The notes below the pieces were generated by a model. The model saw nothing but the letters and a program-made list of their open reading frames with translations. It was not told the DNA's origin and did not search any database. From contig WHVA01000182.1 in the NCBI GenBank assembly GCA_015179125.1, forward strand, positions 1 through 64,000: 64,000 nucleotides of DNA, read 5' to 3'. Position numbers and translations under genes: made by a program. Below are positions 1 through 64,000 of the stretch, one piece after another. Each line of letters begins with the position of its first letter. Position 1 is the stretch's first letter. Source of the DNA: Gautieria morchelliformis. Lineage: Eukaryota; Basidiomycota; Agaricomycetes; Gomphales; Gomphaceae.

Positions 1-637
1 GTTCGCCAGACAGAATCAGCGAATCAAAGCATTAGAGACGGAATAATATAGCAGGAAAACGAACCTGGGCAAGAAGAATGAGAAGGGAACCGCGGCGCTG
101 TCTCAAATGCCAGAAATACAACGCAAGACACGTTGCGCAGAGTGCGACAGCGCCGACAAATGCGGCACCTGTGGAGGAGAACACAGGACGGCAGAGTGCG
201 AAGAAACTGATCCAAAAAGATTCAAATGCGTCAATTGTGACACACACGGGCACGCATCGTGGGACAGGACGTGCCCAAGGTTCGTAGAGGCATGTCAAGC
301 AATGGAGAAAAAAGACCCAGATCATACCTATAAATATTTCCCTGACGAGAACCCGTGGACCTGGAGCAGCAAGGAGCCCAGGAAGAGATGGAAGATGCTG
401 GGGATCTGCTCAAAAGGGTCGGCGCGCAAGCGAACAAAAAGAGACAGGAGGCGGAGGAAGAAGCAAGAGGCGGGGGGTGCACGGAGTACGAGAGGAGCGA
501 GTGGGGAGGAAGGGGCGCAGCGAACCCTCGGGTCAGGCACAGAGACCAAGGGTGGACAACAAGAGAAGCGGGAGAGGTCCGACAGAGATGGCTGGACGAA
601 TACGACTTCACAGGCAACCGAGAACAGACGCCCATAG
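1..637 (+). pseudogene. LINE ORF1, zinc-knuckle nucleic-acid-binding protein (partial)
   Basis: The 3' part of ORF1 is visible. It encodes CCHC-type zinc knuckles: CLKCQKYN near 99-120 in one frame, then CAEC, CGTCGGEHRTAEC and CVNCDTHGHASWDRTCP between about 125 and 280 in another. In Tad and I elements this protein binds element RNA in the RNP. The first knuckle is split between two frames near 130, so the ORF is broken. After the knuckles comes a basic, low-complexity tail rich in K, R and E. The stop at 635-637 is followed by about 30 nt before the ORF2 start at 669. Confidence 0.8.
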
Positions 638-668
638 AGGAGAACAGGGACAACAACCTACGCCAAGA

Positions 669-3600
669 ATGAGCGAAGAAACCGAACAGTTAAAACAATT
701 GAGGATCCGACAACAGAACGTCAATAAATCGCTCACAGCCACGGCTGAAATGCTAGCTAAGTGCTCACCCGACTGTTACGATATATTAGCAATACAAGAA
801 CCGTATATTGACTTCTTGGGAAACGCCAGGGCTACAAATAGTTGGTACTCAATATACCCAAAGACGCATTACCAGGAAAGAGAGAAGAGAACGAGGTCGA
901 TGATACTGGTAAACAAGAAAATAGCCACGAACACATGGCGGCCGTGGATATAGGAACACCAGACGTTACAGCGATAGAAATAAAGACGAACATGGGTAAC
1001 GTGCTCCTCCTCAATCTATACTGTGACTGCACACACTCAGATAGCTTGAGGGCCACAAGGAAGTTTTTACAGAACAGAGCCGAGGGAGGCGATGGCCAGC
1101 AGCACAACGTAGAGGGAATGATATGGGTTGGTGACTTTAACAGACACCACCCACTATGGGACGAGCTGCGGAACACGCACCTTTTCACTAGGGCCAATTT
1201 GGATGCGGCACAAACATTATTGGATGCAGTAGCCGAACATGACCTGCAGATGGCGCTCCCCAAAGGGGCACCCACGCTTAGGGCGATGGCAACAGGGAAC
1301 CTTACTCGCACAGATAACGTCTTTATTTCTACTAGTTTAGCAGAGAGCTTAACCAGCTGCAGACCGAAACCAGAAGAGCAACCGCCCAAAAGTGACCACT
1401 TCCCAGTGGATACCATTTTTGACGTAACTCTACGGGCAAGCGTGCAACAGCCAAAACCGAACTACAGACAAGTAGACTGGAAGCTGTATAACGAAAAACT
1501 AGAAGCCAGGCTCAAAGCAGACATCGGCGAGCCAAATCCCCTCACGCCACAACAATTTAATGCACATCTACGCACGCTGATGACTGCTATCGCAGATACG
1601 ACTGACGAAGTAGTTCCAAGGAGCAGGCCATCACCGTACATGAAGCGGTGGTGGTCACGGCAGCTCACACAAACAAGAGCAGAGACGCGGCGAGCAGGCA
1701 GACGATCCTACGCAAGGCGAAACGACCCGTCGGATGCAGCTCACGAGGAATATAGGATCGCTAGAAACAAGTACGCAAGTGCCATAGAGAAATCAAAAAA
1801 GGACCACTGGAGAGACTTCCTGGACAATATCAACCAGAAGACGATCTGGACGGCACACAAGTACGCCTCAGCAGATGCATCTGATGGGGGTCGAACACGA
1901 GTACCAACGCTGACAATGGCACGGGAAAATGGGACACACGCAATTGCAAGAACAAACGAGCAATAAGCCGACATGCTGTTCAACGCTTTCTTCCCGCAGC
2001 CAAGCGAGGGCTATGAGCAAGCACCAACGGACTACGAGTATCCAAGCCCGGCCTTCGAGTACCAACCAATAACGGACAACCAAATACGAAGGGCCATAGA
2101 CAGACTGAACCCGTTTAAGGCCCCGGGAGACAGCGGTATCCCAAACGTGCTTCTAATACAGTGCGCTGACATTTTGATGCCCTACCTAGGCCCGCTTTTC
2201 CGCACGACTTTTGAGCTCAAAATATACCCGCCCGAATGGAGAGACTCGATAACGAGAGTCCTTCGCAAGCCGGGGAAAGCCGATTATACAGTGCCTGGAG
2301 CGTATAGGCCTATCGCGCTCTTGGACACGGTAGGAAAAGTGTTATCAGCATGCGTAGCGGAAGACCTGGTAAAAATGGCAGAGAGACATCACCTTTTGCC
2401 AGAAAACCACTTCGGCTGTCGACCGGGGCGCACGACAACGGACGCAATTCACTACGTGGTAGCAGCGGCGAAAGATGCGTGGAGGAGGGGAAGAGTGTTA
2501 GGGGTGCTTTTCATAGATATCAAGGGGCTTTCCCGAGCATAATGTTGGATAGACTCACTCACAATATGCGCAGAAGGGGGGTCCCACCCGAATACACAGA
2601 CTGGATAAAAAGGAAAGTCAAGGGACGACTCACCACGATTAGCTTCGATGACTACACTACAACCACAAGGCCAATAGGGCGGGGGATGGACCAAGGGTGC
2701 CCATTGTCCGCGATAGCGTACCAATTTTACAATGGAGATCTGATAGACGGGGTTCGGCGAGAGAACGGAGAGGACAGCGTAGGCTTTGTGGATGACACTA
2801 CGATGGTGGCAGAAGGGGCAGATTTTCAGGATGCATTCGGGAAGCTGGCCAACATCATGACAAGGATCGAAGGCGCAAGCAGCTGGGCCGAGACGCATGA
2901 CTGTCAGTTCGCCGTGGAAAAGTTCGGCTTGATGGGACTTACCAGGCGACGGGAGAGGGACCCAGACAGGCCAAGCAAGACCAGACCAGTCGCAAGGCCG
3001 TCGATAAAAACTGGACAGCACACCATAAAGCCCACAGCGACGCACAAATTACTGGGGGTAATTATAGACCAGGAGCTGAGATTCAAAGAGCACACAAACT
3101 ATGCACTTAGGAAGGGAGAGGCGTACATCGCGCAGTACAGAAGGCTCGCAAAACCGACGCAGGGGGTAACAGCTAAGCACATGAGAAATTACTACCTCAC
3201 GGTGGCAGTGCCGAAGATCTTATACGCAGCTGACGTTTTTCTTATACCAGACACTGGAAAAAGAAAAGGGACTAAAGGATACATAAACAAGCTAGTGCGA
3301 ATACAGAGACAGGCGGCGTTAGACATAACCGGGGCCCTCAGAACCACCGCAAACGACACCTTAGACGTGCACGCCGACTTGCTCCCGTTCCCGCTGCTGG
3401 TCTCAAAGATAGTACATAGAGCCGCAGTAAGGCTTGCATGTCTACCACACACCCATCCACTAGCAACCAAAGTGAGGAAAGCAGCTGGAAGATACGTGAA
3501 AAGACATCGCTCACCGCTTCACGAAATTCTACATGCTCACGGGCTTGAACCAGACAGGATGGAAAAGGTCGAGACGGTGGTACATGGACCCAAATGGTCG

Positions 3601-4647
3601 CCAGCCTTCCACGCAAGGATCCCGCAGGATAAAACGCAAGCAGCGGAAGAGATCGCAGCAGAAGAGGCGGACGTGGTGGTGTACTCAGATGGATCTTGCA
3701 TAGACGGGGGGGTAGGGGCCGCCGCAGTGCTATACAGAAACGGCATAGAGCAGCGATCAGCAAGGCTTTATATGGGGACAGACCGGGAACACACAGTGTT
3801 TGAAGCGGAACTAATAGGAGCAGCTATCGGAGCCAAGATGCTGCGCACTGAGAGAGGGTCGAGATATGCAATAGCCACAGACAATCAGGCCGCGATCCAG
3901 ACGACACGAAGGGAGAAAGCTATATCTGGACAGTATTTAGTCAACGCGCTCCACAGACAGGTCCAAGGTATCGTGGATTATCGACCAGGAGCGAGAGTAG
4001 TCATGAGATGGGTACCCGGACACGAGGGGATAGAGGGCAACGAGAGGGCGGATGAGGAGGCCAAAAAAGCAGCGAAAGGGGAGTCGAGTGAGGAATGGCA
4101 AATACCTATCGAATGCAGGGGGGTGCTGCCAATAAGTAGGGCGGCTGAGGTCCAGAGGAAAGGCGTAGAACTGAAGAGAGAAGCGAGGGAAATGTTCGCC
4201 AAATCACCGAGAGCACGTTTCGCACTAGAGATCGACCCAACCATGCCATCAGCGACTTTCTCGAAGATCACGAGGGGTATGCCTCGCCGGCATGCGAGTA
4301 TACTGGTGCAGCTCAGAACGGGACACGCAGCGCTCAACAAGTACCTTTACAAGATAGGAAGAGCAGATTCACCAAAGTGCCCGGCGTGTGGGAAGGCAGA
4401 CGAGACGGTCCACCATTATCTATTCCGATGCACGGCGTACAAAAAGCAAAGAAGGGAACTGGAAAGAAAATTGAGGGGAGGAGCGAGGTCAGTAAAGACG
4501 TTATTGGGAGGACACAAGACAATGCCGCACCTATTCAAATATGTGCATGACACGAAAAGGTTTGAACAGCCATACGGAAACCTAACGCTACCAGAGAAAG
4601 GAGACGGAGATAAGAAGAAGGGAAACGGGAAAAGGAAGAGGAAATGA
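669..4647 (+). pseudogene. LINE ORF2 polyprotein: endonuclease, reverse transcriptase, RNase H, zinc finger
   Basis: Starts at ATG 669. The endonuclease part (about 700-1420) shows the AP-endonuclease pattern, including IQEPY, GDFNRHHPLWD and SDHFPV. The reverse transcriptase (about 2050-3000) shows NPFKAPGDSGIPN, YRPIALLDT, DQGCPLS and the catalytic box FVDD at 2785-2796. RNase H (about 3675-4080) keeps YSDGS, FEAE, ATDNQ and NERADE, so all four acidic positions of the family are present. A C-terminal finger begins CPACGK at 4378. Three breaks split the protein: a frame change near 945, TAA at 1964-1966 and a frame change near 2527. Downstream of 2527 the frame is open to the stop at 4645-4647. 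Confidence 0.92.
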
Positions 4648-4841
4648 GAGGAAGGAAACGTCACCACACCCTCGCCCATACAGGCACGGACAAGCTCGGG
4701 GCTTCGCCCCACGAGCGTAAGCGGAGACAGAAGGAAAAAGGGGAAAGGAACCGAATCAGTCGAAAGCTGTATATACCGTCTTACATAGGGCACGGCCCCA
4801 AAAGACGTAAAACATGGAAAAAAAAAAAAAAAAAAAAAAAA

Positions 4842-6499
4842 TGGTCAGCCTGTCATACACGTCCGCAGTGTGACTCAAAGTGTGCCTGATCTCTGCTGTT
4901 AGACGTGCTTATTATCACGCTGAGTCGCACACGCTCACAGCACAACTCCCCGTCGCGCAATGCACAGGTGGCGCTGGATATATCGGAACCTGGAGACGTG
5001 CGTCAAGACTCACCAAGGAACGTATCACAAAGGAACACATCTCAACCACCCATCGCAGAAACGTCTCGAATTGAATGCAGCAAGGAACATCCGAATAAAA
5101 CATGCATCGCAAAGTTAACCCAACGAGGGAAAAAAAGGAAATGCAAAGGGACCATGGAGAAAAAGAGGGACACGAAAGGAACGCAACCAATGAGAACGCA
5201 CCCTAGTGCGGGACCGCGTACGAGTACGCGTGGACCAGCTTATACTGCGTTGGCGCGAAGCAGAGGAATGCCGCGTGCTGGTTGTGGGAGCGCGCAGCGG
5301 CGGCGGGGAGGGGACTAGGGGAGGGGGGTGTTAGTAGAGTTGATAGGAGGGTGGGGGGAGAGAGTGGGTGGTGAGTACGGGGGAGCACGAAATGCGGCAC
5401 GAAACCGCGGGTCGGGCCAGGGGGGAGAGAAAACGACCAGGAGCAACATATGAAAAATAACGACGCAACGAAAGGAAACGCGACTCACAAGCCCCCGGTC
5501 CCAGCGTGCCCGACGCGCCACCAACGCAGTGTCCACTCGCGCGGTTTTCGAACTCGCCGAGGAGGGTACGCCGGTTGTGGCCCCTGTCTCAGGCATCAGG
5601 CGCAGCGCGCAGCGGGGGGGGGGGCGGCGACGAGACACTGAGCGAGGGTTCGCGAGAGATCAATTCACTTACATGTACACACACCGTCAGAACCGCAACA
5701 AAGCGAGACGGCAGGCGTGGGACCCACCTCGACGCTCACGCCGCGGGCGGCGCGGACGAATAGCCGGGGATGCCGAGCTGGCTGAGGACGTGGGCCATCG
5801 AGAGGCGCTACGGGGACGGGGTAGCGTGAGCGTAAGGGGTCGTGGGAAAGGCGGGTGGGAAGCGTGTCGCGTGGATGCGAACGGGAGGAATACAGGTGTC
5901 AGCAAGCTACTCCAGAAAGCGCAAAATCGGCATCAAGCCCAGGGAACGCACGCCACACTCACATACAGAGACCTCTCGGTGCCATCGCCGCCCCCAGCGG
6001 GACCCTCACGCCATACCAATAATCTCGAGGTCAGCACAGAGAACAGCACTATGTGCGCGAGGACAGGAGTGCAAAGCCACGTGGGCCCGGAGACGGGCGG
6101 CGGTAGTCGGGGGCGGGGAATGAGGTTCGAGAGGCTTGTCCGTACGGGGTCGGGTATGCTGGGAGGTAAGTGAGGGAGTCGTCGTGTGTGCGGGCTATCT
6201 GCGGGGAGATCAGCGTCGGAAGGAAACGCGATCCTGACACACGCACAGCAGCGCCCTGGCTGGCCATCGCTCTCTCCGGTATCGGGTCGAAAAGGTCGAG
6301 TGTGCGGTCGTCCGCTGGAAGGAAGTCGGGCGGGACGGGCGGTGTGCACCGTGCGGATGCGTCTGTCACGTCACACGTGCGTGAGAATCGATATCGATGC
6401 ATCGATGCCGGCGCGGCGCTCCTTCCTTTGTACGCTTCGTCCAGTTGTGTGTGCCGCCTCTCCTTTGAGAATGCCGACGCCAATCCACACCCAGCGCCC
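4842..6499. other. GC-rich stretch with no supported gene
   Basis: Between the LINE tail and the TATA motif at 6504 there are open frames on both strands. None shows a recognisable domain, none has a paralogue in the window, and overlapping frames on opposite strands are equally long, as expected for GC-rich non-coding DNA. The part 5300-5400 is a purine-rich GGGGA/GGGTG tract on the + strand. I call nothing here. Confidence 0.6.
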
Positions 6500-6503
6500 A
6501 TAC

Positions 6504-6510
6504 TATAAAA
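6504..6510 (+). promoter_or_regulatory. TATA-like box
   Basis: TATAAAA sits in a GC-rich context. It is followed about 30-70 nt downstream by a C/T-rich stretch (about 6536-6580) of the kind often seen at fungal transcription starts, and by an ATG at 6616. The downstream frame covers the first part of the inverted-repeat arm described next. No product is recognised, so this is only a candidate promoter. Confidence 0.3.
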
Positions 6511-6667
6511 CACCGCGCGAGCACACCCTGTCAGCCCGTCTCTTCTCCCTCTGCGACTGTCTCGTCGTCCGAGCCCCTTGTGAGAGGATACTCCGGTTAG
6601 CGGGAAGAGGGTCTATGTGGAGCACGGATGTGACGACACAGTTTCCGGACCTGATATCTCAAACCAG

Positions 6668-8035
6668 TAAAGCTCAGACTGACGTTATTTTGTATTCCAA
6701 CCCACTCGGTGATGCTCCAGTCGGAGGACCGTCGCAAATAGCACCTGGATGGTCTCCAGACCGAAGAGATCACAAAGACACGCGAATAGGAGTGCCAATT
6801 CCCTTTGCCTCTGGTCCATATGCTTGTCGAACAATCAGGTGGGTGCGATGTTCTCGTCAGTCAGTCGGCGTTCACTCATCACATAACCAGGGCCGGCCTT
6901 CAAGGTGAGCCATCCCCGTAGTTGAGCTACACAAACCCTTGCTGATGCGTGTATTTTGAATAGAGGCACAGAAAGCTGACCTGGTTCGAAAGTAACCCTT
7001 GGGTGTTTAACTTATTTTTATTTCCACTTAGAAGTCGTTTCCAGGTTCACCAAACGAGATAGAAGGCCACTCGACCCGCCGCCTGTTGTCCGGCCTCTGA
7101 AAGTGGTTTTTATCGGCACCCCACGTCCCATGTGCATGAATTCGGCTTTACTCACAGGTCTTCAGTTCGTACAGGCAGATCCTACGTTGCAAAATTTTGT
7201 GTCAGCGAGTCAGAAGGAGACATTGGACGCACAGAGAACACAAAAAAGGTGACTTCGTCTCCATCCAAGCCCTTGATTGGGGCGGCACGAGCGAACGTCG
7301 TACCAAACAACGACTCTGTAACCTTGCTTTCTTCGGCAGGTGGCATAGGGGCGACAAGTGTAGGGGGTGGAGCGTCCGAAGCCCCGAAGAGCCTTCACCA
7401 GAACTACCCACCGGCCTTAACTGAGGATAAGGCGTAGGTCGAGTAGAGTAAAGATCGACATGACAAATTAGTCCCCCAACCTCGAGTTGTCTGCCAATCC
7501 AAAAATTGTGGTCAGCACGACTAAAAACAGAGGCAAAGGGCATACTCAGCTGGCAAGTCCTGTTCGGTGGGATGATCGGTTTTGGCATTAAACACTTGCT
7601 ACATTCGTAAACAACAGGCGGCGGGTCGGCCGGCCTTCTATCTCATTTGGCGAACCTGGAAACTTCTTCTAAGTGCACATAAAAAAATTAAGTTCAACAC
7701 CCAAGGGTTACTTTCGACCCAGGTCAGCTTTCTTTTCCTCTATTCCTCATATATGAATCAGCGAGGGTTTGTGTAGCTCAACTATGGAGATGGCTCACCT
7801 TGAAGCTCAGCTCTAGTTACCTGATGAGTGAACACTGACTTCCTGACGAGAAAATCACACCCACCGGACAGTTTGACCACCATATGGACCTGAGGCAAAA
7901 AGAATTGGCATTTCTATTCATGTGTCATTGTGATCTCTTGACCCTCCAGGCGCTATTTGCGACAGTCCTCCGACCGGAGCGTTACGGAGTGGGTTGGGAT
8001 ACTGTACTCACAAAAGAACGTCAGTCTGAGCTCGA
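6668..8035. repeat. Large imperfect inverted repeat (arms about 430 bp, spacer about 510 bp)
   Basis: The stretch 6668-7100 is repeated in reverse complement at about 7612-8035. The arms look roughly 85-90% alike by eye, with small indels. Within both arms several GT...AG intervals of 45-60 nt are conserved, for example GTGAGCCATC...ATAG and GTAACCCTTG...TTAG. The arms may therefore carry the exons of one duplicated short gene segment; the encoded peptide is not recognised. The 510 bp spacer holds a frame containing LQFVQADPTLQNFVSASQ, also unrecognised. It is unclear whether this is a duplicated gene in palindromic arrangement or a foldback element. I found no target duplication. Confidence 0.7.
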
Positions 8036-8311
8036 CATTTGCAACAGTGAACTCGCTCACCGGATCCAGGAACTTTGGCGTGATCAACGTACAACAGCAC
8101 CCAGTCCTTAATGGGGTGTGGGGTGGCGTAGAGGGCACGACGATCTCAGCAAGACGGGAGAGAGTGAAGTACCACGTACCGCTGTCATACCTTGGGGATG
8201 CCGCACACACCAGGGCTGCAGGGAGGGCCTTTCCCTCGTTCCATTACATAGTATGTGGGTATGATCCACAATTCAGTTGTGCAGTTGTGGCGCATCACGA
8301 GAGTGGTGGTG

Positions 8312-8319
8312 TATATAAA
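8312..8319 (+). promoter_or_regulatory. TATA-like box upstream of the broken NLR-like gene
   Basis: TATATAAA lies about 130 nt upstream of the first sequence that matches the paralogous C2-NACHT-WD40 gene (8445). It is on the same strand, so it could be the original core promoter. No equivalent motif was recognised in front of the paralogue at 34760, which weakens the assignment. Confidence 0.25.
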
Positions 8320-8444
8320 TCACACAGCAGCACCCACACGGACACACACTGCCAATATCTGTCGTACCCAGGCGTGCACGCTCACGATTCACTGCAAGGC
8401 ACGACATGATATGCACTGTTGCCTCTGAGACACGGAAGCTGTAC

Positions 8445-8526
8445 TTACGAAGACGGCCGAGTACTTACCTACGGAGACGAGGCGGCCACATCGACGGGCG
8501 CTTGACATTGACGCCGGGAACCTATA
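8445..8526 (+). pseudogene. 5' end piece of C2-NACHT-WD40 gene, cut by the KDZ element
   Basis: This short piece matches the reverse complement of about 34640-34715, the 5' part of the second C2-NACHT-WD40 gene. Shared blocks include AGACGGCCGAGTACTTA, CACATCGACGGGCGCTT and ATTGACGCCGGG, each with zero to one mismatch. The match stops at about 8518 and the KDZ terminal repeat begins at 8527. On the other side of the element the match to the same paralogue resumes at about 21547. This is therefore the upstream end of the gene whose other parts lie at 21547-22798 and 30325-33178. Confidence 0.75.
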
Positions 8527-9412
8527 GGCAACTGACGCCGGTTGTATTTGGACCGTACAGCCGGCTGTAAATACATGTACGACCTGCTGTAACATACACG
8601 CGCGCTTAGACCAAGCGCGCATTTGCCTATGGTGCACATGCCCCGTCTCCCAACTCCAAGCACACTACCGTGCACACGCACCGTCCCGGGCAGCCTCCAC
8701 GTACGGTGCACACGCGCCGTACCCGGTGTCCACGTACGGTGCACACGCACTGAAACCACATCGCAGTACGGTGCACACGCGCCATCCCCGGCCTCCACGT
8801 ACGGTGCACGCGCACTCAAACCACCTCGCAGGACGGTGCACGCGCACTAAAGCCACCTCGCAGTACGGTGCACACGCACCGTCCCGGGCAGCCTCCACGT
8901 ACGGTGCACACGCACCGTCCCCGGCCTCCACATACGGTGCACGCGCACTGAAACCACCTCGCAGGACGGTGCACACGCACTAAAGCCACCTCGCAGTACG
9001 GTGCACACGCACCGTCCCGGGCAGCCTCCACGTACGGTGCACACGCACCGTCCCCGGCCTCCACATACGGTGCACGCGCACGTCCACGTACGGTGCACAC
9101 GCACTGAAGCCGCCTCGCAGTACGGTGCACACGCGCCGTCCCCGGCCTCCACGTACGGTGCACGTGCACTGAAACCACCTCGCAGTACGATGCACACGCG
9201 CCGTACCCGGAGTCCACGTACGGTGCACACGCACTGAAGCCACCTCACAGTAGGTGCACACGCGCCGTCCCCGACCTCCACGTACGGTGCACACGCACTG
9301 AAGCCACCTCGCAGTACCGTGCACACGCGCCGTACCCGGTGTCCACGTACGGTGCACCCGCACTGAAGCCGCCTCGCAGTAGTCCACCCCCTCCAGTGCA
9401 CATGCACCGTAT
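8527..9412. repeat. KDZ left terminal inverted repeat with minisatellite array
   Basis: The outer 135 bp (8527-8661) are unique sequence. From about 8666 to 9412 the DNA is an array of roughly 30-33 bp units, each centred on GTACGGTGCACACGC. Two main unit types alternate irregularly: one continues into a GAARCCACCTCGCAGTACG segment, the other into a CCCCGGCCTCCACGTACG segment. The right end of the element holds the same array in the opposite orientation, but longer. Open frames across the array on both strands are a product of the periodicity and are not genes. In other large transposons such arrays are transposase-binding sites; that is an inference here. Confidence 0.9.
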
Positions 9413-9728
9413 CTAGAACCAAAGTGGCGTCCCCAGGGGTTCCTCCTCATCTGAGAGAGCGCGGAAAGGGCGGCGCTGGCAGATCAGTTCGGACCAGCCA
9501 CGGATCCCGCCCCTTCCTGCTGCGCGAGGCGGAAGGGGGCAGCTAACGGACGTGAGGTCATTACCGAGGGGATGCCTCCTAAGGCGGGCATGCTCGTGCT
9601 CATTGGATTGATGCGCCGTGGGGGTACATCCTTGTGGTCTGCCCCTGAGGGATTTGACATATCCATCAAGAATCACGAATTAGTGAGTCCCCTTGGGTCT
9701 TACGGTCCCTGAATAAACTTGTCATACC

Positions 9729-9840
9729 GTTGGCCGTACCAAAGACGGAGTGGAAGGCAAACATGCGACGCGTGTCGCTGAGTGATCACGTGACACGGTG
9801 GGGACACCCGCATTGCCTTGTGCATGTCCAACGGGGCCGC
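9729..9840. repeat. KDZ inner inverted repeat, left copy
   Basis: Inside the terminal array a further patch matches the reverse complement of about 19760-19875. Shared features include GCAAACATGCG, GACGCGT and TGATCACGTGACACG in the same order with small gaps. It flanks the coding region symmetrically, so the inverted-repeat structure of the element has at least two layers. A role as an inner transposase or accessory-protein binding site is possible but not shown. Confidence 0.6.
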
Positions 9841-10085
9841 CCCAGTTGTTCAGCCACGGGCCTTGTCCGCACGCACGTCAGGGCCTTGATGACACTGGTC
9901 CACAAAGACCAGATGCCAACCCAAGTAATAGGTTTGTATCCCTCGTGACCAGGATCATATCGCGAGGGATATCTGGTCCCAGCAGATGGGCGGCATATGC
10001 TATTGTGGGGGATGTATGTATGTCTCTTCAGTTGAATAATAAGTTGTTACATGACACGCTGACTACTTGATCTATGTAGGTCTCT

Positions 10086-13000
10086 TCAGAAGGATGATGC
10101 CACGCTGGCTACTTGGGAATCACATAACGCCCGGTCACCATAATCACCTTGCGTCACGCGAGGGCGCACTGTCAAAGTCCGCGTGAGACGGGCAGGTGGA
10201 GGTGTCTGGTAGAGCAGGCTTACATCAATTTGCTGGTCAGATTGTTCCGAGAGTGATGTGAGTTTGCCCTCATAGTACTCAATGACTTTGTGATAACGGG
10301 CGCGCGCGGCTTCAGCTTGCGTGTGGGTGCCGGCCCACCAATCCTCTAACTCCAAGCCTGTATCTCGCTCGTACGCGGTCTTCACGAAGAGTCGCATGCG
10401 TGGGTCCATGACTTGGCCTCGGAGTGACTCGCCCAGTGTCTGGGCTTCATCCGAGGCACCGGTCACTACTCGCCATCGTTTCCACATCGCGAATTCAAAC
10501 AATACAGCATCTTCCTCGCAGCCGCAATGGCAATAGCCATCCTCGCGGGGGATGCCCTGCCGCCTCGTGCGGTTTACAGCGCGTCCAGATGTATCTGTAC
10601 CTGTGACCCAGTACCCTCGCCCCCCCCCTTCGAAAACGTTCTTTTTTTGGCATACTTGCCATGCAATGGGCACAGGACATTGCCGTGACTTGTGGTCAAG
10701 AAGGCCAGCGAGACCTCGCGGCTTGTCAGGGCAGCTTCAGGGAGAAACCCTTGGACGGTGCAAGCCAGCTGGCGAATCTTCCCCGGTATAGTCACCCCGC
10801 GGGGTTCAGGGCGGTTGAGGTCGGCGACGTATTTCCGGATGGCTAGAAGGCCGCGCACTGCGAGCATGGGCATCAGTAGGACAGAGCAGGTAAGTTGCTC
10901 ACTGGTGTAGAGCGACATGTCTCCCATGTCTTTTCCAGGTCGGGGATGAGGATCGCGTGGGGTGGCCCGGGCTCTGCACATACCAAGGCCAACTCGTATG
11001 AGCCTCTGGGCCATGCGAGTTGGTCAGAACCTACCTCTTTTGTTCACGGGCCTCTGGCTGTCATGTTCTTCGTCGGTGTCCTCGTTTGAGGATGTGGTTG
11101 GACAGCTGTCACCTGCATCTGCCGCCGACTTGATGCTGGACCGGTGGGTGGCCCCATCGTCCGTGTCCCCAGTGGTTTCTGGTGTTCCACGGCGGCGCTT
11201 TTCTGGGGTCGCGGGACCTTGGTCAAACAAACATGCTGGGAGTGGCTGTTGCACGCACCTGCACCTGCACTCTGGGCCGAGGATGAGGGGCTGTGCGTGG
11301 CACACTTGCCCAGACCATGCAAGCCCCTGCTGGTCACCGGGGGCATCATGGCGTCATAAAGCGCCTGAGTGTGCCTAAGGGCTTGGGCCGCGTCATCAAC
11401 AGCCTCTGGAGGATGGGAGGGTGGTCAGGATGGGGCCTGGCGATGGTTAGGGTGTGGGGCATACACACTCTTTGAGCCCCCTTTCATGCGTCGCCGTCTC
11501 TTGTCTTGCACCTCCTGTACGTGGTCACGTGCGGCTACCAGTTGCCTCTCGATGTCCTTGGGGCTATGTGAGGTGTTGGGTTGGGACATCTGGGAGATGT
11601 CAAGGGGATGCAGACAGGCGGTGGACATGGGCGTATGGGGAGTGGGAGATGGTGCCAAGGCGGCGGGCTCCTAGGCCACGTTAGGGAGGTATGGAGCAGA
11701 AATTATATCTGTTTCTTTCAACGGTCTACAAACAGCGTCGCTCGTCATTGTGTGTGGGATATGGAGCAGTAAAATCAACATATGCTATTTGTGGAGGGGA
11801 ATGATGGGGGGCTCATATGTCCATGGTCTGCAAAGGCCGCCAACCAACATCAAGAATGGCAGGCGAGTCCTGATCAGGCTCGGCCTAGGCCCCATGAGGG
11901 CGCCTAGTGCACATTGGGAGGTGGCCAAATTCGGCCTCGTAGGCTGAGACGAGAGCCTCAGCACGGTCTTTTTCGAGCACCACTTGCTGGTGCTCACCCT
12001 CCAGCTGCCTCAGAGCCTTGCTGAGGTCCAGGGCCTCCCGCCGCCGGGATTGCCGGAGCGCCGTGGCGATTTTGAGGAAAGCCCCGCCTAAATCATCTGC
12101 GCCGGTGGCATCATCCTCACGAAGCCTGGGACTGGAGTAGTGAACTGGGGGCAGGGTGGCCCCAGGGTGGTGAGCACCAAGGAACAACCAGCACCCAGTC
12201 TCCGCCGCCACACTTTTGGACTGGGGTGCAATAGTGAGTAGCAGTCCGGCCTTGTGCAAACTGGACCTACCCTGATGGCGAGGTCCTCTATCAGGCGGGC
12301 AAAGCGTGTGCTGCGTTTTGTCCCATCAGATTCGGGTGGGTGGATCAGACGGGACCGTCGGAGGGCTGAACGGAAACGGGTTAGGGACCCTGTGGGCCGT
12401 GACATAGATATTCAACCACTTACCCCATGGAGCATACCCACGCATGAGCCCCTCCACGTGGCCATATGCTGGGTTTGCACGGGTTACGCGGACCCGTTGG
12501 CCCGATCGCCCTGCATAGGCTGAGGGAGAACCCACGCCCATGGTTCTCTCCACGGTAGGCTCGGACACTTCAGGCCCATGGGGTGTGTGGGTCACTGGGG
12601 GCGTGTGTGTGGCATCGGTGCCCATCAGGGGGCCAGGAAGGCCCCCGGTGGTCGCCGAAACGGGGAGAGGACCTGGGGCCACAAATGGGTCCCAGGTCTG
12701 TATGTGCACTGCAGGGGCCACAGGGCAACCACTGGCGGTATCTTGCAAGTGTGTGGGATGTCCAGGAGGTGAGGGCTGCTCGGGGGTTAGGGGATGATCC
12801 GGCGACATGAGACTGCCCGGACATGGTGACAGGGCGGGCTCAGGCGCCCCTAACGACCTCATGTCCAGCCACCTCTGGGTTGGCGTGCGTGTGGGGCGGA
12901 GGTTGTACGTGCTTGGGCGGTTACCAGGGCCCAAGGGAGATGAAAGTGGGCTGCAGGTCGTGCGGGGGGTGGTTGGGGGGGGCAGGGCCTTCGCCATCTG

Positions 13001-13236
13001 GGAGCGTGGCAATGACAGTGGGCGGTTGGGCGGGTGATTCTAGGCCCAGGCCCTGGAGTCGGTGTGTGTTGAGGCTTCATGAGCCGGAGGTGGACCAAGG
13101 GGAGCCACGCGAACTCACCTGCAGGTAGACACGACCTGTCTTCGTATGGGGGCATTGGTTGCGCAAGGGCCGCCCAGGGCAGATGCGGCACCGGTGGGGC
13201 ATGGGCCGCGTCGTCTCTTATCCGTGTAGTTGACAT
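10086..13236 (-). CDS. KDZ element accessory gene, coiled-coil protein of unknown function
   Basis: A spliced minus-strand gene is the best reading of a chain of open segments. The likely start, MSTTRIRDDAAH, is at 13236. Next come proline-rich exons (about 13010-12400), a segment around 12370-11900 containing CWLFLGAHHPG, YSSPRLR and a predicted coiled coil (LSKALRQLEGEHQQVVLEKD), and a basic KRRRRMK motif near 11520. The last exons (11010-10086) are rich in acidic and aromatic residues and include GYCHCGCEED. Exon borders such as GTAGGTCCAG...CCCCAG are plausible, but I did not fix every one. The gene is divergent from the transposase and lies wholly inside the element, so it probably travels with it. 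I do not recognise the fold. A DNA-binding or transposition-helper role is inferred only from position, the coiled coil and the basic patch. The final exon frame ends near 10086. Confidence 0.55.
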
Positions 13237-13391
13237 GGCAGAGAGGGAATGGGAGGGCGGGGTTGGGTGCAGGGTTGGGTGCAGGGTTGGTGCGGTCCGG
13301 AGGCAGAGGTCAATAGGACAAAATGTGCTCATGGTCAAGACAAGCGAGCCGCCAAGTGCAAAGGGTACGCACACTTAAAAGTGCCAAAAGC

Positions 13392-13580
13392 AGGGCGGTC
13401 GAGCGAGGGCCGCAGAGCTGGACACGGAGGGTTCATTGGCAGGCCCCGGGTGCGAGCTGGGCGGTCCCGCGAGGGCGGCAGAGCTGTAGACGGAGGGAGC
13501 AGCCTGAGGTCCCGGGTGCTGGTGGGGCGGTCCCACGAGGGCGCCAGAGCTGTCCCCAACCGCACCCCAATTGCTCGAGA
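13392..13580. repeat. About 66-bp tandem repeat, just under three copies
   Basis: The block GGCGGTCNAGCGAGGGC...AGAGCTG recurs with a spacing of about 66 bp starting near 13394, 13460 and 13526, with a few substitutions between copies. It lies just upstream of the accessory gene, between it and the captured host fragments. Open frames through it are probably a result of the period being a multiple of three. Confidence 0.6.
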
Positions 13581-13837
13581 TAGAAATTCCACACCGAGAT
13601 ATGTCACGGGATTCAACGCCGGCGAGCTGGATGTCCTGCCGCCTTCGAAAATAGCCGAGGGGTTCAGTAATGCAGTTGACAGACAAGACATGGTGCATGA
13701 AGACCATTGGGATGCATGCCATGCATCCGAGTCAGTAGCGATCACAGGAAGCTCGACACCGAACGTGACCGCCGTGGGCTATGGAGTGCCTGTCTGGCAA
13801 GCACGATCATTCATATGCTGAGGTCATACGAACAACA

Positions 13838-14430
13838 GCTCGTTGCCACTGGGAGCGGAGGCGCGTCCTCAATGTTAGGAAGTGCACTCTTTTCTCCAGT
13901 GGATGGATTGGCGTCTAGCCATTGATCCATCTCGTCTGAGAGACCAGCGAATGGTCGCTTTCCAAGCAACGAGATCCTATCCTCTGTGCGAGCAAACTCG
14001 GCGTGAGCTAGCTATATAAACAGTTGACGTCTGGACCTACCGCGTTAATATCTCCTTTTCTAATAACCGCTGCGCAACCTTCTCGACCGACGAACATTTA
14101 TCCGTTAGGAATTCTGTTGTTCGACGATGTGCAAGGCTGCCAGGACCGCCGGTTAGACAGGCAACGACACAGGATAAGCTCAACAGAACCACGTACTTGA
14201 TCATCTCCCACACTTCATTGTCCAGCATCTCCCCAGTCTTCTCACTGAAAGGCTTCTGAAATGTCTCCCGTTGGCCCACACCTCCGCCATAACTTACAGG
14301 TCCAACGATAGCGTTCATGCCATAATTTGCTACTGCCTCGAACGCCATGCGCGTGATTTTCTGCAGATTGTCCTGCGTGCCTGTGGTGATCTGATCTGTA
14401 CCAAAGAAAATCTCCTCGGAGATCTGACTG
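13838..14430 (-). pseudogene. YTA12: Captured 3' fragment of an m-AAA mitochondrial protease gene (Yta12/Afg3 family)
   Basis: Read on the minus strand, three exons give the C-terminal part of the M41 peptidase half of an m-AAA protease. The first contains SEEIFFGTDQITTGTQDN, MAFEAVANYGMN, GPVSYGG and QKPFSEKTGEMLD. The second contains AHRRTTEFL and VEKVAQRLLEKEILTR. The third contains LLGKRPFAG and WLDANPSTGEKSALP. Introns at 14137-14196 (GTACGT...GGCAG) and about 13975-14031 (GTAGGT...CACAG) are retained, so this is a piece of genomic DNA and not a cDNA copy. In yeast the family degrades and processes inner-membrane mitochondrial proteins. The AAA ATPase part and the HExxH zinc site are absent, so the fragment cannot be active. 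At 14430 it joins directly to the phosphatidylserine decarboxylase fragment in the same orientation. Confidence 0.85.
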
Positions 14431-16275
14431 CAACTATCTCGAAGGCCATCATACGACAGTCTGCGCCACTTACGAGGACTGTTGGGTCATCCGGACTGTC
14501 TACGGGGCGCGCGGACTCCTGGAGTTTGCGATAGAAGAATTGGTTGAAGGTTTCTAGACACAAAATTAGTCGTATTTCATTCCTTGCTTGATGGACATTG
14601 ACTTGAGCAGGCCACGTGCTAAAAATGAGGGCAGTATTAGACGAGGATCAGCCGTGAGCAACGTGGAGTACCTCGATGGCCTTCCATTCTACTTGTCGCA
14701 CCCTGTATTAAGTAGTCAACAAAAAAGTAACCAATATTTTGAACCTGGTCAAACCTTGTACAGTAATCGAATGCCTAATCGCACATATACTTGCATCTTT
14801 TCTTCTTCTAGTTGGCCAGTCAACCTATTTTGGACGATAATCTTCGCTGAGTTCTCTAGAAGTGGCATCAAGGTATGGCGAAGAACCACTAGAATGCGCT
14901 TACCGCTCCCAGCTGGTACGTGCCACTTGACACCTTCGTAATGACTTTGGTGTACCATTTGCGCCGTGCCTGGCTAGCAGTGACAAAGATTCCAACAACA
15001 ATGTCAACTCTCCCAATCACGACTCGCACATAATGCAATATGTGTTACTATGTCCGCCTCCGCCCTTGATTTTAAACGATGTCGATGGCAAAGTGGACAA
15101 TTTTCAATATTAATCACACGCTCCACAACGTCGTCAGACTTTCCAGAAGAGTCCTCCGCCTCAGAAGATGATACAGAAGATTGATGCATGTCTGAGGTCG
15201 CTAATGAACCTCCCGTCACACCGGGTCCTAACCCAGTGGTGGAAGAAGATGAAGACGTGGTGAAAGAAGGGGGTACAAGCTCAGACAAAGGCTGCTGGGG
15301 GGGTTCACTGAAATGGACTGGTGCCTGGATCGAATCGCTACCAGATGATTCACCGCCCCCCAGATGGGGCACTTGTTGCAATAATGGACCAGGAAAATTC
15401 AGTCTATCGAGGACAGGAGGAAGCGAAAAGTCTCTGGGGAGGAAACCTGGGGTTACAGAGGCGCACGAGTCGAAGTGGGGTGCGTTGTCGTCTGATATAC
15501 GTTTCTTCTCAGACCTTGGATGCACGAGCTCCTGCTCGAGACACATGACAACTTCATCAAATGATAGCTCCCCGTCAATGGGCTTTCTGTGCCTGGTTAA
15601 GAAGCTATCGACGGTTTCCCTGCTTGTCCCAATCTAGAATCGTGAAATGAACCTTGAAATTCGACTCATACCGGCGAACGTGGAACCAAAGTTTCTCGTC
15701 CCAGGTCGGGTTGAGAGAATGGTGAATGACGCGTGTACAGAACACTTTCTTTCCGAACGACACGACAACGAAAGGATCCATATCCCAGCCTAACCGTGTC
15801 ACTAAAATAATTCCATTTCCAATCAATGGCATCGAAGGTGACTTACGATTCTTTAGCTTAGGCCCCAATCTAGAATCGTGAAATGAACCTTGAAATTCGA
15901 CTCGTACCGGCGAACGTCATCGAAGGTGACTTACGATTCTTTAGCTTAGGCAAATCTTTAGCACTCTGAACTTCTAGCATAACAATACCCAGAATATCAT
16001 TACCAGCAGAAAGATTATATTCCGTATTTCTTGCTCACCAGGGCCTTCGGAATTTTAATCTTTTACCCTTGACAACTACATCCGGTGAAAGAATAGGTGT
16101 TGTCTCCGATGTGGCGCCCGAGTCTTGCGATATCGGGCTGGACGATTGTCCCCGATGAAACTTGGGGATGAAGCTGGCCGAAAGGGGCCTATGAGGTTTG
16201 ACTCTCTCTGGTCCCGGTGATTGGGCCCCGGATTTAGAGATGACCGAGCGTTCCTGGTATCAGCGCTAGTTGTTA
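14431..16275 (-). pseudogene. PSD2: Captured fragment of a C2-domain phosphatidylserine decarboxylase gene (Psd2 type)
   Basis: Minus-strand exons spell out most of a fungal Psd2-like protein. A serine-rich N-terminal part ends in KGKRLKFRRPW (to 16039). The C2 domain shows ILGIVMLEVQSAKDLPKLKN and DPFVVVSFGKKVF, then SLNPTWDEKLWFHVRRYE. A low-complexity linker leads to CPLCHRHRLKSRAEADIVTH. Next come IIVQNRLTGQLEEEKMQVYV, then FNQFFYRKL, ARPVDSPDDP and SGADCRMMAFEI. Psd2 enzymes make phosphatidylethanolamine from phosphatidylserine in Golgi or endosomal membranes. The fragment stops before the LGST-type self-cleavage site that forms the pyruvoyl group, so it would be inactive even if expressed. 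Introns are kept, for example a 52-nt one near 14710-14761. Several frames are broken and part of the C2 exon is locally duplicated. Confidence 0.85.
15634..15960. repeat. Short local duplication within the captured C2 exon
   Basis: The sequence at about 15630-15675 (CCCAATCTAGAATCGTGAAA onward) recurs at about 15865-15917 with one or two changes. A second block, CATCGAAGGTGACTTACGAT, occurs at 15831 and 15918. This is an imperfect local duplication that breaks the C2 exon of the captured gene, so it happened during or after capture. Confidence 0.7.
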
Positions 16276-16383
16276 TCTAGGCGACTCGTAACAATCGACT
16301 GGTCACTGCTTGCTCACCTACCACATGCCTAAGAACGCACCCTTTAGGTACCCGCGTCCCCCTGGAGGGGGGCCCAACCCGCG

Positions 16384-19295
16384 ATGCATTACCCGCAGCC
16401 CCCAGGTGGGGGTGGCCTCTCCCCGCAGAAACGGGCACGTGCGGATTCAGGAAGGTGGCACTGTATGTCTGAGCCGCCAACAGGAACGACCCGCGGTCGT
16501 AGGATCAGATGTGATGGGGAAGGTGTGGGGCGTGCACAGGCCTTGGACGACTCACGTGACACCGAGCACCTGGAGTGGGACGCTTTCGTGAGCGCCCTTG
16601 AGAGTGGAGGCATGGGTATCTATCCCTTGTCTCCCAATATTTTCGTGGTCCAAGGGTGGAATGGGAAGCTTTCCCGAGCTACAGTGCGTTCTGTGATGGG
16701 TCTCTCCCTCCCATCAAGAGTGACAGCCGCCACAGAACCACTGGTACCACTTGCAGAGGTCAGCCATTGGTGAGGACGTCGCACTGGCATGTGCGTGCCC
16801 CAAAGGCCCCACAGCATGCCTGCACGCGGTGTTGGTGAAGGCACTTCTGTTCCAGGGCATCGACTGTGATGATGCCCCAGGTGATCTCGTCACCTCAATA
16901 TCACGGCTGTCTGGCGATCAACTGACTACCTAAGCAGGCACGTCCGACAATGTCATATTATTCCTGAGGGATGCATCAAGTGTCCCTCAAGAATATCTTT
17001 TCTCTGTGGCCGCCCACCATGGGCTGGGACTTAAAGGCCACACCATAGTCACACACCGAGGCGATGAGGGAGACCCTGGGGTGTGGCGCTGTGACCACCA
17101 TGCCACCAGCGGGGATTGCCCTCACATTGCCCGGGCGCGGCAGCACTTGCACCTGCTGCGGGCCAGCGACCCCAAGCTCACTGAGGTAATGACACCCGAG
17201 CAAGGGGTGCCACTGATGGGCACTGCTGTACCTGGTGCGTGCGATGATACCTATGATTGCAACTGCCTCGCCGCAATCTGATGCACAGATCGGGTCGACA
17301 TGCCCCCTGCCCCAGAGTCGACCTCCGCTGACTGCGAGCGATCTGTGTCGTACCACACAGTCCCGCTCCCTGTGTGGGCGGCCCTCCCGGGCAAGGATAG
17401 CCATGACTCGCTCGCGCGCACGGCGCTCTGTCCCCCGGCCCTGTTGGCACTCGAGGCAAGCTCACGGTGCGCATGGCACCCTCAGATAACAGTCATGCCG
17501 GGACACCAGGGCATCAAACCCCTTGAGTGCACGATTTACACCCTGACATGCACTTTGGACCGTGTCATGCAGGTGGTGCGATGCCCCAGTTGCCCTGCAC
17601 GCAGATGGCGTTCTTGCGGCCCAGACCTGGGCACACTGGGCCTGTTTAATTACAACAATCACTCCGTGTTTACACATGAACTCCTAGATGAATACACTAG
17701 TGCGTACACACTCGCTGAAACTCCATTCAGCGCATGGACACAAGGAGTTGTGAGAAGGTACATGATACACGGTTCCAGCAGACCCTTTGTGTCGGTCGAA
17801 GTCTTCCGTAACGTATGGTTCTCATACGTTCATCTGCAGGCATGGACTTCACCCAAGGCCTGTCCCGTGTGCGGGCCATCGCCCGCGGCAACGATATGGG
17901 ACGGCATAACCCTTGCTTACAACAAGAAGCACCTTTTGGCCTCTTTGCAACCACCCACGCAGATCCACCCAGATGTGCCCCAACGACCGGACAGGAGGTC
18001 CCAGCCCCACCAAGCTCCCATCGCGGACAAGGGCCTGCGTCATGACCTCCGCATTGCCATCTCACATGGCAAGTCGACGCGAGTCCCCCATGGCTCCGAA
18101 TCGGACGACGCCATGCACACCGGGTCCCCAGCAGGCCCGGATCCCCCTGAGGGCCAGCCGCCAGCTTGGGACAACCACGTAGGCCTCGTCAACCGTCTGC
18201 AGCAGGTATGTCCCGCCCTTGCGACCCTTTTCGAGGTGTTGGAGGCCACCACGGAAACCCGACGGGGCGGCCCTAAGGCCCACGCCATCACCGCGTTTTT
18301 GAGGGAAGTGAGTACACTCCATTTACTTACACCACTGCACACTGACTGCCCATGGCCCAGTGTGCCATGGAGGAATCTATCCTGCAGTTCGTTCCGCCGC
18401 ACGCGCACGCAGCCTTGGACCGGTTCATCACTGAAGGTGGCCACCACTCTGCATCCATTCTGTCCAGTGTCCCAGCAATCAGTAATCTCATCACTGTGTG
18501 GCAGTCAGAGAATCCCAGGTTGCCTCGCGTGGCATATGATGCAATTGCATGGGTCCTCATGCGCTCCCGAGAAGTGTGGCAGCTGGTCCTTGGTGCAGAC
18601 CGCACGCAATCACCTTCCGCATCCATGGAGGCCTTGGACTGGCACCAGGTGAGTCACTGCTCCAACAGCCAGGGCGGCAGATGTTCACACAATGTCGCCA
18701 GACTGGGACATGGTACACACAGCGCCCCGTTCGCCAGCGCCCCTCCTACCCACTGCTGCGCCATGACACCCGAAATGAGCCCTCAGGCGACCGCGGTGGG
18801 AAGTGCTCGAAATTTTTCGGGAGCTACAAAACGCAGGGCCTAACCGGTGGCATCATGTGCTGCTTGTGCACACACTCTGTCTGCTATGGATTCCATTGCA
18901 TCCTGAGTGGGGAGGGACACAATGATGTCTTTTCCGCGTTGTTCACGAGGTGGGAGGTTGCCCCCAAACTCGTCGTGTATGATTTCGCCTGCGCCCTCGC
19001 ACCATATTGCATGACACGTGAGCCTGCCTTCTTTGCAGACATCCTCTTTGCTGTGGATGATTTTCACTCTGGTGGTCATACCAAGTGCTCACCTTCCTCG
19101 TTCTTGTCAACTTACGCAGCTCTCGACCCACGCCTGGCAGCCGTGAACACGAGTGCGGCTGAGTGTGGTAACAGCGGCCTCAACCGCATACGCAAAGGGG
19201 TGAGCTACATGATGCAAGGACGGGCCGTAGTATACACTCAGGTCTTTGTAAGTGTATGGAACAGGCTGAAAATCCAGCGCATGGCGATGGGATAG
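16384..19295 (+). CDS. KDZ transposase (spliced)
   Basis: A DDE-type transposase of the Kyakuja-Dileera-Zisupton superfamily. Consistent exons are 16751-16880 (3' part of an upstream exon), 16938-17234, 17289-18307, 18361-18648 and 18702-19295. They join in frame through introns of 53-57 nt with GT...AG borders, giving 775 uninterrupted codons to the stop at 19295. Recognisable parts are a SWIM-like zinc site (WRCDHHATSGDCPHI), a CxC cysteine cluster (CPSCPARRW), GLFNYNNHSVFTHELLDEYT and FSYVHLQAW. Further along are CPVCG followed by IWDGITLAYNKKHLL (with a likely catalytic Asp), LTGGIMCCLCTHSVCYGFHC and VVYDFACALAPYC. The C-terminal part has VDDFHSGGHTKCS, NTSAAECGNSGLNRIRK and VWNRLKIQR. 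The N-terminal start is not settled: the frame at 16384-16773 is probably a first exon, but its splice to the 16751 frame is uncertain. Compared with the family it looks near full length and possibly functional. Confidence 0.85.
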
Positions 19296-20123
19296 ACCAA
19301 TGGGGCCCATCCCCAACTGACACACTCTCATTTGTTCTTACTCTGGATAGCTTAGTTGAATGTGATTCCTGCTCTATGAATTACATAGATTAATTTGTAC
19401 TCCATGCCCACAGGCACTGGACATGCGCCTCACCCGACGACCCAGGTGCTTTCATGGCTTAGAATACGCACACGCAGTGCGAGTGCGTGAATCTGAAATT
19501 GGTTCATCCATTCATTGCTTAAAATCCTAATGCGCACACCGCACACGTGCAGATGCTAACATGGATGCCATGTTAGAAAGGACCTGATCCAGGTCCTTTC
19601 ATTCCCCCCTTAGAGTGCTACCACACATGCAGACCAGTTCCAAGACATTAATAAATATATATTTATGCCAAAGAGATATACATCAGTGTCAATGGCATTG
19701 GTGGTACATCTGTGAGGACCAGTACCGCGTGGATGAGGCCCAGGTGAACGTGAGCATCCCCCTCGGACATGCACGTGATCAGGATGCCACGCGTGTCTCC
19801 AGCGTGTCACGTGATCAACGCGTCGCACGCCACGCATGTTTGCTTCTCACTGCGTCTTGGGTACGGTCACCGGTGAGCAAAGTTCATTGCGGGTCCATAA
19901 ATAATAAGGGGGACTGACTATATTCAAGAAATGTCCAGTCACTGTCTACCTCTCATCTTGCCGCAGGGAGAACGGCCATCGATTCAACCCCCACAGCGCA
20001 AGCTGATGACCTTGAGTGTGGCGGCCTTAGGTGCCGTTCACTGGCTGATGCTTTCACGCCCTATTACCTACCACCTTCTAACTACCGCCTTCTACCTCAG
20101 GAGATGGCGGCGGAACCCGCGGC
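19296..20123. repeat. KDZ right internal spacer with inner inverted repeat (19760-19875)
   Basis: No gene is seen here. The part 19760-19875 is the reverse-complement partner of 9729-9840, with shared CACGTGATCA and CATGTTTGC blocks. The rest (19300-19740) is AT-richer sequence just after the transposase stop and probably its 3' untranslated region. AATAAA-like strings near 19650 (AATAAATATAT) could serve as a polyadenylation signal. Confidence 0.5.
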
Positions 20124-21530
20124 TTGTGCACCGTACGTTGGGGCCGGTGGGGTGCGTGTGCACGCTACGTGGAGCTGCGTTGCCCACCGTACGTTGGGGC
20201 CGGGGATGGTGTGTGTGCACGGTACGTGGAGCCGGGTTGGCCACGGCACTGCGAGGCGGCTTCAGTCCGTGTGCACCGTGCTGCGAGGCGGCTTCAGTGC
20301 GCGGATGGTGCGTGTGCACCGTACGTGGAGGCCGGCTTCAGTGCGGGTGCACCGTACGTGGACACCGGGTACGGCGTGTGTGCACCGTACTGCGAGGCGG
20401 CTTCAGTGGTCGTGCGCCGTACGTGGACGCCGGGGATGGTGCGTGTGCACCTTACGTGGAGGCCGGCTTCAGTGCGCGTGCAGCGTACGCGGAGGCCGGC
20501 TTCAGTGCGGGTGCACCGTACGTGGACGCCGGCTTCAGTGCGGGTGCACCGTACGTGGACACCGCGTGTGCACCGTCCTGCGAGGCGTGCGCGTGCACCG
20601 TATGTGGACACCGGGTACGGCGCGTGTGAACCGTACTGCGAGGTGGTTTCAGTGCGTGTGCACCGTACTGTGAGGCGGCTTCAGTGCGTGTGCACCGTAC
20701 GTGGAGGCTGCCCGGGACGGTGCTTGTGCACCGTACTGCGAGGTGGCTTTAGTGCATGTGCACCGTACGTGGCGGCCGGCTTCGGTGTCGGTGCGTGTGC
20801 ACCATACGTGGACGTGCGCGTGCACCGTATGTGGAGGCCGGGGACGGTGCATGTGCACCGTACGTGGAGGCTGCCCGGGACGGTGCGTGTGCACCGTACT
20901 GCGAGGTGGCTTTAGTGCGCGTGCACCGTCCTGCGAGGTGGCTTTAGTGCGCGTGCACCGTACGTGGAGGTCGGGGACGGCGCGTGTGCACCGTACTGCG
21001 AGGTGGTTTCAGTGCATGTGCACCGTAAGTGGACACCGGGTACGGCGCATGTGCACCGTACTGCGAGGCGGCTTCAGTGCGTGTGCACCGTACGTGGAGG
21101 CCGGCTTCGGTGCGTGTGCACCGTACTGCGAGGTGGCTTTAGTGCGTGTGCACCGTACGTGGAGGCTGCCCGGGACGGTGCGTGTGCACCCTACTGCGAG
21201 GTGGCTTTAGTGCGCGTGCACCGTCCTGCGAGGTGGTTTGAGTGCGCGTGCACCGTACGTGGAGGCCGGGGACGGCGCGTGTGCACCGTACTGCGAGGTG
21301 GTTTCAGTGCGTGTGCACCGTACGTGGACACCGGGTACGGCGCGTGTGCACCGTAGGTGGAGGCTGCCCGGGACGGTGCGTGTGCACGGTAGTGTGCTTG
21401 GAGTTGGGAGACGGGGCATGTGCACCATAGGCAAATGCGTGCTTGGTCTAAGCGCGCGTGTATATTACAGCAGGTCGTACATGTATTTACAGCCGGTTGT
21501 ACGGTCCAAATACAACCGGCGTCAGTTGCC
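20124..21530. repeat. KDZ right terminal inverted repeat with minisatellite array
   Basis: This is the inverted partner of 8527-9412. The array (about 20124-21396) consists of units centred on GCGTGTGCACCGTAC. It is about 1.27 kb long against about 0.75 kb on the left, so copy number differs between the ends while the outermost 130-230 bp stay nearly identical. The unique outer part ends at CAGTTGCC (21530). The long translations across it, rich in CTVRG and RVHRT strings, are repeat artefacts. Confidence 0.9.
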
Positions 21531-21546
21531 TGCCCCAACCTGTGGG

Positions 21547-22798
21547 GTACGCACTGCCGTGCGGCGCCTCTCGTCGTCTTTTTCCGTCTACCACCCACGT
21601 CGAACACCGCGCACGATGAACAACGCTGAGGGCACTGGGACAGCACTGTAAGCCCACGATCGCTTCTCTAGAGGCAACTGTTCACTCCACCCCAAAGTAT
21701 TCCTGCAGCAATCAAAGTTGCTGGAAAGACTCTTTCGTTTGCGTTATCTATTGTAAACCGACTCTTGGCCATCGACAACAGGCCTGAAATGCGATCACCT
21801 TCCCAAAGTCTCACTGTCCGGCATGCGTGAGAGTCGGTTCTTCGTGAAACTCCTCGTCGATAAGGACGTCCAGAAGACTGAGTCAGCTGTGAGAGGTAAT
21901 ACTGCCTCGTGGAATGATTCATTCTCTTTGTGCGTTAATTCCTGCGTTATTGTCTCAATGTGATCTTAAATCCATCCACAGCTTCAACTTGACTCGGTCT
22001 TCTGTGTTGGAAATTGAAGTATACGCGCATCATACCAAGCGTCCTGATGATTTTATAGGCGGTACGAAGAAAAGCATTGAGTTTCTGCTTGCAGAAGGAG
22101 CAACCGGAGGTCAGTCCTTTTCCCTCATGACGGAATGCATGCGTAATCATCGAACACAGCAGCCGTTGCTCGCAAACTGCAAAATCAGATAAGGCAGGGA
22201 ACGTGCATGATGTCCAGACTGTCCTAGAGTTCACCATTACGTCTGTCGGGACGTCCGATGAAGCTTTGCGACGTGAAAGTGGTCGATAGTATGAACCCAG
22301 CGCTGCCCGGAATTATTAATGTGGTTGACGGCGTCATTTCCACCACCAATAATACGCTCATCCCGACAATGGCGGCCTGGGATCCGCTCCTGGACAAGAT
22401 CAAGCTGTTTACCGAGATCGTGGATGGGATCTCCGAAGTATGTTCAAACGTCGGCAGTCTCCCAGGTCATCTCATGTACACGATTTGCTTGATTCTAGGT
22501 CCATCCTTACGTGGAAATGGCATGGTCTATCCTGTCTAGTGTATCAAAGGTAGACCTATCCCACGCGCCAGCTGAGTTGACATATCTGACGTCCGGCCCA
22601 GGTGATCATTGCTCAGAGGGACCGGGACAATAGCATCAATGCGCTGGCGGAGCTCATTGGAGACACCTATGCGATCGTCCACATGGCAGGGCCGTTGAAG
22701 GAAATTGAATCGCAAAAGCCACTTATCATATCCTTGACGATTCAAACGCTCGAGTGTAGTTACTTTATTCGGGACTATGCCAAAGACACGAACCTCTG
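21547..22798 (+). pseudogene. C2-NACHT-WD40 (NLR-like) gene, second piece: C2 domain and helical region
   Basis: Six exons separated by short introns are readable: about 21547-21647, 21782-21933, 21982-22109, 22160-22437, 22499-22549 and 22602-22798. They encode a C2 domain (DHLPKVSLSG, FFVKLLVDKDVQKTES, NTASWNDSFSLC, LEIEVYAHHTKRPDDFIGGT) and then an alpha-helical linker (VVDSMNPALPGI, WDPLLDKIKLFTEIVD, LEIESQKP-like EIESQKPLI, LECSYFIRDYAKDTN). The order and exon pattern match the paralogue at 33262-34760. In fungi, C2-NACHT-WD40 proteins belong to the STAND class, thought to act in non-self recognition. The last exon is cut at 22798 by the CACTA element. The sequence that should follow begins at 30328 with an intron donor and at 30378 with the next exon. 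Confidence 0.82.
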
Positions 22799-23630
22799 CA
22801 CTGCAGGAAGAGCGCCCCCTGAAAATCAGTACAATTGGCGCCTGGAGAATCAGTCCATAAGGGACTGCTAAGAAGTTCAAAAGGAGCCTGGAACCGGCTA
22901 CCTTAAGTTTTTTTCCCCCGATCGGCACGGCCTGAAATTCAGTAGTGATCATGAACATTTTAGCGCAATTTGTGGCTTGCCGGCAGCGGTTTTTGCGCGG
23001 TATCCAAGTGCTTTTGGGACTTCTATATAGCCACAAATGAACTTGATTTCAGGTTGTAAATACATGGCAGGTGATCACATAGCAAACCGTAGGAGCGAAC
23101 ATGTATGGAATAAAGAGCAAAAAACAGAGCTAGACCATCGAGACATCATGAGGACCCATAGTAGCGTGCAGAGTCGAGCGCATCGTTGAACGTGCCGGGA
23201 ATCGAAGCGAGTAGGGAATTGAGATGGGGAGAGCGAGCTTGGCATCTAGGTAAGTGGTACGTGCAGGGAATATATCGAAAGCAAGTCGCGTGTGGCGGAA
23301 AACGAGAATGCGTCAGCAATTGAGAGCGATGAAAGATATCGAAATGCGATGAAGGGGCAACAGGGAGTGGATACGGCAGGGAGAGGCTGTGAGAGTGAAC
23401 CACTGTGGAAAGCATAAAGCATGAGTGACGAGCTTGGCTGCGCGAAAGAGGCATGGGAATACGATGAGACGGCTGACTTAGTCGCGGTATCGGGCTGTGC
23501 AGAGGAGAGCGAAGGTGAGCAAACATACAAGAGGATGCTGCACATGGATAACCTGGGGCCGGTATGTCCTGCCGCTTGGACTTCCTTACAGCGGATGCAG
23601 AGAGAGCGGTGGAAGATGAGGCCTGAAAAA
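22799..23630. other. CACTA left subterminal region, no gene seen
   Basis: This stretch lies between the left terminus and the minus-strand gene. It contains GGCGCC-type boxes near the end and otherwise no conserved frame. An apparent minus-strand frame around 23146-23545 has no exon partner or recognisable domain, and I do not call it. Confidence 0.5.
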
Positions 23631-23639
23631 ATGTCAGAA

Positions 23640-26187
23640 AGTCATTAATATGAAAGGTTTACCTTCGGCACCTTCTGTATAGTTGCCGCCTGAGAGAAAT
23701 AATGATGAGCTAGATAAACAATATGAACACGGCCACGAACCATAGCCTTTTTGCTTTGAGGGATGCCCTGTGTGTGACAGAATGATGAGCCAATGGCATA
23801 CAAGAATAACTCGGACATACCTTAGCGGCAAGCGTGGTTTGAGACGTGCCCTGTGAAAATGATAAGCCACTGGAGGACAAGAATAACTTGGACATACCTT
23901 AACGGCGAGCTTGGCCCGTTTGGCCTGTTGTAATCCGATAACAGAAGCAGCAGATATCAGTGGTATGAATCAAAATAACAATGAAGAGACTTGCCGGCAG
24001 ATCGAGATTCTCAACATCTGCAACGGGCCGTTTACGCTTGTTCGAGTTCTCGTTTGAGCCAGTGATGTCTTGAATAACCAGGTTCTCAGCTTTGCTTGTC
24101 TTCTTCTTCTTGCCTTTGACGACTTTGGATTTAGGACCAGCGGAATCGAAGCCGAGCATTTCGAGCGCAGGGTTGGCCAGATCCTGATTAGAGCTGGCAT
24201 CGAAGAGTGGCGTCGGCTTAGCTTTTTTCTTGACCAGTGTAGACTTAGCCTCTGCTGGAACCTGTGTAGTAGTCAAATAAAGGTTGATATTGTATAGGAA
24301 TGTACCTCACCAAAGCCTTCGTCGTTTGCTTCTTTGTGACACCGTTGGCCTTGGTGGTTATGGAGAGTTTAGGCTCGGTGGTGGGCTTTACGATGGCCTG
24401 GGGCTTGGGGGCAACGGTGGACTTGGCAGTAAGCTTGGACTTGGCAGCGGAGGCCTTTGCAGGTGCAACCAATTTCGTCCTGGCAGTGGTGGTCTTTGCA
24501 GCGATGACCAATTTGGCAACTGCTGTCGAGGACTTGGCGGCAGCAGTTGTTGACTTCGCACGTGAGACTGATTTGGTGGTAGCCGCGGGGGAACTGGCAG
24601 CAGCCCTGGACGACATGGTGGAGACCGTGGTTGAGTTTGCACGTGCGCGTGATTTGGCAGCAGTCTGAGTGACAATGGGTGTCGGGGGTGCAATCTCGAC
24701 CTCGGCCTCCTCTTGATTCTGCAAACGCTGTCCTCGCTGCTTGGTGGCAGCACGATACTGTTCCGATGAGTTTTTTAAGTACTGTCGAATAAGCACTTTA
24801 ATAGGCCAGTTGTCTTGGAAATGTCTTAGTTCGGGACAGTCCTCAAGTACCTGCATAACAGAGATGAAGTGACGACATATAATTCTACATACTAGCACTT
24901 ACTTTCAATTCCACGAGCATAATCATTTGGCTTTCTTGGTGATGCAGCGATTGACATATGTCAAGCTTCTTATTACTCCACAACTTGACGGAGCGCTGTG
25001 GACTAATCAGTAAAGTAAAGTGCACAATAAAGAAACACTTACCATGGCATCTTTATATGTTGCTTTATCTCCCTCATCCTTCGGGTCAAGGCCCATGTGC
25101 TTCCGGATGTTGAAATCCCGGCCACCAGTCCCTTTAGGTTTGAGAATATTCAGAATTATCTCTCCTTGCATCGCTCTGCGAAGGAGGTCCAACAAGGTGA
25201 AGTCGATGACCACCTCTTCCTTTGCCTTCCTCTGGGGTGCCTGAGTATCGCTAGTGGCTGGAATTATCATGTATCAGAGGTGAATAAGGCGCATAGTACA
25301 ATCATCTTCACCTGCATTCCCACTGGCACCAACTACACCCTCTTCGTCGCTGTCTTCATTTGCGCTGACATCGCCGTCTTCGTCTGCCTCAGCATCGCCA
25401 TCCTCGTCTGTGCCGACATCGCCATCTTCGTCTGCCTCAGCATCGCCATCCTCGTCTGTGCCGACATCGCCGTCTTCGTCTGCCTCAGCATCGCCATCAT
25501 CATCTGCACCAAGATGATTGCCGTCCTCCTGGAATGTCTCGTCGTGATCTCTGTCATCAGTTACGTCCTCAGGCACTGCTTCGAGTTCACACTCTACTGT
25601 ACCATTGCCATTGTTGTAGTTGACACCCTGGGTATCATCGCCGATCATGAATACTGCGTCGTTGTCGACGAAGGATGCGTCCTCAGCAGGGGGTTCATAA
25701 CAGGAGTCATCCTCATCTGAACTGTTGAAGCCAACAGACTCACTAGTGTCTTGTTGAGAATCAGAGACAGGTTGAGGGCGTTTGTGGGCTTTACGGGCCT
25801 CACGACTCATTGGGGAGAACCTGCGGGGAGGAGGCATGCGGATCGGCTTGAAATGGGGATTGGAAGAGGAGCTTTGACGGAGAGAGGGGATAAGCTCTGA
25901 AAATGAGCGGTCGGTAAAGGTACTGTCGTCTGGTGGTGATGAGAGTCCAGCTTTCGCACTAGCCCGAGGTGAGGTCCCAGAGCCTGAAGGACCAATTATA
26001 AATAATATATGCACATTGAAAGGGCTCACCGTTAGATAATGATTTGATAATATCATCAGGCCCAAGGCCTTTGGAGGCTAGCGCCTTCATAAGGTCTACA
26101 AAGGGAAATTAGGTGGGGGGGCGCGAAGAGATTGGCATACGCACTCTCGACCTGTTCTGAGGAATACGAGCATGAGCTGGATGACAT
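23640..26187 (-). CDS. CACTA second gene, acidic/basic DNA-binding-like protein (TnpA-position)
   Basis: A multi-exon minus-strand gene starts at ATG 26187 (MSSSSCSYSSEQVE). A short exon follows (MKALASKGLGPDDIIKSLS, about 26095-26030), then a long exon with GSGTSPRASAK and a strongly acidic repeat (about 25985-25310). The next exons contain VVIDFTLLDLLRRAM, TGGRDFNIRKHMG and SVKLWSNKKLDICQ. A conserved-looking block VLEDCPELRHFQDNWPIKVL leads into an Ala/Thr/Lys-rich basic region (24800-24300) and a last part with KKKAKPTPLFDASS and KKKKTSKAENL. Introns such as GTAAGTGTTTC...CCACAG are clear. Its place opposite the transposase is that of TnpA in plant CACTA elements, which binds subterminal repeats. 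That role is inferred; I see no sequence similarity to plant TnpA. The exact 3' end near 23640 is uncertain. Confidence 0.6.
23800..23905. repeat. About 75-bp tandem duplication
   Basis: The block CAAGAATAACTYGGACATAC occurs at about 23801 and again at about 23879, each followed by CTTARCGGCRAGC. This is an imperfect two-copy tandem repeat near the 3' end of the CACTA minus-strand gene. It may explain why the last exon there is hard to define. Confidence 0.6.
25362..25508 (-). repeat. 48-bp in-frame tandem repeat coding for acidic 16-mers
   Basis: Three copies of a 48-bp unit encode variants of DGDAEADEDGDVGTDE on the minus strand inside the CACTA second gene. The copies are nearly identical in DNA, so the expansion is recent. 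Acidic tracts of this kind occur in chromatin-interacting and transcription-activating proteins, but they give no specific function. Confidence 0.8.
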
Positions 26188-26463
26188 TTGTTTTTCACCA
26201 GATGTAGGTATGGGGAGCGAGGAAGGTGATGAAGGTGAGAGGTTGGTTTGGTGATGAAGATGAGAGTGCGAAAGAACGTGCTTATATAACTCTGCGGAAG
26301 TCCAAATGACATTAGCAATTTTTTCTAGTCCCGCATGCAGGACAACTCACTCCGGGGCTTGAAAATTCTGTAAGAGGTAAGTGCGTTCTAATCCCAGAAG
26401 TGCGTTCTTGTTCTAATCCCAGAAGTGCGTTCTTGCTCTAATCCCACACCAGGACCATCCTCC

Positions 26464-29400
26464 ATGGCGGGCAAGGAACCGTGCCTCTGTGTGCCCTCTT
26501 GCACCAAGGCGCTGGGACGAGTTCAACGTGAACGTCACCGGAAGCGGGTGCAAGCTGCACTAGGCCGTGCAAGCGACTCGTCGGATACTGGAAGCCCTAG
26601 TAGCACCAGTGGAGATCCGGATGTGCTAAACTCAGTTCCAGGGGATTTCTATCGAGACGATGGTTCCCTCGTTCAAGATATAGATCTCGACAATCACGCC
26701 ATCGCATTCGATAATGAACTGGTCAATGATGACTACATTGCCGGCACTAACAGCTCAGACAGTGAGGCAGAAGATGCGGAGGGGCCAATCCCACCACTTG
26801 TTGAATCAGAGGATGAGAATGATGCTGAGGAAGAAGAGGTCGAAGATGAGATAACTGACGAAAACTTGGTGCAAGTACTTGAGGAGCGGTTTGGTGATCA
26901 ATGGAGAGAGCAGATGAACCAGCTTCGTAAGTGACATACCGTTCAATGACAGTGCAACGACTTACATTAGACATCAACCAGGAGGTGAACTGCTCACTGA
27001 TGCAGACCTAGATAACATCAGCGCCTTCGCATTGCGTATGGAGGGTTCAGGCCTCCCTCGTTCAACTTATCAAAACCTGCGGAAATTCTTTAGACACAAG
27101 CTGAATCTCGACTCCGAATACCTCATGTACCGTAGGATCGAGTTCCTATCTGGCGTCAAACCCACCTTTTACGACATGTGCAAGGTCTCCTGCTGCCTGT
27201 TCGCCGGTCCTCTTACAAACCGCACCGTATGCCCCTCCTGTGGGGCGGCACGCTACCACCTTAATGGCAAACCACTGGCACGATTCTCTTACCTGCCAAT
27301 CATCCCTCGAATCCAGGCTTGGTACGCGAGCCTTCCCATGATCGAACAGCTGAAGTACCGAAGTCATCACACACACACACCCGGCGAATATGCCGATGTA
27401 TTCGATAGGTCGAATTACCGCATAATGCTCAACTCGCGAGTAGTATTAGAGGGGATAGCACTCCCTCACAAGTATTTTTCTGATTCGAGGGACATTGCGT
27501 TCGGTGGATCTACAGATGGATTCCAGGTGAGTGTACAACAATTTATACACTGGCACAAGGCTCAAACAGCGGATAGATATTTGCTGTTCGGCCTGCGCTT
27601 GGCAAGCGCAAGAGTAACTCATCATGGCCACTTATCCTTGTCAACTTCAACTTACCACCTGAAATACGCACATGCACGGAAAATTTAATCTCCCTCGGCG
27701 TGATCCCCGGTCCCCACAGTCCCGATGCCCTCGACTCTTTTTTCTTCCCTTTCATCGAGGAATGCAAATTACTCGCACGTGGTGTCCGAACCTATGATGC
27801 GATCACAACGGAGAGCTTTGATTTACATGCGTATTTGATTACCTTTTCAGGTGACCTGCCGGCAATCTCAAAGCTCCTCTGTCTGCGTGGTCATGGTGCC
27901 TACTGCCCCTGCCGCTGCTGCCTAATCAAGGGTGAAAGGATACAGGGTACATCAAACACGAAGTACTACCCTGTCCTTGTACCTCCTCGACGGCGTGGCG
28001 AGCAACAGAAGGAGCCGTATGACCCCCTCAACCTTCCCCTGCGAACAAGGGAGAATTTGCAGCAACAACTCATTGAAATAAGCCAAGCGGCTGCTCTTGG
28101 TAGGCGTGATTTGGGGATGGAATACGGTATCAATCGCCTGTCCATGTTCTTGCACGTTCCATCCATCCATTTTCCTCAGTCATTTCCACACGACATAATG
28201 CATCTATTCTTCGAAAATATCTGCCCATCCTTAGTCGATCAGTGGACGGGCTCTCGCAAATTCAAAGGCCGAGCTCCTGTGGACCCTGGATTCCAAATAG
28301 CGTCCCACATATGGGAGCAGATCGGGCGTGAGACAGCCGAAGCATTCAAGACCATTCCCTCGGAATTCGTTGGAGCCATGCCCGATATCACCACTTCTAA
28401 ATATAAAGCAGAGTATTGGTCCTTTTGGTTCCAATATCTGGGGCCTGTTCTACTCCGCAATCGCTTCCCCAATGCCAAATATTAACGACATTATTGCGAC
28501 CTTGTGGCGATCATCAAACACTGTCTCCAGTTCACAATATCTGCGCAAGAAGTCGACGAGTTGGAGGCATCTATAATTAAATGGGTGGAGGAATATGAAA
28601 GGTATGACTTGCTTTCATCAAATTGAGTGATATCTCAGCGCATACCTGCAGGTGGTACTACGGGTATGACCAGAAGAATTTACGAGCGTGTAACTTCAAC
28701 ATCCACGCACTTCTTCATATCCCGGATTACATCCGGTGGTGTGGACTGGCTTGGACAACATGGGCATTCCCAATGGAGCGTTACTGCGGCAAGTTAGGCA
28801 CTCACATTACCTCACGGCTTCATCCCTATGCGACTCTAGCGATGTACGTCAAGCGCAGTGCGCAGCTCACACAGCTCAAAATGTGTTATTCGCGTGTCCG
28901 GGATCTGCTGTCCTCTGACCGGACCGAAGGAGAGCTTACAGCCACTGAGAAGCAATACGAAGCTTGTGAGTAAACACTGGCTCAACTTGTCTATTGTCAG
29001 CTAATTATTTCCTTGGTACAAAAGTCCCAAGCACTATACTGGGTTCCCCTCGTAAGCAAAACTTCCAACCAGATCAGGATCTGCGATGGCGCATATCTTT
29101 ATACTTTGCTCGGATCTACGATCGGGATGCCGCAGAGATCAGGAACCTGATTCCCCTCACTATGACACGATGGGGGAAGGTCCGCATTGCAAACGGTGGA
29201 GATAAAATACGAGCACGTTGTGCAGTAAGTCTTGCTCAAGCGCTATCAATTCGTGACTCCTCATTTATCCGGGTGCGTCTCATCTATTCATTCTTTGAGG
29301 TTACTTGAGACTAATTTAGTTTCTCAATAATCAGTATACACTCATGGTTGCCAATAACCATCGTGGCCACGATCAACCACCACAATGCCGTCAGATTTTT

Positions 29401-29694
29401 TACGGACAGCTGGACTGTATTCTCGACCTTGAACTCCCGGCGTCACGCACGCTCAACCTCGCGGAACCTACCCGCTTCTTACTCGCGGTCGTGATTCCTT
29501 GTTCGACTGGAGGACGGGACGCTACGTGCGAGGTTACGACATATTCAAATACCACCATGCCGATAGCAATTGATCTCCATACAGTGGAGTGCGTGGTCGG
29601 CCGAGTTCAACGCGGGAACGAGTGGGGGATTATCGACCGAAGTGGCGAATTTGCTCGCACAGTGTTCGTTGACCCCATGGATGATGAAGACTAG
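26464..29694 (+). pseudogene. CACTA transposase, Tnp2 family, one in-frame stop
   Basis: Start at ATG 26464 (MAGKEPCLCVPSCTKALG). Exons: 26464-26926, 26982-27526, 27577-28601, 28652-28965, then about 29002 to 29694 with one further intron near 29275-29335; phases agree. The N-terminal part is acidic. The transposase core shows SYLPIIPRIQAWYAS, STDGFQ, KRKSNSSWPLILVNFNLPPE, LISLGVIPGPHSPD, FSGDLPAISKLL and HGAYCPCRCC. Later come FPHDIMHLFFEN, NFNIHALLHIPDYIR, MERYCGK, WGKVRIANGGD and ECVVGRV. This is the Tnp2/EnSpm transposase of Agaricomycetes at full length. A TAA at 28483-28485 interrupts exon 3 where the frame otherwise continues (RHYCDLVAIIKHC), so this copy is probably inactive by a single recent mutation. 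Confidence 0.88.
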
Positions 29695-30324
29695 CTGGGG
29701 AGGCCAAGGGTGCACTGCGTATATTTGCATCTCATACGCCTCGCGTCAATCGCGTAACAAAGCATGCTCACTCGCATGCCCACACGCTGTCAAACTCCCG
29801 TTGCACTCGCATTGTACTCCCACTCCCACTCCCCGGACTCCCGGACTCGCAATGCCGCACTCCCCCTCACACTCCCTCGCTCTTCCCGAGCTCACCCTCC
29901 GGACCTGGACTCGGACTCCTGCGCTCACCCTCCGGAGCCGCACTCGCCCCCACGTGATTGCATCGGTAGCAAATGCGTCGTGGGCCGAGTTCGACGTGGG
30001 AGCGAATGAGGGATCATCGACAAGATTTATTTTTATTTTTATTTTTATTTTCATTCACTTACAGCGTTTGTTGATGCGGTAGACGAGGAGGTTAATACTA
30101 GTAGGTAAACGGCCGCTTACTTTCACTTCTTGTGTATGCAAATAAATTGTATTTCATTTTGTGTACATTGAAATTTTTGTACCTTGGTACAAGTCCTAAT
30201 CCAAGCCTAGGATCAGTACCTTAGCTTTTGAAATTTAAGGGGCGCCTGGCAAGTGCAAAAAGGAGTGTCTCAGCGGCGTTGGCTTGAAAAGCGCTGGTAT
30301 ACAGCGCCTATTGTTTCTACAGTG
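29695..30324 (+). other. CACTA right subterminal region with duplicated coding scrap and T-rich repeat
   Basis: The segment 29978-30022 is a diverged copy of the transposase C-terminal coding stretch at 29586-29640 (GGCCGAGTTCRACG shared), so a small internal duplication followed the stop codon. Between them (29760-29960) is a C-rich CTCCC/CGGACTC sequence. At 30026-30053 there are tandem ATTTTT units. The terminal 100 bp hold GGCGCCTGG and GCGCTG boxes before the terminus. Confidence 0.55.
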
Positions 30325-33178
30325 TCTGTATGTTAGACCCAGTGTATCAGGTGGCCATACTTATGATCTTTGTTCAGGGAAAAGAACAGCGAAAAATCTA
30401 TGGTCTGATGTCGACACCACTGTCACACAATACCAGTGAACCTTCAACACACTCAGGTTGGCGTTACAGGAACATGCCGTCATTCATACCGAAATCAAAG
30501 TACTACGTGTTCTGGATACCGTCGGCGACCTCTGTGAGTTTTCTGACTTTGGGCCTTTTCCGAGGCTAATACATCTTGCAACCAGCTGCAGCAGTTCTGC
30601 TGATTGCCATGCCCTACGCAGACGGTGCTAAGTTCAATCCTAAAAAGGGATGTCTTCGGGATACCCGGGAGACAGTTATTGTGGAGATCTGGGATTGGAT
30701 CAACCGGGATAGGGAGGACACGCCACGCATATTTTTCTTGACCGATGTTGCGGGTGTCGGAAAGTCTGCCATTGCCCACGAGGTCGCTAAACGACTTAGT
30801 AGCATCAAACGTCTCGGGTCGTCGTACTTTTTTGACCGCACTCTTCAGGTACAGCGATCCCCCGACAATCTGTTTAGCACGATTGCTCGTGATCTGGCTG
30901 ATCTGGATCCAGAACGAAAAGCATCGTTGCTGAAAGTCGTCGGGGAGCAGAAAGCACTTCGGACCACGCGCGTACCTTCTGAGCAATTCCAAAAGTTTAT
31001 TCGAGACCCCTCCAGTGACCTAACGGCCGTTGGACCGACCGTGATCGTCATTGATGCCTTGGATGAGAGCGGAGACCAGAAATCTCGCGGGGATCTCTTG
31101 TCTGTCCTTAGCGAGGAAGCAGCAAAACTGCCGTCTAATCTCCGCCTTCTTATCACCTCCCGTGCCGAAAAAGACATCCTGGGCGCCCTTCAAGGGAAGG
31201 AGCACGTGCGGTCCATGTCCCTAAATCAGATTGACCCGAACCCTGTCGATGACGTCGCCCGCTTTGTGAAACATGAACTAGGTAATATTACGGACCTCGA
31301 GTGCAAATGGCCGGACGAGCACTGGTGTCGATTATTAGCCGAGAAATCCGAAGGTCATTTTCAATGGGCGTCCATGGCTTGTTGATTTGTCCAAGGAGGT
31401 GGGAAGGGTGGTCGGGATCCTGTTGAACAACTGGATGAACTTTTAGACGAGAAGTTCCGTGGGATGGATAACCTGTATCTCGGTATTCTCAAGCAGATAT
31501 TCGAGGATGGCGATGGCTTGACAGACAAGGTCAAGGGTCGTTTTTGCTCGGTGATGGCCTGCATCCTGACTGCCAGAGAACCGCTCTCCATGTCTGCCCT
31601 GCAGGAACTGTGCAAGGGCGGCAACTCGGGTACCAAGGTTCAACTTATCGTTGGACCTATGGGTGCTCTGCTTAGCCTTCCTTCTCAAGAATATGGCACA
31701 ATCACTCTGCTGCACACGTCTTTTCGTGACTTCTTGACAGATCGCGACCGAAGTAAAGCATTCTACATCGATACATCTGATACATCTTCACACCATGGCA
31801 ACCTTGAACTCTCATGCTTGTGCGTGATGAAGGATGAACTTCGTTTCAACATTTGTCAGCTTGAAACATCGCATCTGCGTAACGACGACGTTGTCGACTT
31901 GGCGATACGGACCAAGAAGTATATATCCCCACAACTTTCTTACTCTTGCCGCTTTTGGGCGGACCATGTCCGTGACATCAAGTTTACACCGCATATAGGT
32001 GCAAAGGTCGAGGAGTTCTTCGAGACTAAGCTACTCGAATGGCTGGAAGTTTTTAGTCTGATCAAGCAGGTACCCGATGCTTCAGCAGCGCTCTTGTCAA
32101 TAATGGACTGGAGTCAGGTGAGTGCCCGAGTTGTTATGAGCTCCGACGTGAATCTAATGAACTTCAGGATGAGGACATTGCAGCATTGGCACCGGATACC
32201 CTCAATTTTGTACGTACGTTTGGCAGTGTCATATCCCAGAGTACCCCCCATCTCTATTTGTCGGCACTCCCGTTTGCACCTGAAATGTCGAAACTGTGCG
32301 AGACTTACCTCTCACGGTTTCCGCGACTACTACGGGTCCAGACTGGCAAAGCGACGACGTGGCCACCTATTCAAACCATTCTGGTAGGCCACACCAGCAC
32401 GGTCACGTCGGTGCTGTTCTCGCATGATGGCAAGCGCATCGTCTCCGGGTCTGGTGACACCACGATCCGTGTGTGGAATGCAGACACCGGGGAGGCCATT
32501 TCAGCACCATTCGAAGGCCACACCCACTGTGTCACGTCGGTGGGGTTCTCGCACAACGGCAAGCGCATCGTCTCTGGGTCTTATGACAAGACGATCCGTG
32601 TGTGGAATGCAGACACCGGGGAGGCCATTTCAGCACCATTCGAAGGCCACACCGACTGGGTCGCGTCGGTGGCGTTCTCGCACGACGGCAAGCGCATCGT
32701 CTCCGGGTCTGGTGACAAGACGATCCGTGTGTGGAATGCAGACACCGGGGAGGCCATTTCAGCACCATTCGAAGGCCACACCCACTTTGTCACATCGGTG
32801 GTGTTCTCGCATGATGGCAAGCGCATCGTCTCCGGGTCTGGTGACAACACGATCCGTGTGTGGAATGCAGACACCGGGGAGGCCATTTCAGCACCATTCG
32901 AAGGCCACACCCACTGTGTCACGTCGGTGGGGTTCTCGCATGACGGCAAGCGCATCGTCTCCGGGTCTTATGACAAGACGATCCGTGTGTGGAATGCAGA
33001 CACCGGGGAGGCCATTTCAGCACCATTCGAAGGCCACACCGACTGGGTCGCGTCGGTGGCGTTCTCGCACGACGGCAAGCGCATCGTCTCCGGGTCTGGT
33101 GACAAGACGATCCGTGTGTGGTATGCAGACACAAGGGAGCTCATTGCAGCACCATTTGCAGGTCAGGGTAGTCAGTAG
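30325..33178 (+). pseudogene. C2-NACHT-WD40 (NLR-like) gene, third piece: NACHT NTPase and WD40 repeats
   Basis: An intron donor GTATGT at 30328 opens a 50-nt intron. The exon 30378-30533 encodes RTAKNLWSDVDTTVTQYQ and LQEHAVIHTEIKVLRVLDTV. The next intron is 30534-30585. The long exon from 30586 carries MPYADGAKFNPKKGCL, the Walker A motif VAGVGKSAIAH, Walker B VIVIDALDESGD and sensor LRLLITSRAEKD, then the winged-helix part (LHTSFRDFL, LRFNICQLETSHLRN, SYSCRFWADHV). After intron 32117-32167 come TPHLYLSALPFAP and six WD40 repeats (32387-33160). Two in-frame TGA codons are present, at 30437-30439 and 31383-31385, and the repeat domain ends abruptly at 33178. The gene is therefore dead even without the insertions. 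The first exon of this piece continues the one cut at 22798. Confidence 0.88.
32387..33160 (+). repeat. Six WD40 repeats with exact 129-bp period
   Basis: Starts fall at 32387, 32516, 32645, 32774, 32903 and 33032, each exactly 129 bp apart. Each repeat has the form GHTxxVxSVxFSHDGKRIVS and then IRVWNADTGEAISAPFE. DNA identity between repeats is very high except at a few codons: the residues after GHT and around SVxF (STVTSVL, HCVTSVG, DWVASVA, HFVTSVV). Repeats 2-3 and 5-6 are nearly the same pair, suggesting copying in three-repeat blocks. Highly similar WD40 repeats with a few variable sites are known from the Podospora het-e/het-d/het-r family, where they recognise allelic partners. The last repeat is divergent (WYADTRELIAAPFA). 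Confidence 0.95.
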
Positions 33179-33261
33179 CTGTTGTTTTTATTTGTTCGAA
33201 CATGGCGACATCTTCTAATATCATTTGTACAGCTACAGGGCCTTGGTTTCGACATGACTCA

Positions 33262-34760
33262 CGTTGTTTTTTGTGTAGGCGCGGATGAAGTAGCTGCACT
33301 CTAACGTCTGCTGCTCCAAGGCTAAGATGATTGGCTTCTGTGATTCAATTTTCCTCAACGGCTCTGCCAGATGGACGAAGGCATATGTCTCTCCAATAAT
33401 TTTCGCCAGACCATGGATGCTATCGTCCCGGTCCATTTGAGCAATGATCGTCTAAATAGAGCCAACCCCAGATGTCAGCAATGTCTATCCGGTTAATGTA
33501 TGTCATAGATGTACCGTGTGAGCAAGAGACAGGATGGACCATGCCATTTTCGCATATGGATGGACCTAGAATCAAAGCACACCGTGTCAATGAGATGACC
33601 TGTCATACCCCCGGCGTTTGAACTATACCTCTGAGGCCTTATCCACAATCTCGGTAAACAGCCTGATATTGTTCAGGAGGGGGTCCCAAGCCGCCACTAT
33701 TGGATCGATAGTATTGGTGGTCGAAGTGACCCGGTTGACTATATTCCGCACACAAGGGATGAGAGACGGCGTCGGGTTCATATTATCGACCACTCTCGTT
33801 CCGCTGACGGCTTCGTTCAACTGGGCCTCCCGCGCCTCGTCGGACGTCGCGAAAGACGTCAGGGTGAACTCTACGACAGTAAGAACTTCACGCATGTTCC
33901 CTGCGTCGTCGTATTTACGCAGTGTGCGAGCAACGGCTGCTGTGTTCGATGATTACACGTGCATTCCGTCCATGAGCGAAAGGGACAGACCTGCAGTTGC
34001 TCCTTCTGCAAGCAGCGAATCAATGCTTTCCCTCACACCGCCTATGTAGTAATCGCGTGTAAAGATACGGTGACCGTAGGCATCGATTCCTAATACGGAA
34101 CCCGCATTCAAATCGTTGCTGGCATGGATTTAAGATCTACGTGAAGATAACACTGGAATTAAACGCACAAATAGAACGACTCATCCCACGACGCAGTACT
34201 GCCGCTCGCAGGTAACGCAGTCTTCTTCACATCCTTATCGACAAAGAGTTTTACGTAGTAGTTACTAGGACATATGCAGAGCAGTTCGACAGTGGGAAGG
34301 TGCTCGCATTTCAGGCCTGTTGTCGATGGGCAAGAGTCAGTATGCAATAGGCAGCGCAAACGAAAGAGTCTTTCCAGAAACTTTGATTCCTGAAGGAAGA
34401 CTTCGGGGTGAAGTGAACAATTGGCCCACTAGAGAAGCGATCGTGGACTTACGGTGCTCTCACAGTGCCCAGAACGGTGTCCTCAGCGTTGTTAATCGTG
34501 CGCAGTGTTCGAGGTGGGTGGTAGATGGAAAAAGACGACGAGAGGCGTCCCACGGCACTGCGTACTGCGGACCTGTCATCGAATGATCGAAGACATCGAA
34601 GGAGCTCCCACGTGTGCCCGGCGTCAATACGAAGCGCCCGTCAATGTGGCTCCGTAAGTATTCGGCCGTCTTGAGAGCGTGCGAGCTACTGGGAGAAGGT
34701 CTGTGGACCTGGGAGAAATACCCAGCTACGGGGGAAACGGCCATGGCCATTGTAGGTCCT
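33262..34760 (-). pseudogene. 5' half of a second C2-NACHT-WD40 gene (C2 plus helical region only)
   Basis: The minus strand carries a paralogue of 21547-22798 with the same exon plan, and all readable exons are open. They include CEHLPTVELLCICPSNYYVK, LFVDKDVKKTALPA and TASWDESFYLC. Further blocks are YYIGGVRESIDSLLAEGA, VVEFTLTSF, WDPLLNNIRLFTEIVDKAS, then MDRDDSIHGLAKIIGETYAF, IESQKPIILALEQQT and ECSYFIRAYTKNN. The sequence ends after that exon with GTGAGT at 33262; no NACHT or WD40 part follows. It abuts the tail of the first gene, so the two copies face each other. A further upstream frame (34460-34750) with LKTAEYLRSHIDGRFVLTPG matches the pieces on either side of the KDZ element. It is either a truncated relic or a stand-alone C2 protein lacking the NTPase. 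Confidence 0.8.
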
Positions 34761-34819
34761 TATGGCCTCTATTAGCTAATGCTCCCAAACATAGCGTCCA
34801 TTCCTTGACGGAATTTAAG

Positions 34820-35693
34820 GCCCACCCAACCGATTTCCTTTTCGAGAGACACCCAAAAATAGCAATTAGCGCCTGGATACTTCGGCGATTCCCCTTTAGG
34901 GCTTCGACGAGATATTGTCTCTGAGTCCTTCGGCATTGTCCACAACAATACAGACAACTGTGTCTTACTTAATCCCAGCCGCGCTCACTACAAATGTGCA
35001 CGAAAGGTCAACCTATGGAACTCTAAAGGGCGTCAAACATTTTGAAGACCGTGGAACCACAAAGCTCGCGGCTTTCATCTTATGAAAAATGTTTCCAGGA
35101 AAGCACGTGCTAGAGAAATGCCATTCTTTGCCTCCTTCCCCCAATTCTTAATGTGACTCAGTGGTCTGAGCGTTAGTTATGCTGTTTGTGGGCGTTGGTT
35201 GGTTCTCGCGATAGTCTTTTGCTTCGCAGATTTTCATTAATAAAATTTGCTGCTGCTTAATTCACTTTTGCTTATATCATGGAGCGGTTAAATTCACGAA
35301 GCACTCATACTATTTGGAATGCACGAACGAGGCTTTAGCGCGCCGACCTGAACCGACCCGGTTCGGGGGACCCCCCGAGCGCAGCGAGGGAGGGGAGGGT
35401 CGGTGAATGGTCGGTCCTCTTCGTGCGCCTGGCAGACGCGATAAAACCTCAACCCAAGTGAAAGTACCCTTTTTGTCTTATTTTTGTTATGTGTTATGTG
35501 TTATGTGTTATGTTTTATGTTTTATGTTTTATATTTCATGTTTTGATTCTTACCCCACGCCATGCCACCCCAACTCCTATGGAAGGACTTAGAGACAATA
35601 TCTCGTCGAAGCCCTAAAGGGGAATCGCCGAAGTATCCTGGCCCTAATTGCTATTTTTGGGCCTCGCTCGAAAAGGAAATCGGTTGGGTGGGC
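34820..35693. repeat. Inverted repeat with 109-bp arms that encode the same peptide
   Basis: Left arm 34820-34928 and right arm 35585-35693 are reverse complements at roughly 93-95% by eye. Read outward-in, both arms encode ETISRRSPKGESPKYPG, then NCYFW and SLEKEIGWVG. The 650-bp spacer has no gene; it contains a GC-rich palindromic patch near 35340-35400 and the short ATGTTTTATGTT repeats. The matching peptide in both arms suggests a duplicated exon, and the differences look mainly synonymous or conservative. No TIR-type ends or target duplication were recognised. Confidence 0.75.
35485..35545 (+). repeat. Simple repeat of 7-bp TGTTATG/TTTTATG units
   Basis: A run of TTATGTG and then TTATGTT heptamers between about 35485 and 35540. 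It has no coding value. Confidence 0.85.
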
Positions 35694-35699
35694 TGTACA

Positions 35700-38230
35700 T
35701 CCTCCTTGACGTCTCTAGAAAACATCTATAACTCGTGTTGTCTATTCTCAGAGCTGCTAGATGTTCCCCGTGACTAAATAGTACTTTATATCACACTTTT
35801 GCGACACAGACTGAAGATCGTTTGACGACTCCATGCTGACAACCTCCGCAACCGCCTTGGATGACTCCACTGTGACAACTTTCTCGACCTTCGTCTTCTG
35901 CACAGCGACGTTCGTCATCACACGTATGACGACTTTCTTACCCTTTTAGACGCGTGTTTTGTGCGCCGAAAACTTCGCATACGATTAGTATCCACGAAGA
36001 GAGTACGCCGCCTCTGGGTGTCTATGGAAAATCAGACCCGATATCGACATATTCTGGTAGTAGAGCGGCAACGTAGGGGCCCTCATGTGGTATGATGTTT
36101 TGTAGAATTCGGCTACGAACGCATCTTACTTGTCCGTGTCTGTCAGGTATGTTCGCTGCGATTTGTTTAGACCCTTGACTTTAGAACGTTTGCAAGACTT
36201 TACTTAAGCTGAAATGCGTCGTCTCTCAAGTGCTTTATTCATTCGGGTGGTCTCATCGGTAACCAGAATGTCAAAGCAAGTTCACGCTCGGAGGCACGAT
36301 TGCTTGCACCAAACACGTGTTACCTAGGCCGAGGCTCGAGTACTTCATTTCACTCCAAACTCTTCACCTTCGCAAGTTCTTAACGGCATATGGAGTACGG
36401 AACGAGCCAACAGTAGACAAGTTGGCTCAAATCTTAGTCTCCGACCCGGGGAACTTCTATAAACTAGCAGGCAGCTACAACAAGTACGTCAGAGCCCATA
36501 TTATTAGCGAGTCTGTGACCTGCTATCGACACCTGAGGGTTTTTAGACGAGCTCCGCAACATTGCTGTCAATTATCATGGTGTCACGAGTTCAACTAGAA
36601 ACCAGATGAAAAGGACTCCTTGCCTCATAGCTTCACGACGCATGGCGCGACCATCAACAGATAAACGCCACAAATGGTCAGATAATACTAGGACGAAGAA
36701 GACGAGGGCTCCAAGCATGTGTCGAACGCAGGCTGTTTACGCTCAACGCTAACCACGCCATGGCCGCATACCTCAGACTCATGCCGGGTGGGGTAGGATG
36801 AGTGTGGCTGAATTGGCTCAGGGTCGACTCATTGACTCCTTGACGTACTGAAGTGTCGAAGTGTCGTCCATCGTACTCACTGACCAGAGGTTTGTCCTCC
36901 TTCATCGTTAGTGCGCGGCATTGTCTTACCGTTCCATCGTCCCATGTCGTTCTCTCATCCTTCGATCTCATCCTTCGATCTCATCCTTCGATCTCATCCT
37001 TCGATCTCATCCTTCGATCTCATCCTTCGATCTCATCCTTCCCTCTCATTCTCAATCTATCGTCCTCGCATCTCATCGTCCCAACCCCGTCATTCTCCCT
37101 TGTCTCAGAGTCCATGCGGGTACGAGCATGGGCGCTCGTCCATCCGAACCGTCCCACTCCTCATTGCTTCATGTTGTCCTCTCAGCGTGTCGTTTCATTC
37201 TCTCGCCCTCGCCTGCATCACATCCTCCAGCTCCAGCGACACCCATCGGCACGATTTAGCTCCCCTCAACCACAAGGCCCCACACAAACATAGTGACATA
37301 AAGACAGGCGTGCGTGAAGCAGCCATTGATACCGTCGAGCTAGATAGATGGAATGGTTGGAGAGTGTGGGCGAGACCTTGTACCGTGCCGTCGTCGACAC
37401 CTGCGAAGTTGCCAGGGAAGGACGCACTGTAGAATGCCATACTACGGCAGGCCCGACCCGATGGACAGAACGCGAGATGGCTTTGGGACGCGAATATGCG
37501 AAGGGAGGACGCCCCGCCTGAAGCAACGCGGGACCCAAACCACACCACGACACACCCGACGCATGGCGTCTGAGTCGGAGGGTCTGATGGCCTTGCGTTC
37601 TACCGGTAATCTTATGGCGAAGGAGTGGGTGAAGGCGAGAGTAGTGCGTATGTGGAGAGGGCGTGATGGATCGTGAGGCAGAACGTGGAGGGGCATGGAG
37701 AGAGACGGAAAAGGAACGAGAACGAGGGAACAACAGCAAACGTGGAGCGCCAAGAGGCAGACGGTACCAGCTCAGGGTGAACAAACTCGCACACGCACAC
37801 CGCCAGGGGCCCGAAAGTGGGAAGAGGGAACAACGGTGGAAGGGGGACGAAGAGTCGCAGGACAGGTATACTCTAGGGTCGGAGGGTGGATAGAAAGACT
37901 CTAGCAATATACGGCTGTTGAGAATCGCCAGTTACCCACGGGAGGCACGATGGCCGCAGCATGACCCCGATCAGCCACGCGCCACGCGATCATGATCATG
38001 CCAGGCGGACGCAATTACGCCACGTGATCGCGATCACGCGCCGATCATCAATCATGCCACGCGATCCCGATCACGCCATGCTCATCAATCGCTGCCCTGA
38101 TCGGCGTGTCGAATCGGAAGCTTTCGGGATATCGGCTACTCAAGCTCGGTGATAAGAAACAAGCATCGGGAGTACCAGCTTGGTCCCTTGTTGGAGAATC
38201 CATCACCTTGTACCTCGCCCATATCAGGCC
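35700..38230. other. Region with no supported gene
   Basis: Open frames here are short or GC/CT-rich and without domains. A + strand frame at 36317-36598 (FLTAYGVRNEPTVDKLAQIL) looks protein-like in composition but has no partner or recognisable family. At 37960-38100 the motif CACGCGATC and its reverse complement recur many times with GATCA cores; no gene or element is evident. Confidence 0.5.
36955..37045 (+). repeat. 13-bp minisatellite, seven copies
   Basis: TCATCCTTCGATC is repeated six times without change from 36955 to 37032, followed by one degenerate copy to 37045. Confidence 0.95.
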
Positions 38231-38235
38231 TGCCA

Positions 38236-38340
38236 TCATGTCTCTAGGTCCCACACCGGTGACCCGATCGTCTCGTCATCGGATCCCGAGACGATGCGCT
38301 TGCCGTCTGGAGAGAACGCTACCGAGTAGACACCTGATAG
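38236..38340 (-). pseudogene. WD40 repeat relic
   Basis: The minus strand encodes SGVYSVAFSPDGKRIVSGS, then DDETI and VWDLET, the conserved core of one WD40 repeat of the fungal NACHT-WD40 type. No neighbouring repeat, NACHT domain or exon is seen, so it is an isolated scrap. It differs from the repeats at 32387-33160 (SPDG instead of SHDG), so it derives from another gene copy. Confidence 0.7.
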
Positions 38341-38344
38341 AACC

Positions 38345-39670
38345 TAAACGTCTCCGCGCTCATGGACAAAAAAGGGTTGCGCCGTACAGAAAGTGATGAC
38401 CGGAGCTATAACTGGCACACGGAAGTACGGAAGTTGCAGAAAAGGCAATCAACAAGATCGGGAGGAAGAAGCGCAAGAAGTAGCCAGGAACCCGAAGCCA
38501 GGATGCCGAAGCCGAAGGAATGTATTAGCGCTCGCGACACGTGCAACGCACTCATCTCTCAAGCGCCGGATGGGTAGTACACATCTCACCAGGACGGCTT
38601 ACCTTGGGGACCTGGACCGTGGGTATCTAGCAGTGAGACATTTAGCAAAAATCTTCGGTGAGTCAACTTACGTAACTTCATCGGTCTACATGTGTTGATC
38701 CTGACACCGGGGGGCGTCCGATCGTACGGTTTAGCTTGGGCAGCTGGGACGCAATGGCTGTGTTACGCACGGAGGCTTGTTCTATTTCCTCGCATCTATC
38801 AATGATCTTCGCGTTCCTGACTCATGAATGCCAGACAAATGTCCGGACTGGGCCATTATGGTATGTCCTTTTCACCAGACGTATTCGCGCTGGCGCTAGC
38901 AATAGCTTCCTTTTCGTTGACATAGTAGCGCGGATGGTCAATATACTATATCAGAAAACACCTATAATGTTAAAATATCTGATAAAAATTATATTTGTTG
39001 GTATACAGAAAGATTCAAAGCCAACTGTGAACGCGAAGAGCCTCGGACAGGTGCCGACGCGGCCGAGGATGCGGCCTGTCTAACGCTTGAGCAGTCAGTT
39101 CTGTATTTTCGGTTATGTTCGGTTCACTCCTATTCGCAGTTCTAGAGAGCATCTACGGCCTTGACAGGTATGCACATGCAGCCTGTCGTGCCGACACAGG
39201 ACCGCTGGACCAGGTCAGTCGATGTGCGTCATATTAAATTCCTGAGTGTTTTGGTTTGCGCTCACTGCACAAATCCGGACTTAGTAGATATTGAAGAGGA
39301 AGTTTTTCATTTAGATCCTTCAGGCTTGTGGGTATCATAACTACTGCGCTGAATTCATGGTCGAATCTTACAAACCCTGCGTCTTGCGGCCGGAACAATC
39401 CATGTGCTCAGTGCATTCCCGACCATCCAGCGTAATATCTTTGGCGTATTTCCCACCTACCACCGTCCCAATGTGTGACCCTGGCCTCCCATTCCTCAGG
39501 AACGACTAAGATAAACAAAAGCAAGAACGAGCTCCGCATATGGAATTCGTGCCAACAGGCGCGATAGGGTCTGCACTACGAGTGGCCTCATTGTGCACTG
39601 AATACTTGGCACCAGATGCGTCCCTTACGCGTTTCATGATGAGCGCTGGCGACACATCAGAATGAGGCTA
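38345..39670. other. Region with no supported gene
   Basis: No recognisable coding, RNA or element signature. The part 38935-39000 is AT-rich. Frames such as 38736-39083 have no family features. Confidence 0.5.
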
Positions 39671-39677
39671 TGAGTGC

Positions 39678-40010
39678 GCATTGTTATTGGATTCTAGAGG
39701 GGTATTTCCTAGGGGCATACATCATCATCAATGGATTATCCTCCTAGGGGCACACAGCATCATCATTGACATCATTAGTGATGTATGCACTCCTAATCCA
39801 ATGTTCCATAGGGTTTACCCCTGTTCACCACTGTATAAGTAGCTAGGACTTTAGCTACAACAAATCATTGGTTTTAGCCCATTCACTCACATTGTTGAGT
39901 CCAGTTGAGTGAGTTAACAGTGTTCTCACTATCAGTCTCAAGTTCTTTTCCCTACATCTCCTGCGCTGGAGTTAATGCGCAGACTCCTCCCAGTCCTTCC
40001 CATTTTGGCA
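39678..40010 (+). mobile_element. LTR-like stretch, possible solo LTR (fossil)
   Basis: The sequence has LTR-like composition: a TATA-type box (GTATAAGTAG at about 39831), an AT-rich body, ACTCACATTGTTGAGT-like short inverted strings and a C/T-rich tail near 39950. The first 120 bp form an imperfect inverted repeat between ATTGGATT and AATCCAAT. Exact ends and a target duplication were not found, so this is only a suspicion. Confidence 0.3.
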
Positions 40011-40038
40011 AGGCAATGAAATAACGAAATAACATGCA

Positions 40039-40752
40039 TCAGGTAAAAGGCAAGGAGAAACACACCTCGGTGCTAGCATCGACAACAACAGGCGTCCCTT
40101 CTAGATAGCGGCCCACTGTGCTTGAATGGGTGCCTGTGAGGACGAATTTAGAATACAAATGACCGAGCTGCTGGTCAACGTACGAAACAGGCCCTTCTTC
40201 GCCTCTGGTACACCATCCCAGCACCAGTTACAAATTTCGATAGCTAGGTCTAGGGTATATTGGTTGTGAGATTTGCTTCAGCTGCCTCCACGGCAAGGAA
40301 CGTACATTGGGATCTTTACGCGCACAAAAGCGTACTGTATCCTGGAACAAATTCAAAGTCTACAACAGATTGGTTATATGGTGACAATGCACCTCCCATC
40401 CGAAAAGTCTTCTTCAAGTCCTTCCAGGCCACCGGAACCTTGGCTTTGAACCTTATGCATGCTATTAGTGACTCTCCAAAGCCATCCGAGAGGACGTACT
40501 TTTTGGTCATTTGAACCCTTGTCGTAGGTTAAAAACATCCCATCTCTATCAGTCCCATCCAGAACAGATTGGTATTTGCAATTTCTTTCGAAGATAAATT
40601 GACTTGCAGCGGCGACATGATGGTGTTGGCAAAGAAGTTCCGTAGTTTGCACGGTCGTGGTGACATATAATTGGTCGCGCATTGAAAATTGTGAGTCCGA
40701 CGAATTGACTGGCAAGCATGTCCAGCAGAGTCTTCTCCAACTCCCGATTCAT
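40039..40752 (-). pseudogene. Possible decayed or multi-exon gene, product not recognised
   Basis: The minus strand opposite FunK1 has a chain of open segments: MNRELEKTLLDMLASQFVG from 40752, then YVTTTVQTTELLCQHHHVAA and LDGTDRDGMFLTYDKGS in another frame. A third frame gives KTFRMGGALSPYNQSVVDFE, and finally GHLYSKFVLTGTHSSTVGRY and GTPVVVDAS. A GTACGT...CTAATAG interval could be an intron between the second and third. The composition is protein-like, but I do not know the family, and no single spliced model joins all segments. It may be a broken host gene divergent from FunK1. Confidence 0.3.
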
Positions 40753-40949
40753 ATGCCTTGTGTTTCAGTTCTGTTGTAGGAATACTGGGTAAGTATTTCT
40801 TAACCTCTAATTTGTCTTCAATGTCGAATATCTATTGATCGAGGGCGATGCATTGAATGAACCTTTAGGTCTATCCAGTCTGATTGCATGTGAACCTCGT
40901 CATCTCTGGCATATACTTCTTGATAAGTGCATTCGCTTGTCTAAACGTC

Positions 40950-43581
40950 ATGTCTGGAGTTCCACAAAGCCCTCCATCAACCCTTCGTCGGCAATCTGAC
41001 ATCAAGGATACACCTGCCCGCTCGAAGTACCGTCATTCGGATCATAATGAGCCGATAAGCGAACGTCACCTGGAACGAAAATGCTCCACCCTACCGCGGG
41101 ACATTGGTGACAAAATTCCAGAGGTCCTTATAGACTGGTTTTTGGAGCATATCTTGCCCCCAGTGCCGGTACCTCGGGTTAGCGTCTCACAGGTCAAAGA
41201 ACGACTTTTGAATGAAGGTACAATAAAATCAGTTTCTCCAGAACCGTCGGGGGAATGCGAACAGTCCTGGACGATACCGCATTGCTTCGAGCAGGACCCA
41301 GCGCACATAAGTGAAACGAATAAGAAGGATGAAGATGCCGTTTTCAGCAAATTGCCTCTTTTCGTGGATCATATCATTGCAGCCTTTCAAGCCGAGGTCG
41401 CTGTCATTATTCCGGGTGGCACTGGAAACCCGCAAAGTTCAAAGCTCGTGCATCACCCCAAAACGTCTCCCGCGCACCCTGGCGATTACACTATCCACAC
41501 AGACGGTTGTTTCATGCGTTTAAAAGCTTCCGACGACCTAGAGTCACCGTCCGAAACCGATCCCTCCAAGTCGGCACGCATGCCAAATTACTGTTGGTTC
41601 AACATTGCATTGCCTTGCGAGTATAAGCTTGGCGCCTCTGAAAGTGATAGGGATGACGTGAGTCTTACTAGCTATTAGGACGACACTTGTCTCATTGGGC
41701 ACTGTCATATAGAATATACAAAAGGTTCTGTACGCTATGGCTCACATCATGCGAAAGGATCCGTGTCGCAGATTCACCTGTGGGCTCACGATCGAAAACA
41801 CCCAGACGAGATTATGGTTTGCATGTCGGTCAACGGTTTACGTTACAAAGTCGTTCAACTTCATACAAGTAAGTTGTGCCAGCAGTCATACGGTACACGG
41901 CATCGCCATTAATGAGCACCTGTCCCTTGCAGGAGCATGAGAAGTTTATCCATTTTGCACTCTCGTTCTGCTTCGCAACAGAAACTCAAATGGGTTGGGA
42001 TCCCACTATCGAGCGCCTATCCATCGCTGGCAGTTCCGAGCAGTATGAAATACAGGTTCAGGATAAAGTCACTGGAAAAGTAGTATATGTCAAGACAGTC
42101 GAACTCATCGCCGACTTCGGTGCCGATGCTGTTTGTGGACGTGGTACGCCCGTCTGGAAAGCTTTATTGCGGCAATCGGATGGTACCGACATGCTCGTCG
42201 TCGTTAAAGACGTATGGGTTGATGCTGACCGCGTTCGGGAAGGTGACATTCGAATAATGCTTGAAGAACAAGCTTCCGATGATAAGACGCACAAAGACAA
42301 GATTGCAAAACACTTCGTCACTGTGCTTTTTTCCGGCGACGTCCTCATCGATGGCCAAATTGATGACACCTTCGATTTTATTCAGCGTGGCCACCAAATT
42401 CCACTTGACTCGGATGAGCTTGAGCTCCAAGATGGCATAGCCATCTCTGTCAGTACCAGAGGGTTACCTATAACCTATCCAACTATGCCCTTGTTCCGAC
42501 GCGTATATCGGCCAAAGGCACACTATCGTCTTATTTTCGCACAAGTTGCACAGCCGATACACTCTATCCGTACTCTGCCCCAATTTTTCTTGGCGATGAG
42601 AGACGCCGCCATTGGTGCGTACTAACAGTCCATTCGATTTGTCATACTTATCATTTTCATCAATCAGCTCTCCAACTGATGGCGACATATCGGTGGGTAC
42701 ACAGGGATATCAGCCCAGGAAACATACTTGTCTGTGAAAATATTGGCTTGCTGAGTGACCTAGAATATATGAAGCAGGAGTCCGACGTTACTCCCGCTCA
42801 TAATACTCGAACGGTACATCTACATTCCTGTTCTGTCATTCGCCCTTATCAAAAGTGTCTGTAGGGAACAATCAATTTCATGGCTTGTGAGGTTGCCGAA
42901 GAAATGTATTTGTTCAATCCCTACGCTTCATACAAAGACATGCCGAAAGAATTTCGTCACAACTCTCTGCATGACCTGGAGTCACTGTGGTGGATCGCCG
43001 TTTGGCAGATTTTCTATTATACGCTCCCACCTGATGATTCCAGCTCCTCATCGCCAACAGATCATCATACCACTGAGGACCAAGAAGAGCGGCTGAGCTT
43101 ACAGGAGAAATCCTTCTTCAAAATGTTCCCGCGGGCTCCTAGCAATTCCACAAGGTTTACAATCATGACGACTGAATCCTCATTTGATGCAGAAACCCAG
43201 AAGTGCTTCCTTGAGGGGTCAAAGTTGTCCAAGGTCAGAGATAAATTGAATACCCTGCGGAGTGATCTCCGAGCAGCATACATCTCTGCCGAGAAGGATT
43301 TCAGCGAGACGCACGCCATCCACTCAGGTGCATATGTTCCGGTTGAAAATGAACTTAAAGGAATACACGAGAAGTTCATCGAGACATTCGAACTTGCGGC
43401 AAACATGGCCCCAAGTTCTACACTTACTCCTTTGACTTCCACCTTAAAAACGCTGGGCAAGCGTTTGACTCGGACCGATCGTGAAGGAGGCGACGGTGGT
43501 AGTAGCGCTGGCCGGCGCGTGAAGCCCAACGGCTCAGCTGGGAGGGTGAAGTTGGCGCGGTCAAACACGACTCGGGCTTAG
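40950..43581 (+). CDS. FunK1-type protein kinase, 802 residues, intact five-exon gene
   Basis: Exons 40950-41657, 41713-41868, 41933-42614, 42668-42813 and 42865-43581 join in frame through GT-AG introns of 51-64 nt, 803 codons with the stop. FunK1 is a fungal kinase family expanded in Agaricomycetes and distantly related to eukaryotic-like kinases; substrates are largely unknown. Visible motifs are VPRVSVSQVKERLL and FNIALPCEYK in the N-terminal half, TCGLTIENTQTRLWFACRS, and FALSFCFATETQMGWDPTIE. The kinase part shows VVVKDVWVDADRVREGDI (the likely catalytic Lys), the catalytic loop YRWVHRDISPGNILV, DLEYMKQ in place of DFG, and GTINFMACEV in the activation segment. HDLESLWWIAVWQIFY follows in the C-lobe, then a basic tail. 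The start ATG at 40950 gives MSGVPQSPPS. All catalytic positions I can judge are present. It is the only clearly intact host gene in the window. Confidence 0.9.
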
Positions 43582-44219
43582 GCTGCTGCAAGGCTGCTGA
43601 TGACTATTAATCTGAGAATTTAGCTGCCATAGGCTCCGAGTCTTCGTGAATTGGACAGGGTATACTGTGTATTGAGTGTGTTTGTTGCTCATAATTATTA
43701 GCCCTGAAAGATTCCCGCTGGGATGAAAGTTATTATGTGAGCATGGAAATATTTTAAGTCAGAACCACCTGTATGGCGAATTGAAGTCCAGTTCCACATG
43801 TTAGAGCAACCCGGCCGCAAGAAGAATGTCCACGGACATGTCCGTGCCACGGACGGCGATCAGGCACGCGCCACATGATTACTGTTACAGTCGACGATAA
43901 ACCCGAACATTAATGTCCGCACCTCGTCCTCCTCTGCATGCTTTTTGCGCGATACTCACATTTATACCCTCGCGTCCGGGAGTCTGGCGGCGAATGCGGG
44001 TGCCTGACACGCACGGGCCACCGTCTCTGCCGCTACCTGGGTGCAGAGCGTCACTGCTTTCTCACGCTCATTTAACTGACACGCCAAGAAGAACGCTCAA
44101 TCAACTCGCTATCCCACGTGACGAGGTGGCGTGTTTACGTGTACATTGAGTTTGGAAGCGTCGCTTCCACACACTCGGGTCCATCTCATCGTCCCCTGCG
44201 CCTCAACCGCTGATACGCC
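43582..44219. other. Intergenic, no gene seen
   Basis: FunK1 3' flank up to the first Copia LTR. No domain-bearing frame, no clear repeat. Confidence 0.5.
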
Positions 44220-44545
44220 TGTAGGATATGACAAGCCTACACGTAGTTGTGGACGCGCGGCGTATTATGGTTCGTTGTGTACCATTACGTGTATTTGTTT
44301 ATTTTCGGTCTGTGCGCATTGTCTCGCTGAGTCCTAAGTCTGTAGGATACAATCCTAGCCGTCGTGTTTATTCCACCTCAGCGCTCGTGTTACTTGTGCT
44401 GATGTGAGTAAGCCTACACTCATGTATGTTCCAAGTTCTAATAGTAGTTTAGTTGTATTTCAGGCAGCTACAAATCTATAGTGCTCATGTTACTTGCACT
44501 GAGTTGTATTTCAGCTTCTCTAAGTTGTATCAGTCAACTTCTATA
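44220..44545 (+). repeat. Left LTR of Copia no. 1
   Basis: Begins TGTAGGATATGACAAGC and ends TCAACTTCTATA, directly before the primer-binding-like site. It matches 48838-49163 over its full length. Confidence 0.93.
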
Positions 44546-47500
44546 GGTTATTGGGCCCCGACAAAGAATGTCCTCTATCAATACGAAGCTGATTGCTATT
44601 GAGAAGCTTGCTGCCAATGGCGTGAATTGGCTCTCATGGAAGAGTCGCATGTTGTCAATCCTAGAGTTGAGTGTGTTGACAAAGCATGTCCTAGGCCCTG
44701 CACGTCGCCCACCTGATCCCACTACTTTCCCTCCTAATCATATGCTCACTCCTGATGAGTTGGAGACACTTGAGAAGGAAGAGGAAAGAATGGAAAAGTA
44801 CCTCGCCTGCGAGGGTCACGCAAAGGCCCAGATCTTTGTATCAGTCTCAGATTCCCTCCTCCTATCCATCCAGAATCTTGCGACATCGAAAGAGGTGTGA
44901 GATGCAGTGTGCACTGAGTATCAGGTAAAGCCGAAGATGGCCCAAGTTGATCTGCAGTGCAGAATGCACCCATCGAGATGCGAGGATGGCGGTGATGTTC
45001 ATGCGCACCTCGACTCCCTTGTGGAGATGCACAAGAGGTTAGCCGGGATGGGAGCAAAAGTGGATGAGAATGAGTTTTACAACATTGTTCTTGTGTCACT
45101 CCTGGGGTCCTATGACATCATGCTGAATGCCATCACCTCTGCTGTATCTGCCACAGGCAGAACACTCAAACTCAATGAACTTGCAACCCTAATAAAAGCC
45201 GAGTAAGCTCAATGAAAGGCTCAATCACAGCCTACCAATAGCAATGAGAACAATGCTCTTGCAGTGAACACACGTGGAGCTGAAGGCTGCTTGAATTGCA
45301 CCGACATGTCAAAGGTCAAGTGCTACAATTGCCAGTTAATGGGGCATTTCCAGAGCGACTGCTGGGCAAAGGGTGGTGGTAAAGAGGGTCAGGGGCCAAG
45401 TGGAAAGAGGGGCAAACATGGTAAAGGCAAGGGTAAAAGAGAAAAAGGGGGCAGTACCGCAAATGCAGCCGGAGTGAATGCAGCGGATGATGGCGATGAT
45501 TGTGCCTTCACAACTACGTTTGATGGAGCAACTCTTGCTCAAACAGCTGCATCACAATCTGACAAGGTCACTGAAATCTGGGATACAGGTGCAAGCACTC
45601 ATATGTCACCGTATTGAGACCTTTTCACTAATTTTGCCCCCATTCTCCCTCCGAAAACTATCCATGCTGCAGACAAGACCGTCTTTGAAGCTACAGGCCC
45701 AGGGGATATGAAAATTGAAGTGCCAAATGAAAACAGAATGACTTGCCTTACACTGAAGAATGACTTGTATGCCCCCATAATCACTTTTACGCTCATTTTG
45801 ATTGGACATTGCGACAATGCAGGTTTCTATTGCACATTCAGTGGAGGTTTGTGCACTCTTCACAGTGCTACTGGCAAAGTCTATGCCTCAATCCCGAAGA
45901 CTCAAGGCCTTTACCATTTTGAGCATGACATGAAAATAAGTGCCAATATGACACATACCATTATGTCACTCACAGATTTGCACACTCATATCGGCCACAT
46001 CTCTCCTATCATTGCAAAATGTCTAGTCAGTGATGGGCTAGTCCAAGGCATAGAACACAACTTATCTGCACCCGCCGAGTTTTGTGAAACATGCATAAAG
46101 GCGAACATTACAAGAAAGCCCGTACCCAAAGAACAAGTCAGCGAGAAAGCAAAAGTTGAAGGAAAAAAAATACACACAGATGTGTGGGGACCTGCACAGG
46201 TCGAGACGATAGGTGGTAAATGTTACTATATTTCCATCACGGATGACTGCACGTGTGAGACGATGATTTACCTTTTGCGTAAAAAGAGTGAAGCCTTTGA
46301 GAAATACAAAGCTCATGAGGCTCTCCTTTTGACGCAAAGGAACATCAAAATGAAAACGCTGCAATTGGATCGTGGAGGTGAGTACCTCAGCAACAAGTTT
46401 AAAGCTTACCTTGCCACCTAAGGTACTCAATGTCAACTTACCATCCACAATACACCAGAACAAAATGGTGTAGCCGAACGCCTCAATCTCACAATTATTG
46501 AACATGCCCGTGCCATGCTTCTCAATGCCGATTTGCCTAAGTTCCTTTGGGGTGAAGCAGTAATGCATGTGACGTACCTGAAGAACTGCACTTCCACACA
46601 TGCACTCCCTGATAAAACCCCCTTTGAAATGGTTCATGCGGTGAAACCAAACCTAGCTGAGTTGCCGAAATTGGGAGAAAAGGTTTTGCTAAAGCAACAG
46701 ATAGGCATTGGGTTGGATTCAGCACCGAAAGCAAAGGACATTGAATCTATTGGCCAGCAAAACGCAGTGTTACAGTGGAACACAATATTGTTTTTGAAAA
46801 GAAAGTATGCACCTCTGTTCTGATTCTCCAGCCCGAGGAGGAGATTAGACCAAGTAGTGGTCTGGAAAATCCAAGCGTACTTTTCAAATCCATTTCCGTT
46901 CCACTTCCAGCCCCTCCACCTTCTGAACCTGATCCACTAGAAGACTTTGAAAAGACCCCTGATTCTGACAAGCTAGAAGGACATGGTTTGTGAGTAAAGA
47001 AGCCATAAGAATATATACACCGAGTTGTAGAGGGTGTAGGTACCAGTGATGGTCATCCAAAGGCCCTATTTTCCCAAAAGGGCTTCAGGTGCTGAAAGAA
47101 CACACCACTGCTATGTTTTTCAAAGAAGAGAGTGAAGAGGATGAGGATGAGTTGCTGGCCCTGATTGTGGATGAAGAGGATGACCCACCATTTTCAATCT
47201 TCAATGACTTCGTCGAAGAGATCCCAACCCTGATTACTGACAACGAAGATGAGCCAGATATTTTTGCCATGCCTGCATGAGTGGATCTTGGAGAACCTGA
47301 AACATTGGAGGAGGCGGTACAGAGTGAGAATGCACCAGAGTGGATGAAAGCAATGAAGAAAGAACTCAATGCGCTGCATGCTACTGGTATGTGGACCATC
47401 GTTGAAACACCTGAAGATGTAAATATAGTTGGCTGCCGATGGGTCTTCCGAATTAAGCGCAATGCCCAAGGAAATATCCTGGAGTTTAGAGCTTGGCTTG

Positions 47501-48837
47501 TTGCCCACAGATATACACAGGCATTCGGAGTAGATTATGAGGAAACATTCTCACCTCTGTCTACGCTAGAGTCACTCCAGATCATATCTTCACTCGCTGG
47601 CAGAAACGACTGGCCTCTCCACTGGATGGATGTCAGTAGTGCGTACCTCAATGCTCCTCTCACAGAACCAGTTTATATGCACCAGCCACCAAATTTCACC
47701 GAGGGAAGCCTGAAGCATGTTTGCCTACTCAAAAAGGCATTATATGGCCTGAAGCAATCAGGTCGCAAATGGTATAAATGTCTTTCACGTGCCTTTTATG
47801 ACTTTGGCTTCACCCGTAGTGCCGCTGATCCTGCTGTGTTTTATAAACACGCTCACGGTGCACACACCATCGTGGCGGTTGCAGTAGATGACTTAACTAT
47901 CACAGCCAATGCTCAAAAGCCTATAACAGTTAAAATCCAGATTTAAAATAAAAATCTCAGAGACTTATGTTGGCTCTTAGGAATGGAGGTCAAACGAGAC
48001 CATTGGAAACGTACCATCTTGTTTGCTCAGCAGGCCTATATCTACACCATCCTCAGACGTTTCAATTTACAAGACGCAGCCCCACTCACAATCCCACTTA
48101 ATTCACATAGCTTCCTATCCAAATCACAATTCCCCTTAACATCACAGCAATTTGAAGACATGCACAATGTACCCTATCGCAAGGCAGTTGGTTCACTGAT
48201 GTGGGTGGCTCTTGGGATGCAACCAGATATCATGTTTGCAGTTTCCTATCTCTCACAGTTTATGGAAAATCCTGGGAGGCCGCATTGGGAAGCATTGAAA
48301 AGAGTATTGAGATATCTAAAGGGAAGGAGAGAAAAGAGGTTGATATTTGGAGAAGAGAAGAGCGGATTAATGGCTTACACTGATTCAGACTGGGGATCTC
48401 AAGAACGCCATCACTCCATTTCAGGATATGTTTTCCTGATAGACGGTGGCACTATTTCTTGGAGTTCGAAGAAACAACCCATTGTCGCACTCTTGACTGC
48501 TGAAGCAGAGTTTATTGCAGCCACGCATGCCACAAAAGAGTCATTTTGGCTATGTACCTTCCTTTCTGAGATTGCACGACCTCTAACATCTCCAATCACT
48601 CTCTATTCCGACAATCAGCCAGCAATTGTCATAGCTAAAGACAATCAACACCATGCACACACCAAACATATCGATATTTGCTACAATTTCATTCACGAAG
48701 CCATTGAATCTGGTGTCATTTCTGTCATATATTGTCCTACCTAGGACATGATCCCCGACATGCTTACCAAACCCCTTCCCCATTCAAAATTGAACGCTTC
48801 GCGAGTTACGTTGGCCTCTGCTCAGCTTGAGGGGGAG

Positions 48838-49163
48838 TGTAGGATATGACAAGCCTACGTGTCATTGTGGATGCGCAGCATATTATGGTTCATTGTGTAC
48901 CATTATGTGTATTTGTTTATTTTCAGTCTGTGTGCATTGTCTTGCTGAGTCCTAAGTCTGTAGGATAAAATCCTAGCTGTCGTGTTTATTCCACCTCAGT
49001 GCTCGTGTTACTTGTGCTGAGGTGAGTAGGTCTGCACTCATGTATGCTCCAAGTTCTAACAGTAGTTTAGTTGTATTTCAGGTAGCTACAAATTCATAGC
49101 GCTCGTTTTACTTGCACTGAGTTGTATTTCAGCTTCTCTAAGTAGTATCAGTCAACTTCTATA
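48838..49163 (+). repeat. Right LTR of Copia no. 1
   Basis: Same length as the left copy. Differences are mostly transitions, many of them CpG in one copy and TpG or CpA in the other. Confidence 0.93.
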
Positions 49164-49192
49164 GTGCTAACGGAGATGTGTTGTGGTGCCAC

Positions 49193-49823
49193 CGTAAGAA
49201 CTGTGATAATTATATGAACTATACGAGAGTTTACTCAGTAAATGCTTTGTTGCAATGTACTAATATATTATTACCTATATGAGAGTTTACTACAAATGTG
49301 CATAGATGAGTTGGAATAGATGTGAGACTAATAATAGGCCTCTTACCTCAGTAAATGCTTCGTTGCAATGTACAGAGGTAGAGTGGAAACATGCTATCTA
49401 CTTTATAGTGTCTAGGGAACAATAGGGACAAGGGACATTGGGAATATAAAGCAAAGAGAATATTTTGCGACTACGCATATGCTGTGGACAATGGAACCGT
49501 GCATTGCTTTGTCACAATGGGGTGACACGGGGTGATGTTGGAATTATGACAAGCTGATTATGTGTTCGTTCCACTTATGTAATCAAAGGTTTGCGTGTAC
49601 CATTGTCAAGCCCTTTGCTCTCGCTTTCTCATTGTTCTACCTTCTTATTGTTCTGAGAACATATATATATCTTTACATTCCATGTATGTAACCATCCGTT
49701 TGCCCCAACGAGCTCACAGGACAAATGTTCAAATACACACACTCTCGCGTTCTCATTCATGCGTCTCTCTTATTCTAACAGGTGATGCGGTTTGTCACTA
49801 GCTTGTGCATTCATTTCTACACT
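49193..49823 (-). repeat. Copia no. 2 LTR, polypurine-tract side, split by a solo LTR
   Basis: Matches 55046-55594 apart from the solo LTR at 49536-49780 and a lower number of internal tandem units. Confidence 0.88.
49536..49780 (-). mobile_element. Solo LTR, 245 bp, nested in the Copia no. 2 LTR (fossil)
   Basis: Begins TGTTGGAATTATGAC and ends CTTATTCTAACA, flanked on both sides by a perfect GGTGA duplication (49531-49535 and 49781-49785). The uninterrupted sequence GGTGATGCGGTTTG is preserved in the partner LTR at about 55556, which proves the insertion. Family not determined; the orientation is a guess, since the ends are symmetric. Confidence 0.9.
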
Positions 49824-52800
49824 CCCCCTCAAACTGCAGTCAACCTGAGCTCTACTGAAAAATGCTTGACCTTCGTTGATGGCAGGGCCTTGGTAAGCGT
49901 ATCGGCCACCATGTCATCTGTGGGACAGTATACGAGGCGAACTGCCCCTTGCTCAATAATCCAGCATATGAAGTGGTAACGTATGTCGATATGTTTGGTT
50001 CACATGTGATACTGATGATCCTTTGTAAGTGTGATCGTGGATTGATTATCAGAAAACAATGTAGTGGGAGATAACTCGATGTCGAAGAGTTGTTTAATAA
50101 GGGAGTGAATCCACAGGGCTTCCTTCGCCGTGTGAGTTGCTGCTACATACTTGCTTTCTGTTGTGATAAAGAAATGAAATTCTGCCTTTTGACACTCCAG
50201 GACACGGCACAGCCATGGATTATATATGCATAGCTGGAGATCACATGTCGGTCTTCAGCCATGCTGCCATCCATGTCTGTGTAGCCGGTTAGTCCTCCAT
50301 CTGCGTGTCCAAATGTCAACCATAGGTGGGTAGTGCCTTTTAAGTACCGGAAAATTCTCTTGACAGTGTTCCAGTGTGTAGGCCTGAACTTTGGAATATC
50401 TGGAAACAGTTTGGACTGTGGAGGCTATGTCAGGGTGGGTTCCTAATGCTGCGTACATGAGGGAGCCAACTGTTTCTCTGTAAGGTATGTCCCTCATTTG
50501 TGCATACTCTGTTGTTGTTTTAGGCAATTGTGACATCAAGAGCAGCAAGCCTGGTTGCATCGGCATTGCAGCAGGCTTGAGATCTTCAAAGTTATACTGG
50601 CACAGTATGGGCTCGATTTAGGCGCGCTGGGAGAGGTAAATGGTGCATCACTCTCTGTTCTGTGTGATTTCTATGCCTAACAGCCAATGCAGCTTGCCGA
50701 GGTCAGTGATTTCGACATGCTTCAACATTCCTGCTTTGAACTGCTTTACCGCTATCTCAGATGTCACAGCAATAGTACAATCATCGACGTGTACCAAGAT
50801 GATCATGAGTGAGTTGTTTGTGTGTCGAAATAAAATGGCCTGGTCTACATCGCATTGCAAAAAGGATAACTTAGTGAGCGTTATATCCACCAATTTTGAT
50901 ACCAGCGCCTTCCTGACTGCTTCAGCCCATAGAGTGTCTTCTTTAGGAGGCAGACCTTTTGGGCCGAGTTCTGTGCATGGTAGCCTGGCGGCTGTGACAT
51001 ATATATGGTCTCATGATTAATGAGTTCTCCATTTAGATATGCGCCGTCAATGTCAATTTGATGCAATTCCATGTTTTTTTGCAGCTGCCAGGGAGAGCAC
51101 TGTCCTTATCAAGGCTAATTTCGCTACAGGAGCGAATGTGTCAAAGTAATCGACACCTGGTACCTGCGAAAAACCTTGAGCTACAAGGCGTGCTTTGTAC
51201 CTTACTATGTTTCCTGCTGCATCCTTTTTAGCTCGGAAGACCCATTTTGACCCGACGATATTTGTGCCAGTCGGTGCATCGGTGAGTACCCAAGTTCCTG
51301 CGTCGCGAAGCACAGCTAATTCTTCATGGATAGCTTGCTCCCACAGGTGCCAGTCGGGGCATCGTCTGGCCTCAGCAAGGGATTGGGGTTCAATTGCTTC
51401 AACCTCACTCGTTTCTGCTATGAGTATATACCCATTGACTTCAGCGGCTAACATCATCGGGTCAGCAGTCCCTTCTCCTTCTGGCATCACTTGCACTTTT
51501 TCAGTGATGGAGGGCAGCTGAACTCCTGCTGGAATGATAGGGTCTGATGATTGGTGAGAGGAGGCTCTGTGTTTGTCTAGAATATCGTGAACATGCTGAC
51601 TCGGCTTGTGCACATGTTTGGCAGGTATGTCATCTTCAGAGTCGGATGGGGTTACCTTGTTGATGTTGCGTGTGAGGGGCACGGATAGCGTGGTGGGTTT
51701 AGTCACATCGGAGGGGAGGTTATCACTTATGGGTGAGTTAGCTTTTGTCTCAATAATGTGCCAATTCTCCACCTCAAGGTAGAAGCTGACACATTTTCAA
51801 AATAGACATTACATTCCACAGTGACAGTTTTCTTGTCAGGCCAATAGATTCGAGAGCCTTTGCTCCGTTCATCAATGCACAACCAGTGCCCTTCGAGGAC
51901 ACGTCCTCCAAGCTTGTCACCTGTTTCGGTATGTACCCGTACCTTCTCACCCCATTCACATACTTGCCTCAAGTTAGGTTTGTCACCGAAAACTGCCTGA
52001 AAAGGCGTTTTTTCTTTGACGGCTTTAGTGGAAGTACAGTTCATCAGCCAGACTACATGTCCTGCTGCTTCACCCCACAGGAACCTTGGGAGGCCGCTGG
52101 CATGCAACAAGGCATGGATTCATTCGACAATCGTGCGATTGCAGCGTTCGGCAACTCCGTTGTGCTGAGGGGTGTCATGCACGGTAAGTTTCTGTACTGT
52201 GCCCTTTGATTTGAGGTATTTCTCAAAATCCTTTCCCAGGTATTCTCCGCCTCGATCAGAGTGTAATATTTTGATGCAGGCATTGAGATGTGTACTGCAC
52301 CAGGTGTTGTATTTTTTGAATGTGGCGAGAGCTTCATCTTTCGTGTGCAACAGGTACAGGTGAGTCAACCGAGACATATCATCAGTGAATGTGACATAAT
52401 AGCATTTCCCAGCCTTTGTTGTGACTGGGGCAGGACCCAATAAGTCACTGTGCACTTGATCACCAAAAGTGGAGGCTCGACTGCCCTGTCTGACTTTTGG
52501 GGTGGGTTTGCAGGTTGCCTTTGCATACACACAAGATTCACAGAAGAGGTTTTCTCCTGTTGACAGTATGTTGAGTTTCACCCCTGTCACGAAACCAATC
52601 TTTTGGCCGATAGAGGCCATGTCCTGATTTTTGGATCATGCCGACAGGTGTTCCGTTTTGCTCCTGTATTTCACATTTACCATCCACAAATGTTACTGCA
52701 AAACCCGGGTCGTCGAACTGTCTAATCAATATAAGTGTATAACTTATGTCTGCTGAGTACAGCACCTCTGTTAAATATAGCTGAGAAGTTGTAATCTCAT

Positions 52801-52922
52801 TTGGTATGTCTATGACCAGTTTTCCCATGCTGATGGCTTTGAAAATCTTTTGGTTTGCAGCCTGAAAGGACTTAGGCGTAATAGCAGTAAAACCTGTTAC
52901 TGCATCATGATATGGGGGTGAT

Positions 52923-53485
52923 TGTCAGGGGAACACCAATCACACACTGCTTTATCACAATCTGCTTTATCGAAGTGCGCATTATCACATGCATTATTGC
53001 ACGGCACATTATCACATGCATTATCGCACTGCGCATTATCACATGCATTATCACATGCATTATCGCATGCATTATCGCATGCATTATCACACTGCGCATT
53101 ATCGCATGCATGATCACATGCTTTATCGCAGCATGTCATTGGTGGCCCCTGAGCTTCTCCTAGCCTTTGGTGTCCTTCTGTCTTGTGTTCTGTTTATTTC
53201 CCTTCCTGTTCCGGCCCCTTCCAACATCGTTCCTTCCTTATCTGTCCAGCCCTGTTATCGCTGGTGTGATTGCTTATGTAACTCGGGCATTCGGTGATCA
53301 GGCTAGCATACCTGAGTTTACTTATAGTTGTAGTTAGGTGGTGAAGGGGTTCCTTAGAGTTTTCTCTTTGGATCCCCCTTCGCCAGGTATGTCTGTGTCC
53401 TGTATATAGTTCTCTATCTTACTTTGGATCCCCCTTTGCCAGTTCGCCGCTTGAGTGTAGAGTGTCTGCCTAGGTTGCCCTTATA
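52923..53485. mobile_element. Solo LTR, 563 bp, nested in Copia no. 2 (fossil), with internal minisatellite
   Basis: Begins TGTCAGGGGAACACC and ends TTGCCCTTATA, flanked by GTGAT duplications at 52918-52922 and 53486-53490. Copia sequence lies on both sides, so it is a nested insertion. The stretch 52978-53120 is a 12-bp tandem repeat around GCATTATCGCAT. Its translation as a cysteine-rich peptide is an artefact. Confidence 0.85.
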
Positions 53486-54239
53486 GTGATATGCCTTGTG
53501 CATCCAGAGTCATAGACTTCGGTCCGAGGTGTGTTTTCTGCCATACTGTTGACCTCTGTGCAAACTGCATGCGCATCTCCCTGGTTGATGCTGACAAGCA
53601 AACAACTATCACTTTCATCGGTTACAGGCAATTCCTTGGCTTCATGACCATTTTCTGAGTCATCACCAACTTCAGAAAACCAGTTATCAGCACAATCTTC
53701 ATCAGAGTCAGACTCGTAGTTCATCAGCAGTTGACGTAGCTCATCACCCAAGTTCCAATTGGTCAAGAAGGTGGCACCTTCTTCATCATCAGATTCCACA
53801 GCAGCATTGGCAGAACCTGCACCTCTAGGTGAGTTGTGTTTCTTGTCACTTGTCTCTTTATCATGTTTAGGACACTTGTTCTTATAGTGTCCTTTGTCTT
53901 CGCAATTCCAGCAAGTCCCCTTTGGTTTGTCAAACTTCTTTCCCTTCTCATGTCCTGATACAAACATGGCTTTGTCTCTTTCTTCAGCCTTTCTGCTAGC
54001 GTGCGCAGGACGATGAGACTTGTGAGCAGCATGTCACTCAAACTCTTCTGACACAAGCATGATAAGCTCGTCAGGGTTGAGGGTCTTGGTAAAACTGTAT
54101 AACTTGGCGCCTGCCAGGAGGTTTGATGCGAAGGCTGAAAGGTGAGGTGGGAGGGATTTTATAATGGTAGAGCGGTAATCCTTCTCTTCAATATTGACTC
54201 CGAAGGTGGCTAATTCCTCTGCCACTTCGCAGCCGGCAG

Positions 54240-54565
54240 TGGTATCTTCTTGCTCGACGCCATTGCCTGGAATGCCAGAGACGCTGACCTCGTTCTTTTC
54301 ACTGACGCATCATCTATCGCTTTACGAATTTGGGCACCGCTCCACGACACAGGCTTCTCTTTTCCCCTTCCCACAATCCTCGCCTCCGACTCTATTTTCT
54401 TCTTCAAGACCTATGCCGTCTGCTGTGCAATCCACTATGCTTCCACCCTTCACCCTCCTATTCATCGCCTCGCCATCTATTCTGACAATCTGAACACCGT
54501 TGAGATTTTCAACACTATGAAAGCTCACGAGGAGCACAACGTCCTCCTCCAATTCGATGTAGACC
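54240..54565 (+). mobile_element. RNase H fragment of another retroelement inside the Copia no. 2 gag (fossil)
   Basis: The + strand reads LVLFTDASSIALRIW, FFFKTYAVCCAIHYAS and HRLAIYSDNLNTVEIFN, an RNase H of a type seen in other Agaricomycete retroelements (possibly tyrosine-recombinase, DIRS-like). It lies opposite to and within Copia gag. The ends are approximate and no duplication was identified. Confidence 0.65.
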
Positions 54566-55045
54566 ATTGGGGAATTCGTGGACATTCCCTCTATCGGGGC
54601 ACTTCGACTCCATGAAGTGAGAACGCAAGTCAGCCTGCACAAACGCACCCTTCGATGAGAATTCGGTTACTATGAGGTCCCATCAGTATTTTAGCAATGC
54701 CTTGCCATGTACACCTATGAGAGCGGAGTTGGGGATTCAGTGCATGAGAAGGGCCTTCGCCATACGATCGTCCTTGACCCATTTTGTAAGAGCTTCCTCC
54801 TCATAGGTTGTAGGTGGAGTGCTGAGGATCGGCTGAGTCGTGGTGCCATCGAAATGGCCCCATAACCCTTTTGCTTCAACAGTATCCTGGAAGCACGTTG
54901 AAAATGCAATCCAGTTTAGGCTGTTGGCTAGGAGCTTAGGGACAGAGGAAGGAAGGAGGTCAGTTGCGGTGAGAGTCATAGTGGACATGGCAGGGCAGGA
55001 GCAGCGGGGAACGAGCTAGTGAGATGTATGCAGGGCCCAATAACC

Positions 55046-55594
55046 TGTAAGAACTGTGAAAAGTATATGAACTATACGAGAGTTTACTACAAATGCACAT
55101 AGATGAGTTGGAATAGATGTGAGACTAATAATAGGCCTCTTACCTCAGTAAATGCTTCATTGCAATGTACTAATATATTATTACCTATATGAGAGTTTAC
55201 TACAAATGCACATAGATGAGTTGGAATAGATGTGAGACTAATAATAGGCCTCTTACCTCAGTAAATGCTTCATTGCAATGTACTAATATATTATTACCTA
55301 TATGAGAGTTTACTACAAATACGCATAGATGAGTTGGAATAGATGTGAGACTAATAATAGGCCTCTCTCCTCAGTAAATGCTTCATTGCAATGTACAGAG
55401 GTAGAGTGGAAGCATGCTATCTACTTTATAGTGTCTAGGGAACAATAGGGACAAGGGACAATGGGAATATAAAACAAAGAGCATATTTTGCGACTGCACA
55501 TATGCTGTAGACAATGGAACTGCACATTGCTTTGTCACAATGGGGTGACACGGGGTGATGCGGTTTGTCACTAGCTTGCACATTCATTTCTACA
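55046..55594 (-). repeat. Copia no. 2 LTR, gag side, with three about 115-bp tandem units
   Basis: Begins (+ strand) TGTAAGAACTGTG and ends CATTTCTACA. Units starting GAGAGTTTACTACAAAT recur at about 55079, 55193 and 55308. Confidence 0.9.
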
Positions 55595-55712
55595 GCCATG
55601 ACTACAGACAGGCAGGATGCTCTTGGAGATTCTTGGTCGCACTCTAAAGCCTGAACGCGCTGATGGCACGAACGATCCTCTGTTCCAGATTTTGTCCCTT
55701 ACAGTATAACAC

Positions 55713-55769
55713 ATGGTATGTAGCTGTCTAGTTGAGGATAGTATCCTCAACTAGACAGCTACGTACCAT
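55713..55769. repeat. Near-perfect palindrome, 28-bp arms
   Basis: The arm ATGGTATGTAGCTGTCTAGT and onward to 55740 is followed after one base by its reverse complement (55742-55769) with one mismatch. It lies just outside Copia no. 2. It could be the relic of a small foldback element or a hairpin; no gene is near. Confidence 0.9.
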
Positions 55770-56296
55770 ATAACAGAGCAATCAGATGCATACACAGACA
55801 CCCACACCTAGCTGATGGACAATGACACTTTGTCCACATTTCTTCGACCATTGTCTTGCTATTTCTATTTTGCCATTGGTCCATTTACCATCTCTTTGTT
55901 CTCTTTAGATCGGCTTGGCATTTCCCATAGTATAACTAGTACAGGTTTTCACAGAATATAGACAGATTTTACGCAGTGTAAGCAGACTGAATGAAAGACT
56001 TGCAACATCTCCCCCATACCTTACATTCCCTTATTCTTATATGATGCCTAACCACGTATGCAACCCATACATGGTTGATCCTTGCCATCGGTGGTGTGGC
56101 TCTCACTCACATCCAAACGTCAACTTACCACATCTGTGTGATATCCTTGGCGGCAAGACATCCTACAATAGTCTATGAAAAGATCCTCTCCTAATACTTG
56201 TTCTGTAGAGGATAGGAATTATAGGCAGTAGGACTGGACTTGGTACTCAAAGAATGGACTAGAAATTAATTCACTACAGGATTTCTAGGTCAATAA

Positions 56297-56724
56297 ATCA
56301 AAGAAAACAAGACTAATTTACTTGCCTCTCACAGTGAATTTATTTGTCACTGAGAGAGGTCGGAAATGTGTCTCACTGCGCATATACTACCCCTGGCCCT
56401 TGAGCACCCACGGCAGCAGGTAGGCAAATGATTAAGATAGCAGACACCAGGAACCAGTGGCCTTTATGTAAGCAATCAGGCCAGTAGCAGCCGCCTTCCG
56501 ACATCCTCAAATCAAAGAAAACAAGACTAATTTACTTGCCTCTCACAGTGAATTTATTTGTCACTGAGAGAGGTCGGAAATGTCTCTCACTGCGCATATA
56601 CTACCTCCTGGCCCTTGAGTGCCCACAGCAGCGGCCAGGCAAATGATTAAGATAGTGGACACAAGGAACCAGTGACCTTTATGTAAGCAAGCAGGCCAGT
56701 AGCAGCCGCCTTCCGACATCCTCA
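56297..56724. repeat. 214-bp tandem duplication with internal stem-loop
   Basis: Copy 1 is 56297-56510 and copy 2 is 56511-56724, differing at a handful of sites. Each contains a stem-loop of the form CTCACAGTGAATTTATTTG followed by TCACTGAGAGAGG. A closely similar stem-loop occurs twice in the solo LTR at 61832-62320. Confidence 0.9.
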
Positions 56725-57700
56725 ATTCCACCACATACATTAAGTTCTGACTTATTTGAGTCCTAAGAGTTTCTCTCAATATGTCTAGTTTGAATTTGTA
56801 GGAAAGGGTTTAGCTAAATAATGCAGGGTAGCTGAGTTATATACTCTTGAAGTGCAGACTAAGAAAATTTTTCCAAATACTTTATTATTTGTGTTGGAAC
56901 TGTTTGGGACACATTTTGTATTTTCCAACCACAACATTTGGCGTGTCATGTGACATGACTTGTCAGCTTTCTCAGTGCTCAGATGTTGGCGCTCAGTGAT
57001 GGATGACCATTCTGGGAGGTCATGTGCCACATGACACAGCGAATTGGTCAAACATGGGCAGAGTCCCTTGCCCAGTAACATATTAGCAAGTCAATCACAA
57101 GTATAGTAATTAGATACAAAATTTACACTTCTCTATATCAAAATTGAATTTTCTGGCACACTTTTTGAAAAATTGAGATCCAAGTCTTTTGATTTGGCAC
57201 GTAACGTGATCTAAGTGCTTGCTTATGTAAAGGTTGCTGGTTCCGAATCTGAAGCATGGACAAGGAGCTGACTCAGCTTTGGATGCCGCCATCCCATTGG
57301 CTGCCCCAGCTACTTGGCAGCAGTGCCAACAGGTTTTTCCCTTTCAAAATGGTCCAAGCAAACTCAACGCTGCCCTTTTCAAGCGACGTGGATGCCCATT
57401 TGTAAGTTATTGTCCTTTCAATTTTGTATTCTGTACTTACTGAAGGTTTAGATATTGTCCCTTAGGTCTGCTTTGGCTCAGAGAGGACAAACAGCACACT
57501 GTCAGTGTAAAGATGTCTATCTTAAACCTTAAGTCACAAGAGCACGACAGAACTTGACCAATGTGTGGTATTCTGATGCTACGTAGTGACAGTGTAAGGG
57601 TAATATGCGATGGGGACCGCTAGCCGGTTCCCATGCATAAACTATACAGTAGGTCCCTAAGGGGCCCACTGGGATTGTGTAATAACTAATGTACATGTAG
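56725..57700. other. AT-rich region, no supported gene
   Basis: A + strand stretch at about 57240-57400 (LGSSANRFFPFKM in one frame, ATWQQCQQVFPFQNG in another) is followed by a donor-like GTAAGT. It could be an exon scrap, but no family is recognised. The last 20 bp before 57719 read TGTAAATAACCCG on the minus strand, next to a purine tract (57719-57730), which looks like the polypurine tract and start of an LTR belonging to the elements on the right. Confidence 0.4.
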
Positions 57701-57754
57701 ATACACGGGTTATTTACACCCTCCCCTTCTATAGATAACTATAGGGGTTAACTA

Positions 57755-59146
57755 TTACTCATAGAGGTCGTCCATGAGGGAGTCCTCTAGAGTGGCCGAT
57801 ACGATGACGTCGTCATCGTACGGGGCCGGTGGAGCACGTGACTCCTCCGGGGGCACCTCCGCGTCATCGGTGGTGATTGGGTGAGGCTGGTCGGCCTCAC
57901 CACTAGCGGCGGTCTCCGCTTGGGTGCTGGGGCCCGTGTCCTCGTGGAGCATGGCCTCGACAGCCGGGTCCTCCGTTTGAGGAGGGGGCCGGAAGCGCGC
58001 CAGCTCTCGGTCGAGCTGGGCGTGAGTGAGGTGTTGTGGCACCACGGCCCTCACGTGGCTGGTCTCGATCACCTTTTGTTGGCCCTCGCGGGCGGCGGCA
58101 CTGAATGCCGCGCCGGTGATGCTGCGTTGAACATAATGTTCAATGCGCGCCACTCGCTCGCGAGTGACTCCCGCGTAGCGGGCCAACCCTCTCGCGATCT
58201 CCGCGAGTGGGATGTCGGGGCCGGCTCGGCCCTCCACAGGGAATGGGCCCGTGATTGAGAGCCTCAGGGTGGTGCTCTGAGGTGTCAGCACTTCCCTGGC
58301 GTCGACGAGGCTCGACCATTGGTCTGTCGAGCCGAAGAGGTTGAGTAGCCTCGCCCTGAGAGGTGATGCGACCCCTTTGACCTGGGGCGCAAGGGCCTTC
58401 AACCACATCCAGACGTCCATGTCGTCTAGGTTGAAGGTGCCATCGGCGTTGTCACGGATGGCGGATGGGATCCCTTCAGGGTTGTGTATCCAACCCTTCA
58501 GGATGGCCGCGATGTCATGCGGGCTATCACGAGACAATCCCTTTTGGGATTGCGAGCGCGTTGTTCACGCTCGATGCATTTGAATACGCCGATCATCTCG
58601 CGTGTACGCGCGAGCTGCGGCGTTTCTTTTGCCCGCGCTATGAGTTCGATGAAGCGTGGGTCGTCGAGCGGGCAGACGTTGTACCATTGAGTACGACGCT
58701 GTTGGGCCTTTCCTACCGGCCGTGGTAGGAGGCCCGTCTCGGAGATCGGTGGGTCTCCGAGTGGTATGATCACTCCCTCCCCTGGGTAGGGAGGGTGAAC
58801 TGTCCCCACCGGTGGAGGCAGGGCCACACCAGGCCCGATGTACTGGGCCTCGATCTGTGCTACCCGCCGCTGAAGGGCAGGGTCGTTGATGGTGTGCGAC
58901 GGTGACGCCGCTAGGTAAGCGCTAATCGCGCTTTCCTTCGCAATGGCTAGCCCATTGACAGTGTGGGGGGAGCCGCGCAATTTCTTGCGCTTTTTCTTTG
59001 GCTGCTCTGCCAGCCTGTGCCCGTTCGTGGTCGTACGTCTTCCAGACGGATGAGTTGGACTCCCATCCATCTGGGACACTGTACGCAGAGTCGGAAGGTG
59101 CGCTCTGCCCTTCCGTTGTTGTTGTTGTCGGGGTCGGCGCCGACAA
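57755..59146 (-). mobile_element. Unassigned ORFs of an LTR-type element (fossil)
   Basis: Minus-strand coding-like sequence spread over more than one frame. It starts MSAPTPTTTTTEGQS near 59146, passes PPYPGEGVIIPLGDPPISE and PLDDPRFIELIARAKETP, and continues with DDMDVWMWLKALAPQVKG and LARYAGVTRERVARIEHYVQ to an acidic C-terminal end at 57755. No zinc knuckle or catalytic motif is seen. A polypurine-like tract and a TGTAAATAA start of an LTR follow directly. It is either gag of a second, adjacent Gypsy-type copy or an extra module of the Gypsy element on its right. The sequence is broken. Confidence 0.45.
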
Positions 59147-59149
59147 CGG

Positions 59150-60377
59150 CGCCGTCGCCCGAGGTGATTGTCAAGATTGGTTTTTAGGCGTTAATATCGT
59201 GTATTAGTGAACACAGTGAATGCCCGAACAACTTGTGCGAATAAGTATGCCGTTCGGCGAATAGGTGAACCGATGAATGTTCGTGAAACAAGAGGGTTGC
59301 CCAAACGGGGCTCGCCCTACCTACAGTCGTAGCGAAATAGCTCGCAGCACTTGACGACGTAACGTACAAGATATCGCGGAAGGGCCGTCTAAGTTTCGAC
59401 GGTCCCTTCGCTGGCGAAGGTGCTCCTTCAGAGCCCTTCGCCAACAGCACAGAAAATAGTTCGAAGGCTAAGGTAACGAAGATGAAGTATGAGAACTCAC
59501 CAGTGATGCCTAAGTCCTTGGCTGGTTGAAGATAGAAATCTTCAAGGAGAGGCTCAAGACGATGATCACAGCGAGGTCAAGTTTGCACAAGATGGACGAC
59601 GTATGATAATTGAACTGGGGAATATACATGCGAATGTAAACTACTTATATTGAATGCTCGTAAGGTATCGGCGAATAGGAAAGAGGCCGTCACAAGTCAG
59701 GGTTGGATAGGGGTGCGCAGTCATGATACAGCATAGATGAAATAAACATACAATAGAATGTAAAAAGAGGGGGAACATGAAATGTCGGAGAGTAAAGGTG
59801 GCGAAGGCACTTATGGACAAAACCATGTCTTGGGACCTGCATACATGCTACCCTGCACAGACTCTTGGTCTACTGGGTTGATTCTGCACCACCTATGGAA
59901 GGGATGCCCTGCGAACACACTTTGACCATTCGAACGCCCAATGGGGTTGGATTAAGAAGACGATGGGGTTAATGATGAACCATCATGCCGGGTGAATGGT
60001 ATCGATTGTATTTGATGGTGTGCCTGCTGGTGAATGATGCGAGCAGTGACTAGCCGTTCAGCGAAATGCAAGGAAGGGCGAACAGAGGTGACATAGTGGA
60101 GGAGAGGTCGAGGTAGAGGGCGAAGCTGAGCGAATACTGAGGAGGAGTAGCGAAAGGGAAAATGGGGACACCAAGGTGTAGGAAATACACTGGTCATGAC
60201 AATCCAATTTTCAAGTCAGTCCAAAGCCGTTGGTCGTGCGTTTAATGGTGTGGCGGTGGTAACGGGCGCGAATCAGCGAACATCGGTTGCCGAACATCAT
60301 CATGGCAATCGGAACGAACACGGAAATCAGGTGAGAAATGGCAGGACAGAGCACCTGACTTATGAGGAATAAACACG
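59150..60377 (-). mobile_element. LTR-like spacer between Gypsy-associated ORFs (fossil)
   Basis: No coding features. On the minus strand there are TGTCATGAC strings near 60200 and 60385, a TATA-type CAATATAAGTAG (59641-59652 on the + strand) and CTTGACA near 59175, so an LTR of about 1 kb is possible. The body does not match the TGTAAATAA sequence left of 57719. Exact ends could not be fixed. Confidence 0.35.
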
Positions 60378-61028
60378 TCATGACAGTGATGATGGCCCGG
60401 CCACTGGGTCTGTGGCTGGGTCATGTTGCAGCCTTTTTGAGGCAGCCTGGACCAGGGTAACCTGGAGCTGGGCTGCGCTCAGCTGTTGCTCCAGTTCCTT
60501 GATCCTTGCGCGCTCGGTGGCGAGCGCGTCGTTGCAGTCCTCAACCGTGCGTTCCAGCTCCTTGACCTCCTTTTTAAGGTCATGGATGTCCCGGAGGGGC
60601 TCCTCCCGCGCGTCGCGCGCGATGCCCCGTGGGAGCCATCCCCAAGCAGGATCGATGGCGTCGCCGATGTCCTCATCCCGCAATTTGACCTTGCGGGTGC
60701 CGGTCGCGTCCCTAAGGTGCGCAGAGTAGTCCGCCCAGGTTGCGCAATCGTCCGGGTGGACGATGGCGAGGGTGTCCTCCCAGCCCACGATCATCCAGTG
60801 CTCCTGGTCTATTTGAGCACGGAGAATGTCTGCGGCCCCTTGTCTTGGGGCCGATGTCCGCGTTGTGGACGTTGACGGGTCAACGTCCATCCCATCTTTG
60901 GGGGCATCATCTTCATGGGTAGATGATGGTGGTTGCTTCCAAGAAGCGATGCGCCCTCGGAAAGATCCGAGGCGAAAATTTAACCGCGCCGTGGCCGGCG
61001 CGTCATGTGGTCTGCACGTGACAGACAC
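60378..61028 (-). mobile_element. Extra ORF directly downstream of Gypsy pol, coiled-coil protein (fossil)
   Basis: The frame begins within a few bases after the pol stop and is open to 60378. It contains MDVDPSTSTTRTSAPRQGA, WMIVGWEDTLAIVHPDD, DEDIGDAIDPAWGWLP, and then a long heptad-rich helix (LKKEVKELERTVEDCNDALA, RIKELEQQL). No virus-type domain is recognised. Its position between pol and the 3' end is where some LTR elements carry accessory ORFs. Confidence 0.5.
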
Positions 61029-61030
61029 GT

Positions 61031-64000
61031 CTAGCGGCGTCTGGGGAGGTCGCGTGGCTTGCCCACCCCCCGAAGCTCTAGATAGCTATCTAGGGCTTCA
61101 AGGTCCTTGCAGGACGGCATGGGTTCCCATTTCACGTCGCCTAGGGTCCAACGGACCTGGAACTCCAGGTCCGTCGAGTTTATCCATCGATGTGCGATAA
61201 TCTCGTCAACGAGCCACTCCTCATCGTCATTCGCTCCGAAGTCGTAAAATGACTTGGCCTCACGACGAGGGAACAATTCGTCGTTGTTAGCCTCGTATCG
61301 CCGTACGAGGCTGGAATGGAAGACCGGTGAAATGCGACGGCTTTTCAGTTCGTCGGGAAGATTGAGGGTCACCGTCGAGGCGTTGTTGTGAGCCTCGACG
61401 ACGCGGTACGGTCCGATGTACCGTGGGACTAGCTTTCTGGCTCTTCCTTTCAGGAGAGTTAGGTTTTGTGTCGAAAGGTAGAAGCGGTCGTTGGCCGCGT
61501 ACCTGTCGCTCGCCATACGTTTCTTATTTGCGTGAAACGTTTGCGTTACTCGATGCTCTATGATTGCATCGTGTGCCGCCATCAGGTTCCATTTTGCCTG
61601 ATGTGCGAACTGGGCCACCCCCTTGAACGGGGTGTCCGCGGCTATGGGGAGGTCTATCCGCGGCATATAGCCGTGGTTCAGCTCGAAAGGTGCGAACCCT
61701 GTGGTCGCGCTGACGTTGCTGTTGAGGGCGACCTCAACCATTGGGCATTTCACTGCCCAATCCTTCTGATCGTCTCTGACAACCGCGCGCAATATCTGGC
61801 CAATCAAGCGGTTTGCCTGCTCGGTTGCTCCTGTTGGGTGCATTTATGCTCCTGCACCAAAATCAAGCATAATATGTTCAATTTAGTGTGTGGTGTTTCC
61901 AATTGTTTCTCACATTGTTCTTGTACCATGCATCCATTTCTCTGCTTATTTTCGAAATTTTCCAGTCACTCTCTACCTCTCCATTTCATTCTGTTATTTC
62001 TATTTTCACAGGCGGCTGCACCCAGCGGAATTTGAAATGACTTCGACGCGCGAGCCCTTGGGCGCTAAAGGGCCAGGTGCACGTATATGCCTTCTGAGAC
62101 AGGATTGTACTCCTCTCTCAGTGACAATAAATTCACTGAGAGAGGCGAGTAGTATTCTTTGTATTTTCATAACATGTCGACTGAAAATCATGTAGTACAT
62201 TTGATTCTAGGTATTGTATTAATACATCAGTGACAATAAATTCACTGAGAGAGTACATTTGATTCTAGCTTTCTAAGAACTCTACCGAACCTTCCCTGCC
62301 ATAGCCCCTAGTTGCTAACAGCTCCATCCGTTTGTGGATAGAAGGCAGCTGACATGAGGAGCTTAGTCCCCATGAGTCGCTGGAGTTCACGCCAGAAGAT
62401 CGACGTGAACTTTGAGTCCCTGTCTGAGACGATGGAGTCGGGAACTCCGTGTAGTCGGATGACCTCCTTCAGAAACAGCCAGGCTACTCCCTTGGCTGAC
62501 ACGCTCGTTGTGGTTGGTACGAGGTGTACGAGCGATGTTAGTCAGTCGATGACTACCATCAGGTAGTCACAGTCGTTGGATTTGGGCAGGGGCCCCATGA
62601 AGTCGATGCCAATCGACTGCCACGGCCTATCTGGAATGGGTAGGCTGTGTAGTAGGCCTTTGGGCCGTTGTGGCCCAGTTTTCGTCATCTCACACCTCGC
62701 GCATGATGTGCAGAACGCTTCTATGTCTGGGTTCATGCCCGGCCACCAATATGCACTTCGAACGTAGTTCGAAGTCTTCAGATGGCCGTAGTGGCCGACT
62801 ATCTGATGTGCCCGATCAATGATAATTTCGATCAGCTTCCTTCCCCCTTGAAGAACAGAGCGGGGGACGGCAATGACGTCTCTCTTGAGCTGATTCTTAG
62901 TCCAGATCAGCCTGTCCCGGATCCCGAATCTCAGGTGCACGTCCGGGTGCACCATGATCTTTGTGAACACGGTGTCCCTGTGGTACACGTCTCGTAGGAC
63001 CTTGGACAGGTCTACGCCTTGCTCAATGATCCGGCACAGGGGTGCGCCATCATTCCCTGCGGCGATGGCTCTGACGTCATCGTCGTCGTCGCGGGACGCG
63101 GCGACGTTCGCGGGCTCTGGTGAGCCCTCGTTTAATGCGGTGGCTTCCGTTACTCTCGCCTCTGTCTTCTCAGCGAGGCGTTTAGAGCGTCTTGCGCCGC
63201 TGTTCGCAACTCGACATACCGGTCGGTGGGCAATAACTCACCGTCCGGGTCTAAACGCGCATCCGCGTTCACGAAGACATGGTCCGGGTGATTGTCAGCA
63301 CTCGTGTCGCTCTCGTAGTAGCGCGACAGGCAGTCCGCTACCTTGTTCTCTACACCGTCTACATGAACGGTGTTGAAATTGAACCGGGATAGAAACTCTC
63401 ACCATCTGACCTGTCGGTCAGATAGGCTCTTTTGGGTCTCGAAGTACTCGAGCCCCTTGTGGTCTGTGACGAGGGTGAACCTTCGCCCCAGCAGTTTGTC
63501 CTCCAATTTCATGAGAGCCTCGAGTACCGCGATCGTCTTGTACTCGTGAGTCTGGTAGTGTTGCTGAGCAACACTGAACTTCTTTGACAAGAAGCCAGCT
63601 GGTCGACAAGTTTTCCAGTCAGGACCTTGGCCGTAGACCGCACCGACGCCGGCTTTTGATCCATCGGTGATCACCCAGATCGGCTCTGGGCACCTTGCGT
63701 CTACTGGACGCAGGATCGGGGCCTTACAGGCCAACGCCTTAATGCTTTGCCAGCATTTGTCGAGCAGTGGTGTCCATTCGAATGGACGGTTATTACGCGC
63801 ACAGCCCGATAGCGGGGTGGTATATGCGCTAACATCCAGCATGTAGTGTGCCAGATACTGTACCAGCCCGAGGAAACGCTGGATGTCGTTGAATGTCCGT
63901 GGCCTGCGCCATTCGCGGATGCATTGCATCTTATCCTCGTCGGCATGTACCCCTCGGCCATCGATCATATGGCCGAGGCACTCCATTCGGATGGAGTAGA
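61031..64000 (-). mobile_element. Gypsy (Ty3) chromovirus pol, partial, fossil
   Basis: The element runs off the right edge, so its 5' part is missing. From right to left the parts are the reverse transcriptase end (FLGLVQYLAHYM, 63860 region), RNase H (WVITDGSKAGVGAVYGQG, LVTDHKGLEYF), the integrase zinc domain (HQIVGHYGHLKTS, CTSCARCEMTKTG, near 62790-62690) and the integrase core (IGIDFMGPLPKS, IVSDRDSKFTSIFW). Next comes the C-terminal region (VPRYIGPYRVVEAHNNAS, PVFHSSLVRRYEANN) and a chromodomain (EEWLVDEIIAHRW, FQVRWTLGDVKWEPM, about 61230-61090). Chromodomains direct such elements to heterochromatin. The copy is broken at a few places and carries a nested solo LTR. Confidence 0.92.
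61832..62320. mobile_element. Solo LTR, 489 bp, nested in Gypsy integrase (fossil)
   Basis: Begins TGTTGGGTGCATTTATG and ends CCTAGTTGCTAACA. It is flanked by GCTCC at 61827-61831 and 62321-62325 and splits the integrase core region of the Gypsy element. It contains two stem-loops of the CTCAGTGACAATAAATTCAC type (62112-62145 and about 62228-62253). Confidence 0.88.

Follow-up and report, generated by a model that had tools for sequence, protein, structure and literature searches.

How pieces of host genes came to lie within a KDZ transposon, in the space separating its two divergent genes, is the question raised by a locus of the basidiomycete Gautieria morchelliformis. The window, that is, the whole stretch of 64,000 nucleotides analysed here, is the start of contig C207 (C-numbers denote contigs of the 122 Mb genome), and a sequence-only reading of it had proposed that the KDZ element itself captured intron-bearing DNA of two unrelated genes. 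The KDZ element does carry such pieces, but its having collected them is unsupported, and this proposal was downgraded once parts of a second transposon family, here called N, were found to bracket the host DNA. The collector was probably a Pack-MULE-like N element, which would then have become nested between the KDZ genes and been carried, with its package, by the KDZ element to a second site on C366.

The outer transposon, element A, and its two genes are placed as follows.

8526 to 21531, no strand: element A, a KDZ-type DNA transposon with terminal inverted repeats (TIRs), KDZ/CxC4 domains and a second copy at C366
10086 to 13039, minus strand: left-hand gene of element A, comprising several open reading frames (ORFs)
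16348 to 19295, plus strand: KDZ transposase gene, with a CxC4 cysteine cluster and a KDZ domain

KDZ transposons and TET/JBP genes have reportedly been surveyed by Iyer et al. The TIRs of element A occupy 8526-8915 and 21142-21531, with subterminal repeats internal to them, and its tips read AGGCAACTGACGCC. The two genes diverge, with the host DNA between them, and both had been taken for KDZ genes at first; this holds for the right-hand gene, which provides a transposase with the CxC cluster of KDZ transposons (CxC4 at E 1.3e-38 in a Pfam scan, the KDZ domain scoring 21.5 bits and thus below the cut-off of 26.6), whereas four scanned ORFs of the left-hand gene returned nothing significant from Pfam. 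The 7- or 8-bp target duplication of a KDZ transposon is absent beside the tips at 8526 and 21531, where the flanks were read by eye; element A is without a visible duplication of its own although its TIRs are 98% alike.

The host DNA in element A occupies 13550-16222 and comes from three unlinked loci on C179, C160 and C926, each of which is the only place outside the element found for its piece.

13550 to 13842, no strand: host piece 1, 293 bp, matching C179:16013-16305 at 94.5%
13843 to 14422, minus strand: host piece 2, the last exons of an m-AAA protease gene, matching C160 at 96.2%
14423 to 14436, no strand: 14 bp of filler at the protease/decarboxylase junction
14437 to 16222, minus strand: host piece 3, the middle of a C2-type phosphatidylserine decarboxylase gene, matching C926 in blocks at 93.6-100%

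The protease 3' end and the decarboxylase fragment had been recognized in the sequence-only reading, as had their fusion in one orientation near 14430, and both observations stand: Pfam matches to M41, PS_Dcarbxylase and C2 domains lie between the genes of the KDZ element, and the two pieces, both on the minus strand, meet at 14422|14437. That reading was also correct in treating the donor genes as unrelated, and their native adjacency, an outcome that it had named as refuting, was rejected because they lie unlinked on separate contigs (C160 and C926). It had counted two host genes where a third piece, from C179, is present as well, and it had set the limits at 13838-16275; the host DNA starts further to the left, at 13550, and 16223-16308 is transposon sequence. 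Piece 1 holds no Pfam domain, and its source is located downstream of an ORF whose domain is of the acyltransferase family (PF02458). In piece 2, M41 peptidase homology is found at 14037-14486 on the minus strand (E 8.2e-19, Pfam) and the final codons of the host gene are missing; the product of the donor gene on C160 has AAA, M41 and FtsH_ext domains, and AFG3-like protein 2 is its best relative of solved structure (E 2e-151). Compared with C160, piece 2 has 11 nonsynonymous, three synonymous and two intron substitutions and one 6-bp indel, a pattern to be expected of an unconstrained copy. On C926, the donor gene codes for a phosphatidylserine decarboxylase domain and two C2 domains, and it also matches EF-hands weakly. 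Piece 3 was said to be most of this gene, which is overstated, although the gene is indeed of the C2 type: it spans only the middle, beginning ahead of the second C2 domain and reaching 36 positions into the catalytic domain, which has 198 (C2 match at 15605-15916, E 7.5e-13; PS_Dcarbxylase match at 14330-14647, E 1.5e-5; both Pfam, minus strand). Relative to the host gene, piece 3 is short of 122 and 335 bp through internal deletions, gaps that were not matched to exact introns, and carries an 88-bp duplicated stretch (15864-15951) that is also present in the copies on C366, C1059 and C736.

Introns are kept in both gene pieces, and the source was therefore genomic DNA, in agreement with the initial proposal. 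The protease piece retains both introns of its part of the gene, which measure 54 and 55 bp in the host; the window copy has 6 bp more in the first of them, and the spliced host frame stays open through both intron positions. In the decarboxylase piece, at least two GT-AG introns were read by eye on the minus strand, with starts at 14903 and 14754; the one starting at 14754 is 52 bp long and, also by eye, identical to that of the host.

The host DNA does not directly border the rest of element A, but is flanked by further foreign pieces.

13302 to 13381, no strand: repeat piece, up to 80 bp, matching eight places on C877, C375, C131 and C387 at 91-96%
13389 to 13553, plus strand: left-internal piece of family N, matching C344 at 93.9%, where it lies ~490 bp inside the left end of N
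16223 to 16308, plus strand: 86-bp right end of family N, up to the conserved terminus of N at 16308

The left-internal piece recurs wholly or partly in C344, C2, C25 and C515, and more weakly in C865. The left and right N pieces that enclose the host DNA in the window are ordered and oriented as they are in C2, C25 and C515. The repeat piece is unrelated to N and occupies the position expected for the left end of N; its loci on C877, C375, C131 and C387 resemble one another over 0.5-3 kb. The left TIR of N is absent from window positions 1-17000, and the 9-mer in the right flank, CTTGCTCAC, has no partner within one mismatch at a possible left boundary between 8400 and 13400; because the left end is gone, a target duplication of the window N copy cannot be shown. 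A later, separate insertion with its own target duplication had been named in advance as the result that would overturn capture by the KDZ element, and the N brackets largely provide it, the duplication being the part that is not demonstrable. In its arrangement the window copy of N has a Pack-MULE layout, with N parts enclosing the host DNA in their native order: intron-bearing genomic DNA from unlinked genes lies between an internal left piece and the right TIR of N, with the left TIR absent and no target duplication of the copy's own. The joins are of three kinds. The left-internal N piece and the C179 piece share 4 bp of microhomology (CTGT), the C179 and protease pieces are joined bluntly (0 bp), and the junction near 14430, where microhomology had been suggested as a point to check, holds the 14-bp filler instead; taken together, this would fit end joining or template switching.

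Family N was defined from its copies elsewhere in the genome. Its left TIR begins GAGT..CATAGTCGATTG... and its conserved right terminus, ...GGTCACTG, ends in CACTG; in the C2 copy the two TIRs match one another at 30 positions out of 37, and the similarity fades after ~37 bp. The left TIR was found in C344, C2, C25, C515 and C865, in the last of these without the first 8 bp. Perfect 9-bp target duplications flank six of the eight two-ended copies checked.

C515, 6.6 kb: 9-bp duplication CCAGACTTT
C2, 9.5 kb: 9-bp duplication ACTTTCTAT
C25, 9.3 kb: 9-bp duplication AGTTGGGAC
C861, 13.5 kb: 9-bp duplication TCATTTAAG
C324, 23 kb: 9-bp duplication CTGGAAAAC
C593, about 1461-1575, ~115 bp: perfect 9-bp duplication CGTCCCAAC

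The two other two-ended copies, on C548 (~170 bp) and C865, have no clean duplication. The copies on C593 (~115 bp) and C548 (282669-282836) consist of scarcely more than the two N ends and are MITE-like.

When the right end of N was searched against the genome with window positions 16200-16520, at least 31 places were found, which include four of the window lineage (window, C366, C1059 and C736) and leave 27 others. Among these 27, 21 matches stop at window positions 16308-16310, three end before this point and three run 2-13 bp further; in some, the match is confined to the outer 35-60 bp. Of 20 N loci, 17 were located with a terminus pattern, four of the 17 belonging to the window lineage, and the flanks past the terminus differ among the 13 non-lineage loci except for C240 and C756, which count as one site because they share one flank. 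At these two right ends, 39 of 40 bp of flank are shared and KDZ-type terminal repeats lie ~180 bp inward, so that a KDZ element has apparently inserted into N, with the nesting reversed.

Six N copies with the left end of N (C2, C25, C344, C861, C324 and C473) contain a protein-coding gene. It has no MULE match and nothing else significant in Pfam, and none of the 42 places in the genome that match PF10551 lies inside these six copies. We take the product to look MULE-like, a CxxH after a candidate D being a resemblance only. The duplications, 9 bp in six of eight copies, are within the 8-11 bp of MULEs, and TIRs are present, though shorter than typical, the TIRs of MULEs often being long. 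The DNA inside the right ends of N differs among copies: when 1.5-kb stretches inside 12 right ends were compared, eight of 66 pairs shared more than 100 bp, in a comparison that includes some flank DNA (mostly flank for C593), most left ends not having been located. The unique part of the C25 copy gave genome matches dominated by a common repeat. The C861 copy, which has a perfect 9-bp duplication, contains WD40-repeat sequence at C861:14300-17240 and C861:6608-7160, whose relatives form a large family that includes window positions 32467-33148; this sequence may represent another captured gene, or have been inserted instead. Besides this WD40 sequence, scans of eight N-locus stretches gave only a retrotransposon gag match below the cut-off, on C230.

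Other KDZ copies had been proposed as the place to look for the same fragments, and three have them. The C366 copy, whose left tip is identical to that of element A, contains all three host pieces and repeats every host-piece junction, with sequence differences of its own. It sits at a different site: the 677 bp outside its left tip gave no significant match to window positions 6000-8523 (best match at most 15 bp, E at least 0.16). A gypsy-type retrotransposon splits this element, and its right part is inverted. Two contigs, C1059 and C736, break off within the element; a derived junction at 14466 is common to C366, C1059 and C736, and because they share it with C366, C1059 and C736 are not independent events. 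Host cargo was seen only in this KDZ lineage (window, C366, C1059 and C736), and no N copy with the same host pieces was found outside it. A more distant KDZ relative on C446 matches both genes of element A in the same order, with a homologue of the left-hand gene part at 10089-11043 and a transposase that is 70% identical over 198 aa; its intergenic DNA is smaller, with ~5.5 kb between the compared points as against ~8.0 kb in the window. Five KDZ elements (C169, C456, C185, C220 and C337) are mostly 90-94% like element A and form a deletion-derivative family without ~12054-17016 and 17821-18421. They were considered as clean empty sites and rejected, and the one that was read, C169, is internally deleted, its first gap holding ~94 bp of unrelated filler; the most similar cargo-free relatives are not clean empty sites, because much more around the cargo is missing as well.

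The history that we consider probable begins with a non-autonomous, Pack-MULE-like copy of N that would have acquired copies of genomic DNA of three unlinked host loci in its interior; template switching during the repair of a break within N is the likeliest mechanism. With this cargo, it would have inserted into the intergenic region of the KDZ element's divergent genes, where the left end of the nested N would have been lost afterwards. The KDZ element would then have moved or been copied to the second site on C366 with N and cargo inside, and there the gypsy-type retrotransposon would later have split the KDZ copy, accompanied by rearrangement.

If a break in the KDZ element had been repaired as a patchwork, KDZ would instead be the collector, with five to six unrelated fragments (the 80-bp repeat piece, the left-internal N piece, the three host pieces and the N end) used as filler. 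We regard this as unlikely, even though it would accommodate the missing left TIR and duplication of N, a mosaic that starts with a non-N repeat piece, and the occurrence of filler at one junction and microhomology at another, and even though the C169 relative displays internal deletions and filler of just this kind. A right boundary that coincides with the N terminus is not expected of chance filler, nor are N pieces that stand on either side of the host DNA with their native order and orientation preserved, and chance would hardly achieve both. Slightly less likely again is that N entered the KDZ element empty and received the host pieces later, by break repair within the nested N. The junctions serve this sequence of events equally well, and the confinement of the cargo to the KDZ lineage speaks for it, but no intermediate was found; as it differs from our preferred history in event order alone, the probability that we assign to N as the collector includes it. 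An assembly chimera is highly improbable, since, for all that the contigs are repeat-rich and C1059 and C736 end within the element, every host-piece junction recurs in C366 with differences of its own and beside a different left flank. Helitron capture is the least credible: a mosaic of several fragments, with introns and a single conserved end, does resemble Helitron cargo as generally described, but canonical Helitrons have a CTRR 3' end and neither target duplications nor TIRs, and the TIRs, perfect 9-bp duplications and CACTG end of N, which has no CTRR end, refute its being one.

Pack-MULEs are well known in plants, and the capture of gene fragments by TIR transposons is documented mainly there. 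Those of rice and maize, as commonly portrayed, resemble N in having TIRs, duplications of ~9 bp and fragments of several unlinked genes, and N differs from them in its fungal host, its short TIRs and a gene unmatched by the Pfam MULE models, the window copy differing further in being one-ended and nested in a KDZ element. Rice Pack-MULE numbers and plant capture cases are reviewed in PMC13317346, and the term 'fung' is absent from its main text. According to the available part of PMC6446971, MULE duplications measure 8-11 bp and fungal MULEs are known, a table row giving 9-10 bp duplications and 22-bp TIRs for Mutyl; Hop/Mutyl-type MULEs, to which we liken N by their descriptions, without direct protein comparison, are fungal like N, and their capturing genes goes unmentioned in that part. 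TET/JBP genes are known from KDZ and other transposons of fungi, and such KDZ elements, like element A, combine a KDZ-class transposon with a non-transposase passenger; the TET/JBP passengers are thought to serve their element, and the duplications are 7 or 8 bp (PMC12730594, in part), whereas the passenger of element A would be a nested transposon with gene scraps. Among mushrooms, Helitron-captured genes are described in Pleurotus (PMC4289320, in part); this is likewise a mushroom transposon capturing gene fragments, though a rolling-circle element, unlike N. For capture in fungi, PMC10799480 (in part) lists Starships and Helitron-type helicases; Pack-MULEs come up there in connection with rice. 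A limited literature search, with many subscription papers outside it, found no fungal Pack-MULE.

It is conceivable, if rather doubtful, that a fungal TIR family outside the transposase models that were tried makes Pack-MULE-like collections of host gene fragments, with KDZ elements as second-level carriers that spread them through the genome, so that genes are shuffled in a nested way by two unrelated transposases. A mushroom-type genome with a TIR family that has 9-bp duplications and seems to contain DNA of three host loci, in a package moved by a second transposon, would indicate that gene shuffling of this sort extends beyond plants; its steps are testable through the duplications and the known donors. 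The locus also illustrates how a nested insertion can be mistaken for capture by the outer element.

The remainder of the window contains several other elements. A non-LTR-type retrotransposon (RT and RNase H) lies at 2308-4647, a tnp2/Plavaka-like transposon at 26392-29694 (PF02992 in 27577-28485) and a NACHT/NLR-like gene with WD40 repeats at 30570-33178, read by eye, its WD40 part having been matched in a search. At 57506-64000 there is a gypsy-type retrotransposon, called from integrase, RT and chromodomain-like ORFs read by eye, that is a relative of the one splitting the KDZ copy on C366.
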